Below, one piece after another: positions 1-64,000 of a stretch of 64,000 nt of DNA. The stretch is from Antedon mediterranea (Eukaryota > Echinodermata > Crinoidea > Comatulida > Antedonidae), in contig NC_092677.1 of assembly GCF_964355755.1 (NCBI RefSeq), positions 1,617,001 to 1,681,000 of the forward strand, read 5' to 3'. Position numbers and translations under genes: made by a program. Position 1 is the stretch's first letter, and every line of letters begins with the position of its first letter. A model generated the notes under the pieces. The model was not told where the DNA came from and did no database searches. It was given only the letters and a program-made list of their open reading frames with translations.

Positions 1-1063
1 TAATTTTCTCTTTTGTATATATATATTGCAGATCTTTCTACCTTCATCTCATCCCACGTGCCACAATATGCTGACGACACTGTTCTCTATAGAGTAATCA
101 AATCCCCAGTTGATTGTGACTTTTTACAGGCTGACCTCAACTCTATCAATAAATGGGGTAAAACAAATCGTATGTCTCTCAATTCTGGTAAATGTAAAGT
201 CATTGAAATAACCCGCTCAAAAAACCACAACTCTTTCCAATAGTTCATCCTTAATAATCAAATCGAAACAGTGTCTCACTATAAGTACCTTGGAGTTACT
301 TTAACGTCGGATTTAACATGGAACCAGCATATATCCCAATCTGTTATTAAATGTAACCGACTTGTGGGTTTTATTAAACGTTTTGTTAAGACCAATGACC
401 ACCTTGTTCTTTTAAAACTTTTCACAACTATAGTAAGGCCAATCGTTGAATATGCAGCTCCCGTGTGGTTACCACATCAACAATGCAACATCAACCAAAT
501 CGAATCTATCCAAAGACGTTTCACTAGATCATGTTTTCCAGGCTATTTCCAAACTATATATTCCCTACGTCCATCTTACGAAGCCCGACTTACCTTCCTC
601 AAACTACCCCGGTTGACCATAGACTTAAATTTCTTCATGTTAAATTTGTTATTAAGTGTCTCTACGTAGATTTTCTGGTTGATGGTGCATTGTTGCCCAC
701 ACCAGTTTCTCGTAAAAATTATAAACAAGTTTTTAGGCATAAGGGTTCTCGTACCAATACATTTTACCACTCTGTTTTTATTTCCTTTCCAAGGTTGTTG
801 GATACCCTCCCTATTGAAGTGACTAATTTGTGCCTTTTTGGTTCCTCTAAGTTTTTCCCTGCCTTTTTTAATGTAGTTTGCTGTTAACTTGTTTTTGTCT
901 GCACCAGAGGGAGAGTCGTCGCATAGTGACTTGTCACTTTTCTACAATCCGCCAGACTGGTGTTAGTTTTCTTGTCTGTATTTTGTATTGCTTTATATGT
1001 TTTATATATATATTATCTGAATCTGAATCTGAAAAAAATAAATGAATTGAATTGAATTGAATT
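1..1063 (+). mobile_element. 3' part of a LINE retrotransposon, decayed
   Basis: The end of a non-LTR reverse transcriptase is readable. Positions 13-243 carry the QYADD catalytic motif and a DLN..NKW..MSLN..KCK stretch typical of CR1/Jockey-like enzymes. After an in-frame TAG at 241-243 the same frame continues at 271-669 (YLGV, the HI..S..K..N region, IVRPIVEYAAPVW, IESIQRRF). The reading then shifts to another frame, to about 887. The element ends in repeated CTGAAT and GAATT units at 1015-1063, a common LINE tail. The stop and the frame change show it is dead. The 5' part lies outside the window. Clade assignment is from motif memory only. Confidence 0.85.
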
Positions 1064-1196
1064 GTATAATATTCACTATCAGCGTCTGATGCTTCGACGC
1101 AAGTTCAATATTTGTCTGCTTGTCAGCCCGTGCCGAATCTGCCGTATAATTTTCCAGTATAAATGTAACTAGAATGCATTCATTTTTTATTATCAG

Positions 1197-1316
1197 GAAA
1201 TGCTTGCACTGGCAACATTTGTCAGAATGGAGCTAGTTGTGTCCAGGTTTCTGGTTCCTGTACAGCATACATCTGTACCTGTCCATCATGTTTTACTGGA
1301 ATATTCTGTGAAACTT
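1197..1316 (+). other. EGF-like exon of a relic receptor (intact)
   Basis: The exon follows TTATTATCAG, ends before gtaagttc, is 120 bp long and is phase 1-1. It reads NACTGNICQNGASC..GSC..ICTCPSC..FC and has eight cysteines, the same EGF variant that is repeated in the gene at 16310-28044. Its partners at 1433 and 1786 are damaged and no signal or TM exon was found for it, so it is most likely part of a broken copy. Confidence 0.6.
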
Positions 1317-1432
1317 GTAAGTTCTATGTTTGTCTGTTTGCTTTTATCAGAGTTCAAATACAAATTTAATTCATGTACATTGCAGTATAAAATCATTTTT
1401 TTAACTCCAATAAATGTATTTATTATCATCAG

Positions 1433-1555
1433 CGTCAAATGCTTGCTCCAACAATTTTTGTCAGAATGGAGCTGTATGTGTCCAGTTTTCTGGTTCCTGT
1501 ACAGCATACACATGTACCTGTTCATCATGTTTTACTGGAATATTCTGAGAAACTG
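1433..1555 (+). pseudogene. EGF-like exon with stop codon
   Basis: Splice sites (ATCATCAG / gtaagttc) and the 123-bp length match the intact EGF exons. The codon for the last cysteine is TGA instead of TGT (1546-1548), which puts a stop in the only frame compatible with the neighbours. This is a direct sign that the copy is dead or that the exon is skipped. Confidence 0.7.
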
Positions 1556-1785
1556 GTAAGTTCTATGATTTTTCTGCTTGTCTTTATCAGAATTCAAATA
1601 TGTATTTTACAGTCTATAGTTTTCTGAAAACTGTAATGCTCTCTTTTGTATAATATTCACTATCAGCGTCTGATGCTTGGGACGCAAGTTCTATGTTTGT
1701 CTGCTTGTCAGCCCGTGCCGACTGAATCTGCCCTATAATTTTCCAGTATAAATGTAACTAGAATGCATTCATTTTTATTATCATG

Positions 1786-1907
1786 GATAAATGCTTGCTC
1801 TGGCAACCTTTGTCAGAATGGAGCTGAATGTGTCACGGTTGTTGGTTCTTGTACAGCATACACGTGTACCTGTCCATCAAGCTTTACTGGATTTTTCTGT
1901 GAAACTT
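1786..1907 (+). pseudogene. EGF-like exon without splice acceptor
   Basis: It reads NACSGNLCQNGAEC..GSC..YTCTCPSSFTGFFCET and ends at a good donor (gtaagttc). The acceptor that is TTATCAG in sister exons is TTATCATG here, so no AG is present. The eighth cysteine is also changed to Ser (PSS). It is probably not spliced. Confidence 0.6.
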
Positions 1908-2228
1908 GTAAGTTCTATGTTTGTCTGCTTGTCTTTAGGATGTGGGGCTCAGGGCATAAAAGTAGTGAAATGAAGTAATAATAATAATTTGATGTCCTTT
2001 CTTTTCGTTACAATCTGTGAAATTTAGAAGGAGCCCGGGTCGGCTGAATCCGCCCTATAATTATCCAGTATAAAAGCATTTTGTAATTGTTAAATGCATA
2101 TGTAGGCCTACAGTATGTTGAATTAATTGTGCTCATTGCTAGTTAGGCATACTGATCATCAAAATTATAAGTCAGATCTACTAGAGTAAATAATTAATTT
2201 AATATTTGTAATATTCTATTATATTCAG

Positions 2229-2317
2229 TACATGTACTGGTGTGTGGTTGAAGGTTCTGAAACGACAATGATATGTAACTACAGTCCTACAACTGGTAGC
2301 ACCATTATCATAACATG
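2229..2317 (+). pseudogene. Truncated Ig exon copy
   Basis: After ATTCAG the sequence closely follows the start of the Ig exon at 7339-7689 (STCTG...EGSETTMICNYSPTTGSTIIIT), with a small internal deletion. It breaks off at ATAACATG, where it joins unrelated sequence that occurs again at 2921. The rest of the Ig domain is missing. Confidence 0.7.
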
Positions 2318-3003
2318 AATACGCATAATTTTGTTGAACAATAATCTTTTTGTTTTTTTTTATATTTTATGTAGCATTGACAACAACTTCTCCAACCAGT
2401 AAGTCGACTACACATACGTTCTATTTTTATTTTATTTTCCTCTAGTAAATATTATACAAATAATGAATTAATGTTTATGAGTGTAATGGTACAAATAATA
2501 GCATGATGTGAATGATGAAAGGTTATATATCAACGAGGCGACAGCCTCAAACATTCATTATTTGTTTTATATAACATCTAAATAGATTCCTGTCATTTGA
2601 ATCAAATAAAAATTGATTCACATTGATTAAAACAGTAACATTTGGTTTTTAATAATTATATTAAATATTAATATTTATATGGATTTTATAAACCTACTGT
2701 TAGTGTACTGTTAATTATGTCAACAAACGACCAAACAAGCCTAGGCCACAAGCCTAATACTAACAGTACTAGGCCTAGGCTGAAATATACGAAACGACAG
2801 GCAACTAGAACTCATCTAGGCTAAAAACACCACAGGCATAGAACAAATTATTATGAATGTGAACTGATGCAGTAAACAAATCATAATGGCACACTGGCAA
2901 GAACTGAAAGGTTTATCATGAATACGCATAATTTTGTTGAACAATAATCTTTTTTTTATCTTTTTTATATTTTATCTAGCATTGGCAACGACTTCTTCAA
3001 CCA
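2314..3003 (+). repeat. Tandem duplication carrying two 24-bp Ser/Thr micro-exons
   Basis: The stretch CATGAATACGCATAATTTTG with the following T-rich tract occurs at 2314-2352 and again at about 2920-2960, about 606 bp apart. Each copy leads into a possible 24-bp phase 1-1 exon: 2375-2398 (LTTTSPT) and 2980-3003 (LATTSST), each flanked by TAG and gtaagtcga. These would add short mucin-like linkers to a receptor. Expression is unproven. Confidence 0.5.
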
Positions 3004-3149
3004 GTAAGTCGACATTGCCCTTTTATTTTCCTCTAGTAAATATAATGCAATATGTTGTAGAGTGCTTTTATTGTTTTTCTCAATAGTATGAGCGTATATG
3101 TAGTTTAATAAATGGTCGTACAGATAATAACTAAATGAATTCACATTAG

Positions 3150-3263
3150 CATTAAATGTATGCAGCTTGAATTGTTTGAATGGAGGAAAGTGTACTAACA
3201 ATGACGATGGTGATGAAATGTGCCAATGTCAGAACGGATTCTCGGGAGAAACGTGCCGAACAG
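3150..3263 (+). other. Canonical six-cysteine EGF exon
   Basis: A 114-bp phase 1-1 exon lies between CACATTAG and gtaggccc. It reads LNVCSLNCLNGGKC..NDDGDEMCQCQNGFSGETCRT, with the regular EGF spacing and none of the two extra cysteines seen in the EGF exons of the gene at 16310. No TM or signal exon could be joined to it, so it is an orphan exon of the relic upstream copy or of an unrecognised gene. Confidence 0.65.
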
Positions 3264-4900
3264 GTAGGCCCTATGCAAATATGATTAATGTAGCGAAGAA
3301 ATCTGTGTGTTGTATGTTGGATAGGGTATTATAGAAACTATTGTTGAGTTTGTAGACACGAGTAGATAATGTTTAGTTTACACGGTTCCACAGATTTTGC
3401 TAAGTTTTACAGATCACCCGAATTTGTAATGCGTTATTTTCTAATTTTACAGTAATTGTACATTGCAAGTGCTACGAAGGGTTAACGAAAAAGTAAACGA
3501 AAACTTAGAAGACACTATATCGAATTTCATCAGTGAGAAACAAAACACATAAAAATAGAGAGGTTGTAACCTTACAATTATAAAAAGCTTATGTATTGTT
3601 GGCGTTGGTTCATAAATATGCATATTAATTTACATATTAACTGGTTTAATTTCAATTATTAAATTGTGACCCCCATATAAAATTGTCAATGGCCAACCAT
3701 ATAGTTTAGGGAGTAGCAACATAGTAGTAAAATAGTATAATGTAACAACAATTGATAATAATAAGCAACAATGTAGTTTAGCAAGATTTACCAATCGATT
3801 GGTGTTTGGGTATTTTATTTTATTTCAGCTATCAGCAAGTAAGTTTGCCTAAAGGTAACCATTACAAGTTTGAAAATTACAAACACGATGAAGAAAGCTA
3901 TGTATAGTATAAAGTGTAACTCAGATTGTTAATAGAGAAGACTTAATTGTGTATAAATGGTACTCACTTATAACAAACATTTCTCACGATAATTTGCCTA
4001 CTCATGGAAAGAACACCTTGATCATAATAGAAAATATTACATGAAATAGTGTTTATTGTATAATATAGTGAATCAACAGAGTTTTTCTGATTTTTATTTG
4101 TATAATAAATTATTATACCAATAAAAGATGAATGAACGACGTTGTAATGAACAAGAAACGCGCTAAGCACATATGAAATGTAATATTTGGGTTGAGGGAA
4201 AATTAATATTAATTTATCGTATTATTGGATAAAATTCTAAAGCCGCACCGTAGTCTGTGACAATAATCAAACATAAAAAAAACCGTTGTATCAAATATAA
4301 AATAGGTGTAAATAAAATCTGTGAACTTGTTATAATGTTGTACGTGCTCACTCTCATACTGATTCTGTATTCCAGCAATCGAGTATAGCAAGAAACAAAA
4401 ATGTGTTGCAGTGGCGTCGTCAAGGACTGGCGGCCGTTGGGTGCCAACAACCCCCACGTAAATCCAATGTCACTTCTATCATAATTTAGCCTAGACAGTC
4501 ATTTTATTAGACCTACTGAGCGAACATTCAGTCTGATTTCCTCCTCTACTTTTCTACAATATGCTTGCCTACAATCGTATCTGTTCTAATTCAGGAAGGA
4601 GAGGGGGTCCAGTCCTAGCTAAACATATTAAAAATCTATTTTCGGATTACTACTCAAATTAATTATTAATATTCCCAAGTAATTCGAATATTAAATCAAA
4701 GCCTAAAATCCAGAAAAAAAAAACACTTTGTTATTTCATTATTTAGCTAATTACCGCAAATTTCACTCCAAACACAGAAAACCAGTTGATCTGCTTTAAT
4801 ATAATAAAATCACCGGATATTTTTTTCCACCAATAATGTCAACAAATCTTGCTAGTAAACTTCCTAAAGGTACCGATTCGAAAGAATTTAAAGGACAACT
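3264..4900. other. No gene recognised
   Basis: The tract is AT-rich with stops in all frames. The only suggestive site is a 10-base piece between TTTCAG and gtaagt near 3829-3838, too short to call. Nothing convincing is seen on either strand. Confidence 0.5.
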
Positions 4901-5140
4901 TGACCGAGGACGATATTTTAACAACGTATTAAGAATGTACATATGATTTCAGAACAATCGCGAGATTACTAGAAATTTGAAAAAACTCATGACGTAAATT
5001 TTGCGATACACCTGTGACGTCACAGCAATTTACGGAGACGGCAGTACGGCGAGCGCGTGTGGCGATATCCATTATCTCACGATGGTTTAGAAATCATATG
5101 TACATCCCTAATACGTTTTTAAAATGTGGTCCTCGGTCAA
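4901..5140. mobile_element. Small inverted-repeat element (MITE-like)
   Basis: Imperfect arms of about 50 bp face each other. The left arm begins TTGACCGAGGAC (4901) and runs to CATATGATTT (about 4950). The right arm runs from AAATCATATGTACAT (5091) to TCCTCGGTCAA (5140). The middle contains GACGTCACAG. No clear target duplication is visible. Confidence 0.6.
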
Positions 5141-5793
5141 TTTAATTAATTGATTGTGTATATATTTCGACATAACGGCATTAACAATACCAGTATATTG
5201 AGGTTTAGATTTGCGACGACCGAAATACGTCATGTTAATTCATTCACTGTGCAAACACTTCCTGATTTTATCAGCATGCGATCAACAGTTATGTTTTGTG
5301 TGTTGTTTTGAAGTCGAGTCGATGAATATTAATAATGTTTATTCTATTAGTCTGTTGAGTAAACGCGACGACCCAGATAGACAAAATACTTTGGACTTCA
5401 CAGAGTGATTTGTTTTCTTGGGCTTATCTAACCACAGTAAATTTACAGCCACCTAACTCATGCAGTAAGGTAATTGATAGTTTCTATAATAAAGAACGAT
5501 TGTATAGGCTAGGTTTACCAAGGAAATAACTCTTCCCTGGTCTACCATTTTTGTAAATTATATTACAACATAATCGTATTTGTATGTTTCAAATTAATAT
5601 ACAGCGATGAAAGATCAAAGAATTATAAGACCTATTCATGTTGAGGCTTTATTATATCCGGGCGCATTATGCTGCATTCAGTTATTGAACGTTGGTGATA
5701 GGTAACTAACTTAAACCTGGATCTATAAAAACACATTATAATTAGTTTGGTTAGAAAACACACTTACGAATATTATGTTGGTTTTTATTGTTA

Positions 5794-5938
5794 AGCTCTG
5801 TTTACACTATCACACTTTATATGTCAAAAAAATGTGATATGCCCATATGAACATGATGATGTCATATCACTACCATATTTGTTGGGCATATCACCATCAT
5901 ATTTGTCAAACTAGTTTGATAGTGTTGTAGACAGAGCT
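5794..5938. mobile_element. MITE, TTA target site (PIF/Harbinger-like)
   Basis: The element starts AGCTCTGTTTACACTATCA and ends TGATAGTGTTGTAGACAGAGCT. It is flanked on both sides by TTA (5791-5793, 5939-5941). The duplicated block near 6990 reads TTTTATTGTTAGACAAC with no element and so serves as an empty site, which supports a TTA duplication. Relatives lie at 30666, 38248 and 38822. Confidence 0.75.
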
Positions 5939-6094
5939 TTAGATAACATGATAAAACCGTGTATGTCACAGGTACAAAGTAATTTGTGTTGTATGTTGCC
6001 GTTTAGGCGTGGGGAGTATAATACGTGTTCATTATTAATTTATTTTTTATTCCAATTTATAGGGTGTGTATTTTCAATATCCTGCTATAACAGT

Positions 6095-6135
6095 ATGTTT
6101 ACATATAATACATGTGTGTTTCATCCTTATTAACG
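6095..6135 (+). pseudogene. Broken signal-peptide exon
   Basis: This is a counterpart of the signal exon at 7148-7190, with the same end (TTAACG|gtacgtt), but two bases shorter. The frame runs MFTYNTCVFHPY and then stops, so it cannot start a receptor. Confidence 0.55.
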
Positions 6136-7147
6136 GTACGTTTAATCATGAAGCTACAGTATGCAATTGTTCAATGGTTTATGTAGAATAAATTTTCGAA
6201 ATACAGGTATATTTCTTGATCGTAAAGTAAGAGCTTATTAAAATGTGCACAATAAATGAATTAAATAATTAAACATTGATTAATAATTTTCTCCTAGTTT
6301 TATTTAGCACATGTACTTGTGTAATATTGACAGTTTGGGAGATGTTTTAATTATTTTATTGGCCAACATTCGGTATGTTGTCATCGTCCACAACGACGCT
6401 GCAAGTTTGTTTTATGAATAATATAACCATAGACCTACAAATGTATAGGTCCATGAAACCATTAATTGTTTATTTATATTCTGATATAATGGCATTAGGA
6501 AATATTAATACATCCTGATTATCACTATGGCGAACAAAGCTTCCGTGTGTTGAATGTTAAAAGATGTTTATTATTCATTTAAAGGCGGTCGGTATACATG
6601 CTTATGTGTACAGTATTATTATGTTAAGCCAACCGATACGATTTAGATAGTTTTTACTTTTGAGCGATTTATTTTCTTAGTTCTTGATTTTATCCAGCGC
6701 TGGTTTTTATCCCAGTAATTAAACTTTTGCAGTAAGGTAATGGTTTTGTTTTCATGAAATATACCGATTTATTTATGTTTCTAGTGGCTTGTTTCTTATA
6801 TTTTATCATCCGTATTTTTATGTTTCAAATTGACATACTGCAATGGAGTAGAATATATAAAGACGAAGGTTGAGGCTTAGTTATTTACCCACCGAGTAAA
6901 GTTTGCTTCATTTAGTAATCGCTAACTTTAGTGAGTAGGTACAGTATCAGATCTGATGTGAAAACACACTAAAGGATGTTATTGTGGCTTTTATTGTTAG
7001 ACAACACTAATAATAATAAAATAATACTCATAATACCAATGTAACATTTATATTGTACCGTAATACGTGTTCATTATTCATTTCATTTTAATTCCAATTT
7101 CTAGGGGTGTGTACGTCCATTTTCTGTGCATGACAACTATAACAGTT

Positions 7148-7190
7148 ATGTTTTCAAAAAATAGAAATGTTTGTTTCATCCTTTTTAACG
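7148..7190 (+). other. Gene A signal-peptide exon
   Basis: 43 bp, ATG to TTTAACG|gtacgtt, phase 1. Joined to 7339 it gives a basic start (K, N, R) and a hydrophobic core VCFILFNVLFSTC. Confidence 0.65.
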
Positions 7191-10100
7191 GTACGTTAAA
7201 TGTTGATATGATGTGGGCCTACAGTATTATTAGTCCAATTGCTACCGTAATAGTTACTGATATTATTTTCACATTTCATTAACTTTCAGATCTGTTAGAA
7301 TAAATAATTAGTTTAATATTTGTAATTTTCTATTTCAGTTTTATTTAGTACATGTACTGGTGTGACTGTAATAATTGACAACTTGGACGATGTGATTGAA
7401 GGATCTGAAACAAGAATGATATGTAACTACAATCCTACAACTGGTAGCACTATTATCATAACATGGAGTAATGTCACAGGAGGGGCATCTGAACCTATAG
7501 CAACAACTGTGGGTGCAACTAAAACAGTGCAGCCTGACTACATTGGTATCTTTACTCTTGACCCAAATGATGATAGAGTTCTTGTGATTGCTAACACTTT
7601 ACGTTGTTACAGTGGTGATTATCAATGTGAGGTTAATAATCTTGATAATCCTCCAATTGACAGCGATGTAGTTACTCTGAATGTTATATGTAAGTTCATT
7701 TTATTGTGCAGGCACTAAAATTATCTTTCTTGTGAAATTTAGAAAATTACGAATAGGAATATTAACTGTATTTTGATTACCTTTATTGCTTCTTAAAATA
7801 TGTTTGTCTTTTTTAACAAGCTTTAGCCTAAAGATGAAATAATTAAGCCTACTAATTTACTTTTTGTGGTTTAGTTTACGATTGTGGCTATTAATGCGTA
7901 ATGACTGATGATGTCAATTACTTGATATTTGAGCATGTTATTTAGGCCCACACTAAATATAATCTTTACTAATATGTATGATATGTAATCATTTGAGTAT
8001 CTCATTCTTGACTTACAGATATAGAGGACCCAGTATTAAGTTTTACTACACCTGTGAATGAAGGTGATCCAGTAGCATTGTCATGTGATGTCGTTTCCAA
8101 ACCAAACGCCCTGTTCACATTTAAGAAGGATGGATCAGTGTTACAGCAAGGAGGCTTGTCTACTTACACGTTCACCGCGGATCGGAACGATCAAGGAAGT
8201 TATACGTGTGAGGCAAGTAACACTGCTAGTACTAAAGCTACTGCTGGTCAGGTTTTAGATGTGTATTGTAAGTTTGCGCCTCTATATCATTCACATTTAA
8301 CTAAAACCCTAAAGAATAATCTCTGCATTAAACTTTGTTTAAACTCAAATGTAACTGTAATCTATATATTATAATTTAACTGTAATCTAGATTATAATTT
8401 AACTGTAATCTATAGATTCTAATTTAACTGTTAATTGTATTAGTTATGAATGTGTACTGAAATGTCAAACTATAAAGATATGATGTGTGATGGACGTGTG
8501 CAAGGGATTAAAACAGCAATTTAAAGAAACTCAAAACATTATTCTGCATAACTACTTTTTTTAAAGGGGAAGGGGTTGCAGTGCTTTTATAGAAAAAAAA
8601 ATTCCAATAACAATTATTTTAACTTATAATTAGTCGCTCCTGAAGTTACACCACTAGAAGACATTGAAGTTTCCCGAGGAGAAACTGTTGTGATAAGCTT
8701 TGACGTAGAGGCCAGACCTGCTGCTAACTATGATTGGTCATCACAAGGAGCAACTGACATTGATAACGACCCAGAAACATTCACATTTGTTGCTTCAAAC
8801 ACCATTGGTGATGTATATACTGTGACGTTGAATGCAAGTAATAAGGTGGCAGCAAGACAGAGTACAGTACAAGTCACTGTTGTAGGTAAGATCATGGAAA
8901 TAACAAGTCTATCAACAATGTTTTCATATACAAAAGTAATGTTTAAATTTTGTTCTGCCATCGAATCTATGTTTATTTTCATAGAACGATTGTAATCAGA
9001 ATTTGTAATAAAAGTTCATATTCCTCAATAAAATTACCTTATTTCAACCATGGAGAAAATTCGTTCATGTTTCAACTTTCAACTCAACAGATTCACATGC
9101 AACTACCAAACAAATATTTATTTCTATTTTAAAAGATTATTTATTTAACGATAATGTTGAAATAAAACAGTTACATTTTTAATTTATTTATTTATATTCA
9201 GCTTAGTTTATTTTGTAGTGATTTTTCACTTTCAACACAAACTTTGCTTTTAGAAAGCTATGCTTCATTCATTACTTATCTTTTATCTAAGAAATTGTAT
9301 TTTGTTGTTGTTGTGCAAGAAAAAACATCAACAATAACATTATTAACATCCACATTGAGTATCACATATCAATTCAGGTTTATATAGTTTCGATTTGAGA
9401 TATGGTTTTAAAAAATACAAAAATACTTTGGGAGGTATTAATAGCGATGTTAAATGTAGGTTATCCGTTACTAGCAATATTTTTGTTACTTTGCATGTTT
9501 CCATATATATATATATATATATCCTTTTTCAGAAAAGAATACACAAACTGTAAAAGTAGGACCTGATACAGTAAAAGTTGGCAAAAACGCAAAAATGACG
9601 TGTAACTATACAGTTGATTTAGGAGATTCATTGCTTCAACTTGACTGGTATAAAGCCGACGATGACGGCAATGAAATAGACAATGCTCTAGTGTCTAATA
9701 CAGGAAAAACGATCAAGGGTCGTTATACATTGTCTGTCGATAATGATCTTATAATAACCAATGTTGAAGTAAATGATGACGGTAATTATCTGTGCAAAAT
9801 TAAAACAGTTCTTGGACTATATGCCAGTGACAACAATACACTTACAGTACAATGTAAGTACTTCAAAATTCGTCAGCTACTAAATACTCCATATCTGCCA
9901 ATTATTTAGGCCCATATTCATGGATTGCCAAGTGAGAAAATCGACAGAGATGTGGCAATGCGTGTCACAGGACAAACACAAGATGCTCGTATCTGTTGTA
10001 CAATGTTTATGAAAGTGGAGTTTAAACACTTGTGTATGCACAATTGTCTATTGTATACTACTGGGTATACTACTTGGGTGCTTATACAAATAATTTACGC

Positions 10101-11693
10101 TCGCTAATTAGACGAATAGTTTAAACCCTAAAACTTTTATTATTTATTTTATTCTATGTCTTTAGGCAATGTGGCCAAGGATTACTATTTTTAAACGAAT
10201 AAGCCTAATTCTATTGACTAAAATTGTGGTATAAATTTAATTTTGAATTACAGACCTAGAAGTACCTGTTCTAAATCCAACTGATATATTCGTGAAGAAA
10301 ACGAAAATGGCAACTTTCACATGTAATTTGCCGTCTGGTATTCCAGCACCAATTAACATGACGTGGATGAAAGATTGCGACATATTAGATGTGTCTGATA
10401 CAGATAAATATCCACAGTCTAGTACGACATTTATAATTAGTAATGTAAATGAAATAGACGAAGGGATTTATAAGTGTAGAGCTGAGAATTTTGCCTACAG
10501 CGGAACGGAAGGAAAGCAGAGCAATACAGGTAAACTCTGTAAGTACAAAATGAAAGTTTCTTTAGTAGTAATAGAACGAGACAAATAAGCGAAAGAATAA
10601 ATGCGAGCGAGATAACTTGATTGGTTTTTTGTAGTATTAGAATTGAGCTAATTTTGAGCTGTAGAATTGTGAAGACCGAGCCCTGTAATATCAATGTTAA
10701 TTCCTTGTGGGCGGTGCTACACAAGTTTTTGTTTCTAAAAACAAAGAATACTCAGACTGATCTGATGTAATGAAAACCACTGAATTTTTTAGTCTATATA
10801 GTTCACTATGTCGGTCGGTCGGTTTGTCTGTCGGTCTGTCGGTTTGTCTGTCGGTCCGGTATCACTATGCGTTTTAGCACGCGACTTATGGCTGTTGGCC
10901 TTGCTTTTTCTTAGTTTTAAGCAGAGAAGATGAACATAAGCACTCAACTGGACTTCTTGTTGGAATGACGTTTGTCGGTGTGTTTATTGGATGTATGTTA
11001 AGTCTGCTTACATTCTCCGTTATCAAAAAACTAAGGCCGGCAAAGGTACATGTAAGTTGAGATTAATTTATTTTACACTTGCTAATGTCTAACCATCACA
11101 TTTATTGTATATTAATTATGTGTGAGTCGCATTTTATAACAGTGTTCATTTGTTTGTTTAAGGTATCTTTATCAAAAAATGACAACCAATCAGGGGTAAG
11201 GAAAGATCAAGTGATTGTTTGTCTATTTTAAAGTTTCAATCAGGCTTTAATATCTCTTTTTTACCGTGAAATACATCATATTTAATATCATTATTATCAT
11301 GCATATATTATATTGATTTTATATTGCTATTTTACATATGTGTATAAAATAAAACCCACGAAAGAAAACAAAAAGCGTTATGGTTAGAATCATAAACGAT
11401 GTCAGCATTTAATCACTCATTATTAGACCATCAATTTGGTAAGCAGAACTACCATTTATATACAAAAAACCTTATAAAATATTACATTATAGACCCAATG
11501 TGGAGACTGTTTAACAATCAGCGCAAAAACAATCAATATTATTTTCTTCCTCAAATTGTTATAATACATGATGTTATTTTTATTGTAGGAATACACAACT
11601 TATATTGGTGAGATGAATCAAGGTACCAGTCACACGTACGAAGAATTGCAGAAAAAGGATACAAATCAAGTATACGAGAATGTAAAAACTTAG
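7148..11693 (+). CDS. Gene A: five-Ig single-pass receptor with tyrosine tail
   Basis: Nine exons join in frame: 7148-7190, 7339-7689, 8019-8267, 8634-8885, 9533-9853, 10254-10538, 10915-11045, 11163-11195, 11589-11693. The total is 1770 bp, giving 589 aa. Order: signal peptide (MFSKNRNVCFILFN then VLFSTCTG), five Ig-type domains, a TM helix, a basic stop-transfer KKLRPAK, and a 46-residue cytoplasmic tail with YEEL and YENV. All extracellular exons are phase 1-1, and the tail exons switch to phase 0. It should sit in the plasma membrane, bind an unknown ligand and signal through phosphotyrosine; the function is inferred. Tail and micro-exon match gene B. The start is chosen because the ATG begins a good signal peptide and a phase-1 donor follows. 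A further upstream exon cannot be excluded. Confidence 0.82.
7339..7689 (+). other. Gene A Ig domain 1
   Basis: 351 bp, phase 1-1, between TATTTCAG and gtaagttc. It has the B-strand cysteine in MICNY, tryptophan in ITWSN, and YQCEV for the F strand. A third cysteine (LRC) precedes the usual D.G.Y.C site. Closest to the Ig of gene B at 16788. Confidence 0.85.
8019..8267 (+). other. Gene A Ig domain 2
   Basis: 249 bp, phase 1-1. It reads EGDPVALSCDV... and ends with DRNDQGSYTCEASN, a clear C2/I-type Ig with both cysteines. The tryptophan position is Phe (FTFKKDG). Confidence 0.88.
8634..8885 (+). other. Gene A Ig-like domain 3 lacking both cysteines
   Basis: 252 bp, phase 1-1. Length, start (APEVTPLEDIEVSRGETVVISF) and end (NASNKVAARQSTVQVTVV) fit an Ig domain in this position, and tryptophan is kept (YDWSS). 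The B-strand cysteine is Phe and the F-strand cysteine is Leu (VTLNASN), so the usual disulfide is absent. Confidence 0.75.
9533..9853 (+). other. Gene A Ig domain 4
   Basis: 321 bp, phase 1-1. It reads KNAKMTCNYTVD..LDWYKADD..GRYTLSVDNDLIITNVEVNDDGNYLCKI, a complete V/I-type Ig signature. An (AT)n run directly precedes the acceptor. Confidence 0.88.
10254..10538 (+). other. Gene A Ig domain 5
   Basis: 285 bp, phase 1-1. It reads MATFTCNLPSGIPAPINMTW...NEIDEGIYKCRAENFAYSGTEG and resembles the second Ig of gene C (40897-41199), which ends [14 protein letters not shown] chose the donor CTCT|gtaagt over an upstream ACAG|gtaaac because it keeps phase 1. Confidence 0.82.
10788..10912 (+). mobile_element. 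GGTC/TGTC-repeat MITE touching a splice acceptor
   Basis: A short copy of the family also found at 21850, 22525, 23726, 24401 and 48784. It has TATAGTTCACTATGTCGG, then (TCGG/TCTG)n, then CCGGTATCACTATGCGTTTT, then CACGCGACTTATGGCTGTTGG. It ends two to three bases before the pyrimidine tract of the TM exon acceptor (TTTTTCTTAG). Confidence 0.7.
10915..11045 (+). other. Gene A transmembrane exon
   Basis: 131 bp, phase 1 in and phase 0 out. A short stalk SREDEHKHST is followed by a helix from LLVGMTFVGV to LLTFSVI, then KKLRPAK. The basic residues after the helix fit an outside-N, inside-C orientation. Confidence 0.85.
11163..11693 (+). other. Gene A cytoplasmic tail (two exons)
   Basis: Exon 11163-11195 is a 33-bp phase 0-0 micro-exon (VSLSKNDNQSG). 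Exon 11589-11693 ends at TAG and carries YTTY, YIGE, YEEL and YENV. YEEL and YENV are eight residues apart, like an ITAM except that the last residue is Val. YEEL resembles Src-family SH2 sites and YxN resembles Grb2 SH2 sites; binding is not shown. Confidence 0.75.
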
Positions 11694-11707
11694 AGAGAGA
11701 GAGAGAA

Positions 11708-11713
11708 AATAAA
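11708..11713 (+). promoter_or_regulatory. Possible poly(A) signal of gene A
   Basis: AATAAA lies 15 bases after the stop, following a short (GA)n run. This is very close to the stop, so a later signal may be used. Confidence 0.35.
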
Positions 11714-12417
11714 TATAGTTTAATTTAAAACGAACTTACAGAACATATCCAAACAATTAGACTAAAGAAAAACCTATATTCAACAGCTTAGAAAACGGAA
11801 ATCACAATGCCATGTTAGAATGATAACTAACCAAACAACTTAGAAATAACGTATTACTCAGACATGAGTATATTTTGCAAGCAAGCAATAGTCGTAATAT
11901 ATAGAGTTACGTTACGATTCTAAAAGATGACAACATTTTTCTACACGATAATGAACTAGTCCAACCCGCCCCTCGTCACCTATGCCAAAGTAAAACTGTT
12001 GTGTTCTTTTATTGTAATAATGTAGGCTACTGTTAGACGTAAGCTTTCAATTTTAGAAATTGCTTACTGTTAGGCCAGATTATTATGTCTCATGTGCAAC
12101 TTTCCAACTCAAATTCACAATATACCAGGTAAACTCAATGCTATTGCTTTGTTATTAAAATACATGGGAATTTTGAATGTGCATTAGCTTTGTTTCGTTT
12201 CGTCATTATTTTGACAATACTGCATAATAATGAAATGATAATATAAATAATAATTCGATATTCGGTATTTTTATCAGTAATAATCTGTGACGATGCAGCT
12301 AGAAATTTTCTAAAAATATCATATAAAATAATTCTTAAATACAAATAATGTTCTTTTAAAGCAAAACAATCTTACCTTCATTTAAAGGCAAAAATCCAAT
12401 TAATATCCAATAGTAAT

Positions 12418-12800
12418 ACATCCATAGGCAAACTGGTAAAATAAAATCCAAGTAATATATCCATAGGCAAACTGTTAAAATAAAATCCAAGTAATATATC
12501 CATAGGCAAACTGGTAAAATAAAATCCAAGTAATATATCCATAGGCAAACTGGTAAAATAAAATCCAAGTAATATATCCACAGGCAAACTGGTAAAATAA
12601 AATCCAAGTAATATATCCACAGGCAAACTGGTAAAATAAAATCCAAGTAATACATCCATAGGCAAACTGGTAAAATAAAATCCAAGTAATATCCACAAGC
12701 AAACTGGTAAAATAAAATCCAAGTAATATCCACAAGCAAACTGGTTAAATAAAATCCAAGTAATATCCACAAGCAAACTGGTTAAATAAAACCCAATATA
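12418..12800. repeat. Tandem repeat, 39-bp and 36-bp units
   Basis: About ten units of the form GGCAAACTGGTAAAATAAAA followed by TCCAAGTAATATATCCAT or shorter forms. The 39-bp form dominates on the left and a 36-bp form (CCACAAGC) on the right. Related fragments continue to about 12950 and reappear at 29460-29560. Open frames on the minus strand here are repeat artefacts. Confidence 0.85.
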
Positions 12801-12802
12801 TA

Positions 12803-12835
12803 AATTCAATTCAATTTCTTTATTGCTGCAACTGG
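12803..12835 (-). mobile_element. LINE/SINE 3' tail fragment
   Basis: The reverse complement reads GCAGCAATAAAGAAATTGAA followed by TTGAATT. The same tail is at 28688-28737 on the plus strand. Confidence 0.5.
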
Positions 12836-13120
12836 CAATTTGGTAAAATACATCAAAGTATTAAAATATATCCACCGGTGAACTGGTAAGATAAATCCAA
12901 GTCGTTCACAGGCAAACTGGTAACATAAAAAGTAGAATATCCACAGGTAAAATGGTATCATATTGACTTCTTGAATCCAATGACAAATACACATACAAAT
13001 TGTGAATAAAACAGATAGGCCGCTTACTAACAAACACAACGAGTAAGTAAACTCTTGTATTTATTAGTAGAAACACTCACTGCTACAAATCAAAGTATAT
13101 ATAGTACCATCTTACTGAGC

Positions 13121-14210
13121 GGGTGTGTCACGAAACCTCAGACCACGAAAGCTCAGACCCCCTAAGACCTAAGATCACGAAAGCTAAGACCCAACACCTA
13201 AGATTACAAATATTTATCTTTCGCACCTGCCTTGTATTTTAACTCCTAACATTTATTCTGAATACCACACCTTAGAATTGGCACTTTCATGAAAAAGAAT
13301 CACATAAAAAGTAATAAATACATTTTTAAATTGATGATTTTACAGACGTTTTTCTCGCACACAAATGACTAGCCTACAGTACAGTAGGCCTACCCCATGG
13401 GCCATGTTCAATGTTTTTGTTTCTATGGAACGTCAAAAGAGCAAAAATTATATAGAGGGCTGAAAACTCTGTGGAGTCCATCTCTACAGTGTGGATGGAA
13501 CAATGTAAAATTAAAATTGTAATGATAATAGTATAATCATGCAAGTACGAAGAAATAAATACTGGCAAATAAATTTTAATTTAAAAATCATGATAAGTTT
13601 TTTTGTTTCGTTTTCTTTCTGTTTTTATACTTGTACTATTATTGTTGCTCTTTTGGCGCTCCATAGAAACAAAAACATTGAGCATGGGGAGCTCGAGGAG
13701 TTACATTGTCATTACAGTATACAAAGAAACACATCTGTAAAATCATCAATTTAAAGGATTTATTTATTTGTTATTATGTGTTTCTCCTTCTGAAAGTACT
13801 TATAAGTCCTAATTTTAAAGTGTGGTGTTCAGGATAAAGTTAGTCAACAAATTTGGAGTCAAAATACAAGAAAAGCAGGTGCGTAAGAAAAACATCCTCT
13901 GAAGCAACACAATGGAGTAAATATATACCAACAAACAACCCGTCAAGTTTGTTTGTTGTAAAGAAAAAATATACATTTACTCAACGGGCGAAAATAATGT
14001 GAGTTTATCTATGTTTTTCGGTAGTATTAAATTATATTTATGGTAATAAATGAAACCTACTGTGTTTAAAATTATGTATGGATAAACAAGTATTGTTTTT
14101 AAGCTGTAGTATATCTTAGTATTTGTAATCTTAGGTGTTGGGTCTTAGCTTTCGTGATCTTAGGTCTTAGGGGGTCTGAGCTTTCGTGGTCTGAGCTTTC
14201 GTGACACCCC
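13121..14210. mobile_element. Foldback element with 9-bp target duplication (MULE-like)
   Basis: The left end starts GGGTGTGTCACGAAACCTC. The reverse complement of the right end starts GGGGTGTCACGAAAGCTC, and the arms match for about 85 bp through CTAAGACCTAAGATCACGAAAG. Inner segments are also inverted (13220-13420 against 13680-13890), so most of the 1,090 bp could fold. The flanks are TTACTGAGC at 13112-13120 and 14211-14219. No transposase frame is seen, so it is non-autonomous. A Mutator-like origin is inferred from the long arms and the 9-bp duplication. Confidence 0.85.
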
Positions 14211-14617
14211 TTACTGAGCATCAACTTGAATCGAAGTACTGTACCAGGAAAAGGAAAGCCAAGCCTTTGTGGTAGACATCTGTTTATGCAAAATGAACAA
14301 CGCAGTTCGAATACCATAAAGTGTGTTAACCTTAGAAACACTGGATTCTCGGTACTGTATATAAACGTAGATGTGCAATGATCGTTTTCCAGTCTGTCTG
14401 CGGCCTCTTGCGGAAGATCGAAAATTGTAGAGAAATCATTGTACACATAGGATGGTCCACCATGATGAGGAAGGCATCGCCAAGACTCTCAACAATAATT
14501 TAAAAAAAAAACCTTTCTGGCCTTGTATCTAAAATTCATAAACACCCTAGACCCCAACTAGACATTAACTTATTATTTTAAGGGTATTGTATCTTAAAAT
14601 AGTAAACTACACTTTAA

Positions 14618-14915
14618 TAGTGGTTGGCGGTAGTGTAGATTTGCAGTTAAGTGTCCCTTTAATTGGGGTGTCATTTTAATAGTGGTTGGCTGTAGTATAG
14701 ATTTGCAAGATAGTGTTCCTTTAATAGGGATGTCCCTTTAATAGTGGTTGGCTGTAGTATAGATTTGCAGGATATTGTCCCTTTAATAGTGTGGTTGGCT
14801 GTTGTGTAGATTTGCAGTTAAGTGTTCCTTTAATTGGAGTGTCCCTTTAATAGTGGTTGGCCGTAGTATAGATTTGCAAGATAGTGTCCCTTTAATAAGG
14901 GTGTTCCAAAGGAGG
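14618..14915. repeat. Tandem repeat of about 58 bp, five copies
   Basis: The units contain TAGTGGTTGGCTGTAGTATA, then GATTTGCAAGATAGTG, then TCCCTTTAATAGGG. Copies differ by several bases. No coding sense was seen. Confidence 0.8.
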
Positions 14916-15277
14916 GTCTACTGCACCAGTGTTCTTATATTGGTTATACATTGTTTCTCAATTCAAGAAAATTACATTTATAAATAAACCCGGAAAGACA
15001 TTTTAGATAGCACGCGATACCTAATAAGAACTATTTTATATGTTTTACGGTTATTTTTGGTTTAGTTGTTATAATTGGCATAAAGTGTCTTTTGTAAATG
15101 TGTCAAAGAAAGCAATACGCATGATATCTTGTGAAAACAACAACAAAAACGTATATGTTTGCTTATCAGTGATTTCACAACAGTGTAATGGGGGACAAAC
15201 TTGAAATATAACAGTAAAGTTGGTGTTTATTATTTCATTTTATGGATATTATATAAAAATGTCAAAGCTACCATATT

Positions 15278-15352
15278 TTGCAAGAATAGTTTTGCATTGT
15301 CTTCTTTTTTCAGATTTAAAAAAAGACAAGGCAAGACTATCCTTGCAAAATA
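15278..15352. repeat. Long imperfect hairpin
   Basis: Left arm TATTTTGCAAGAATAGTTTT plus GCATTGTCTT; the right arm is its near-perfect reverse complement (about 27 of 30 bases), with a loop of about 19 bases. It could be a MITE remnant or a hairpin RNA; nothing shows transcription. Confidence 0.5.
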
Positions 15353-15606
15353 ATGCTTTTTCACTGAAAAATCCTTAATAAGTAAACATATATTACTACA
15401 CAAGTATATGTGTATATATACAAGGTGGTGAAAACAAGGGAAGTATTCAAGATTGCTTTCTTATATTTTGTAGACTATGGAGTCCGGAACACATTAACTC
15501 AAATAGTACCACAAATGTCTTACAAGAGGCACTCAAAACAGACATTATAGCAAGGCAATCTAAGTTGTTAGATTGCCGGATTGCCTTGACCATTGTAGCT
15601 TGGTTT

Positions 15607-15850
15607 CAATTCAATTCAATTCACATTTATTTACTCATCGTTTATAAATACAGTTTCATAGCATAAATGATGGCAAGGATCCTGCATAGAGAAGTTTACA
15701 CTTCTGTTTTCGCAGGACCCTTTTACATAAAAAACATAAAACAATAAACACAACAATAGATACAAAATTAAAAAAAAAACATTTCCTATATACATTTTAG
15801 AGTTGTTCATCATCAAAAAGCGATACTGTTTTTCTAACATGATTATTTAT
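15607..15850 (-). mobile_element. LINE 3' end fragment
   Basis: The plus strand begins TTCAATTCAATTCAATTCAC followed by TTTATTTA, the reverse complement of the (GAATT)n tails of other elements here. Only untranslated-looking sequence follows. Confidence 0.5.
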
Positions 15851-16309
15851 ACATTTTGTCTTAAAAAAGAAGATATTCAGTTTATTACTTCCAGTACATG
15901 TGGATTCTTTCTATATATATTATAACAAAAGTATGAATACATATAATATAAAAGAGGCTATGTGTGTATACTCGCACACACCAACACAAATGCATAATAT
16001 ATGCATCTATATTTTATGAGTGAAGCATTTTAAGTTCTGTAATTCGATAAAATGTCTCTTTTTACATATTTTTTTAGTATTTTATAATTTTTGTTAACAA
16101 TATCTAAGTGAGTTTATAATCGATGTGTACAGTGGATATATTTTTGTCTTACAAATCATATCAGGAATGAACTTGTGCAGCTGAGCGCGTTTTAACAAAC
16201 ACATTGTTGACTATGGATCTACTTTAACAATAAACCTAACTAGTTACTATATTGAAAGGGATGTGTGTGTAAGAAATTGACGTATGACAACTAGGCCTCC
16301 AGTTAGGAA

Positions 16310-16358
16310 ATGTTTCCAGAAAACAAAGATATCTATTTGGTTACCTTCCTCATTCAAG
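16310..16358 (+). other. Gene B signal-peptide exon
   Basis: 49 bp, ATG to CATTCAAG|gtaagt, phase 1, like gene A. With the first residues of the next exon it forms a hydrophobic core YLVTFLIQVLFCIC. Confidence 0.6.
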
Positions 16359-19300
16359 GTAAGTACACAGTGACCAACTATACTACAACAGCACAACACC
16401 TTGGTTAGCTGTACCACTATTCTTTGTTTGATTAATAAATGGGGTAGATTTTTGGAAACCGAGCATTTACTGTATATTGACACTAGTACTACCGATTACA
16501 CATCACCTATTGGTCTATAGGGCTAAATCTTTCACGGAATGTTCACTATTTTTCGTACAATGTTATGCAAGACCTGCTATCAGAATCCTCAAATAGCTGA
16601 TTATATTCCACAAGTGTTTTTCTGCCATATTTTTAAATTGTGTTTTTATAAAATATATTCTTTAGAATTTTCTTTTTTTCTTGCTCTCCTAAGTTTCCTG
16701 CATATTAAAGTGTTCATCTTTGTGAAACGCTTTTGTATAGACGATACATTTTTTTAATAATAAAATTATATACATTTTTTAATTTAGTTTTATTCTGCAT
16801 TTGTTATGGAGTGTCTGTAAATATCAACAACTTAGATGATGTACACGAAGGCTCTGACACAAGAATGACATGTGCATATACAAGAGATAGTAGTACTAGT
16901 TCAAGTGACCCTATTGTGACATGGAATAAAATAATAAATGGAATAGCAGATAAAATATCAGCAACTCAAAGTGGATCTACAATCATAGAACCTTCGTACC
17001 AAGATAGATTTGGCGTTGATAGAGATGATGATAGAATTCTTGTGATTACTAACACGCTGCGAATTGACAGTGGCACATATCAATGTGAAGTTGTTATATT
17101 TGATGACCCACCAGTGGATGATGATACTGTGACATTAAATGTGATATGTACGTATACGGTTAAATTCAAATATTTGTATATAGATAGAGAGCTTGATTCT
17201 TCTTCTGTTATTACGTTATTATATACTTCATTATATAGTCATTGGTATATTTTTTAATTGTTTATAATACAGTTTTAAAATATTTTTGGAATGGAAAAAC
17301 ATTGTTTAGGCCTATCGCTAGACCGGTACCCAATATATTTCCTGTATTATTTCAGTGCAGAATGACTGTATAAATCACGCTTGTTCTAATGGAGGTTTTT
17401 GTACCCAGTCTTCTAGTTCTATAGGATACACGTGTTCCTGTCCAATGTGTTTCTTTGGACAATTGTGTGAAACTCGTGAGTTTTTTTATTTTCTATTATT
17501 GGAAAGTACTGTACATTACAAGCCAAATTATTCCTTTAAATCTTTTTAATTAAATAATTAAGAAAGTATATCAAATCTAGAAATGATCTTGGCGGGGTAG
17601 GTTATCCGCACAAGCGCGGTTTACACGTTGTACGTTAGAATATTCGCCCACAAATTGATAATGCTGAAATAAATATTATCTTTTTGTTTGCATAATTTCT
17701 ATTTTTGTGCCATATGATCCATATCCAGTACATATTTTATAACTACATACAGTGTAGCATAGAGGAAATTACCGGACCTACCTACATAGATGAAATTACC
17801 AGTTTTGTCTGCAAAAGTCGGTCCGGGAGGCGATTTTTTTTTTCGTACATAAGTTGGGGACCCCCCTCATGAAACGTCACAAAATAAACATGAATAATTC
17901 ATCAGTTAAATTTGTTGTTCCGTGTGCACCCAAGCGTATAGGAACAAGAAGCGATTACACAACTGCGATACGATACTTTCTAGGCCTAGGATTCTAAGTC
18001 AATTCACGCGATTGCCTTCGCGCACTCTTCTTCACACAAAATGTGTCGAGTCGAGGCTAATCGACAGCTAGGCAAGACATTAAACTAAGTAGTAATTCAT
18101 TGGACATAGCCCAAAGAAAGCTTAGACCCACAAGAATAAAGAATGTGTATAATTTGTGTACTGTATTTTTTTTAATTCTGCTATTTTATTATCAAACAAT
18201 GCATGTACTCAAAGGAACTTTAAAAATGCGCGTATATGAACACATGAGATGGGAAGATTAGACCCACGAGAATAAAAAATGTATTTTTGTGTAATGTTTA
18301 TTGTTTAATTTTGCTGACTTATTACTCGGATTGTGTCATACCTATAACACACACACACACACGCTCTACTAGAATAGACATATGTTTAGAGACTAATAAT
18401 TAGGCCTAGGCCTAATAGTATTAATAGAAACTATAATTTTAACACGTAATTCTTTAGTAATAAATTATATTAAAAACACTATCATAAACTAAAGGCTGAT
18501 TATTTAGACAATCCACACAAAACGCCGCTATTCTTCTATGAAATCGCTCGCCGCAACAACAGCGCGGAGATAGGCCTAGAATCGTACCGCACTTGTGTAA
18601 TCACTTCTTGTTGCTATACGCTTGGGTGCACACGGAACAAGAACATTTAACTGATGAATTATTCATGTTTATTTTGTGACGTTTCATGAGGGGGTCCCCA
18701 ACTTATGTACGAAAAAAAAAATCGCGTCCGGGAGACCATTTAATGGCTTCAAAATCGGTCCGGCCGAACACATTTTTGCCGCAAAAAGCTGGTCCGGCCT
18801 GGATAAAATCGGTCCAGGCAGTAGGACATTTTGGCTACCAAAAGTGGTACCGTCTTAAAAATATATGGTGCTATAATGTATATATCATTCAAAAAAGGCC
18901 ATAGGCCAGAGATGTCAGGGTAATGTATACCAGGAGGAATTTTATAAAAAATGATATTAGTAAAAATGTTATTACATATTAATCGTCTAATAGTTGCAGA
19001 TACGTTTCAATTCCGTTCAATTTAATGTTGATGCTTTTAACCTCATCTTCCAGTAAGGAATAGTTAGTGTTAAACTGCTTCAGTTCAGTGTTGTGTGTGA
19101 CACAGTCATTTTGAAATGTGGCTGTTACCATGGTTACGGATGTCGTAAAAATGTGTTATCTAACATTTTGGTAACAACAGCAGCAACAGCAACAACAATA
19201 ACAACAACAATAACAATAACAATAATCTATATATAAATTTACGTAAGGGCAAAATTCGGTAAATCGCGCCTTACTTTTAGAATTTTTACTCGATGGTATA

Positions 19301-22300
19301 TAAAGTTGGTTCGTACTTTCGGTACTGGTTTTAACCACCTGATGTAACCCTGTTTACTAATTAAATTAAGTTAGATAATTAGTTATTGACGATTAAAACG
19401 AATTTAGGTTCAACGATTTGCCCCAAATAGGGGTGTTTTCCGATCGTGGTACACTGTCTAATGGATGTCAATCTTGAAAAATACCCGCCACAAAAATTTG
19501 AGGAGGCTTCGCATTTTCCTATCTCCTCCTACGATAATTGTTTTTAATAGCTGAAAACCGGTTGAACAGCTCGAGTACAGTATCATGATGTTGAAGACAG
19601 GCCGATTTTCTTAAAAAAATACTATTTTGATAGATTTAATATACGTTTATACAAATGTATTGATTTGCGATGAATGGAACATTCCAATCTCTGTGTCGTT
19701 CCACAAGTCTCTATTCCCTCAGGCGTCGTAAAGGAAAGTACTGTATACTCATAACAGAAATTCGATCCATTTTTTTTTCAATCTGTGCTGCAGAGGTTGG
19801 ATATAATTTTTTATAAACGGATAATGAGCTGGTGCTAGCGTTTTCAGTCGCCGTATGTTATGTACAAATCTTTATTATTGCAGTTAAACCACCCATATCA
19901 TCACCCTTCCCTCACTGGCATGAGTAGCGTTAAAAGCCATAGTAGAGCCTGATAGGCCTACGGTGCATCATATGCCCTAAACGCAAAACAACTTTGGTGG
20001 GTAGGGTAGGAACCAACTTAAGTATGAATTGGCTCTAAGAAACAATTGAAAACCATTACCACTACTAATTAAGTTGAGTTAGATAATTTAATATTTATTG
20101 ACGATTAAATCGAATTTATGATTTTCCCCCGAATAGAGGTGGTTTTCACAAATTGTTTTACATTATATAAACATACACGTCGTAGTTATGTATCGTTACA
20201 TGTACTGCTATTTCAATCTACTAGGACGGTGATACTGATAGTTTCAACAAAGTATTACATCGCAATGTTTTACTGTGTTTAGTGGTATATTATTTGTAAA
20301 ACATGAAAACAATTAATATTTTGTTACTAAATGTATAAAGAATATATTTAAAAATTGTTCCTCTTTGCACCCATCCTCTTCCCCATCCCTCAACCCTAAT
20401 GTTACATACAAAACACAAATTAAGTTTGTTTAAATTTGACTTAAACAATTGGTCTCATTTTGTGACAAGTTTCTCTTTCGGAAGTAATTCCCATGGTGCT
20501 AATTTTAGTTGAGTACATAAATCAGTGTCTGTTTATTCGTTTCTGTAAACGACATGTATTATTGTACGTACAGTTGAAATCGTCAGTTTTTTAACGCTGA
20601 AATTATTATGTATTCGAGAACCATCTGTGGGCACGACCTAGATGGTACGCGAGCGAAGCGAGCGTACCATCTAGTAATAACAATAATATTAATAATAAGT
20701 GGAAACAAAACTGCATTAGCGCCTAAATGAGTTACTCCAACAACCTTTGCCAGAATCAAGCTCGGCTTGTGACCATTCTCTTGTGGTTCTTGATCTTGTA
20801 AAATATTACAGCCTGTACATCATGCTATACTGGACAGTAAATGTCTTTGTACTGTGATTTGAAGGTGCTATTGTAAGTTTTTAATGTCTTTTATGAATGT
20901 TTTTAATCATTTGCTAAAAAATCAGGACCATTTATCCTGTCCAAATAATGTTATAAATAAATTAAATATGTTTTAAATAAATTAAATGAATAAATAAATG
21001 CATGGTAAGCTCTAATGTGTGTCTGCTTGTTTTTTTTCCATATCCCAGTTCAAATTACAGTGTATTAAAACATGCAATTTGAACATTCATTTATTATTAT
21101 CAGTACTGAATGCATGCTCCAACAATGCTTGTCAGAATGGAGGTGGTTGTGTCCAGGTTTCTGGTTCGTGCACAGCATACACGTGTACCTGTCCAGACTG
21201 TTATACTGGACAATTCTGTGAGACTCGTAAGTTCTATGTTTTCCTGTTTGTTTTTATTTACAATTCAAATACAAATTTGATTCATGTATTTTACAGTAAA
21301 AAGCATGTTTGTTACTCAAATAAATTTATTTATTATTATTATTATCAGTATTGAATGCATGCTCCAACCATGCTTGTCAGAATGGAGGTGGTTGTGTCCA
21401 GGTTTCTGGTTCCTGTACAGCATACACATGTGCCTGTCCATCATGTTTTACTGGAACATTCTGTGAAACTGGTAAGTTCTATGTTTTTTCTGCTTGTCTT
21501 TATCAGAATTCAAATATGTATTTTACAGTCTATAGTTTTCTGAAACTGTAATTTTTTCTTTTGTATAATATTCACTACCAGCGTCTGATGCTTGGGACGC
21601 AAGTTCTATGTTTGTCTGCTTGTCAGCCCGTGCCGACTGAATCTTCCCTATAATATTCCAGTATAAATGTAACTAGAATGCATTCATTTTTTATTATCAG
21701 GAAATGCTTGCACTGGCAACATTTGTCAGAATGGAGCTGCTTGTTTCCCGGTTTCAGGTTCGTGCACAGCATACACATGTACCTGTCCAGACTGTTATAC
21801 TGGACAATTCTGTGAGACTTGTAAGTTCTATGTTTTTCTGTTTGTTTTCAGTCGCGTGGAAGCGACTCTATAGTTCACTATGTCGGTCGGTTGGTCGGTC
21901 TGTCTGTCTGTCGGTCTGTCTGTCGGTCTGTCTGTCTGTCTGTTGGTCCGGTATCACTATGCGTTTTATCGCTTTCTGACCTTATCTTGATATCAGTTTA
22001 ATCTAGCTAAGTCAATTGTTCACAGAATATTCCTTATGGCCAGGAATCGATGTGGTTATGTTTTCACGGTGCGCAATAAAAAATTACGTGGTCTGCGCAC
22101 GATTTAACGAAATCACGTTTCTAATCATATCTTCACAACCATGAATCACAATTAAATAAAATTTGGTACTCATAAATTTCAGGGCATAAATCATCATATG
22201 GCAATACAATTACGTGCGTAGCGTATGTAACGCATGCGTACGCGCGCTTAAAATTTTCAAAATTTATTTTCGATGAAATAAGAGTACGTTTCAGGCAATT

Positions 22301-25300
22301 TTAAGCGTTTACAAAATTTCTATGAGTGCGCATATTTTTGCGTGCGCACTGCGCGTTAAATGTTATTGCGAACTCTTTTTGCCCGATTTCTGTTTTCTTG
22401 ACTTACTTTTCAACGCGAAATTACGTTATACGAGCACGTCAAAAGTGACAGGCTACGCACGTGTAAATTAAAAAAATATAAATGTTTTTAAACATTTCAA
22501 CATTTTTAAACATGTTCAGTAATTTCGGTCAGTATAGTTCACTATGTCGGTCGGTCGGTCTGTCTGTCGGTCTGTCGGTCTGTCTGTCGGTCCGGTATCA
22601 CTATGCATTGTAGCACGCGACTTAATGGCTGTTGGCCTTGTTATTTACAGTCGAAATACAAATTTAATTCATGTATTTTACAGTAAAAAGCATGTTTGTT
22701 ACTCAAATACATTTATTTATTATTATTATTATCAGTATTGAATGCTTGTGATAACAGTGCTTGTCAGAATGGAGCTGCTTGTGTCCAGGTTTCTGGTTCG
22801 TGCACAGCATACACGTGTACCTGTCCAGACTGTTATACTGGAACATTCTGTGAGACTTGTAAGTTCTATGTTTTTCTGTTTGCTTTATTTACAGTTCAAA
22901 TACAAATTTGATTCATGTATTTTACAGTATAAAGCATGTTTGTTACTCAAATACATTTATTTATTATTATTATTATCAGTATTGAATGCATGCTCCAACA
23001 ATGCTTGTCAGAATGGAGGTGGTTGTGTCCAGGTTTCTGGTTCGTGCACAGCATACACGTGTACCTGTCCAGACTGTTATACTGGACAATTCTGTGAGAC
23101 TCGTAAGTTCTATGTTTTCCTGTTTGTTTTTATTTACAATTCAAATACAAATTTGATTCATGTATTTTACAGTAAAAAGCATGTTTGTTACTCAAATAAA
23201 TTTATTTATTATTATTATTATCAGTATTGAATGCATGCTCCAACCATGCTTGTCAGAATGGAGGTGGTTGTGTCCAGGTTTCTGGTTCCTGTACAGCATA
23301 CACATGTGCCTGTCCATCATGTTTTACTGGAACATTCTGTGAAACTGGTAAGTTCTATGTTTTTTCTGCTTGTCTTTATCAGAATTCAAATATGTATTTT
23401 ACAGTCTATAGTTTTCTGAAACTGTAATTTTTTCTTTTGTATAATATTCACTACCAGCGTCTGATGCTTGGGACGCAAGTTCTATGTTTGTCTGCTTGTC
23501 AGCCCGTGCCGACTGAATCTTCCCTATAATATTCCAGTATAAATGTAACTAGAATGCATTCATTTTTTATTATCAGGAAATGCTTGCACTGGCAACATTT
23601 GTCAGAATGGAGCTGCTTGTTTCCCGGTTTCAGGTTCGTGCACAGCATACACATGTACCTGTCCAGACTGTTATACTGGACAATTCTGTGAGACTTGTAA
23701 GTTCTATGTTTTTCTGTTTGTTTTCAGTCGCGTGGAAGCGACTCTATAGTTCACTATGTCGGTCGGTTGGTCGGTCTGTCTGTCTGTCGGTCTGTCTGTC
23801 GGTCTGTCTGTCTGTCTGTTGGTCCGGTATCACTATGCGTTTTATCGCTTTCTGACCTTATCTTGATATCAGTTTAATCTAGCTAAGTCAATTGTTCACA
23901 GAATATTCCTTATGGCCAGGAATCGATGTGGTTATGTTTTCACGGTGCGCAATAAAAAATTACGTGGTCTGCGCACGATTTAACGAAATCACGTTTCTAA
24001 TCATATCTTCACAACCATGAATCACAATTAAATAAAATTTGGTACTCATAAATTTCAGGGCATAAATCATCATATGGCAATACAATTACGTGCGTAGCGT
24101 ATGTAACGCATGCGTACGCGCGCTTAAAATTTTCAAAATTTATTTTCGATGAAATAAGAGTACGTTTCAGGCAATTTTAAGCGTTTACAAAATTTCTATG
24201 AGTGCGCATATTTTTGCGTGCGCACTGCGCGTTAAATGTTATTGCGAACTCTTTTTGCCCGATTTCTGTTTTCTTGACTTACTTTTCAACGCGAAATTAC
24301 GTTATACGAGCACGTCAAAAGTGACAGGCTACGCACGTGTAAATTAAAAAAATATAAATGTTTTTAAACATTTCAACATTTTTAAACATGTTCAGTAATT
24401 TCGGTCAGTATAGTTCACTATGTCGGTCGGTCGGTCTGTCTGTCGGTCTGTCGGTCTGTCTGTCGGTCCGGTATCACTATGCATTGTAGCACGCGACTTA
24501 ATGGCTGTTGGCCTTGTTATTTACAGTCGAAATACAAATTTAATTCATGTATTTTACAGTAAAAAGCATGTTTGTTACTCAAATACATTTATTTATTATT
24601 ATTATTATCAGTATTGAATGCTTGTGATAACAGTGCTTGTCAGAATGGAGCTGCTTGTGTCCAGGTTTCTGGTTCGTGCACAGCATACACGTGTACCTGT
24701 CCAGACTGTTATACTGGAACATTCTGTGAGACTTGTAAGTTCTATGTTTTTCTGTTTGCTTTATTTACAGTTCAAATACAAATTTGATTCATGTATTTTA
24801 CAGTATAAAGCATGTTTGTTACTCAAATACATTTATTTATTATTATTATCAGTATTGAATGCATGCTCCAACAATGCTTGTCAGAATGGAGGTGGTTGTG
24901 TCCAGGTTTCTGGTTCCTGTACAGCATACACATGTACCTGTCCAGACTGTTATACTGGACAATTCTGTGAGACTTGTAAGTTCTATGTTTTCCTGTTTGT
25001 TTTTATTTACAGTTCAAATACAAATTTAATTCATGTATTTTACAGTAAAAAGCATGTTTGTTACTCAAATACATTTATTTATTATTATTATTATCAGTAT
25101 TGAATGCTTGTGATAACAGTGCTTGTCAGAATGGAGCTGCTTGTGTCCAGGTTTCTGGTTCCTGTACAGCATACACATGTGCCTGTCCATCATGTTTTAC
25201 TGGAACATTCTGTGAAACTGGTAAGTTCTATGTTTTTTCTGCTTGTCTTTATCAGAATTCAAATATGTATTTTACAGTCTATAGTTTTCTGAAACTGTAA

Positions 25301-28044
25301 TTTTTTCTTTTGTATAATAATCACTATCAGCGTCTGATGCTTGGGACGCAAGTTCAATATTTGTCTGCTTGTCAGCCCGTGCCGACTGAATCTTCCCTAT
25401 AATATTCCAGTATAAATGTAACTAGAATGCATTCATTTTTTATTATCAGGAAATGCTTGCACTGGCAACATTTGTCAGAATGGAGCTGCTTGTTTCCCGG
25501 TTTCAGGTTCGTGCACAGCATACACGTGTACCTGTCCAGACTGTTATACTGGACAATTCTGTGTGACTTGTAAGTTCTATGTTTTTCTGTTTGTTTTATT
25601 TACAGTTCAAATACAAATTTAATTCATGTATTTTACAGTATAAAGCATGTTTGTTACTCAAATACATTTATTTATTTATTATTGTCAGTATTGAATGCAT
25701 GCTCCAACAATGCTTGTCAGAATGGAGATGGTTGTGTCCAGGTTTCTGGTTCCTGTACATTATACACGTGTTCCTGTCCATCATGTTATACTGGACAATT
25801 CTGTGAGACTTGTAAGTTCTATGTTTTTTTGGTTTTTTTTTATTTACAGTTCAAATACAAATGTGATTCATGTATTATGAATCAAATTATGTATAATGCA
25901 TGTTTGTTACTCAAATATTTTTATTTATTATTATTATCAGTGTTAAATGCTTGTAACAACAATGCTTGTCAGAATGGAGCTGCTTGTATCCAGGTTTCTG
26001 GTTCCTGTACATTATACACGTGTTCCTGTCCATCATGTTATACTGGACAATTCTGTGAGACTTGTAAGTTTTATGGGTTTTTTTTTGGTTTTTTTTATTT
26101 ACAGTTCAAATACAAATGTGATTCATGTATTATGAATCAAATTATGTATAATGCATGTTTGTTACTCAAATACATTATTTATTATTATTATCAGCATTGA
26201 ATGCATGCTCCAACAACTCATGTCAGAATGGAGGTGCATGTGTCCAGGTTTCTGGTTCCTGTACAGCATACACGTGTACCTGTCCATCATGTTTTAGTGG
26301 AACATTATGTGAAACTGGTAAGTTCTGTGTGTGTCTCTTGTCTTTATCACAGTTCAAATACAAATTCATGTATTTTACAGAAAAAAAAGCATTTTAGTAA
26401 CTCGAATACTGTACATTCATTACTATTATCAGGATCAAATTCTTGCTCCAGTCATAGTTGTCTAAATGGAGGTTCATGTAAAACTGTTACGGGTTCCTGT
26501 TCAGAATACACATGTACCTGTTCATCATGTTTTAATGGAACGTTCTGTGGAAATGGTAAGCTTTGTGTCTGTTTGTCTTTTTTCTTTTCATAGTTTAAAT
26601 ACAAATTCAATTCTTATGTTTTACCGTATATTAATTAACTCGAATACATTCATTTTTAAAAACAGCGTCAAATGGTTGCTCCAACAACCTTTGTCAGAAT
26701 GGAGGTACATGTAACACTGTTGTTGGTTCCTGTACAGCATACACGTGTACCTGTCCATCATGTTATACTGGAACCTTCTGTCAAACATGTAAGTTCTATG
26801 TTTGTCTGCTTGTCACTACCAAATGTCAGGTATAATTGGTAAATATTACAGTCTATTATGCTTACGATTGACGCCATATTTACCTGTTTATCATGCATAT
26901 TGGACAATTACAGTTATTTATTTTTCAAAAACTACTTTATGTAATCTCAATATTTTCTTTCTATTTAATACCAGTGTTGAATGCTTGTTCCAGCCACGTT
27001 TGTCAGAATGACGCTACTTGCAACCAGCATTCCTGTACAGTATACACATGCACCTGTCCTACTTACTACATTGGAACGTTCTGTGAAACTTGTAAGTTCT
27101 TAGTTTGTCTTCTTCTGTCAAACAATTTTTTAATACGCAAATGCGTCTATGGTTTTAGATTAAGATTTGTTAATAGTGAAAATGATTAGGTAGGTGTACT
27201 ACAAACTATCTGTTGCGATATTCACCCTCTTCACTAAGTGGAAAAATCATATTTTAGTGTGATTTTCCGTTTTGTATTAATTTCTGTTGTATAATATGGA
27301 ATATTTATTTGAAATGAAAAGTTAACGACATTTTTTTAAACATAAACACAGATTTAGGTTTGACTTCAGAGACTTCAGATGACTCAACGAGTCTTGCTGT
27401 CATATTCGTGTTTGTTGGAACAGTCATTGGCATTATTTTCACACTTTTAATATTTTGTTTGATCAGAAAAATGATAATGCCAAGTCCACAACAGGTAAGA
27501 TGCATTAAAAAATAAAATAAGTTATCCTAGGTCGTATTGAGATGAATGCATTTGGATATCATATTTAAACTCAATACAGTACTGTATTATTGTGTCATTA
27601 AATCAACGAATCGCAAATGCTACACTATAAACTAATAATATTTAATTGGGTTTTTTTTTCATGTTTTTTAAGGTAACGGAATCGGAAAATGACAATCAAA
27701 CAGGGGTAATTAAATAACTATTTGAATATTACTTTTCAGCAACATCACCTTCATAATACATCATTTCTAATTCTTAACTAAATAATTTTAAATCATAATG
27801 ACAACCAAAATTGACACACCATTGTAAACAAACCCAGTTTCTACCGACATTTATTTGAACAATTAGAAACTTTAAGCTTTTAACATGTTGCTAATTACAA
27901 TATAATTTCTAAATTGCTTTTTAGATACCTTCTTCTATTGATGAAATAAATCCGGACAGCAATCGTGTTTACGATGAGATACAAACAACCGATATAAGGA
28001 ACACAGTTGTATATGCGAATCAGATGTTCGAAACAGAAACTTAA
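16310..28044 (+). CDS. Gene B: Ig + 18 EGF single-pass receptor with tyrosine tail
   Basis: Exons: 16310-16358 signal; 16788-17147 Ig; 17356-17475 EGF1; 21104-21226, 21349-21471, 21701-21820, 22736-22858, 22980-23102, 23225-23347, 23577-23696, 24612-24734, 24853-24975, 25098-25220, 25450-25569, 25689-25811, 25941-26063, 26195-26317, 26433-26555, 26666-26788, 26975-27091 EGF2-18; 27352-27494 TM; 27673-27705 micro-exon; 27925-28044 tail. Joined length is 2901 bp, 966 aa, with no stop in frame. Everything up to the TM is phase 1-1, so any EGF exon can be skipped or duplicated without frame change. Sixteen EGFs have eight cysteines and the first and last have seven. The signal peptide is MFPENKDIYLVTFLIQ-VLFCICYG. 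It is a surface receptor or adhesion protein with an unknown ligand. Copy number may be affected by assembly because of the 1,876-bp duplication. Confidence 0.8.
16788..17147 (+). other. Gene B Ig domain
   Basis: 360 bp, phase 1-1. It reads EGSDTRMTCAYT...PIVTWNK...DDDRILVITNTLRIDSGTYQCEVVIFDDPP, a V-type Ig with both cysteines and tryptophan. It is strongly similar to gene A Ig1, so the two genes share an N-terminal origin. Confidence 0.88.
17356..17475 (+). other. Gene B EGF1 (seven cysteines)
   Basis: It reads NDCINHACSNGGFCTQSSSS..YTCSCPMCFFGQLCET. It keeps the extra cysteine after C5 (PMC) but lacks the one between C3 and C4, which leaves an odd number. Confidence 0.85.
17830..18725. 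mobile_element. Foldback element 2 with 9-bp target duplication
   Basis: The ends GCGATTTTTTTTTTCGTACA and the reverse complement of the right end agree. The arms continue for about 150 bp (AACTT..GGGGACCCCC, TCATGAAACGTCACAAAATA, GTGTGCACCCAAGCGTATA). The flanks are GTCCGGGAG at 17821-17829 and 18726-18734. It lies inside gene B's long intron and splits an older repeat rich in GGTCCGGC. No transposase is seen. Confidence 0.85.
18736..20690. other. Gene B intron, repeat-rich, no exon recognised
   Basis: Contains the rest of the split GGTCCGG repeat (to about 18860), a (CAA)n run at 19178-19225 and two diverged copies of TTGACGATTAAA.CGAATTTA (19385 and 20097) about 710 bp apart. At 20638-20674 a perfect hairpin CTAGATGGTACGC / GCGTACCATCTAG has an 11-base loop. 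Confidence 0.55.
20728..20845 (+). pseudogene. Fossil EGF exon
   Basis: The sequence GAGTTACTCCAACAACCTTTG, then CCAGAAT, and later GCCTGTACATCATGCTATACTGGACAGT, follows the EGF exon pattern but has stops, deletions and no splice sites. Confidence 0.55.
21845..22645 (+). mobile_element. Long GGTC/TGTC-repeat element (copy in duplication unit 1)
   Basis: It begins AGTCGCGTGGAAGCGACTCT and ends AGCACGCGACTTAATGGCTG TTGGCC. The terminal AGTCGCGTG and CACGCGACT are inverted. Each end carries a block TAGTTCACTATGTCGG (TCGG/TCTG)n CCGGTATCACTATGC. The core is richer in CpG (GTGCGTAGCGTATG, GCGTGCGCACTGCGCG). No open frame of note. Confidence 0.75.
23721..24521 (+). mobile_element. Long GGTC/TGTC-repeat element (copy in duplication unit 2)
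   Basis: It is identical by eye to the element 1,876 bp upstream and was copied with the tandem duplication rather than inserted independently. Confidence 0.75.
27352..27494 (+). other. Gene B transmembrane exon
   Basis: 143 bp, phase 1 in and phase 0 out. A Ser/Thr-rich stalk (LTSETSDDSTS) is followed by the helix AVIFVFVGTVIGIIFTLLIFCLI and then RKM. Layout and phases match the TM exon of gene A. Confidence 0.88.
27673..28044 (+). other. Gene B cytoplasmic tail (micro-exon and last exon)
   Basis: 27673-27705 is a 33-bp phase 0-0 exon (VTESENDNQTG), clearly the counterpart of gene A's. 27925-28044 ends at TAA and contains YDEI and YANQ, separated by ten residues. YDEI fits Src-type SH2 preference and YANQ fits the Grb2 YxN pattern. 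Neither strictly fits the ITIM rule at position -2. Confidence 0.75.
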
Positions 28045-28157
28045 TGTGTTGAAGGAGTAAACTGTATTTATATTTTATCTAATTATTTAAATGGACTCAA
28101 AAGTAAGTTTTGTAATGTGTTATGTGTTTTTCGAAACCGGACACTCGATGCAGTTCA

Positions 28158-28163
28158 AATAAA
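28158..28163 (+). promoter_or_regulatory. Possible poly(A) signal of gene B
   Basis: AATAAA lies 113 bases after the stop; other candidates lie near 28484. Confidence 0.4.
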
Positions 28164-28359
28164 TGTATGTAATTCTATATTAATTAGTTTAGTTTACAGT
28201 TATATTGTATTATAATGATAGTTCTGATATAATACATAGAATAACACAACATTAACACTATTGTTGAATCGACTATAAGTATTTTATCATTTTGTTTTAT
28301 ATTGACACTGTTGATTCGTCTATTTGTTATATAAATATTTTTATATAGTTTATTATATA

Positions 28360-28740
28360 TCATTGTTGTTACTTTGGGAGTACGGAACCTGAACTCTTGT
28401 TATAGTGATTAGGTTCACTTTTAGGTTCCTGCCTACTCCCTTAGTTTCTGTGTTTTTATGTGTTTTTGTAACTGGTTTTTGGCAATAAATAATAATAACT
28501 ATACACAATCAATTTATAATTTTAAAAATACCAATCTAAATATATATAAATTTTAATAAATAATAATTATTATAATAACAACAACAGTAGTAATGACAAT
28601 AATTACTATAGTAAAAATAACAACAATTTTAAATGTAAATATGTATATGTTTGTATGATGTAGTATGTTTAAGCGGATATTAGCCCTTGATGGCATTTGC
28701 AGCAATAAAGAAATTGTATTGAATTGAATTGAAATTTTAG
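28360..28740 (+). mobile_element. LINE/SINE tail sequences
   Basis: 28370-28500 has the inverted pieces GGGAGTACGGAACCTGAAC and AGGTTCCTGCCTACTCCC followed by AATAAATAATAA. 28660-28737 ends GCAGCAATAAAGAAATTGTA with TTGAATTGAATTG. Both look like retroposon 3' ends without coding sequence. Confidence 0.45.
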
Positions 28741-29203
28741 TTAAGGTATTTAGCTATGTATCACTGCTGCGTCTTTTTTGTTTGCTTTTGTGTTCTAGAT
28801 ATTATATTAAATATAATAATAAACTATTTACTAATTCCTGTATATTTGTTAATCAATTGATTCAATCAGTTGGAGATGGACAATACCGTATTGTACATAT
28901 AGCATAAGAGAAGTAAAAATAACAAAATCTTTCCAATATAAGTCTAAAAGGCAAAATAAACTAAAACAGGAACAAACTACATTTCAGCATACAATAAAGC
29001 TAGAGTTAATAGTGAAATTTGTAATGAAGGCAGGCAAAGTATACCGGTTTGGTAATTCTGCTGATTGTTCAACTTTGCAACCGTAAGTAAAAATACTGAA
29101 ATTATTTATTTTTCCACAGAAATAATAATAATCAAAGATCAAGAAAATAATTAAATAATTAACTAATTTAATTTATCAATAATTTTTTTTTTTTTAATTT
29201 AGT

Positions 29204-29297
29204 TTCAGGTACAACTTCCCAAACACCAGTGAAAGCGAATTCTAGTAGAGTCAACGTTGGTGAAGGTGCAACAATTACATGTTATACATTTTGTTAA
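29204..29297 (+). pseudogene. Orphan truncated Ig exon
   Basis: After TTTAATTTAG the frame reads SGTTSQTPVKANSSRVNVGEGATITCYTFC and then stops. This is the A-B strand half of an Ig exon with its first cysteine, cut off before the core tryptophan. It is evidence for a further lost receptor copy after gene B. Confidence 0.55.
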
Positions 29298-30665
29298 AGG
29301 AGTCATTACCCGTGAGATTTGATTTACATAAAACATTTTTATGAGATTTTGTTTGTGTTTGTTGTTTATTTATATTAATAATTGTTTTAATGTATTACAT
29401 TTCTCACTAATTCTTTTTTAATTTATGATTTTTGTAAAAAAACTTACGTTTTCTGTCTGGCAATATATCCAGAGACAAACTAATAAGTCAATCCGATAGA
29501 TTTGTCAACAGGTTCAAATCTAAATAATATATCCATAGAAAAGTGATCCAAACAGAATAAATCAATGGAAAATTTTGTAGAACACGCCTCAATGCAAAAA
29601 CAAAACTCATTATTGTCGATAAACACAAATCTATAGCCACACAAAACTGGTTAATACATCCAAGAAAATCGTGGAATCTTGATCTCTTGTGTTTCAATTC
29701 CCATAGGCCTAGTATTAATCTTATATACTAAACAAGACGAAACAAACTACCGTATTGCTCTTTTTTACTACTACAGTACTTAGAAGAACAAAGTAAACCA
29801 AGCTCCTGTGGTGGACACCTGTTTATGAAAATTAGCGTAGTAATTCTATACTATACGGTATATATTCTGGCGTGTTCTGTAGATATTTTCTCAATGTGAT
29901 TCATTACACTCTTAATAATAAAATATTATAAAAATCTAACAATATAAAATATTTTGTTCAAAGTTATTTATTTGTTGGTGCTTCTTTTTTTTTTTTTAAT
30001 ATGGTTTTAAAAAATGTCGTCTCAAACTGTGGGATAGATTAATATTATAATTTGTAGTGTGTCGGACGGCGCCCCGTATCACAAAAGTATCTACACGTCA
30101 CAGAGACTAACTTAAACAAGAAATATTTCTTACAAAAAACGCCGCGTAACTTTTTGACTGGACAGTTGTAAGAACAGTCTTCATTAATCTAATATAATAG
30201 GTCGGCCAATCAAAACGCAAGTGAACAATTGGGACTTTACTAATTGTGATTTATGTCATTGGCCTGTCAGCACAGTCGTTTCTTTCTAGAATTAAACGCA
30301 CAAACTTGTATTGGGAATAATGTATGTGGTTATTACTATCGCATTTAGGTATTGATAATAATAATAATATGGCTTTTGAATATATAATTACTGTCTGTAG
30401 AATAACATTTATACATTTTCGGTTCGCGATGAAAAGTTATATGAATGGATTTGTAATAGGTATTTATAATAATAGTATATGGGTTGTATTATTGCTAAGC
30501 TATCACCAAATCGCGTTATAACATTATTTCTCAGGGTTTTTTGCACCATTGATCAATACCAAACGCGTATCGGTATTATAGTTTTTAATGAATCATCACA
30601 TTAATAAAAATACCCAATTAAATCAATCGCGTCAGTCCAATTCCGACTTATGTTTCGATCACATA

Positions 30666-30820
30666 GTTCTCTGTCTACACTGTCCCAACTAGTTTAACAA
30701 AAAAAGTGTGATGTGCCCAAATATGGTAGTGATATGCCCGAATATCGTAGTGATATAACATCGTCATATCTATATAATATGGGCACATCATATTTAGTTT
30801 GATAGTATAGACAGAGCTTA
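30666..30820. mobile_element. MITE, same family as 5794-5938
   Basis: Starts AGTTCTCTGTCTACACTGTC and ends GATAGTATAGACAGAGCTTA. Inside are repeated motifs GTGATGTGCCCAAATATGGTA, also seen in the copies near 38300 and 38870. Confidence 0.7.
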
Positions 30821-30835
30821 AGGATTATATTTAAA

Positions 30836-31110
30836 AAATGTTTTCTTACATTTTGAACGGAAGTATTTATTTGTTTATAAGCCCAATTTTCCAGTCTTAA
30901 TTTTACGTTTTGAAAAAAAGTATTTATTTGTTTATAAGCCCAATTTTCCAGTCTTAATTTTACATTTTGAAAAAAAAAGTATTTTATTTGTTGATAAGCC
31001 CAATTGTATTTTGAACGAAAGTATTTATTTGTTGATAAGCCCAATTTTGCATTCTTATTTTACATTTTAAATGAAAGTATTTATTTGTTGATAAGCCGAA
31101 TTTTCCAGTT
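30836..31110. repeat. Tandem repeat of about 63 bp, five copies
   Basis: The unit contains GAAAGTATTTATTTGTTGAT, then AAGCCCAATTTTCCAGTCTT, then AATTTTACATTTTGAA. Degenerate solitary units follow at about 31285, 31660 and 31862. Confidence 0.8.
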
Positions 31111-32204
31111 TAATAATAATGACCCCTTCCACAGTGCTTATACCATATACATTTTACATGATATTGACCGTGGGTTCTTTACGCCTCTGATGCATTTGTT
31201 TTTATTGTACCTTTTTAATAAATTATTATATGTTTAGGCCTAATCACACCCAATTTAATGAAACGGTCAGATTCCGATTTCAATTGAACGAAAGTAGTAC
31301 TGTATTTATTATTCATTGATAAGCCAAGGGTCCCATGGCGTTAGCTGATATCTTGAGCATTTGACTCTTGTGTGAACCTGTAACACAAATCATTCTTCAA
31401 AATCTAAAGAAAGAACCTCACACGTCTTTTTTGTGATACACTATGGATATGCCCACGGAAATAATATGTGGACATTGCAAACAATCATAGGTCTACAGTA
31501 ACAAACATAGAATGGCTAATAAGCATAACATTCAGACTTGCTTGTTTTCTAGTGGATTTTTATTTACTTTAGCATGTAGAATAAAACTATTAACAGTGGC
31601 TATATTAATAATTATACTGATTATCCTTGATGTTATCGCGTCTAATAATAAAATATTTTGTTGTTGATAAGCCCAATTTTTCAGCCTTGATTTTACATAT
31701 TGAATGATATTGACCGAGGGTTTTTACGCCTCTATAGCCACTGATCAATACCATAATTAATGTACTTTTTTAAATGAATATTGAAATGTTTCAACATACC
31801 CAATTAAAAAAAACGGTCTGTTTTCGAGTTCATTCTTTTGATTAGAGAGGTTGGAGTTTCATTTTGAACGAAAGTATTTATTTGATTGATAAGCCAAATT
31901 TCTAGTCCTAATGATTTGAGATTCAACGGGTTTTGCTTTCAATTGTATAATAATATAATTATATATATATATATATATATATAAATATAATATTAAGTAT
32001 AATTATGAATTCACCAACACTTTCAGGCCCGGGCCCGAGTTTGTGTAGACCAGACTTCCATGCACAGCCACATGTTAAGGAATATGAATCTCTTTATGAT
32101 TTTAATATGGTTCGAAATGATATTACACAACAACAATTAGACAGCAACTGTGCAAGAGTCCAACTAATAAAATCGGAATGATCAATTAATTGAACATTTA
32201 CAGC

Positions 32205-32572
32205 ATAAGGCCCATACACTAGGACAATAACGATCGACGATAAATAGACAAATGTGCATTTTTAATACATAAACCAAAAGAAATATAAACAATTCCTTTG
32301 ATGAAAATTATATTTTCACACGTCCAATCAAATGACGTCATGATTAGTAAGACCAATAATATCGTGACAATACAGCGATTTTATTGTTTTTATTTATCAT
32401 GACGTCATTTGATTGGAATTTGAAAAACATTATTTTTATCAAAGACAGCATAAATGATTATCCTATAGGTCTAGAACGAAAACCTTTCTAATTTCTTTTG
32501 GTTTATGTAAAAGAAATGCATGCTTATATATTATCGTCCGTCGTTATCGTCATAGTGTAATTGGGCCTTTAT
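32205..32572. mobile_element. Palindromic MITE of about 365 bp
   Basis: The left end TAAGGCCCATACACTAGGAC and the right end (reverse complement TAAAGGCCCAATTACACTATG) pair, as do inner segments including ATAACGATCGACGATA and CCAATCAAATGACGTCATGA against TCATGACGTCATTTGATTGG. It could form one long hairpin. Confidence 0.75.
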
Positions 32573-33299
32573 ACAAAAAAAAAATAAATTGATTACGAAG
32601 TTACATGCCATTTTCACCTATCACCAAAAAACTAACCTTTTCAACACTAATTAATTGTTACGAAGCCAATTTATATTATATATTTCATTAAAACTGAACT
32701 TTACGGTAAATGAAGAGTAAGTATCAGTTAATATGAATAATATAACTAGTAGGTCTATGAACTTGCGTCCAGACACAGAACTGTAACATTACTATCATAA
32801 ATGTTGAAACCACTTATAAAACCTTTTTTTAAAGAAAATATAATTGTGCTAGGAGAAGGCTAATAAACAAATAGATAATGTACAAACCTTTTTCTGGATT
32901 AATTAATGGAGCAGGCGTTCCTAATAATCTGCTGCTGCTACCTAGACTGATTGTTCACCTTCTGACGATAATTGATTGGACCTACCCCCCCCCCCCCCCA
33001 CGGCATCTGATAACCAAAAAAAAATTTACCAGGACTGTTTCAATGATTTAATATCTGACGGCGTATTATTATAACATTGGCCTAGATTGACAGTCATAAA
33101 AAAGAAAGTCATTGTAAATACTTCCCTTTATGTTGACAGAGCCAAAATAAAGTTTTGACCATTATCGAATGATTATTTGACAGTGACTTATTATAATACC
33201 GGCCTGGTTGACAGCAAAAACGAAGTTATTATTTATTAAACAAGATTTTACAGATTTCCGTCTACATCTCAATAATACTGTATTATCAGCAAAGGCTTT

Positions 33300-33480
33300 C
33301 ATGTAGACTCTCTTCTCCCAGACGTTTTTTGGGTCCAGCAGCTACCTATAAATTATAGTCGAGTTTCCAAATTCACAAAACTGTCAGCCTTAGATACTAA
33401 AGCTACCGCTATGAAACAGCTTATTAATGAATGTGTCCTCCTGGGACATAGCTGGCTAGAGCCGCGGCGCGAAAATTATA
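33300..33480. repeat. Dispersed repeat shared with 45410-45590
   Basis: Both contain CCCAGACGTTTTTTGG, AATTATAGTCGAG, TCACAAAA.TGTCAG and GGCTAGAGC.GC.GCG in the same order. Nature unknown. Confidence 0.55.
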
Positions 33481-35377
33481 GTATATTATATTCAGAAGGT
33501 TCTAATATTATGTTATTATACATTTGATAGGTCTATTTGGAAATAGCAGCATTTCGTTAAAAGAACTATTGTCACGGTGACCTGATTTTGTAAATACGAC
33601 TTGAGATAGAAGAGGTGAGGGCGTTTCAACAAATGAATTGTTGATTTACTATAAAAGAAACAACACTATAATATTGAGAAAGTTTGAAAGTTGACGTCAA
33701 CGTGAACGTATTGAAGATGACGGTCTTTATAATGTTGATGATAAATCTGTCAACTCATTTATTGTAGTATAACAACGTAGGCCTATTGTACGTATATGTG
33801 TTCTGTGAATGGATTGACTAATTTTAATAGAATACACAATAAGAGATACAGTACATATTTTAAACATAACTAGACAATTTTGGTTATCAATTTATTTTGT
33901 GCAATTAAAAACATTTTTCAGCCTTGAATAAATACAACATGCAAATACACACCGATATAAAAATACTGTACAAAATCTATTCATACTAAAAACATTTCAA
34001 ATATAGTTTTTGCAATTGTAAAATACAGATTTCAATATAAACTTTCGAACAATTAAAAGCCGTTGTACGATATTGGAATGAGTTGGTGTGCCCAGTTAGC
34101 AAGGCTCAAGGTAATAATTGACGATATTGAAGCCTCGTGTACACAAATTCCTCTGGTAGCAAAGAATATAAAGCGCTATATAATCTTTGTGGTACTGTTA
34201 GCCTACTGGTTTGACCGCGTAATGGTGTTTACTGACGCGTACGGTGACGCTCTGTAAAAACCAAGCGTCATACGCAGGTTAGTCGTCATCATCGACTCCT
34301 CGGTGACTGGATGTCACTTTTATATATGTAAGAATATGAAATGTTTAATATTTATCCTAAATAATGTACGCTGTAATGTATGCTGTCTAGCAGATGTGAC
34401 GTGTCTACCTGTAATTCTAATTTTCTTAGTTCAGTTTTTCTAATTGTAATAAAGACTACATACGTAAAATACAGTTACCAAACAGTATTTGTATAGAATT
34501 ACAAGCTAACAAAAAGTACACATAAAATCGAGAATATTTGGTGCGTAACTAACTTATAATAAACTAGAAAAAAACTTACTGCAAATAAACCTACAAATAA
34601 CAATTATTATATTTTTTATGCATATTTACAATTATTTAAAAATGTAATGGAACATATTTCTGAATTCCATATTATGATGATGCATACTTAGTGTAAACAT
34701 GAGGTATATTGCTTATCTTTAAATTTACTACAAACTATTGTTAGCTTTGTTAATTGCATTATCAGTTTTTTTTTCTATATCTGAAACTTGTATTTAAAAA
34801 TGTAAATAAATATAATTGTATTCTTTACTAAAAGAGCTTTAAAGTAACAAAATAAATGCAATATATGATGAATTTTATGAAGTAATATGGCTACGATAAC
34901 TGAGATACCAAAGAGTATGGCAAGCACCTTGTATAAGAATATAAAAATATGCTATGGGCTTAAAAAAATAGATGTATAAATAGACGTAACTTGATATAGC
35001 CTGTCACAAGACAAGCACATGATGTACTAGAACCGCTTCATGAACAATAATAAAATAAAACCTCGTTTCTGTGTGGCAAACCTGAAAAAATATAATTATT
35101 TGCTAAATATATTTCTAAATAACTAAACCCTGCTTGTGGTTGTCACATGTTACACAGTATCAATTCAGCTAGGTAAACCTTTTAGTCACATGACAACCTT
35201 AATTACCAACTGCTACAAATAAACAATACATCATTTAAAAAGACATCATGAATGTAATGTTACACTGTAATTGCATACCAAATGCATTATGTGTCAACTA
35301 AGTAAAATAAGGAATTTGGTTGGTTGACTCAATTATTCTAATTTACATAAGGAAAGGAGATATTTGATTGGTAGTTC

Positions 35378-35816
35378 TCATATCATAACACCAACAGATT
35401 TGCCACCATCTTGCTTAAACTTGGCATCTTCTCTGGCATCAAACAACATTTCCTGTTAAAAAAAACATTTAGAATGTTAGTAAAGGTATTATTTAACCTA
35501 TAATAGATAACACATTTATTGGAACTACGCCTTCACATTGGTGGCATAAAAAGCATACAAAACCTATTCATTAAAAATGCACAGCAAATAAAGCTGGAAA
35601 GTCATACTACTATTACAAACTTTAAAAGATGAATTGTAAAATGATGGAGAAAAATATAAGTAAAAATGATATTGAATATAAATATGTTAACTTACATTAC
35701 TTTTCTGAAGATCTTTACTAATACCCAAACCTGATTTCTCATCACCGGTTTTCAAAGGTTGACGGGTTGCCTTACCACTCACCTCCACATCAGCAGGATG
35801 GCCAGTATAAGCAAGA
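35378..35816 (-). other. Gene C cytoplasmic tail exons
   Basis: 35816-35696 reads [40 protein letters not shown]. 35452-35378 reads [24 protein letters not shown] and then stops. It is a soluble charged tail without a catalytic domain. Confidence 0.78.
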
Positions 35817-38800
35817 CTGTAAGATATATACATATCAAACTGAATTATACGATTCTTTTTGATTTTCTTATGTGTTTCTTTTTCTAAACTGCAATGGTTA
35901 TCAAATTTATTATATTATGTGAGGGCGTGTGGCGCAGTGGATTTCTGATCATGAGGTCGTGGTTCGGATCCAACTCTCGCTGCATTGCTTGTATCCTTAG
36001 GCAAGACACTTTACTTACAATTGCATCTCTCTACCCAGATGTATAAAATACCGGGTAGAAAAAGGCACAACTTTGCGCTGATTACTAGCTGCATTATTAT
36101 GGGAGTATGTTTCCATACATGGTTGACCCAAACATGACCTGGGTATTAACGTGCAGTGCATTGAAAGCTTGCTTATATGGGCTATATAAGAATCAACTAT
36201 TATTATTATTATAACCAGATAGTAAAAAGATAAATAAAACACAATTAGGCATTTTATACTTACTTTCCTGGTACCTTTTCCTTTCCTGTAATTTAAAAAA
36301 TGAAATAGCCAAAGTTAACAACCACAATACTGTGGTCTGTAGCATTGATGTGTAGAAGTGTTTTTAACATAGCTTTATGGAAAGTACTGAGGAGTTCAAC
36401 TCAAATAGGCTTCATCATACCTTACTTTTACTAATTTACCAATAACAATTAAAAGTGTTCAAAATTAAAGAGGGTTTTTAAGGAAGGAAAGCATACGATT
36501 GGCGTTTAACAATATTTAGTAAATTGGTTCCCAATTTTATAATTGAATGCACAGGCATGTGTTGTGTGTGATGCACAGGCATGTGTTGTGTGTGATGCAC
36601 AGGCATGTGTTGTGTGTGATGCACAGGCATGTGTTGTGTGTGATGCACAGGCATGTGTTGTGTGTGATGCACAGGCATGTGTTGTGTGTGATGCACAGGC
36701 ATGTGTTGTGTGTGATGCACAGGCATGTGTTGTGTGTGATGCACAGGCATGTGTTGTGTGTGATGCACAGGCATGTGTTGTGTGTGATGCACAGGCATAT
36801 GTTGTGTGTGATGCACAGGCATGTGTTGTGTGTGATGCACAGGCATGTGTTGTGTGTGATGCACAGGCATGTGTTGTGTGTGATGCACAGGCATGTGTTG
36901 TGTGTGATGCACAGGCATGTGTTGTGTGTGATGCACAGGCATGTGTTGTGTGTGATGCACAGGCATGTGTTGTGTGTGATGCACAGGCATGTGTTGTGTG
37001 TGATGCACAGGCATGTGTTGTGTGTGATGCACAGGCATGTGTTGTGTGTGATGCACAGGCATGTGTTGTGTGTGATGCACAGGCATGTGTTGTGTGTGAT
37101 GCACAGGCATATGTTGTGTGTGATGCACAGGCATGTGTTGTGTGTGATGCACAGGCATGTGTTGTGTGTGATGCACAGGCATGTGTTGTGTGTGATGCAC
37201 AGGCATGTGTTGTGTGTGATGCACAGGCATGTGTTGTGTGTGATGCACAGGCATGTGTTGTGTGTGATGCACAGGCATGTGTTGTGTGTGATGCACAGGC
37301 ATGTGTTGTGTGTGATGCACAGGCATGTGTTGTGTGTGATGCACAGGCATGTGTTGTGTGTGATGCACAGGCATGTGTTGTGTGTGATGCACAGGCATGT
37401 GTTGTGTGTGATGCACAGGCATATGTTGTGTGTGATGCACAGGCATGTGTTGTGTGTGATGCACAGGCATGTGTTGTGTGTGATGCACAGGCATGTGTTG
37501 TGTGTGATGCACAGGCATGTGTTGTGTGTGATGCACAGGCATGTGTTGTGTGTGATGCACAGGCATGTGTTGTGTGTGATGCACAGGCATGTGTTGTGTG
37601 TGATGCACAGGCATGTGTTGTGTGTGTGTTACCCTCCGTGTTTTATAGTGTGTAGTATAGCTTTCAATATGTATATATATTTATGTTGCTTTTCTTTTGT
37701 TTCCTTTCATTATTTTGCTCAATTGTTACATTGTTTTGTTTTGGATGCACCACTAACAACAGTGTGTGTCACTGATAGAAAAGTGATGACCAATAAATAA
37801 ATACCAATAAAATGATACTGGTACCAATAAACGTTGTACTTTATTCATTGATCCAAGCATTTATATTCCTCTGCATCTAATTACTGGCTATAAAACATAT
37901 TAATTAACTTACTTTTCCTGCAGTACAGCACAGCTACAACAATTACAACAATAACTACAATGACAGCAATGATCACTCCTGCAATCAGACCACCATTCGA
38001 TCCTTTTTCTAAATTAAAAAAAAGATCATAATTCATGTTTGTATTGTATTCTATCAATAAAGACGTTGTAATTAAAAGATAATGATCTAATAAATTATGT
38101 ATTTACAGCAGATGCTGTAATGGTATTACAAAATTAAAAGACTGAAACAGTTCTTGGGAAGAAAAACAGAAAATATAACGGAAATGTCTTTTGAGTGCTA
38201 CAATGGCTACACTAAGTCCCATGTATAAAGATAACCATGCAGAGAGTAAAGTTCTGTCTACATTATCAAATCTTATGTGACAAAAAAGTGTGATGTGCCC
38301 AAATATAGTAATATGTGCCCAAATATAGTAATATATGCCCAAATATGGTGAGGTTGAAATCATCATGTCCATATATGGGCACATCACATTTTTATGTCAC
38401 ATAAAGTTTGATAGTGTAGAAAGAGCTGTATAATAATAATAATAAAATATATAACATTGAAATATTTTTGTTGTTGCTTGATTGTCATCTTAAAAAAGAA
38501 CAACTTTCTCCACTTCTTATACCAGTGCTTCCTTTAATGTTAGTCCTATTTAAGTCTGCTGACCTGAGAATGACCTACCATGTGCATTTCCTCACCTTTA
38601 CACTCTTTTCAATTATATTTTATTACTCTAGTTGAATTTAAATTTGCAACACAACAACTGGCAAGTTGATCCAAGCAAAATGCTATCAATTTAAAATATC
38701 TATTTTATTTTTAAACCTTTCAAAATGTCCTGAAATGATCATATAAAAAGAAAAAGGTTTTTCACCAATAGGTTCCTATAGGATCCTATTGCCAAATAGC

Positions 38801-41800
38801 CTATAGGGCCATTTTTCTTAAGCTCTGTCTACACTATAAAACTAATTTGACAACAAAAGTGTGATGTGCCCAAATATGGTAGTATATACCAAAATATGGT
38901 AGAGGTATGACATCATCATGTCCATATAATTATGGGCATATCACATTTTTTTGTCACCATATTGCTAAAATGGCTCTAAATCGATTATCATTATTCACAT
39001 TTGATTATGGGTGTCAATGCATCTATTATTATTATATCAATATTTATTTATTATTACATCAATTTTTATAAAGCGTCAATTCAAAGACCGAGGTACAAAA
39101 TCAAAGGCGCTGGGCATGTTAGTGGTCGAAAAAAAATGAGTTTTGAGCAATTTTTTAAATAAGAGCAGTGTTTAATTTGTGGGGGGAGTGAATTCCAGAG
39201 TGTGGGTGCAGCAAAAGAAAACGATCTATGACCAAAGGTTTTAGTGGCTATGCGTGGAACAGAGAGTAAAAAATCATCAGATGATCTAAGATTCCGTCCA
39301 GGAGCATAAAGGGTGATTAATTGACGGATGTAAGCAGGTTGGTTGAAAAGAAGTGCTTTAAAAGTAAGGAGCAAGATTTTAAATTTGATTCGATTGTCAA
39401 TGGGGAGCCAGTGAAGTTCTCGAAGAACAGGTGAAATGAATGATAGAGGATGTGGAGCGTATCGAAAGAAAACGTTGAATGTGTGCAATATTGCGAAGAT
39501 AAAAGTTTACTGATTTAGTAATATAACTGATGTGTGCTTGCATGTTTAGAGATTCGTCAAGTTTTATACCAAGATTAGTAACTAATTGAGACGGATGTAT
39601 GAGTGATGAGCCAATAGTAATAAAATGGGGTGCTATTTTGGTACGAATATGATTAGTACAGAAAATGATGTATTCAGATTTATTATCATTTAATTTGAGG
39701 AGCCAGGTATGGATGTCTTTAAGGCAATTCTCAAGGCGTTCAATAACAATAAGTAGATTATGTGGATCAAAAGGAATATACAACTGAATATCATCAGCGT
39801 AGAAATGATAAGAGATGTTGTGACGTTTGATAATTTGGGATAAAGGAGATATATCTAGTCTACATACCTTGTTTACATGTAACACCTTCAAAGCCTGAGG
39901 TACATTCACAACTAAAACCATTATCATTAATCTCACAAGTCCCTTGATTATTACAAGGACTTGAAGAACATGCATCTTGAAATAAAAACAAACATGCATA
40001 GCAATATTAACATTAAGTCATAACATTGCAAGGTTATTAAGGGCTTAAAAGTGCTTATTAACACCGTGGACCTAATTTATAGGTCCGTGTTAACACATAA
40101 CATGCAAAGCCTGGGTAAAGCAACAAAGAGAAGTTACTACATTGGAACAGGTATACTGTATCAAGAGTGTAAAATAATACTACTGAGCATTTATAGTACA
40201 ACAGTCTAGTTGAACAAGTGAAGAAGAGACTTAATTTGCATTAAGGGCAGAAACTTTGTTGAATTTTGACAAATATTAAATGTACCCAGAGATAAGAGAT
40301 TTTAATTAAAGTTAGGAGTATTTTATACTGTGAAAACAAAATATCAAACAGCACAGAATTGTCAACTCACACCATGTGCTGGGACAAGTTATTTGGTCTT
40401 TACTTATACTATTCATAGGTAGCATTTAAGACAATGACAAATTCTACTTTTTGGAGAGATAACTGTACAGGTACAATAACAATAACTAAATATTTTGTCT
40501 TCACAATATGACATGATTAGATTAACATAGAGGTCAACTTACCATCACAAGATTCAAAGGTTTCTGTAACAGAAGGATTGACGTTATTGTCTATAACACA
40601 TGTTACGACTGATGTTGTATCGCATGAAACGTCAGCAGACACGGAACCAGTACCGGATTCAAGATCAGATTGATCGAGTTGAATGGTGACTCTTGGTGTG
40701 GGATTCCCCTCTGCCTCACATGTTACTTTTCCTCCAATCCATTCCATAGTTGTTAATGATACATCTGTAATACAATATAACAAATCTGGTAAAAATCAAA
40801 TTCATACCAAAGCACATATTCAAGCAAAATAACCATGTACACCACAAATGTTATTCTTTTCAGATTTTATCTAAAAAAATGAAACAAATTTCTTACAATT
40901 TACTGTTAAATCTAGAAAGAGACTGCTGTATCTTCCTTCACTACCAGAATATGCAGAATTCTCGGCTCGACAGCGATAAGATCCTTCATCAGTGGACATG
41001 ACATTACTAATGGTCAAGTTCTGGTTGTATAAAGAACCACTAAATCTTTCACTGTTATCAATATCAATTATATTATCAAATTTAAACCAGGAAAAAGTGA
41101 TTTCAGTTGGTATTCCATCTGGCAAGGTACATTCAAGTGTGGCTGTACTGTCACTTAGTACGGACATAGAGGACTCTTTCACTGATGGAGGATCAAGATC
41201 TGATGAAGAACAAATATATAGCAAATTGTTAATTGGTCAGATGTTTGCATCTAGTAAGTAATTGTCTCCAAGACATCTGACACACTTACTTACAAGAGTG
41301 GATTAATATATAGGAGATATTCTCCAAATTCCTTTGTGTGTTTTAGAGGTTTAGTGCTCATTCTGATTTTTACAAATTGAATACAGACACTAATTTGAAA
41401 TGAATTACAAATCTGCAAACTAACATTTCCTAACAAAGGTGAGGGTGAGGTTAAGTGTCTACCTCAATTAACATTAGTGCTCACATACAAACAGCAAATA
41501 CTATATGCCTTAAAATGCAGTCTGTAATTTTAATATTAATTTATTAATAAACATTCCTCTTAATTATTATTTATAACTTAAGGATTAATTCAGTGGACAG
41601 ATCTTCTGAAGCACTAACAGATTGTATGTATGGGCGAGTTCATCTACATGAGATTTGTTTGGGCAACCTAGGCACAATGTAGACTGTATATATCTCGTAT
41701 ATGTCATTCAATTTTAATACATACATTGAACGGTAAGATTGGTAACCTTGTTCCTTATAATACCGCCAGCAAACACCACGTTACACTCATAGTACCCTGC

Positions 41801-42490
41801 ATCAGCCTTGACAACATCTGAAATCCTAAGATCACCTCTATTTGTACCACTTATTAGAGAATAACGGCTATTTGGTGATGAAGTAGTATCAGAACTAACA
41901 AGTGGATTTCCTTCTTTTTCCCCTTGTTCGTCGGTACGGTACCAACTGATTAAGGTCAGGGCTGGGGGTGGATTTGTGTAGCCGCATTCTATCGTAGCTG
42001 TTTCGCTTTCTTTGACAACAGCTGGTGTAACAGTTACTACTTGCATTAAAACATCTAGAAAAAAGTCAGGGAGTCACTTACAGTACAGACCAAAAATACA
42101 TGTTATTCTGATGGTTGCTAATGATCAGCTTTGGCTGGATGGGCCACCCTCATGAAATAAATAAAGTACAATTACTTAATATGTTTAATAATAATAATAG
42201 TAGTAATAATAGTAATAATGGTAAGTAATAATAGTTCAGGCGGCTAACCTATCCCCATATTGACATTTTTTAACTTTTAATTGTTTTTCTAACTGAAAGA
42301 TAATATTTTAAACCATTAAGTGAATGTGATAATACAGAAATAGAAAATACTGTACAAACACAATTAGGATGAGACAATTTGGTATAATGTGTAGCGGCAA
42401 TCAATAACAGAGTGAGTGAACACTTTAATACTTACTTGATGGAAACACCAAAACAAGCAACAATTTAATAAGACTTTTCATATTCTTCAT
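35378..42490 (-). CDS. Gene C: three-Ig, one-EGF single-pass receptor
   Basis: Nine coding exons from 5' to 3': 42490-42436 signal, 42054-41725 Ig1, 41199-40897 Ig2, 40764-40543 Ig3, 39975-39868 EGF, 38008-37913 TM, 36285-36264 micro-exon, 35816-35696 and 35452-35378 tail with TGA. The total is 1332 bp, 443 aa. The signal peptide is [19 protein letters not shown]. The TM is [23 protein letters not shown] followed by RKRKEK. The tail is about 80 residues, has NLAY (an NxxY-type site), and ends GVMI, which fits a class II PDZ ligand. All extracellular junctions are phase 1. It is likely an adhesion or recognition receptor; I do not recognise a named ortholog. Ig2 resembles gene A Ig5. Its introns hold a LINE, MITEs, a SINE and a minisatellite. 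Confidence 0.82.
35925..36212 (+). mobile_element. tRNA-derived SINE
   Basis: It has a tRNA-like A box (TGGCGCAGTGG, about 35930) and B box (GGTTCGGATCC, 35961-35971). About 200 bp of body ends in GGGCTATATAAGAATCAACT and an (ATT)n tail. Confidence 0.75.
36264..36285 (-). other. Gene C 22-bp cytoplasmic micro-exon
   Basis: GAAAGGAAAAGGTACCAGGAAA between TTACAG and gtaagt moves the phase from 1 to 2 and adds KEKVPG. The match of phases on both sides supports it. Confidence 0.65.
36547..37628. repeat. 24-bp minisatellite, 45 copies, with 312-bp higher-order period
   Basis: The unit is ATGCACAGGCATGTGTTGTG plus TGTG. Copies are identical except for one G-to-A change at 36799, 37111 and 37423, exactly 312 bp (13 units) apart. 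The unit is a multiple of three, so long open frames exist in several frames (for example MHRHVLCV repeated). These are not considered genes. The array lies in gene C's intron between the TM and the 22-bp exon. Confidence 0.95.
37913..38008 (-). other. Gene C transmembrane exon
   Basis: 96 bp, phase 1-1. EKGSNGG is followed by a Val/Ile-rich helix ending LYC, then RK. Confidence 0.88.
38248..38429. mobile_element. MITE copy in gene C intron
   Basis: Runs from AAGTTCTGTCTACATTATCA to TTTGATAGTGTAGAAAGAGC, with three tandem CCCAAATATAGTAATATGTG units inside. Confidence 0.7.
38822..38958. mobile_element. MITE copy (right end lost)
   Basis: TTA at 38819-38821 is followed by AGCTCTGTCTACACTATAAA and internal GTGATGTGCCCAAATATGGTAG. 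The right terminus is missing after CACATTTTTTTGTCA. Confidence 0.6.
39000..39850 (-). mobile_element. LINE reverse-transcriptase fragment in gene C intron
   Basis: On the minus strand two frames read the end of a CR1/Jockey-type reverse transcriptase: [11 protein letters not shown]...[18 protein letters not shown] (39397-39850) and [24 protein letters not shown]...[12 protein letters not shown]...[18 protein letters not shown] (39081-39488). A frameshift separates them. It directly abuts the EGF exon's donor side at 39868. Confidence 0.85.
39868..39975 (-). other. Gene C EGF domain
   Basis: 108 bp, phase 1-1. It reads [35 protein letters not shown], with exact six-cysteine EGF spacing and no extra cysteines. 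Confidence 0.9.
40543..40764 (-). other. Gene C Ig domain 3 (short)
   Basis: 222 bp, phase 1-1. It reads [23 protein letters not shown]...[14 protein letters not shown], a short C2-type Ig. The core tryptophan is replaced (VTIQL), and an extra cysteine lies in VSCDTTS. Confidence 0.8.
40897..41199 (-). other. Gene C Ig domain 2
   Basis: 303 bp, phase 1-1. It reads [23 protein letters not shown]...[24 protein letters not shown]. The LPDGIP and AYSGSEG motifs parallel gene A Ig5 (LPSGIP, AYSGTEG). Confidence 0.88.
41725..42054 (-). other. Gene C Ig domain 1
   Basis: 330 bp, phase 1-1. It reads [28 protein letters not shown]...[22 protein letters not shown], a complete V/I-type Ig. Confidence 0.88.
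42436..42490 (-). other. Gene C signal-peptide exon
   Basis: 55 bp coding, ending CCATCAA|gtaagt in phase 1, with a strongly hydrophobic [10 protein letters not shown]. The exon probably starts at 42520 after TTTTTCCCAG. A stop codon (TGA) lies upstream in the frame of the exon at 43461, so that part would be 5' UTR. Confidence 0.75.
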
Positions 42491-43460
42491 TATTCACTTT
42501 GGTAATTTAGTAAAATAAATCTGGGAAAAAAGAAAAATATTTGTTGACACCTGTGTACAACCTGGATTGTTAAGTTATAATGTGTGACTGTATACAGAAC
42601 GATAGTTATGTGACACTTTGTAATTGTTTTTGTTAGTAAAATCTGGGGAAAAAAGAAAACTATTTGCTGACGTATACAGTTTATTCATTTCTTTATTTAT
42701 GTTTTCTTTAATTTAGTTGAAAAGTACAATAGTCATATTTAGAATATTTTGAATTTATTTATTGAGACGCACTCAGCAGTCTATATTAACAAATGCTTTG
42801 ACTTCTTTTTAAACAAACTTAATTAGGCATGAAGAGCAAAATGTATGCTTTAGTCATTCTTATCTCTAGCCATTATTGTTACTACACTTTATTTCTTGAT
42901 TTGGTACCTTCACTAATGTTCGTAATCATGGCATTTTAGGGATAACTAATTCTTGGTTCCAGAACTATGACCTAATTGACAGAACCCCACCCACTTTTAC
43001 AGAACAAGAAGATGAAAAATGAACATAAGAAAAAATCGAACACATTATTAATTAAATTACTTAATTTAATACAATGTGCCTTATAGATTAATTGTAATCA
43101 TGTACTGAACATCATAATACATTTCATAATAATATGGATGGTTAATCCTGTTACCAAAATAAGATATAGGGCGGCCAACTTCCTAAATGAAAAAGTTAGG
43201 CCAAATGTTGATCTAAATCGAGCCGACCTTAATTGCCAAATGCTGAACAGAAGAACAGAAGGGCGGGGACACTCGTTGGCGTTGGTATTAAGCTAGCCTA
43301 CTTATCCATGAGTATGTACGTGGTATACTAAGCACGATATGACAACACAATCACAAGTTTAAGTTGTCAAATCATTTCCTAAATATATAACCTACACATA
43401 CTCAATATTAAAACTAAACTATGTAAAATAAAATAGAATTTATGTGTTTTACCAACATAC

Positions 43461-43580
43461 CAATTACCTGATGTTTGTCTCGCGCCGACTTCAATTGCAG
43501 TAAATAAAGGTGTGCAGATTGGTGGCGTGCTTCTGTCTTACTCATTTCCAAACAATGTTTACTCCGGTTCTATTGTTCCG
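43461..43580 (-). other. Possible gene C 5' UTR exon
   Basis: On the minus strand a CpG-containing stretch ends CAAACATCAG|gtaattgg. It has an ATG with a 26-codon run that meets a stop after splicing to 42520, so it would be a uORF. This is a suggestion only. Confidence 0.3.
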
Positions 43581-43599
43581 GTGTTCGCTTGTTCAGGAA

Positions 43600-45995
43600 G
43601 TCTATTGTTCCGTTAGAGAATATTATTAACCATTAATGCCTGTAATCTGTAAATGTTCATATTTATTTTTATACCTATACAAAACAATAATTCTGATCCA
43701 TTAAGTAAGTAACACAGATGAATTATATGGTCTGATCACGTTGAACCTCTGAAATAATTTTTTTTAGTTTAATCACTCTATAAAATAATAAACAATCTAT
43801 GAAAATATTATGATGATGACATGACTTTAATGTGAAAAGTGGTGTTTACGCCACAAAGAGAAGAAAACAGATAGCTCCCCGTTTAGGCCCTGTGATATGG
43901 AGCTATATAGGCCTGCATTAATGTTCTAAACACCATGATGTGATGTAGTTATCATCTCTTCTAATCAATGCACTCACAAGACACAATATCATAGCAAACC
44001 GTCCGTTGTCGGTGCATTAACCACTTTAGGACTATCCCATCCCCGAATGATTCATCTTAGTACCGCACTCAGATATTCCCTCTATTCCTCACTATCCCAT
44101 CAGATGATATGCAGCCACCGAAACAATAAAAAATGACATAAGCAGTAGGCCTACAGTATAGGCCTACATATAGATTTTTATTTTATATATAGCTACATAT
44201 ATATTAACGACTAAAACTAAACCAACATCGAGTGTGGTGTTCTATTCTATTTGCACAATATAAATCAGTATCGAAAGTTAACCACACAAAAAAAACAACA
44301 AAAAAAAAACAATTGAAATGAACTAAAGAATTTTCGCATCTGGAATAGGTTTATTTATTTATTTATTTATTACCTTCTTAAACTGAGGGTAGCCTATCCA
44401 GTTTCTAATGGAACTGATCATTTAGGGCCCTCGATAAAACATACATACAGTAAAACACATAAAATATTGAATATTCAAATGACATAATATAGGCCTAAAA
44501 ATTTAATTTCATTTAATTTTTTTCAGAAAAAAGATGTATTGTCCCTTGAAACACAAAAAAATGAAGGTCAAAATATTCTAAATTTAAAGTGGCCATATCA
44601 AAGTAATATTAAAGTTATTCACTTTAAGTCGAAAATTTAAGCCAAAACAACAAGTTTACGTAAATAACAGGTAAATTAGTTTGATTACATTTCATCTGGA
44701 AAATCGTCACGAGCGAAAGTAAACAAAGATTTCAAACCATGAGTACGCATTATGCATATGATAAATTAGGATTGTTTACAACTCGTCACGGTTGAGAAGG
44801 TATTTTCACACAGATCATGAGGAAGTTTTATGATTATGCATACAGAGTAGCCAAACAAGTGCGTTGCATTATGGGATATGTTTTGATTGAAAACTTTGAC
44901 TGGAAGTCAAAGTTATTTTTTTAACAAAAAAACGTCTGTATTTCAGTTAAAATTTTTTTTTTTTCGAAAAATTTTTGGTGATAGTTAATAACTATTATGA
45001 TACTTCAAAATGACCCACCTTTTTTCGAAATCTTTTATTTTTTATTTTTTTGGAATTAGTCAAAGGGACAATACATCAATACATCAAAACAAAAAAGAAA
45101 AGAGTTAAAAATTCAAACGACTGATTAACCAAAAACGAAATGAATTACTGTCACGGATTGAAAAGAGTAATACAATTATAATTAAAATACATTAAAACAA
45201 GAATATTTCTTACAAAAAACGCTGCTCGCTTATTGTTATTGCTAAGGTCAAGTCTGGGGGTCACGCCTAGATACTTCAAGTATCCTATTACAAACAAAAA
45301 CTTCAATGGACTGTTTTGATAATAATTCAATGATAATAATTCAATGATTATCTGACAGCGAATTATAGTAATATCATGGGACTCATAAATACCAGATATG
45401 CTTTGGGATTTGTCGTTAGACTTTTTTCCCAGACGTTTTTTGGATTCAACAGGTGGTACCAATAAATTATAGTCGAGAATCATTTTTCACAAAATTGTCA
45501 GTGTCTAGTACTATAACTGCTGCTTGCTTTGTATCTGAATGATTTATCTCTTGTGACGTAGCGGGCTAGAGCAGCAGCGTGAAAAAATAAATATACAATT
45601 TAAATCAATGAAATAATTATAATCTAAATATATGCCTTAAGCTATTATAAATAAATAAAACATTAAAAATCTAGGAATAAAAATGCAAATTTATATTTTA
45701 AAACTATACGCCTATATACGAACAAAATAGATATTAAATAAAAACGATTTACAACAGAAACAGTTAAAGAAGATACCATTTCTGTGTGTTTATAAAATAT
45801 TTATACTGTTAAGTGTTACCCAGTCCCTCTCACGTACATCACGTATAACTTACTCATGATATAATACAGAATGTGTTTCACAGAATAGGTAATTTTCCCA
45901 TTATAGCATGCAGTGCGATCATTGTTTTTCTCCACACAAATCTTGCATAACTGAGACAAACATTGAATTACTGTACAAATGAAATCATTTGCATC
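43600..45995. other. Intergenic between genes C and D
   Basis: No gene recognised. It contains a (TTTA)n LINE-like tail at 44350-44375, an inverted-repeat element (44533-45077) and the repeat shared with 33300-33480 at 45410-45590. The minus-strand frame at 45151-45483 lies inside this repeat. Confidence 0.5.
44533..45077. mobile_element. Inverted-repeat MITE of about 545 bp
   Basis: Begins GATGTATTGTCCCTT and ends AAGGGACAATACATC. A left-half relative starts GATGTATTGTCCC at 59372 and shares the following AAATGAAG..ATTATTCAAAT-like sequence and a later CAAAGTGAATGA-like stretch. Confidence 0.7.
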
Positions 45996-47534
45996 TCATT
46001 TAGTTGTCAGTGATTCTTTCAAAAAATCTAGTGAGAACACATGGTGTCTGATGCAGAGACCCCGATCTTGGTCATCTTCTTCAAAATTTGTTGTGTAAAT
46101 CATCAAAAACCATGATTTTCCATCATTCAGAAAAGGAACAATTTGTTCACATTTAACTTTACTTCTGTTTTGTAAAATGTCAATCGAGTTGAAATTGTCT
46201 CCACTTCTGACATGTATCGGCTTTAAACGGACAACATTATTGTCTGTTGTGTCTTGTAGAAAATGCCACAGACCTTCAAATTCGATCGCCTTCTTTTTCG
46301 CTTCTTCTTTTTTAGTTTTTCCCTTTTTATTAGATTTTTCCTGATTTGAAGATAGTTCTTCCTCAATAGCTTTACTTTCTTTTTTAGTTTTCTCTTTTGA
46401 TTTTCCCTTTATCAATTGTTTCGCAAAACCATGTCTCTTCTTTTCTTCTTCTCTAGTTTTTACATTTTTATCTAATTTTACTCCTTCTTGGTTTAAAGGG
46501 ACTTCCTCCTCTATTGATTCATTCTCTTTTTTAGTTTTCTCTTTTGATTTTCCCCTTTTGAATATCTTCTTAAAACCCCGTTTCTTTTCTTTTTCTTCTT
46601 CATCTTTTTCATGTACACATGGTGTTGACTCATCAGGTTCTTGTTGACTTATTCCTTGTATGTCTTCTTCATCTTCTTTGTTTACTTCTATTTCTTCTTT
46701 TACTACTGCTGCTACTGCTTCTTCTTTAGGAGTTTGATCGTTAGATTCGTCAATTGCGGGGACGCCCTTATAATCTGCTGACTGTTTTGTCTTGTTTTTA
46801 ATCGACGATAATGCTTTTGAAACTATACCAACTAAACCTGATTTCTTTGTTGTCTTGTCGGTTGGTTTTTCTTCCTCTGTTTCATTTGAACCCGCTTTTG
46901 TCACGTCATCGTCTGGATTAGCATCTTCCATTCCTTCCAAGTTCTGATTTAAACCTGCAAATGCACCTTGTTTTCTTTCGGTATCCAATGGTTCCTCATC
47001 TAGTTGTGTTACTTCTGTTTCTTCCCTTTCTTCTACTACTGCTGCTGCTTTATCTTCTTTCGGAGTTTCATTAGATCCTTCAGTTGTAGGCACGCTTTCA
47101 TAGTCTGAATCAGATGATTGTTTTGTCTTTCTTTTATTCGACAATAGGCCTAATGCTTTTGAAACTTTACCTTTTGCATTTCCAAATACACCGCGTTTCT
47201 TTGTTGTCTCGTCGGTTGTTTGTTCTTCTCTCACCTCCTTTGTACCTGTTGTTGGCACATCATTGTTTGGATTATCATCTTCCATTCCTTCCAAGTTTTG
47301 ATTTTCACTCTGCGATCCTTGATTTGTGACTGGCGCAAATAGCTTTTCGACGGAGTTTTTTAAACCTGCAAGCACACCTTGTTTTCTTTCGGTATCCAGT
47401 GGTTCTTCTGTTGCAGATTCTGTTGTCACTTTGTGGTTAGCATCTTCATCAGTTTTATTTATAGTTGGAGCACAAACAAACATTCCATCTGAAGAAAGCG
47501 TAACACTAAATACGGGCATACAAATAGTAGATAT
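45996..47534 (-). other. Gene D last exon: charged repeats and C-terminal module
   Basis: 1539 bp, 512 aa. It starts ISTICMPVFSVTLSSDGMFVC. An EPLDTERKQG..LEGMED..TKK(R/S)G..VSKAL..ETPKE block occurs twice (once in gene E), followed by KSKEKTKKE repeats and the conserved end FEGLWHFLQDTTDNNVVRLK to FSLDFLKES. Rich in Lys and Glu, and probably disordered in the middle. Confidence 0.85.
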
Positions 47535-50500
47535 CTGAAAAAAAATACGAATGTATCGGTGAAGAAAGAATTTTGCGATAAAGAGATATCAATAATAATA
47601 AGCCTTCTTCTAAATAAAACAACATACCTGCTCTGCCTCTTTAAACGTTGTACAATTATCTTCACTGACCCCTTCGTATAGAAGCATACTGGACTGCGAC
47701 AATGAAATAAGCACACGCACTTTACTAATGTTTGTTTCGATTAACTGGAAGACAAGATTCGTTTAATGACAATGTGAAAAATGTCTAGTTCAATAATCTA
47801 GTGAAAAATGGTACTTATTAATAATAATTGTATAAAATAATATATTTGTAATGAATTAGTTCATTTGTTAATGATGGTCGTTATTGAAACGTAGGAGGGA
47901 ACTGGTATTTTTCATCAAAAAACTCTAATTGTCAGGGTCTATACTGGTTTTTGTAAATGTTACATTTCGATATTAGAACTAAAACCAAACCTGAATTCGC
48001 ATATTATCTTCAGCGTTGTTCATTTCCACATAAACTATATTCCAATCATTTTCATTATCTGTCCACATTATAAAAGGCTTGTAAACTACACAGAAATAGA
48101 TCAATGTGTTGTTAGACTTAATCACAGAATTTCGTCAGATTTATAATAGAGAACGACATGTTTGAAAAAAAAGAACACATTCACATTTTTATTTAAAAAA
48201 ATAGACCTAGTATAGGTTTAAAAAACATGTGTTCGCTCTGGCAGGAATTATTCACACTTGACTGTAAGACATGCTCTTCATAAAATGACCACTACTTAAT
48301 TTACAGTAAAGTATTAGCTAAGTCCTAAATTCATCTTTATTACACCAGCATTGTTTCACTATTTAGCTGGTAGCAGTCAATTCCACTCATAACAAACACC
48401 TTTCTCTCACACCTTTAGTGCTCTATATTTAAATTATATTGTATGTAGACCTATAATTGTGTGATTCTTACTGAAAGGCTGATCTTCGATATCCGTTTGC
48501 TTTTGGCTAGACAAAGGTAGATACTTGACCCTCAATTCGTGTATTCGACTACTAGACTTCTCCTCTGTTTTAACTGTAAAAATCAAACAAACCTCATAAA
48601 TAAACTAGATATAGGGTAGATACTATACTTTATTTCGGCATTAATTATGACCGAACAATACATTTGTGTGCACATTTGATAATAATATAATAACTCATCA
48701 TTCATGTATTTGTTTATAAGGAGGTAAGATACGTATTGAAAGTTTGTTTGGCGTTTGAATGAACCGTAACAATACTTTCTTTTTAGTCGCGTGGACACGA
48801 CTCTATAGTTCACTATGTCGGTCGGTCGGTCGGTCGGTCTGTCGGTCTGTCTGTCGGTCCGGTATCACTATGCGTTTTAGCATGCGACTTATGGCTGTTG
48901 GCCTTGTTGAACTTTCATTTCATTTTATTTCATTTTACTAATAACTTAAATAAAGTGAAGGAGCCCCCAATGTAAGTATAGCGTGTAGTGAATAGGCTTC
49001 TCAACTTAAACTCTACTAAACTAAAACGTATTTCAACTAATTTGTATTTTTTAATGTTACATTTTACAGACACTCTACCAAATAAAAATACTCGGACGAA
49101 AAAATTAAGTTTACCTTTACGTTTGACCCAACCACCAACAACAAGCCGTCCATTTGACAATCTTTTTCCGCTTAGATAATCTAGAAAGAACAATAATTAA
49201 CATATTTATAATTTTATTATTTATATCAATCTTTTAAAATGTATTTTTATCTCTATTTTCTTAACAAATAAAATTGAATGAATGATAGTGAGTTATTGTA
49301 TTTGATATGGTATTGTTTTCCAAAAATATCATGATACATAGCATAAATGGTTTAAAATTGCGTCCAACGTACCGAATTTTAAATCTACAACAGAACCATT
49401 TAACTCCAATGTTTTGATGACGTCATTCATTATTCTGAAGGCGGGATTTCTGTTACCAAAAACTGTAATCAACTTCCTTTTAATTCTTGACTTCGATTTA
49501 GATACATTAACAACCCCGATAACAATATAAGGAGAATTTATACCAGGTAACACGGCGTAACTCAATAACTGTCTAAAAACAAAGAAACATCTTGTCATTA
49601 ACATTTTTTACAGAAATGTTTCATACGTTTTCTTGTTTCCATACGTCCATGTCAACAAAATTTGGTAAGCCTCAACCTCACAACAACACATTTAGCTGCC
49701 AAAATAATTAATGATTATCGTAAATAATCTTACTCTGTTTGAAGTAAAATATTAGCTTTTGCTTTCCATTCAACGGTTGATGCTTGCGTCGTGCCAGGCA
49801 TTCCTTTACACATTATGTACTTATGCTTGTCATTCAGTAGTAAAAAGAACTGGTCATTATAAAGAAATACTCCACCAGCGCTATAAAATAAAAATCAGTA
49901 GACATCACTAAAAGTAAAATAAATGAAATCTTGTAAACTCACAATTTATATATTATTTTATTGCTATATCTACTAACATAAGGCAAACAACGCTTACCTA
50001 AAAATATTCTCTTTTGTATTTCTATGAATTACATCTGAAACGAATAATGACAAAATCAAAACATTTTTTTGGAAGATTATTCCGGATTTATTATTATTAT
50101 ATATTATTCCTGGGGCTTTTTGATTATTTATTGATTTTTATAGATTAAGGAACAATATCAATTATACATTACATATTTATTTATCTATTTATTTATTTTT
50201 CTCTGTTCTGGGTTGACCAACTAGCATGGGTGTGTAGCACCTGTTTGGTCTTTCTGTGCCTCCTTTTATAATTGTTTTGTCTTCTTATGTTTATGGCAGA
50301 AATTGAATAAAATAAAAATAAAATCAAATAAATACTGAATAACTGAAATGAAACATCGTATCGGTCATTATAAACGGAGCATGGTTACTATGAGGTATGT
50401 TACTGTTGAATCATAAATGGGTAAACAATTTTATTTTTTAAAAATACACATTTGTGAAAAAAGATTAGGAATTAAAACACACCGTGCGACTCCGTGACAT

Positions 50501-53500
50501 AAAGTAGGGCCTGCTTACCTTTTCTTAAATCTGCTTCTTGATCTTGAAGCTGTCGAATTAGATGAACTTGATTGGTTGTTGTTATGCTCATGATCTAAAA
50601 ACATAATTTTTTTCCCATTATTGTGAGAATCAATACTGACATTTGTGCTAGGCACAATTAAAAATTCCTTTTTTGAAAATGTCAAACCAATCGACGCACT
50701 GTGTTCTTACGTGTTAATTATATGTAGAAAAAAATAAAATATGAAAATACTTACATAACACATAATGCGACGGTTTTCAAGATTTTCATTATAGCTGATA
50801 CATATAGCATACCGGTGCCGGTACCGGTATGCTATAATGAGAATCACGGTTATGATGATAACTAAAATAACGACAGTTGCTGCAATTGCCCCTTTATTAC
50901 TAGATCTACTGCTTACTGGAGTCAATGTTGCCTCATCTGTAAAAACGATGTGTTACGCATTAATACATTTTTGCTGTTCTTAAAGTTTTTAAACTAGAAT
51001 TCATTTGTTGATTTGGGATTATATAATTTAAACAGTACAAATGGTGTTGTAATACATTTTTGTTGTTCTTAAACTTTTATAACTAGAATTCATTTGTTGA
51101 TTTGGGATTATATAATTTAAACAGTACAAATGGTGTTGTAATATAGACAGAGCAGCACTGCAAAACAAACTACTATACACCACCATCCTACCATCATTTT
51201 TGTTATCATCACGAGTCACTCTATTACTACCGCAATGTTCAATGAGTTTATTGAATTTTAGACTTGTATTGGTATAGATTATAGTACACTTTAGTAATTT
51301 TAAGCAATATTTGGAATTTAGCATGTAAACATTCATTCGTTTCTAATATTAAACCTCGCTAATCCAGAGAGAGATCTTTATTTTAGTATGTTATATTATA
51401 TGCAGAAGACACTAAAAATAACAACTAAATTACTTCTTGCGTGCGAGTTTTGTCTTATCTATATATTTAAGCTTCTTACAAGAAGATTATGATTGGTTTT
51501 GTTTGATTAGGGTCCCAGACTCCACTTGACTTATGACTTTATCAATTCTCTTAATCCACATGAAAGTAAATTGTACAATTCCTTTTCAAAACTCTGGAAA
51601 CGTACAACTTACCTTTGAGCTTCAATGTAATCGAGTTACTTGTTTTTCCATTTTGACCAAATAAGAATTCGTTTTCCACTTTGCAGCTGTACTGCCCTTC
51701 ATTCTTTTCCTCGAAACTTTCAATTTCTAGTGTAGGCCTATCCGTTTTAAATGTCAACATATTATTGTCATGGAACCATGTTCTTGTGATTGGTTTGGGA
51801 TAAGCTTCTGTCGAGTTGCAAGACATTGTAACGTTGCTTCCTCTTCCAACTTTAGAATCACCTAGTACTGACAGCGTTGGCTTATCCAAATCTGTCATTA
51901 AAGTAATGCAGATATAGATATAATTATTTTTGTGTTGCACAACAACTTATTGCAATGATATAAACCATCTTATATCCTGTGTGTTTTTAGTGCACGTGTA
52001 AATCGAAAGAATTTACCGCCGTCAGTTGTATACACAAAGAACACGGAAAACATAACATTAGCTTTGAATGTGGTATTGAAGGATAGTTCATACTAGATTT
52101 GAATGTTCATAATAGTTCAATGTGGTATTAAAGGAACGTATGAACGTGTATGGTTCAGAGTACACACTGAATACAGGCGATACCTCACTTACAACACAAC
52201 ACAAGTCACAAATCAGTTTATTTGATCTACATACATTGCATTCATACTGTAACACAGGATTGTTTAGAAGACTTGCATTATTATCATACTTACAATATAC
52301 AGTCAAGGTGCAGTTTTTCTGGAAGAGTATAGTAGCTCCAGTAGACTCGTCATTTACTCCACACGTGTACGAGTCTGTGTCCTGCCTGCTAACAGCATTG
52401 ATAGTCAAGCTAACATATCCTGCAGTACCATCCAATGTTGGATCACTCAGCGAGTATCTAGACGCAGGATTCAAATCTTTTCTGGCAATAACTTCATCGC
52501 CTTTTTTCCAGTAGTATTTGCCAATCACGGCGTCCGTTGGTGTGTAGTAACATGGTAATGTTGTCTCTTGTCCTTCAATCGCAACTTTTGATTGGACAGT
52601 GAGTTTGTCAATGCTTTGGCCCACTGAAAAAAAGGAATAACATTCAACACATTCAATGTATACTAAATCATTATCAACATCATCATTGCCATCATCATTA
52701 TCATCATCATTATCATTATTATGCCTATCTTAATGAAAAAAAAGCATTATCATCAATCAACATATCTTCATCATCATCATCACCATAATTCTTATTATCA
52801 GTGGAAAAATTATTTCCATTTTAATACTACATAGTGTACAATTATAGAACATTGTGTTGCTCACCTTGTAGTTTATTTAGTGTATAGTTTATCTTTATTA
52901 CAACTCTTTACATGCTTTATTTTTATATATTTTGTATATTATTGCATTTTTATGTGAGCGATTTTTTCTGTCATGAATTTCCACAAGAACCAAATAAATC
53001 TGAATATAAAAAGGTGCAAAGTACAATCTAGACAAAACAAACATAGTCTAGAAAAATAAGTAGTTATTGAGGGAATTGAACACACAACTTAATGACGAAC
53101 ATTAATTTTCTGTACGTGTGAAATTCATTATTCAATTTTGATAAAAATATATTTTAGGTTAGCCGTATAGTTATACAGTGTATTAAAGGGGGTACAGCCA
53201 GCCAGGGTACCAACGGTGCGTTTTTTTGGCCTATCCGCAAAGTCGTGTAGTAAATCACGAGATGTGGCCCACAATTCCCAAATGACCGAGTATAGGCCTC
53301 CTTTCTTTTAAATTTTAGGTGGCTAGAACTTCCGGGTGGTAGCTTACTTCTGTGCTGGTTTTAATAATATTAAAGTCCAAATTGAACCTCAATTATCAAC
53401 CATTAGTTTCCAACCGTCTTTGTTAAATAAATGTTTTAGATTAGAATAATAAACAATTTATTGTTTCAGAAAAAAATGTAACGATGTGTCAAGGTTTTCG

Positions 53501-53736
53501 AGTACCCAGTCAATTTAGTCAACGGATATGTGTATGATAAAATACAGTAGGGGCATGCACATCAACGGAACAACCATTAATAATCTGCCCTGAAACCGAA
53601 TACACTAAAATTGCACAGTAAATCATACTACAGTAGGCCTATAAACTTTTGATATTATTTACTTACCACTATATTTAACAAATGTAACAACCAGTATATA
53701 CATCCAAAGCCATGAATATGGTCTAGTTTTAGTCAT
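45996..53736 (-). CDS. Gene D: two-Ig receptor with long novel cytoplasmic region
   Basis: Thirteen exons: 53736-53667 signal, 52623-52294 IgV, 51891-51613 Ig2, 50936-50755 TM, 50594-50519, 50034-49998, 49880-49734, 49572-49373, 49180-49115, 48573-48472, 48085-47991, 47744-47628, 47534-45996 with stop. Joined length 3240 bp, 1079 aa, all phases consistent. About 780 residues are cytoplasmic. I recognise no named domain in this part: a series of beta-strand-like modules (for example FLLLNDKHKYIMCKG, SKSKSRIKRKLITV, GRLVVGGWVKRK, FIMWTDNENDWNIVYVEM), then a Lys/Glu-rich disordered stretch, then a conserved C-terminal module (FEGLWHFL...VKCEQIVPF...FLMIYTTNFEED). Gene E is its tandem paralog. 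Likely a membrane receptor with a scaffold-like interior; the role is unknown. Confidence 0.82.
47628..50594 (-). other. Gene D cytoplasmic module exons (eight)
   Basis: Exons 50594-50519, 50034-49998, 49880-49734, 49572-49373, 49180-49115, 48573-48472, 48085-47991 and 47744-47628 use mixed phases (0/1, 1/2, 2/2, 2/1, 1/1, 1/1, 1/0, 0/0), unlike the shuffled extracellular exons. They align one to one with gene E exons of equal or nearly equal length. The content is alternating hydrophobic/charged strands, with patterns somewhat like PH or PTB beta-sheets, but no family motif is decisive. Confidence 0.75.
48784..48910 (+). mobile_element. Short GGTC/TGTC-repeat MITE in gene D intron
   Basis: Begins AGTCGCGTGGACACGACTCT and ends AGCATGCGACTTATGGCTGT TGGCCTTG. 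The internal (TCGG/TCTG)n block sits between TTCACTATG and CCGGTATCACTATG. Confidence 0.75.
50755..50936 (-). other. Gene D transmembrane exon with coding palindrome
   Basis: 182 bp, phase 1 in and phase 0 out. The helix IAATVVILVIIITVILIIAY is followed by RYRHRY. The DNA at 50806-50837 is a perfect inverted repeat with arms ATAGCATACCGG / CCGGTATGCTAT and an 8-base spacer, encoding that basic patch. Confidence 0.85.
51613..51891 (-). other. Gene D Ig domain 2
   Basis: 279 bp, phase 1-1. It reads RGSNVTMSCNSTEAYPKPITRTWFHDN..ESFEEKNEGQYSCKVENEFLFG, a C2-type Ig. Confidence 0.9.
52294..52623 (-). other. Gene D V-set Ig domain
   Basis: 330 bp, phase 1-1. It reads IEGQETTLPCYYTPTDAVIGKYYWKKGDEVIARKD..SRYSLSD..GYVSLTINAVSRQDTDSYTCGVNDE. 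Typical V-set core, by eye close to the style of CD300/pIgR domains (RYSLSD, LTI.AVSRQD.DSY.C). Nearly the same as gene E Ig1. Confidence 0.9.
52677..52800. repeat. ATC-type microsatellite
   Basis: Runs of CATCATCATTATCATC-type triplets interrupted once, in the first intron of gene D. Confidence 0.85.
53667..53736 (-). other. Gene D signal-peptide exon
   Basis: MTKTRPYSWLWMYILVVTFVKYS, 70 bp, ending AGTG|gtaagt in phase 1. A basic start and hydrophobic core support the choice. Confidence 0.75.
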
Positions 53737-55229
53737 ATTCTTAGATTTCCGTGTAACCAACAATTTTTTCATCCATGGTCTATCGGAGATACATAATACA
53801 GTAGAATCTATTCAAAATCACATCGTATCACTAATTGGAATTTACAATAAGTTAATAATAGTATAACTGTGGATTCAAAGGTCGTGGGTCAACACATAAT
53901 TTGAATACATTACTATGAGCCGCTTCATAAATACAAAACTCTGATAACAAGACTAAATACTACAATGAGCCAAGTGTATTTGTTGCTATTCCCTTACTAT
54001 TATACCACAGGCAAATCCAAGAAAGGGGCGACCAGCCCTCTGATGATTCGCCATACAGAAAAGCACCGCACATTGCAGAGTATCTTGTCGTCGTCGTCGT
54101 CGTCGCTGTCACCACCAGGACCTGTAATTGCAAGTTAATAAGCACCACGAAATGATGTGATCTTATTCGTCATTATTCGTTATCTCACCATTTCTTCTAG
54201 TTCATTACAAAATGCACTACCAAAATATAACAATGTTCTTCATTGTCGTCCTTTCAATCAATCTGGTTTACTAAGATATCCAGCCAGGACAGATGTTTTA
54301 CTAGCACCCCTAAAAAATGATGTTATTCAATGTCGATTGTCTCTGTCTTAACATCACAATCCTATATGAATTGGCCATAGCATTACATCGATACTTTTAC
54401 CCGCCGGTAAACTTAATCTGAAAAAATTTGTGAAAAGTGAAAACAATCTGAGACAATAAACAGAAAGACATCGGACCACTAATACAATTAAGATATTTAC
54501 TTATTTTTAGATATTATACACTGACAAATAACAGGTGTAAGATAGATTTTGCCACGCGTCTAGGCCGTTTTACCGATATGCTCATTAGTAGTATAGTATG
54601 TGCACATTTCTAATTTCCGTAAAACTGGTAAATCACATTATTTACATTAATCCATGGAGTAAACGTGTCAATTTAAGAAAATAAAGATTAGCCCCACTAA
54701 TAACCTATTTCCCACATATATACATAGACATTATTATTACGTAATCCCAAGTGGTCAAACTTTATAATACGATAAGTTTGCTTTCTATAATTTAAACATT
54801 GATATATTAAATTTACAAATAGCATATGCATTACATTAAAAAAGGATGACGAAAGCACCACATGTCTACTTAACTTCCGTTAAATGAGTACCTCACTCAC
54901 ATCGTCCAACCCTTCGCATCAACGGTTATAATTACGAACAATACAAATATTATAACGAATATAGGCCTATTAAAAAGCATGTCACAGTATTACACAAGAT
55001 ATGGCTATAACACGTTAAAGAAGAAGTGTTCTATTATAGTACCAAAAGTATTTCGTTCATAATCGTTCTTAATGTAACCATTTTTGTTTTCGCCTTCTTG
55101 TTGTTTCTGTGTATTTTCAATTTATATTGTGTCTTTTATCATTGTCTGTTATTGGTCTTTGGCTGTTGGATGTGAATTTCACAAAGTAATTCAAAACTCT
55201 GTTTAAATTAGCTGTTAGTCCATTATTAG

Positions 55230-55261
<32 letters not shown>

Positions 55262-55504
55262 TGATACGATAAAAAAAATGTATACATACAAATTACAATG
55301 AAATATAAATGACTGTTAAAATATACAGTACATTTGTTTGATGCTACGGAACTATTATGTGATTGCTATCTATGTCACGATTCTATTGATTCTATAATTA
55401 TACTGACATACTCATACACTAATGATAAATAAGATGTAAATGTTGCGATCTAATCTAATCTAATTACTAAAACAAGAAAGGAAGTGTGAAGCCTGGTACA
55501 GTAA
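53737..55504. other. Intergenic between D and E
   Basis: No gene recognised. It has a (CGT)n run at 54087-54108 and an (AAG)n run at 55228-55259. Gene D's promoter and gene E's 3' UTR must lie here, but no clear TATA box or minus-strand poly(A) signal could be fixed. Confidence 0.5.
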
Positions 55505-56524
55505 TTACTTTTTCAATGATTCTTTTATAAAATCTAATGACAACACGTGGTATCTGATGCAGTGACCAAGATCTTCATCTTCTTCAAAATTTGTTGTGTA
55601 AATCATCAAAAACCCTGATTTACCCTCACTCATAAAAGGAACAATTTGTTCACATTTAACTTTACTTCTGTTTTGTAAAATGTCAATCGGCTTGTAATCC
55701 TTTCCACTTCCGGCATGTATCGGCTTTAAACGAATAATTCTATTGTCAGTTGTGTCTTCTAAAAAATGCCACAAACCTTCAAATTTCAATTTCTCTCTTT
55801 CCTGATTTGTAGGGTCTTCTTCCTCTATTGTTTTACTCTCTTTTTTAGTTTTCTTTTTTGATTTTCCCTCCGTTTTGAATGGTTTCGTAATACCATGCTT
55901 TACATTGTCAATAAAACTCCGTCTCTTTTCTATTTCCTTTGATTCTTCTTCATGTACACAAGGTGTCGACTCATCAGGCTCTTGTTGACTTGTTCCTTGT
56001 ATGTCTTCTACTTGTTTTACTTCTGTTTCTTTTTCTTTTACTACTGCTCCTGCTTTTTCTTCCTTCGGAGTTTCATTAGATTCTTCATTTGTAGGAACGC
56101 TCTCATATTCTGCATCAGAAATGGGTTTTTTCTTGCTTTTAATTGACGATAATGTTTTTGAAACTTTACCAAGTACACCCCGTTTCCTTGTTGTCGCGTC
56201 GGTTGTTTTTTCTTCATCTGTTTCATTTGTACCCGCTTGTGGCACATCAGTGTTTGGATTATCATCTTTTGTTTCCCCCAAGTTCTGATTTTCATTTTGC
56301 GGTTGTTGATTTGTGACTGGCGCAACTAGATTTTTGACGGAGTTCTTTAAATCTGCAAGCACACCTTGTTTTCTTTCGGTATTTAATGGTTCTTTTGTTG
56401 CAGATGCCGATGTCTCTTTGTGATTAGATTTAGCATCATCGGTTTTATTTATAGCTGGAACACAAATAAACTTTCCATCTGAAGAAAGTGCAACACTTAC
56501 TACGGGCATATAAGTAGTTGAAGT
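55505..56524 (-). other. Gene E last exon
   Basis: 1020 bp, 339 aa. It has one copy of the EPLNTERKQG...ETPKEE block, then KSKKKTKKESK, then FEGLWHFLEDTTDNRIIRLK to LSLDFIKES. The end module is highly similar to gene D (ILQNRSKVKCEQIVPF is identical in both). Confidence 0.85.
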
Positions 56525-59500
56525 CTGGAAAAAATATGTATTAGTCAAAACTAAGTTTCATTAGTTTAATTATGAATAATATACTGTACTTTGCACGAAT
56601 GTGCATTTTCAAGTACGGAAAGTATCGGTGAGAGGACAACTATATCAATAATAAACCATCCTCTGAATAAAACACCTTACCTGCTCTTTTTTCAAAAACG
56701 TTGTACAATTATCATTACTAACTCCTTCATACACAACCTTACAGGACTGTAACAATGAAACTATCGCACGTACTTTATCATTGTCTGTTTCGATTATCTG
56801 GGAAAAGGCAGATTCGTTAGATGCGATTAACAATACTATAAAAGTTGTTTAATAACAGTAAATGTTATTGTGTTAGTATAGTTCGTTGATTAAACTTTAC
56901 ACCATTAAGTCAAAAAAGGCCAAACCTGAATTCGCATATTATCCTCAGCATTTTCCATCTTCAAGTATACGATATTCCAATCAATTTCATTTTCTGTCCA
57001 CAATATAAAAGGCTGATAACCTACAGAGAAAGAAAACAGTGTTAGCCTTAAACACAGCATGCAAAATGTATATTATACTATTTAGACTTTTATAGATTAA
57101 GAACTAAAACTTAAGCCCATTGATGAAATATTTGACTTGGTGAATAGGGCTGCTTGTCAGTACAGTGAACATTAGTTCAGATAAAGGACTATTTGACTGA
57201 GTTTGATCGGTCCTAAATTTACATTTAGTAAACCTGTATTGTGTTAAAAATTAACTGACGAGAAACAGTATATCCTTTACACATAAACTTTCTAGATTTA
57301 AGCTTAATGTATATTGTATGTAAAATGTGTGATTCTTACTGAAAGACTGCTTTTCGACATCCGCTTGCTTTTGTGTAGATAACGGAAGATACTTGACCCT
57401 GAATTCGTTTGTTTGACCATGCCTACCATTTTCATTTGTTTTACCTGTAAAACGCAAAAAATATAAATAATAACTTTACGGATCAATAATCCAGTAATAA
57501 TAGGCCAGTAGCTTATTCTTGCCAACATAAATAAACAACTACAAAGTAAGTGGAAGGAAACACAAAAGAGAACTAAATCCCTATGTAGATAAAACATAGC
57601 CTTTTGTAAGATGGTGGGACCAAACCCTATTAGTCACACAGGCTATTCACCCCTTATTCTCCCCGATGCCTACTCAACTTGGAACACTACATTCCTGAGG
57701 TGGGTCTTCCAAGGAAAGTCAATCAGGATGTGGTTAGGGCGCCTTGAGCACTCTGGAGTGGTATGTGCACTATAAAAATCTCATTATTATTATTATTATT
57801 ATTACCATTTGATTAGTCATTCTTACTGTCCCCTTAATATAAATATATGTTTTGTAGTTAAGTTAGTTAGTTTGGGTATTGATTCTTGAAACTATAACAT
57901 CAATCAGAATCACTACAATTTCACATTGTTTGATCATCCTACTTTTGATTGAATAAATAGTATATTGTACATTACATTGAATAATTTTGTGCCATCGTTA
58001 TTGTCTTGGCCCTCGACACGACTACAAATCATTCATAAATATACAAACACGTCCAGCACCAAAGAGAACGTCCTTCCGTTGCGTCCTAGTGGGAATCAAG
58101 TATGATACGAACCGAAAGTTTGTTTGTGTACAAACACTAAACAAACATAATTATTCTTAACAATTTTACCTTTTCGTTTTACCCAACCACCAACAACCAG
58201 CCGTCCAGTGGATAACTTTTTACCGCTTAGATAATCTAGAATGATAAAAACCCGTTTTTAATATAAATGGAAAGAATGACAACTCAACCAGCCTATTGTA
58301 TGTCTAAATTATTGCTGATTTGGATTCCATATCGACAGTCATGTCATTAAGTGAGCGCACGCTAGTTTAACTTACCAAATTTTAAATCTTCAACAGAACC
58401 ATTTGACTCCAATATTTTGATGACGTCATTCATTATTCTGAACAATGGATTTTTGTTTGGCAAAACTACAATCAACTTCCTTTTAATTCTTGACTTAGAT
58501 TTTGATACATTAACAACCCCGATGAGAATATAAGGGGTATGTTTACCAGGTAACACGGCGTAACTCAGTAATTCCTTTCTGAAAACAAAGATACTACGAT
58601 GTATAATGTTGATATATACAATACAGAAGGAAGTATCAACTGTACGTTTGACCGGTTGTTTTCCACTAACTTGGTAATTCAACAAAAAAAGATGATTTAT
58701 TTGAAGAAAGCTTTATATAATAATTAGCATGCTAACGCTAATGTTGTTAATGGAGCAATTCCGAGAACATTCAACACTATATCTCAAACATAGCTCAATA
58801 ATTAACAATTAAGGTTACAAAATCTTACTCTGCCTGGATTAGCACGTTAGCTTCTTCGTCCCATGTAATACGGGTAGGGAATTCCTGCGTCATGTCAGGA
58901 ATTCCTCTACACATTATGTACTTATGGTGGTCATTCAAAAGCAAAAAAGCCCTGTTGTTAAGAACTACTCCACCAGAGCTGAAAAATAATACAAAATATA
59001 AGGTATTTATATACAATCTTTAAATAATGACCTCGTTACGAGCCGAGACCCATACATACATGGTTTATTAATATGGCAGTTAACACCACGATAACTTCTA
59101 TAGGCCTACTATTTGTTATTGTATGTATCAAAACTGGATATTTATTAAATTCTTTTAATACTAACATTATTAAACTGTCTCTTTCTTAAATACTGTTAAT
59201 ATTATTTCCCTATTTGCTATGTTCATCCTATAATTACGATACCACCTTTGCTATTTAACATTGTTTTCAATTAAACACAACAAACTACATACCTAAGCAA
59301 TCTTCCATCTGTATTTCTATGAACTGCATCTAAAAAAATTATTTAATTAAAAAGTTATCTTCCAATCTATTAAAGATGTATTGTCCCCCCAAAAACATGA
59401 TAAATGAAGATTATTCAAATCAGATTTTGAATAGGCCATTAGTAGTTTAAATCAAGTAAATCACTTCCGTATAAAAGAAACTAAAATTTAAAAAAATGTT

Positions 59501-62500
59501 AAATTCAACCAAAATCACATTAGTTGGACGCAAATTTGACTATTTTTCCTTTAAATCACATTTTTTCAGGTAAATATTTGTATAGTCAAAGTGAATGACT
59601 ATAATGAAACTTAGAAAATAGCATAACATATAGCACAATTTTATTGGGTGACGTATTGACAATACAACTGATTTGTTCAAACAAACCAGTTCAGATCAAT
59701 TATAATCATTTTTTTTCAATTTATGTCATATAATTCAATAGAATGGATGTAAAATGATGGATGTAAACATATTTCTCAGCTTTCCTTATCTCAATATGAC
59801 TTGATTAGGGTACTCTGGAAATTATAACATTAATAATATAGTCTACCTTGTTTTTATAATTAAATTGTCTCCCCATACTTACTTGTGAGTCTAATGCCTA
59901 ATTCACCACCAAATCTAAATCGTGTTGTTGGTTTAGCACCAGACTGTTTTGGTTCCTGTTTTACATTCACAAAGCATCCAAAACGCCCTTCATCGTCATC
60001 AGTCACAGAGCGGGATTCTAGAGATCCTTCCGCACCTTTCACACCTTTACTTATTTTAGACTTACAATTCAGAGATATATTTGGTTGGTAGATTTTTGTT
60101 TTATCTTGATTCTTCTTATTTGGTTTTAAGACAAAGTCAAAGTACGGTTCTTTGTATCCACTAATGGTTATGATATCCAATAGTTGGTCTGTGTAAGTTA
60201 ACTCAAATGGAGCTGCTACGTCAGATCCTCTTGGTACTACAATCTCACCAAATTTAAATGTTATTGGTTCATCTTTCACTAGATCTTTGTTCACCTTCAC
60301 TGGTTGAATATCATATTTCTCTTACAAAAATTAAAAAAGTGTTAGATATCATTTTATATAATAAATGCATTTTAATAACGTGCAAATATCATCAGTGGCT
60401 CAGAATAAATATAATGACGTACGTGCGCATACATAATCATATAATGTACATTTTGAGTATTCTTCCCTGAATTTATGTTTCTTAGGAACTTTATTCAACA
60501 AATTAGTCATAATAACCATAATAATAAAAATGTAGTACTGCAGGGATTATTTTTTTACATAATTTCATTTAAAAAAACATTTATTTTCCTCCATAGCAAT
60601 ACAATACAAAATAGTATACAGATGATAAGGTAAAATAATAATGATAAAGATGATTGTTGGATGGACAAAAGAAAAGAGGCTATGGAGGAAGGCATAATAA
60701 TAATGGAGTGGAGCTGTACTGGGGTGGAAGGTGTTGCGGAGGGGGTTTGGTTAACGCAATCCTGACCTAGTGCCAGGGTTGTAACTCACAACTCTTTCAA
60801 CTCCACTCCCTAAGCCTCAAATGAGAATTAATAAGCATGATAAATTATAAAATAGTTTATCCATCCTGTAATTTGCGAGTTGCACATAAGATACATCCGA
60901 AAACACAGGCATTCCACATTGTCACTTAATTATATCTTTAAAAAGTGATACCTTTCAAATCTCCTGGTGTATCTGTAAGATGTTGGATGAGTTTATGGCT
61001 TGCCTTGTTGTTTGTTATGGTCTCAATCTAAAAATAAATAATGATAATCATGATTCTAAGATCAAGCCCATCTATTATTATCAATTTTAATTAAAAATCC
61101 TAACAATCGTACATATTTATTATATAAATATTAATGTTATGACACATCACTGCGTGTCCCGTGCTGGTTCCATTGACTTTTTATAATACACATAGAGTAA
61201 CAAATAATATTTCAAGAATAAAATTGTGGTTAGGCCTAAATGGAATGTAATACAATTTATAGTTTTAAACAAACAATCTATTTTAATTGTTGTCCATTTT
61301 TACCTTGTTTGGTTGTATACTTACAATAGTATAAATGTCACGTTGTTCCTTCTTCCTGGAGTATATAACATACACAACACCCAGAATTACGATCACGACA
61401 ATTGCTAAAATAACAAAAGTTGCTATAATCGCCCCACTGCTACTAGTTGATGGAGGAGCTGTTACCTCATCTGTTAACATAAATCGTATAATGCATCAGT
61501 TCTGGTATTTTATTACAGTGCTTATATTTAACATAGTGGAGCTGTAGCTTGGTGGTTAATGCGCTTCCCTTCCAATCCCAGGTCCCGTGTTCAATCCTGA
61601 CCTTAACTCACGACTCTTTCAACTATATCACCTAAGCCTCAAATGAGAATAAGTTTATAAGCACGATAGCTTGTTAAATAGTTTAACCATTCTTTTCAAA
61701 ATCTTGATCAGTACATTGGTTGCCACCCACTGGTAACCAGGGACGCGCCAGCCAAGCCGAACCATTTTAAAAATTTATTTACAAATGAATGCGTATGAGA
61801 TTTACAAATTACTTTTTTCAAGTTTTTTTCTTTGTGATAACATTTGGTTTTTTCTAAAGGGTTTTACGACTACAGAAAATGATTTGTCTCTGTAAATATT
61901 TATATTGTTGAATAAATGTGAATTGAACTTTTGAGCAGTTTACAAATGGTCTGTATGCTACTATGGCTCATTCATTAACAGAGAAACGGGTCTTATGACG
62001 GGTTTTCCTGCGAACTGAATAATTCATGCGTGGGTGTTTGTTTCTTTCGTCACCCGGACTGTATAAATCATAAATTTACCTTTAAGCCTATATGTAATTG
62101 AGTTACTTGCTTTTTCATTTTTGCCAAGTTCAGATTCGTTTTCCACTTTACAGCTATAGTTTCCTTTATTACTTTCATCAAACGTTTCAATTTCCAATAT
62201 ATCATTTTTAAAGTTGATTTTTCCAGGGATCTCTTTCAAAATCTTATTTCCATGGAACCACGTCCTTGTGATTTGTTTTGGATAAGCATCTTTCAAGTTG
62301 CAAGACATTGAAACCTTGCTTCCTCTTACGGCTTCCAAGTCACCTAGGGCCATCAATGTCGGTGTATCCAAGTCTGTCAATCAAAGTATAATCATAAGGA
62401 TACTGCGGGTAAATATCATTTATTTGGTGCTACAATCTAAGTTCCCAAACTTAATTCAAATGAGATGGTGGGAATTAATTACACATTACACAGCTCAGGC

Positions 62501-63160
62501 AGCTGAAGACGATCTTACTTATACGCGTTCTGTTCACATACAGCCGAAACACAAGAGCATTGGGCATTGGAGGGCTGTGGGCAGTTATGTACAACACTTC
62601 TATTAGTTTTCGTTTAATATAACTTCTATAGGCTTACTTAAATAGGGCTCAAACCACTCGGGTCTACAAAATGTGTATAGCCATTTGAGGAAAAATAATC
62701 GCGGTGTGCACAATGTGCTGGAACTGATAGAGTTCATAACGTACAATATTTACAATTAGTTAACAGTTTCGTGGTGAGAAGACGGGACGTGGTTATGTGC
62801 TTGTGGTTCACATGGGTATAATACACTTACAATATACGGTTAAAGAACATTTCGTCTGGAAGAGTATAGTAGCTCCAGTAGACTCGTCATTTACTCCACA
62901 CGTGTACGAACCTTCATCTTGTCTGCTAACAGCATTGATAGTCAGGCTAACATATCCTGCAGTATCACCTTGCTTTGGATCACTCAGCGAGTATCTAGAC
63001 GCAGCATCGTCTTTTCTTGCAATAACCGTCTCGTTTTTCTTCCAGTAGTATTTGCCGATCACGGCGTTTGTTGGTATGAAGTAACATGGTAATGTAGTGG
63101 TCTCCTGCCCTTCAATGGCAAATTGTGACTCAGCAGTGAGTTTGGTAATGCTTTGACCAA
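55505..63160 (-). CDS. Gene E (5' partial): paralog of gene D with an extra Ig-like exon
   Basis: Thirteen exons: 63160-62831 IgV, 62373-62080 Ig2, 61470-61325 TM, 61027-60952, 60320-59883 (extra), 59329-59293, 58978-58829, 58578-58376, 58235-58170, 57444-57340, 57020-56926, 56797-56681, 56524-55505 with stop. Coding length 3077 bp; after the two bases of the split first codon it gives 1024 aa. The signal exon was not found in 63161-64000, where a LINE sits, so it is probably beyond the window. Exon order and lengths follow gene D, except for the extra 438-bp exon after the TM and a shorter last exon. It is a membrane receptor with an unknown intracellular role; both paralogs keep open frames throughout, which suggests both are functional. 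Confidence 0.82.
56681..59329 (-). other. Gene E cytoplasmic module exons (seven)
   Basis: 59329-59293, 58978-58829, 58578-58376, 58235-58170, 57444-57340, 57020-56926, 56797-56681. Matches to gene D include RNT, FLLLND.HKYIMC.G, LLSYAVLPG..(T/S)PYI, NVSKSKSRIKRKL, FRIMNDVIK, YLSGK.LS.GRLVVGGWVKRK, RVKYLPLS.QKQ and EDNMRIQ.IET. Confidence 0.78.
57600..57812 (+). mobile_element. SINE-like retroposon in gene E intron
   Basis: It ends GGGCGCCTTGAGCACTCTGG, GTATGTGCACTATAAAAATC and an (ATT)n tail. The start looks tRNA-unlike or truncated. It is a typical 3' tail form of deuterostome SINEs by memory. Confidence 0.55.
59883..60320 (-). other. Gene E extra exon: Ig-like fold on the cytoplasmic side
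   Basis: 438 bp, phase 1-1, 146 aa, absent from gene D. It has ISLNCKSKIS and VTDDDEGRFGCFVNV; the latter matches the D-x-G-x-(Y/F)-x-C Ig signature. No tryptophan is found where expected. By exon order it follows the TM, so it would be cytosolic unless splicing differs. The acceptor (TTGTAAG|AG) is weak. Confidence 0.6.
60706..60880 (+). mobile_element. Degenerate SINE copy
   Basis: Shares GTGGAGCTGTA, CTCACAACTCTTTCAACT and CCTAAGCCTCAAATGAGAAT with 61534-61770, but the A and B boxes are spoiled. Confidence 0.55.
61325..61470 (-). other. Gene E transmembrane exon
   Basis: 146 bp, phase 1 in and phase 0 out. PPSTSSS stalk, helix AIIATFVILAIVVIVILGVVYVIY, then SRKKEQR and DIYTI. Confidence 0.88.
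61534..61770 (+). mobile_element. tRNA-like SINE
   Basis: A box region TAGCTTGGTGGTTAATGCGC and B box region CCGTGTTCAATCC, followed by a body CTCACGACTCTTTCAACTAT with CCTAAGCCTCAAATGAGAAT. A related, deleted copy is at 60706-60880. Confidence 0.65.
62080..62373 (-). other. Gene E Ig domain 2
   Basis: 294 bp, phase 1-1. It reads RGSKVSMSCNLKDAYPKQITRTWFHGNKIL..IETFDESNKGNYSCKVENESELG. Confidence 0.9.
62831..63160 (-). other. Gene E V-set Ig domain
   Basis: 330 bp, phase 1-1, same length as in gene D. It reads LPCYFIPTNAVIGKYYWKKNETVIARKD...LTINAVSRQDEGSYTCGVNDESTGATILFQ. The region around TINAVSRQD..SYTCGVNDE is almost unchanged between paralogs. Confidence 0.9.
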
Positions 63161-63204
63161 CTGAAAAAGAACATGATTCTCCAGTTTACAACAAACTAGA
63201 GGAT

Positions 63205-63960
63205 TTAAGAGGGTTTATTTATTTATTTGGAATTACACCTTTAGATCGGTGGCACACTTAGCACAAAGGTGCATCCTTCACAATATAAAATATAACAATT
63301 AACAGAAAAGTAAAAAAAGGCAAAAGCAACTATCAACCCCTATCCTACCCCCCCCCCCCCCCAATTTACATCGATACATACAGTAGATCATTACTTTACA
63401 CAATGAATACAAAACAAGATATAGTAAAAGTGTATAAAATAAAATAAAATAAAATCAGCTGATAAACACAGCTTATTACGAAAAACCCCCAACTCCTCCC
63501 CCCAAACCCCCCCCCACCCTCCCCCCCCCCCCCACTTTTTTTTCAATTTACTTAATGTAGCAATGTAGATAACATAGTTATTGAGTCATGGAATTCAGTG
63601 AATCATTTCGAAATTGCCATGCTTGTTTTAGGTATCTTTTACAAAAACTATCCAAAATATTTTCACACTCTTCATCAATTAAATTATCTGAGTATCCCAA
63701 AATATATTTAAGTTTGTCATTTTCAGGAGAAGTATAAAAAGTATCAAACATATCTTTGCTGCCATTTCTATACATATCCACATATAAATTAAATAATTCC
63801 TGATTACGTATATTATTTAAAGCTGGACAATTAAGGATGAAATGATGGATGTCTTCGTCCGAATTTGTACCGCACAATTTACATTTTTTATTATTATCAA
63901 TATTCCAATTTGCAGTTTAACGATGACCTATACTGCTGACTGAAATATAGTCAAGCCACC
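63205..63960 (-). mobile_element. LINE fragment at window edge
   Basis: On the minus strand 63877-63578 reads CGTNSDEDIHHFILNCPALNNIR..., the C..H..C end of a LINE reverse transcriptase. The (TTTA)n at 63215 is its tail. Two poly-C runs (63347-63362, 63503-63534) interrupt the 3' UTR. Confidence 0.7.
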
Positions 63961-64000
63961 GGGCTCCTGATTCGGTCGGTGACGTGCATTTGGACAAATA

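Follow-up and report, generated by a model that had tools for sequence, protein, structure and literature searches.

Genes D and E

The window, a stretch of 64,000 nucleotides of the crinoid Antedon mediterranea, contains two neighboring predicted genes, D and E, which we reconstructed manually from minus-strand splice signals. Gene D (53772-45996, minus strand) consists of 13 exons encoding 1091 amino acids with zero internal stops, and gene E (63160-55505, minus strand) has 13 exons inside the window, encoding 1024 amino acids (Table 1). Every splice site in both models conforms to GT-AG, the intron phases agree exon by exon, and the two members of each exon pair are either equal in length or differ by a multiple of three. 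The domain order is common to both: a V-set domain, a second Ig domain, one transmembrane (TM) helix, and a cytoplasmic tail. D carries a signal peptide. For E, no convincing signal-peptide exon was found within 15 kb upstream of its first exon in the window; this exon must lie upstream of the V-set exon.

Table 1. Exons of genes D and E, with their positions in the window
Feature	Position	Strand	Length (bp)	Phase	Match or remark
D exon 1: signal peptide MKKLLVTRKSKNMTKTRPYSWLWMYILVVTFVKYS with start codon	53667..53772	-		0 to 1
D exon 2: pIgR-like V-set, with Cys in strands B and F and close to the C-terminal end	52294..52623	-	330	1-1	Pfam V-set 1.2e-8; PDB pIgR 1.6e-8
D exon 3: second Ig domain (Ig_3/I-set)	51613..51891	-	279	1-1	Pfam Ig_3 1.2e-11
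D exon 4 (TM exon): stalk, transmembrane helix, basic juxtamembrane stretch with D-specific palindromic insertion	50755..50936	-	182	1-0
D exon 5: first tail exon, linker from TM exon to tail	50519..50594	-	76	0-1	length identical in D, E, and C1
D exon 6	49998..50034	-	37
D exon 7: tail core	49734..49880	-	147
D exon 8: tail core (LLSYAVLPG...KSRIKRKL...)	49373..49572	-	200
D exon 9: tail core	49115..49180	-	66
D exon 10: tail core	48472..48573	-	102
D exon 11: tail core	47991..48085	-	95		NAEDNMRIQ invariant across 3/3 paralogs
D exon 12: tail core	47628..47744	-	117
D exon 13: core end, Lys/Glu-rich linker (YESVP motif), C-terminal module, stop	45996..47534	-	1539		Pfam: no match
E V-set exon	62831..63160	-	330	1-1	Pfam V-set 2.3e-8
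E second Ig domain exon	62080..62373	-	294	1-1	Pfam Ig_3 5.7e-9
E TM exon	61325..61470	-	146	1-0
E exon 5	60952..61027	-	76	0-1
E extra cassette exon, 146 aa	59883..60320	-	438	1-1	not in D
E exon 6	59293..59329	-	37
E exon 7	58829..58978	-	150
E exon 8	58376..58578	-	203
E exon 9	58170..58235	-	66
E exon 10	57340..57444	-	105
E exon 11	56926..57020	-	95
E exon 12	56681..56797	-	117
E exon 13: core end, linker, C-terminal module (approx. 55505-55790), stop	55505..56524	-	1020

The Ig domains of both genes are canonical, with V-set and Ig_3/I-set matches beyond the curated Pfam cut-offs. Past the TM exon, the tail measures 792 amino acids in nine exons in D and 768 amino acids in ten exons in E, which agrees with the at least 700 intracellular residues in about ten exons that an earlier note on this DNA had claimed. 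The tail comprises a core of ~280 residues that runs from exon 6 into the beginning of exon 13, followed by a charged linker and by ~95 residues that form the C-terminal module. The same note had described a tandem family with exon lengths and sequence conserved between paralogs. The conservation is borne out by matching phases, near-equal lengths of most exons, and dN/dS values of 0.22-0.53 across the V-set, the second Ig domain (Ig2), and the tail core. The tandem arrangement holds for D and E but not for a third member, which is sited on another contig.

Within the coding part of the D TM exon lies a palindrome, gcataccggtgccggtaccggtatgc (window about 50805-50835), which gives rise to a 9-residue juxtamembrane insertion (RYRHRYAIC region) that E does not have. 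Adjoining gene E, a zf-RVT match (window 63578-63916, minus strand; E 2.9e-5, just below the curated cut-off) marks the remnant of a LINE-type element.

A third locus and the unity of the gene

When tail fragments were searched against the genome from which the window comes (18 contigs, 354 Mb), related sequence appeared at three loci only: D, E, and positions 13246255-13252854 of contig C1. At the C1 locus, none of exons 6-13 is interrupted by a stop, and their splice sites are intact. A V-set search of the same genome located an intact V exon (13204926), which lies 41 kb upstream of the C1 tail and shares its strand. It is accompanied by an Ig2 exon (13205499) and a TM exon (13205989-13206152), and the phases of D and E are kept. 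The C1 exon 5 (13227098-13227173) is exactly 76 bp long and reads IKRITMTMEIYALNQQFTGQSDLKK, compared with IETITNNKASHKLIQHLTDTPGDLK in E. The hallmark of type I members of the Ig superfamily (IgSF), a single TM helix followed by basic residues and in frame with the ectodomain, was found in D, E, and C1.

The C1 locus is widely spaced, with ~40 kb from ectodomain to tail and 21 and 19 kb on either side of exon 5. The stretch from the TM exon to exon 5 (C1:13206200-13227000) contains retrotransposon-type open reading frames (ORFs) of 1045 and 1231 amino acids on the minus strand, and recombinase-like ORFs are also present within the gap between ectodomain and tail (C1:13206200-13227000 and 13227200-13246200). 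A signal-peptide exon of the C1 member was looked for and not found. Given these large distances, the C1 member may be a dying gene. Its cassette exon is a pseudoexon, a remnant of the E cassette with a stop codon (C1:13245670-13245885). Because this remnant exists in C1, the cassette predates the paralog split; D has lost it, and in C1 it is dead. In E, its sequence is Ig-like in look (VVPRGSDV...DDDEGRFGCFV, with D-E-G-R-F-G-C), and AF2 run on the single sequence gave no usable model (pLDDT 40); the cassette perhaps encodes a cytoplasmic domain of Ig-like type.

Order, strand, phase, and the 76-bp exon 5 are kept at three loci, which chance adjacency is unlikely to achieve, and this argues strongly for one gene rather than two. 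Thus, the comparative structure of D, E, and C1 shows one transcription unit per locus, as predicted from sequence. The earlier note had itself raised the alternative that the Ig/TM exons and the tail exons are separate genes that merely lie side by side. This would be compatible with the predicted nature of the introns in all three models and with the 40 kb that part ectodomain and tail on C1, where retrotransposon-type ORFs occupy the gap. However, C1 contradicts it by repeating the order, strand, phase continuity, and short linking exon of the other two loci, and the D introns that flank exon 5 measure only 160 bp (from the TM exon) and 484 bp (to exon 6). Two distinct genes are therefore highly improbable. 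We consider it equally improbable that the main product is a secreted form, in which Ig2 (phase 1 out) is spliced in frame to exon 6 or to the E cassette. The phases permit skipping of the TM exon together with exon 5 in D (258 bp), E, and C1; nevertheless, both exons are retained at all three loci, and the tail, rich in Lys and Glu and with few Cys, is cytosolic in look.

Searches with the cytoplasmic tail

In the tails, the earlier note could name no kinase, TIR, death, or other domain, and our searches led to the same result. At an E-value cut-off of 10, each tail piece (core and C-terminal module) yielded only sub-threshold noise in Pfam, which included DUF1631, DUF4251, DUF4595, Plant_all_beta, and separase TPR. 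The PDB, searched by sequence and by a three-row profile, contained no credible match to the tail; the best entries, 1vim for the core (E 0.058) and β-2-microglobulin for the C-terminal module (E 0.18), were taken as chance. No tail relative was found in viral and prokaryote contigs. We also used hhalign to ask whether the block of exons 7-8, the block of exons 9-13, and the C-terminal module are copies of an internal repeat; the probability was below 1%, and the idea was rejected.

The C-terminal module, which is contiguous in the DNA, was modeled by AF2 at low confidence (pLDDT 64) as strands followed by a terminal helix; the model suggests that the module is probably β-rich. Structural comparisons of the model stayed at background (Foldseek best E 0.13; VIA-align best Z 4.6, to Nudix-type enzymes), and no fold match was accepted. 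Thus, the Pfam and PDB sequence searches on the tail and Foldseek on the low-confidence module gave no clear match to a known domain family, in line with the earlier expectation.

A linker tyrosine in the context Y-E-x-V is kept in all three paralogs, as YESV in D and E and as YEIV in C1, while the full ITIM-type S-x-Y-x-x-V is found only in D (SDYESV). The pattern [ILVS]xYxx[ILV] matches five times in D and four times in E, compared with 0.6-1.0 in shuffled sequences, and these matches fall mostly within the core, where they are possibly buried.

Constraint, surroundings, and a proposed receptor family

We computed dN/dS between D and E segment by segment, with bootstrap intervals. The values were 0.22 (0.12-0.41) for the V-set, 0.33 for Ig2, 0.53 for exons 6-8, and 0.45 for exon 9 to the start of exon 13, with 95% upper bounds below 1 across the V-set, Ig2, and the tail core. 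The TM exon with exon 5 gave 0.84, no different from 1, the linker 0.64, and the C-terminal module 0.45 (0.22-1.01). Between E and C1, dN/dS was 0.27-0.42 for the Ig domains and the tail core. Thus, purifying selection acts on the Ig domains and the tail core, constraint is strongest in the V-set, and the conservation between D and E is well beyond chance. The description of the C-terminal module as nearly invariant was overstated; its identity is 76% between D and E and 56% between E and C1, and the V-set is more constrained. Synonymous divergence (dS) between D and E was 0.5-0.65 over the ectodomain and dropped to 0.27 at the 3′ end, where E-C1 dS was 0.85. The low D-E value suggests partial homogenization of the two genes at their 3′ ends.

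The window is located at the margin of an Ig cluster of ~0.6 Mb (C8:1058066-1680161) with at least 40 exons matching the Ig2 of the D/E family. The cluster includes window 7-31 kb on the plus strand, and the members looked at consist of V/Ig domains followed by EGF repeats. The D/E V-set exon has close copies, each followed by an Ig2 exon decayed by stops and frameshifts, beside Ig-EGF genes at three places (L037:1848-2805, L038:1277-2024, and L039:1803-2538), which implies that D/E-type ectodomain exons were copied into the Ig-EGF array. As to a possible kinase tail in this array, none of the kinase matches listed lies within the cluster.

GC content in the window is ~33%. Two consecutive, near-identical blocks of EGF exons (window 21016-25103) appear to be a recent internal duplication in an Ig-EGF gene, and a minisatellite of ~24-bp units (window 36478-37800) can be read as long open frames in either strand (HTQHMPVH and similar) and is probably no gene. 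In the genome, sialyltransferase (GT29) exons are hugely expanded, with 150 matches on many contigs (C1, C3, C5, C6, C7, C9, and C11). This expansion and the restriction of the scored matches to 11 contigs would suggest a deuterostome, probably an echinoderm and perhaps a crinoid; COX1 was absent from the assembly, and an HCN channel carried no signal of phylum.

By their predicted structure, D, E, and the C1 member form a small receptor family that is real and conserved and whose tail is an orphan. We favor, with a probability of about 0.62, a family of single-pass type I IgSF receptors, with D and E in tandem and C1 dispersed, whose tail serves as an orphan docking platform with a probably β-rich C-terminal module. 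The gene structure, the linkage of ectodomain and tail at three loci, the purifying selection, and the topology as read from the sequence form its established part. In such a receptor, the pIgR-like V-set and the second Ig domain would bind an extracellular ligand or counter-receptor, and the third V-set cysteine, which has no evident partner, may permit disulfide-linked dimers. After clustering, the tail core, the Y-E-x-V linker, and the C-terminal module would recruit partners inside. It is conceivable, but rather doubtful, that tail exons 6-13 represent a new intracellular domain family, with one or more β-rich modules absent from fold libraries and an undescribed signaling route behind a V-set shared with the adjoining cluster. 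The undescribed receptor signaling system for which the earlier note saw D and E as the best candidate is a possibility rather than a result.

As regards the tail, the chief rival reading is that the core has a strongly diverged known fold, most plausibly PH/PTB-like (exons 7-8 and the C-terminal module), which would make D and E ordinary lipid- or phosphotyrosine-docking receptors. Approximately seven hydrophobic, strand-like stretches can be discerned by eye, ending in KSRIKRKLITVF and accompanied by the helix-like FRIMNDVIKTLE, and the order of strands and terminal helix in the AF2 module fits this pattern. However, Pfam PH, PTB, and FERM were unmatched even at E 10, as were PDB profiles, and with the low-confidence module, Foldseek and VIA-align placed no PH-like family above background among the rows listed. 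We regard this fold as a tentative possibility. Looking instead at the surroundings, D and E could be diversifying immune or allorecognition receptors that belong to the adjoining cluster (C8:1.06-1.68 Mb), as at least 40 Ig exons occupy these 0.6 Mb and D/E-type V-set exons were copied into its Ig-EGF genes. Yet the V-set, at dN/dS 0.22, is the most constrained part, the reverse of what diversification predicts, and the tandem members are two only. Conservation of the V-set points to a fixed ligand and away from a diversifying immune receptor, which we consider unlikely.

The favored reading, a small receptor family with a docking tail, is of use because invertebrate deuterostomes have many Ig receptors whose signaling is obscure. 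A conserved ~770-residue orphan tail on the same ectodomain at three loci is a concrete handle for partner capture and fold solving. Should it turn out to be ordinary, the family, which has no intracellular domain annotation, still gains a checked gene model.

Compared with known systems, D and E resemble pIgR/CD300 receptors in the V-set domain and in type I membrane topology. The V-set had been called pIgR/CD300-like, which is correct inasmuch as its nearest PDB sequence among the best phmmer hits is pIgR (E 1.6e-8). A second intradomain disulfide that joins the C and C′ strands is the defining feature of pIgR/CD300-type receptors, and on this point the likeness fails; the C-C′ cysteine pair is absent from the V-sets of D, E, and C1 (KYYWKK...ARKD, without Cys). 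These domains have three cysteines only, in the B strand, in the F strand, and near the domain end, the last of which recurs in all three members and in three additional V copies on C8. D and E also differ by a second, I-type Ig domain and by a far longer tail of ~770-790 amino acids, in which ITIM/ITAM sequences are putative motifs. With PH/PTB-type adaptor domains, the tail shares only the pattern of strands and helix, by eye, with no sequence match. The neighboring Ig-EGF array has related Ig domains, and three of its members share the D/E-type V-set exon; there, however, EGF repeats come next, and the D/E tail was not found in the array. The Alr allorecognition receptors of Hydractinia are invertebrate Ig receptors encoded by clustered genes, with tails that lack catalytic domains, and in these respects, they are similar to D and E. 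Receptors of the Alr type are highly polymorphic and linked to histocompatibility. D and E differ from Alr in that their Ig domains are canonical and strongly conserved and their tail is long, multi-exonic, and found in three members only.
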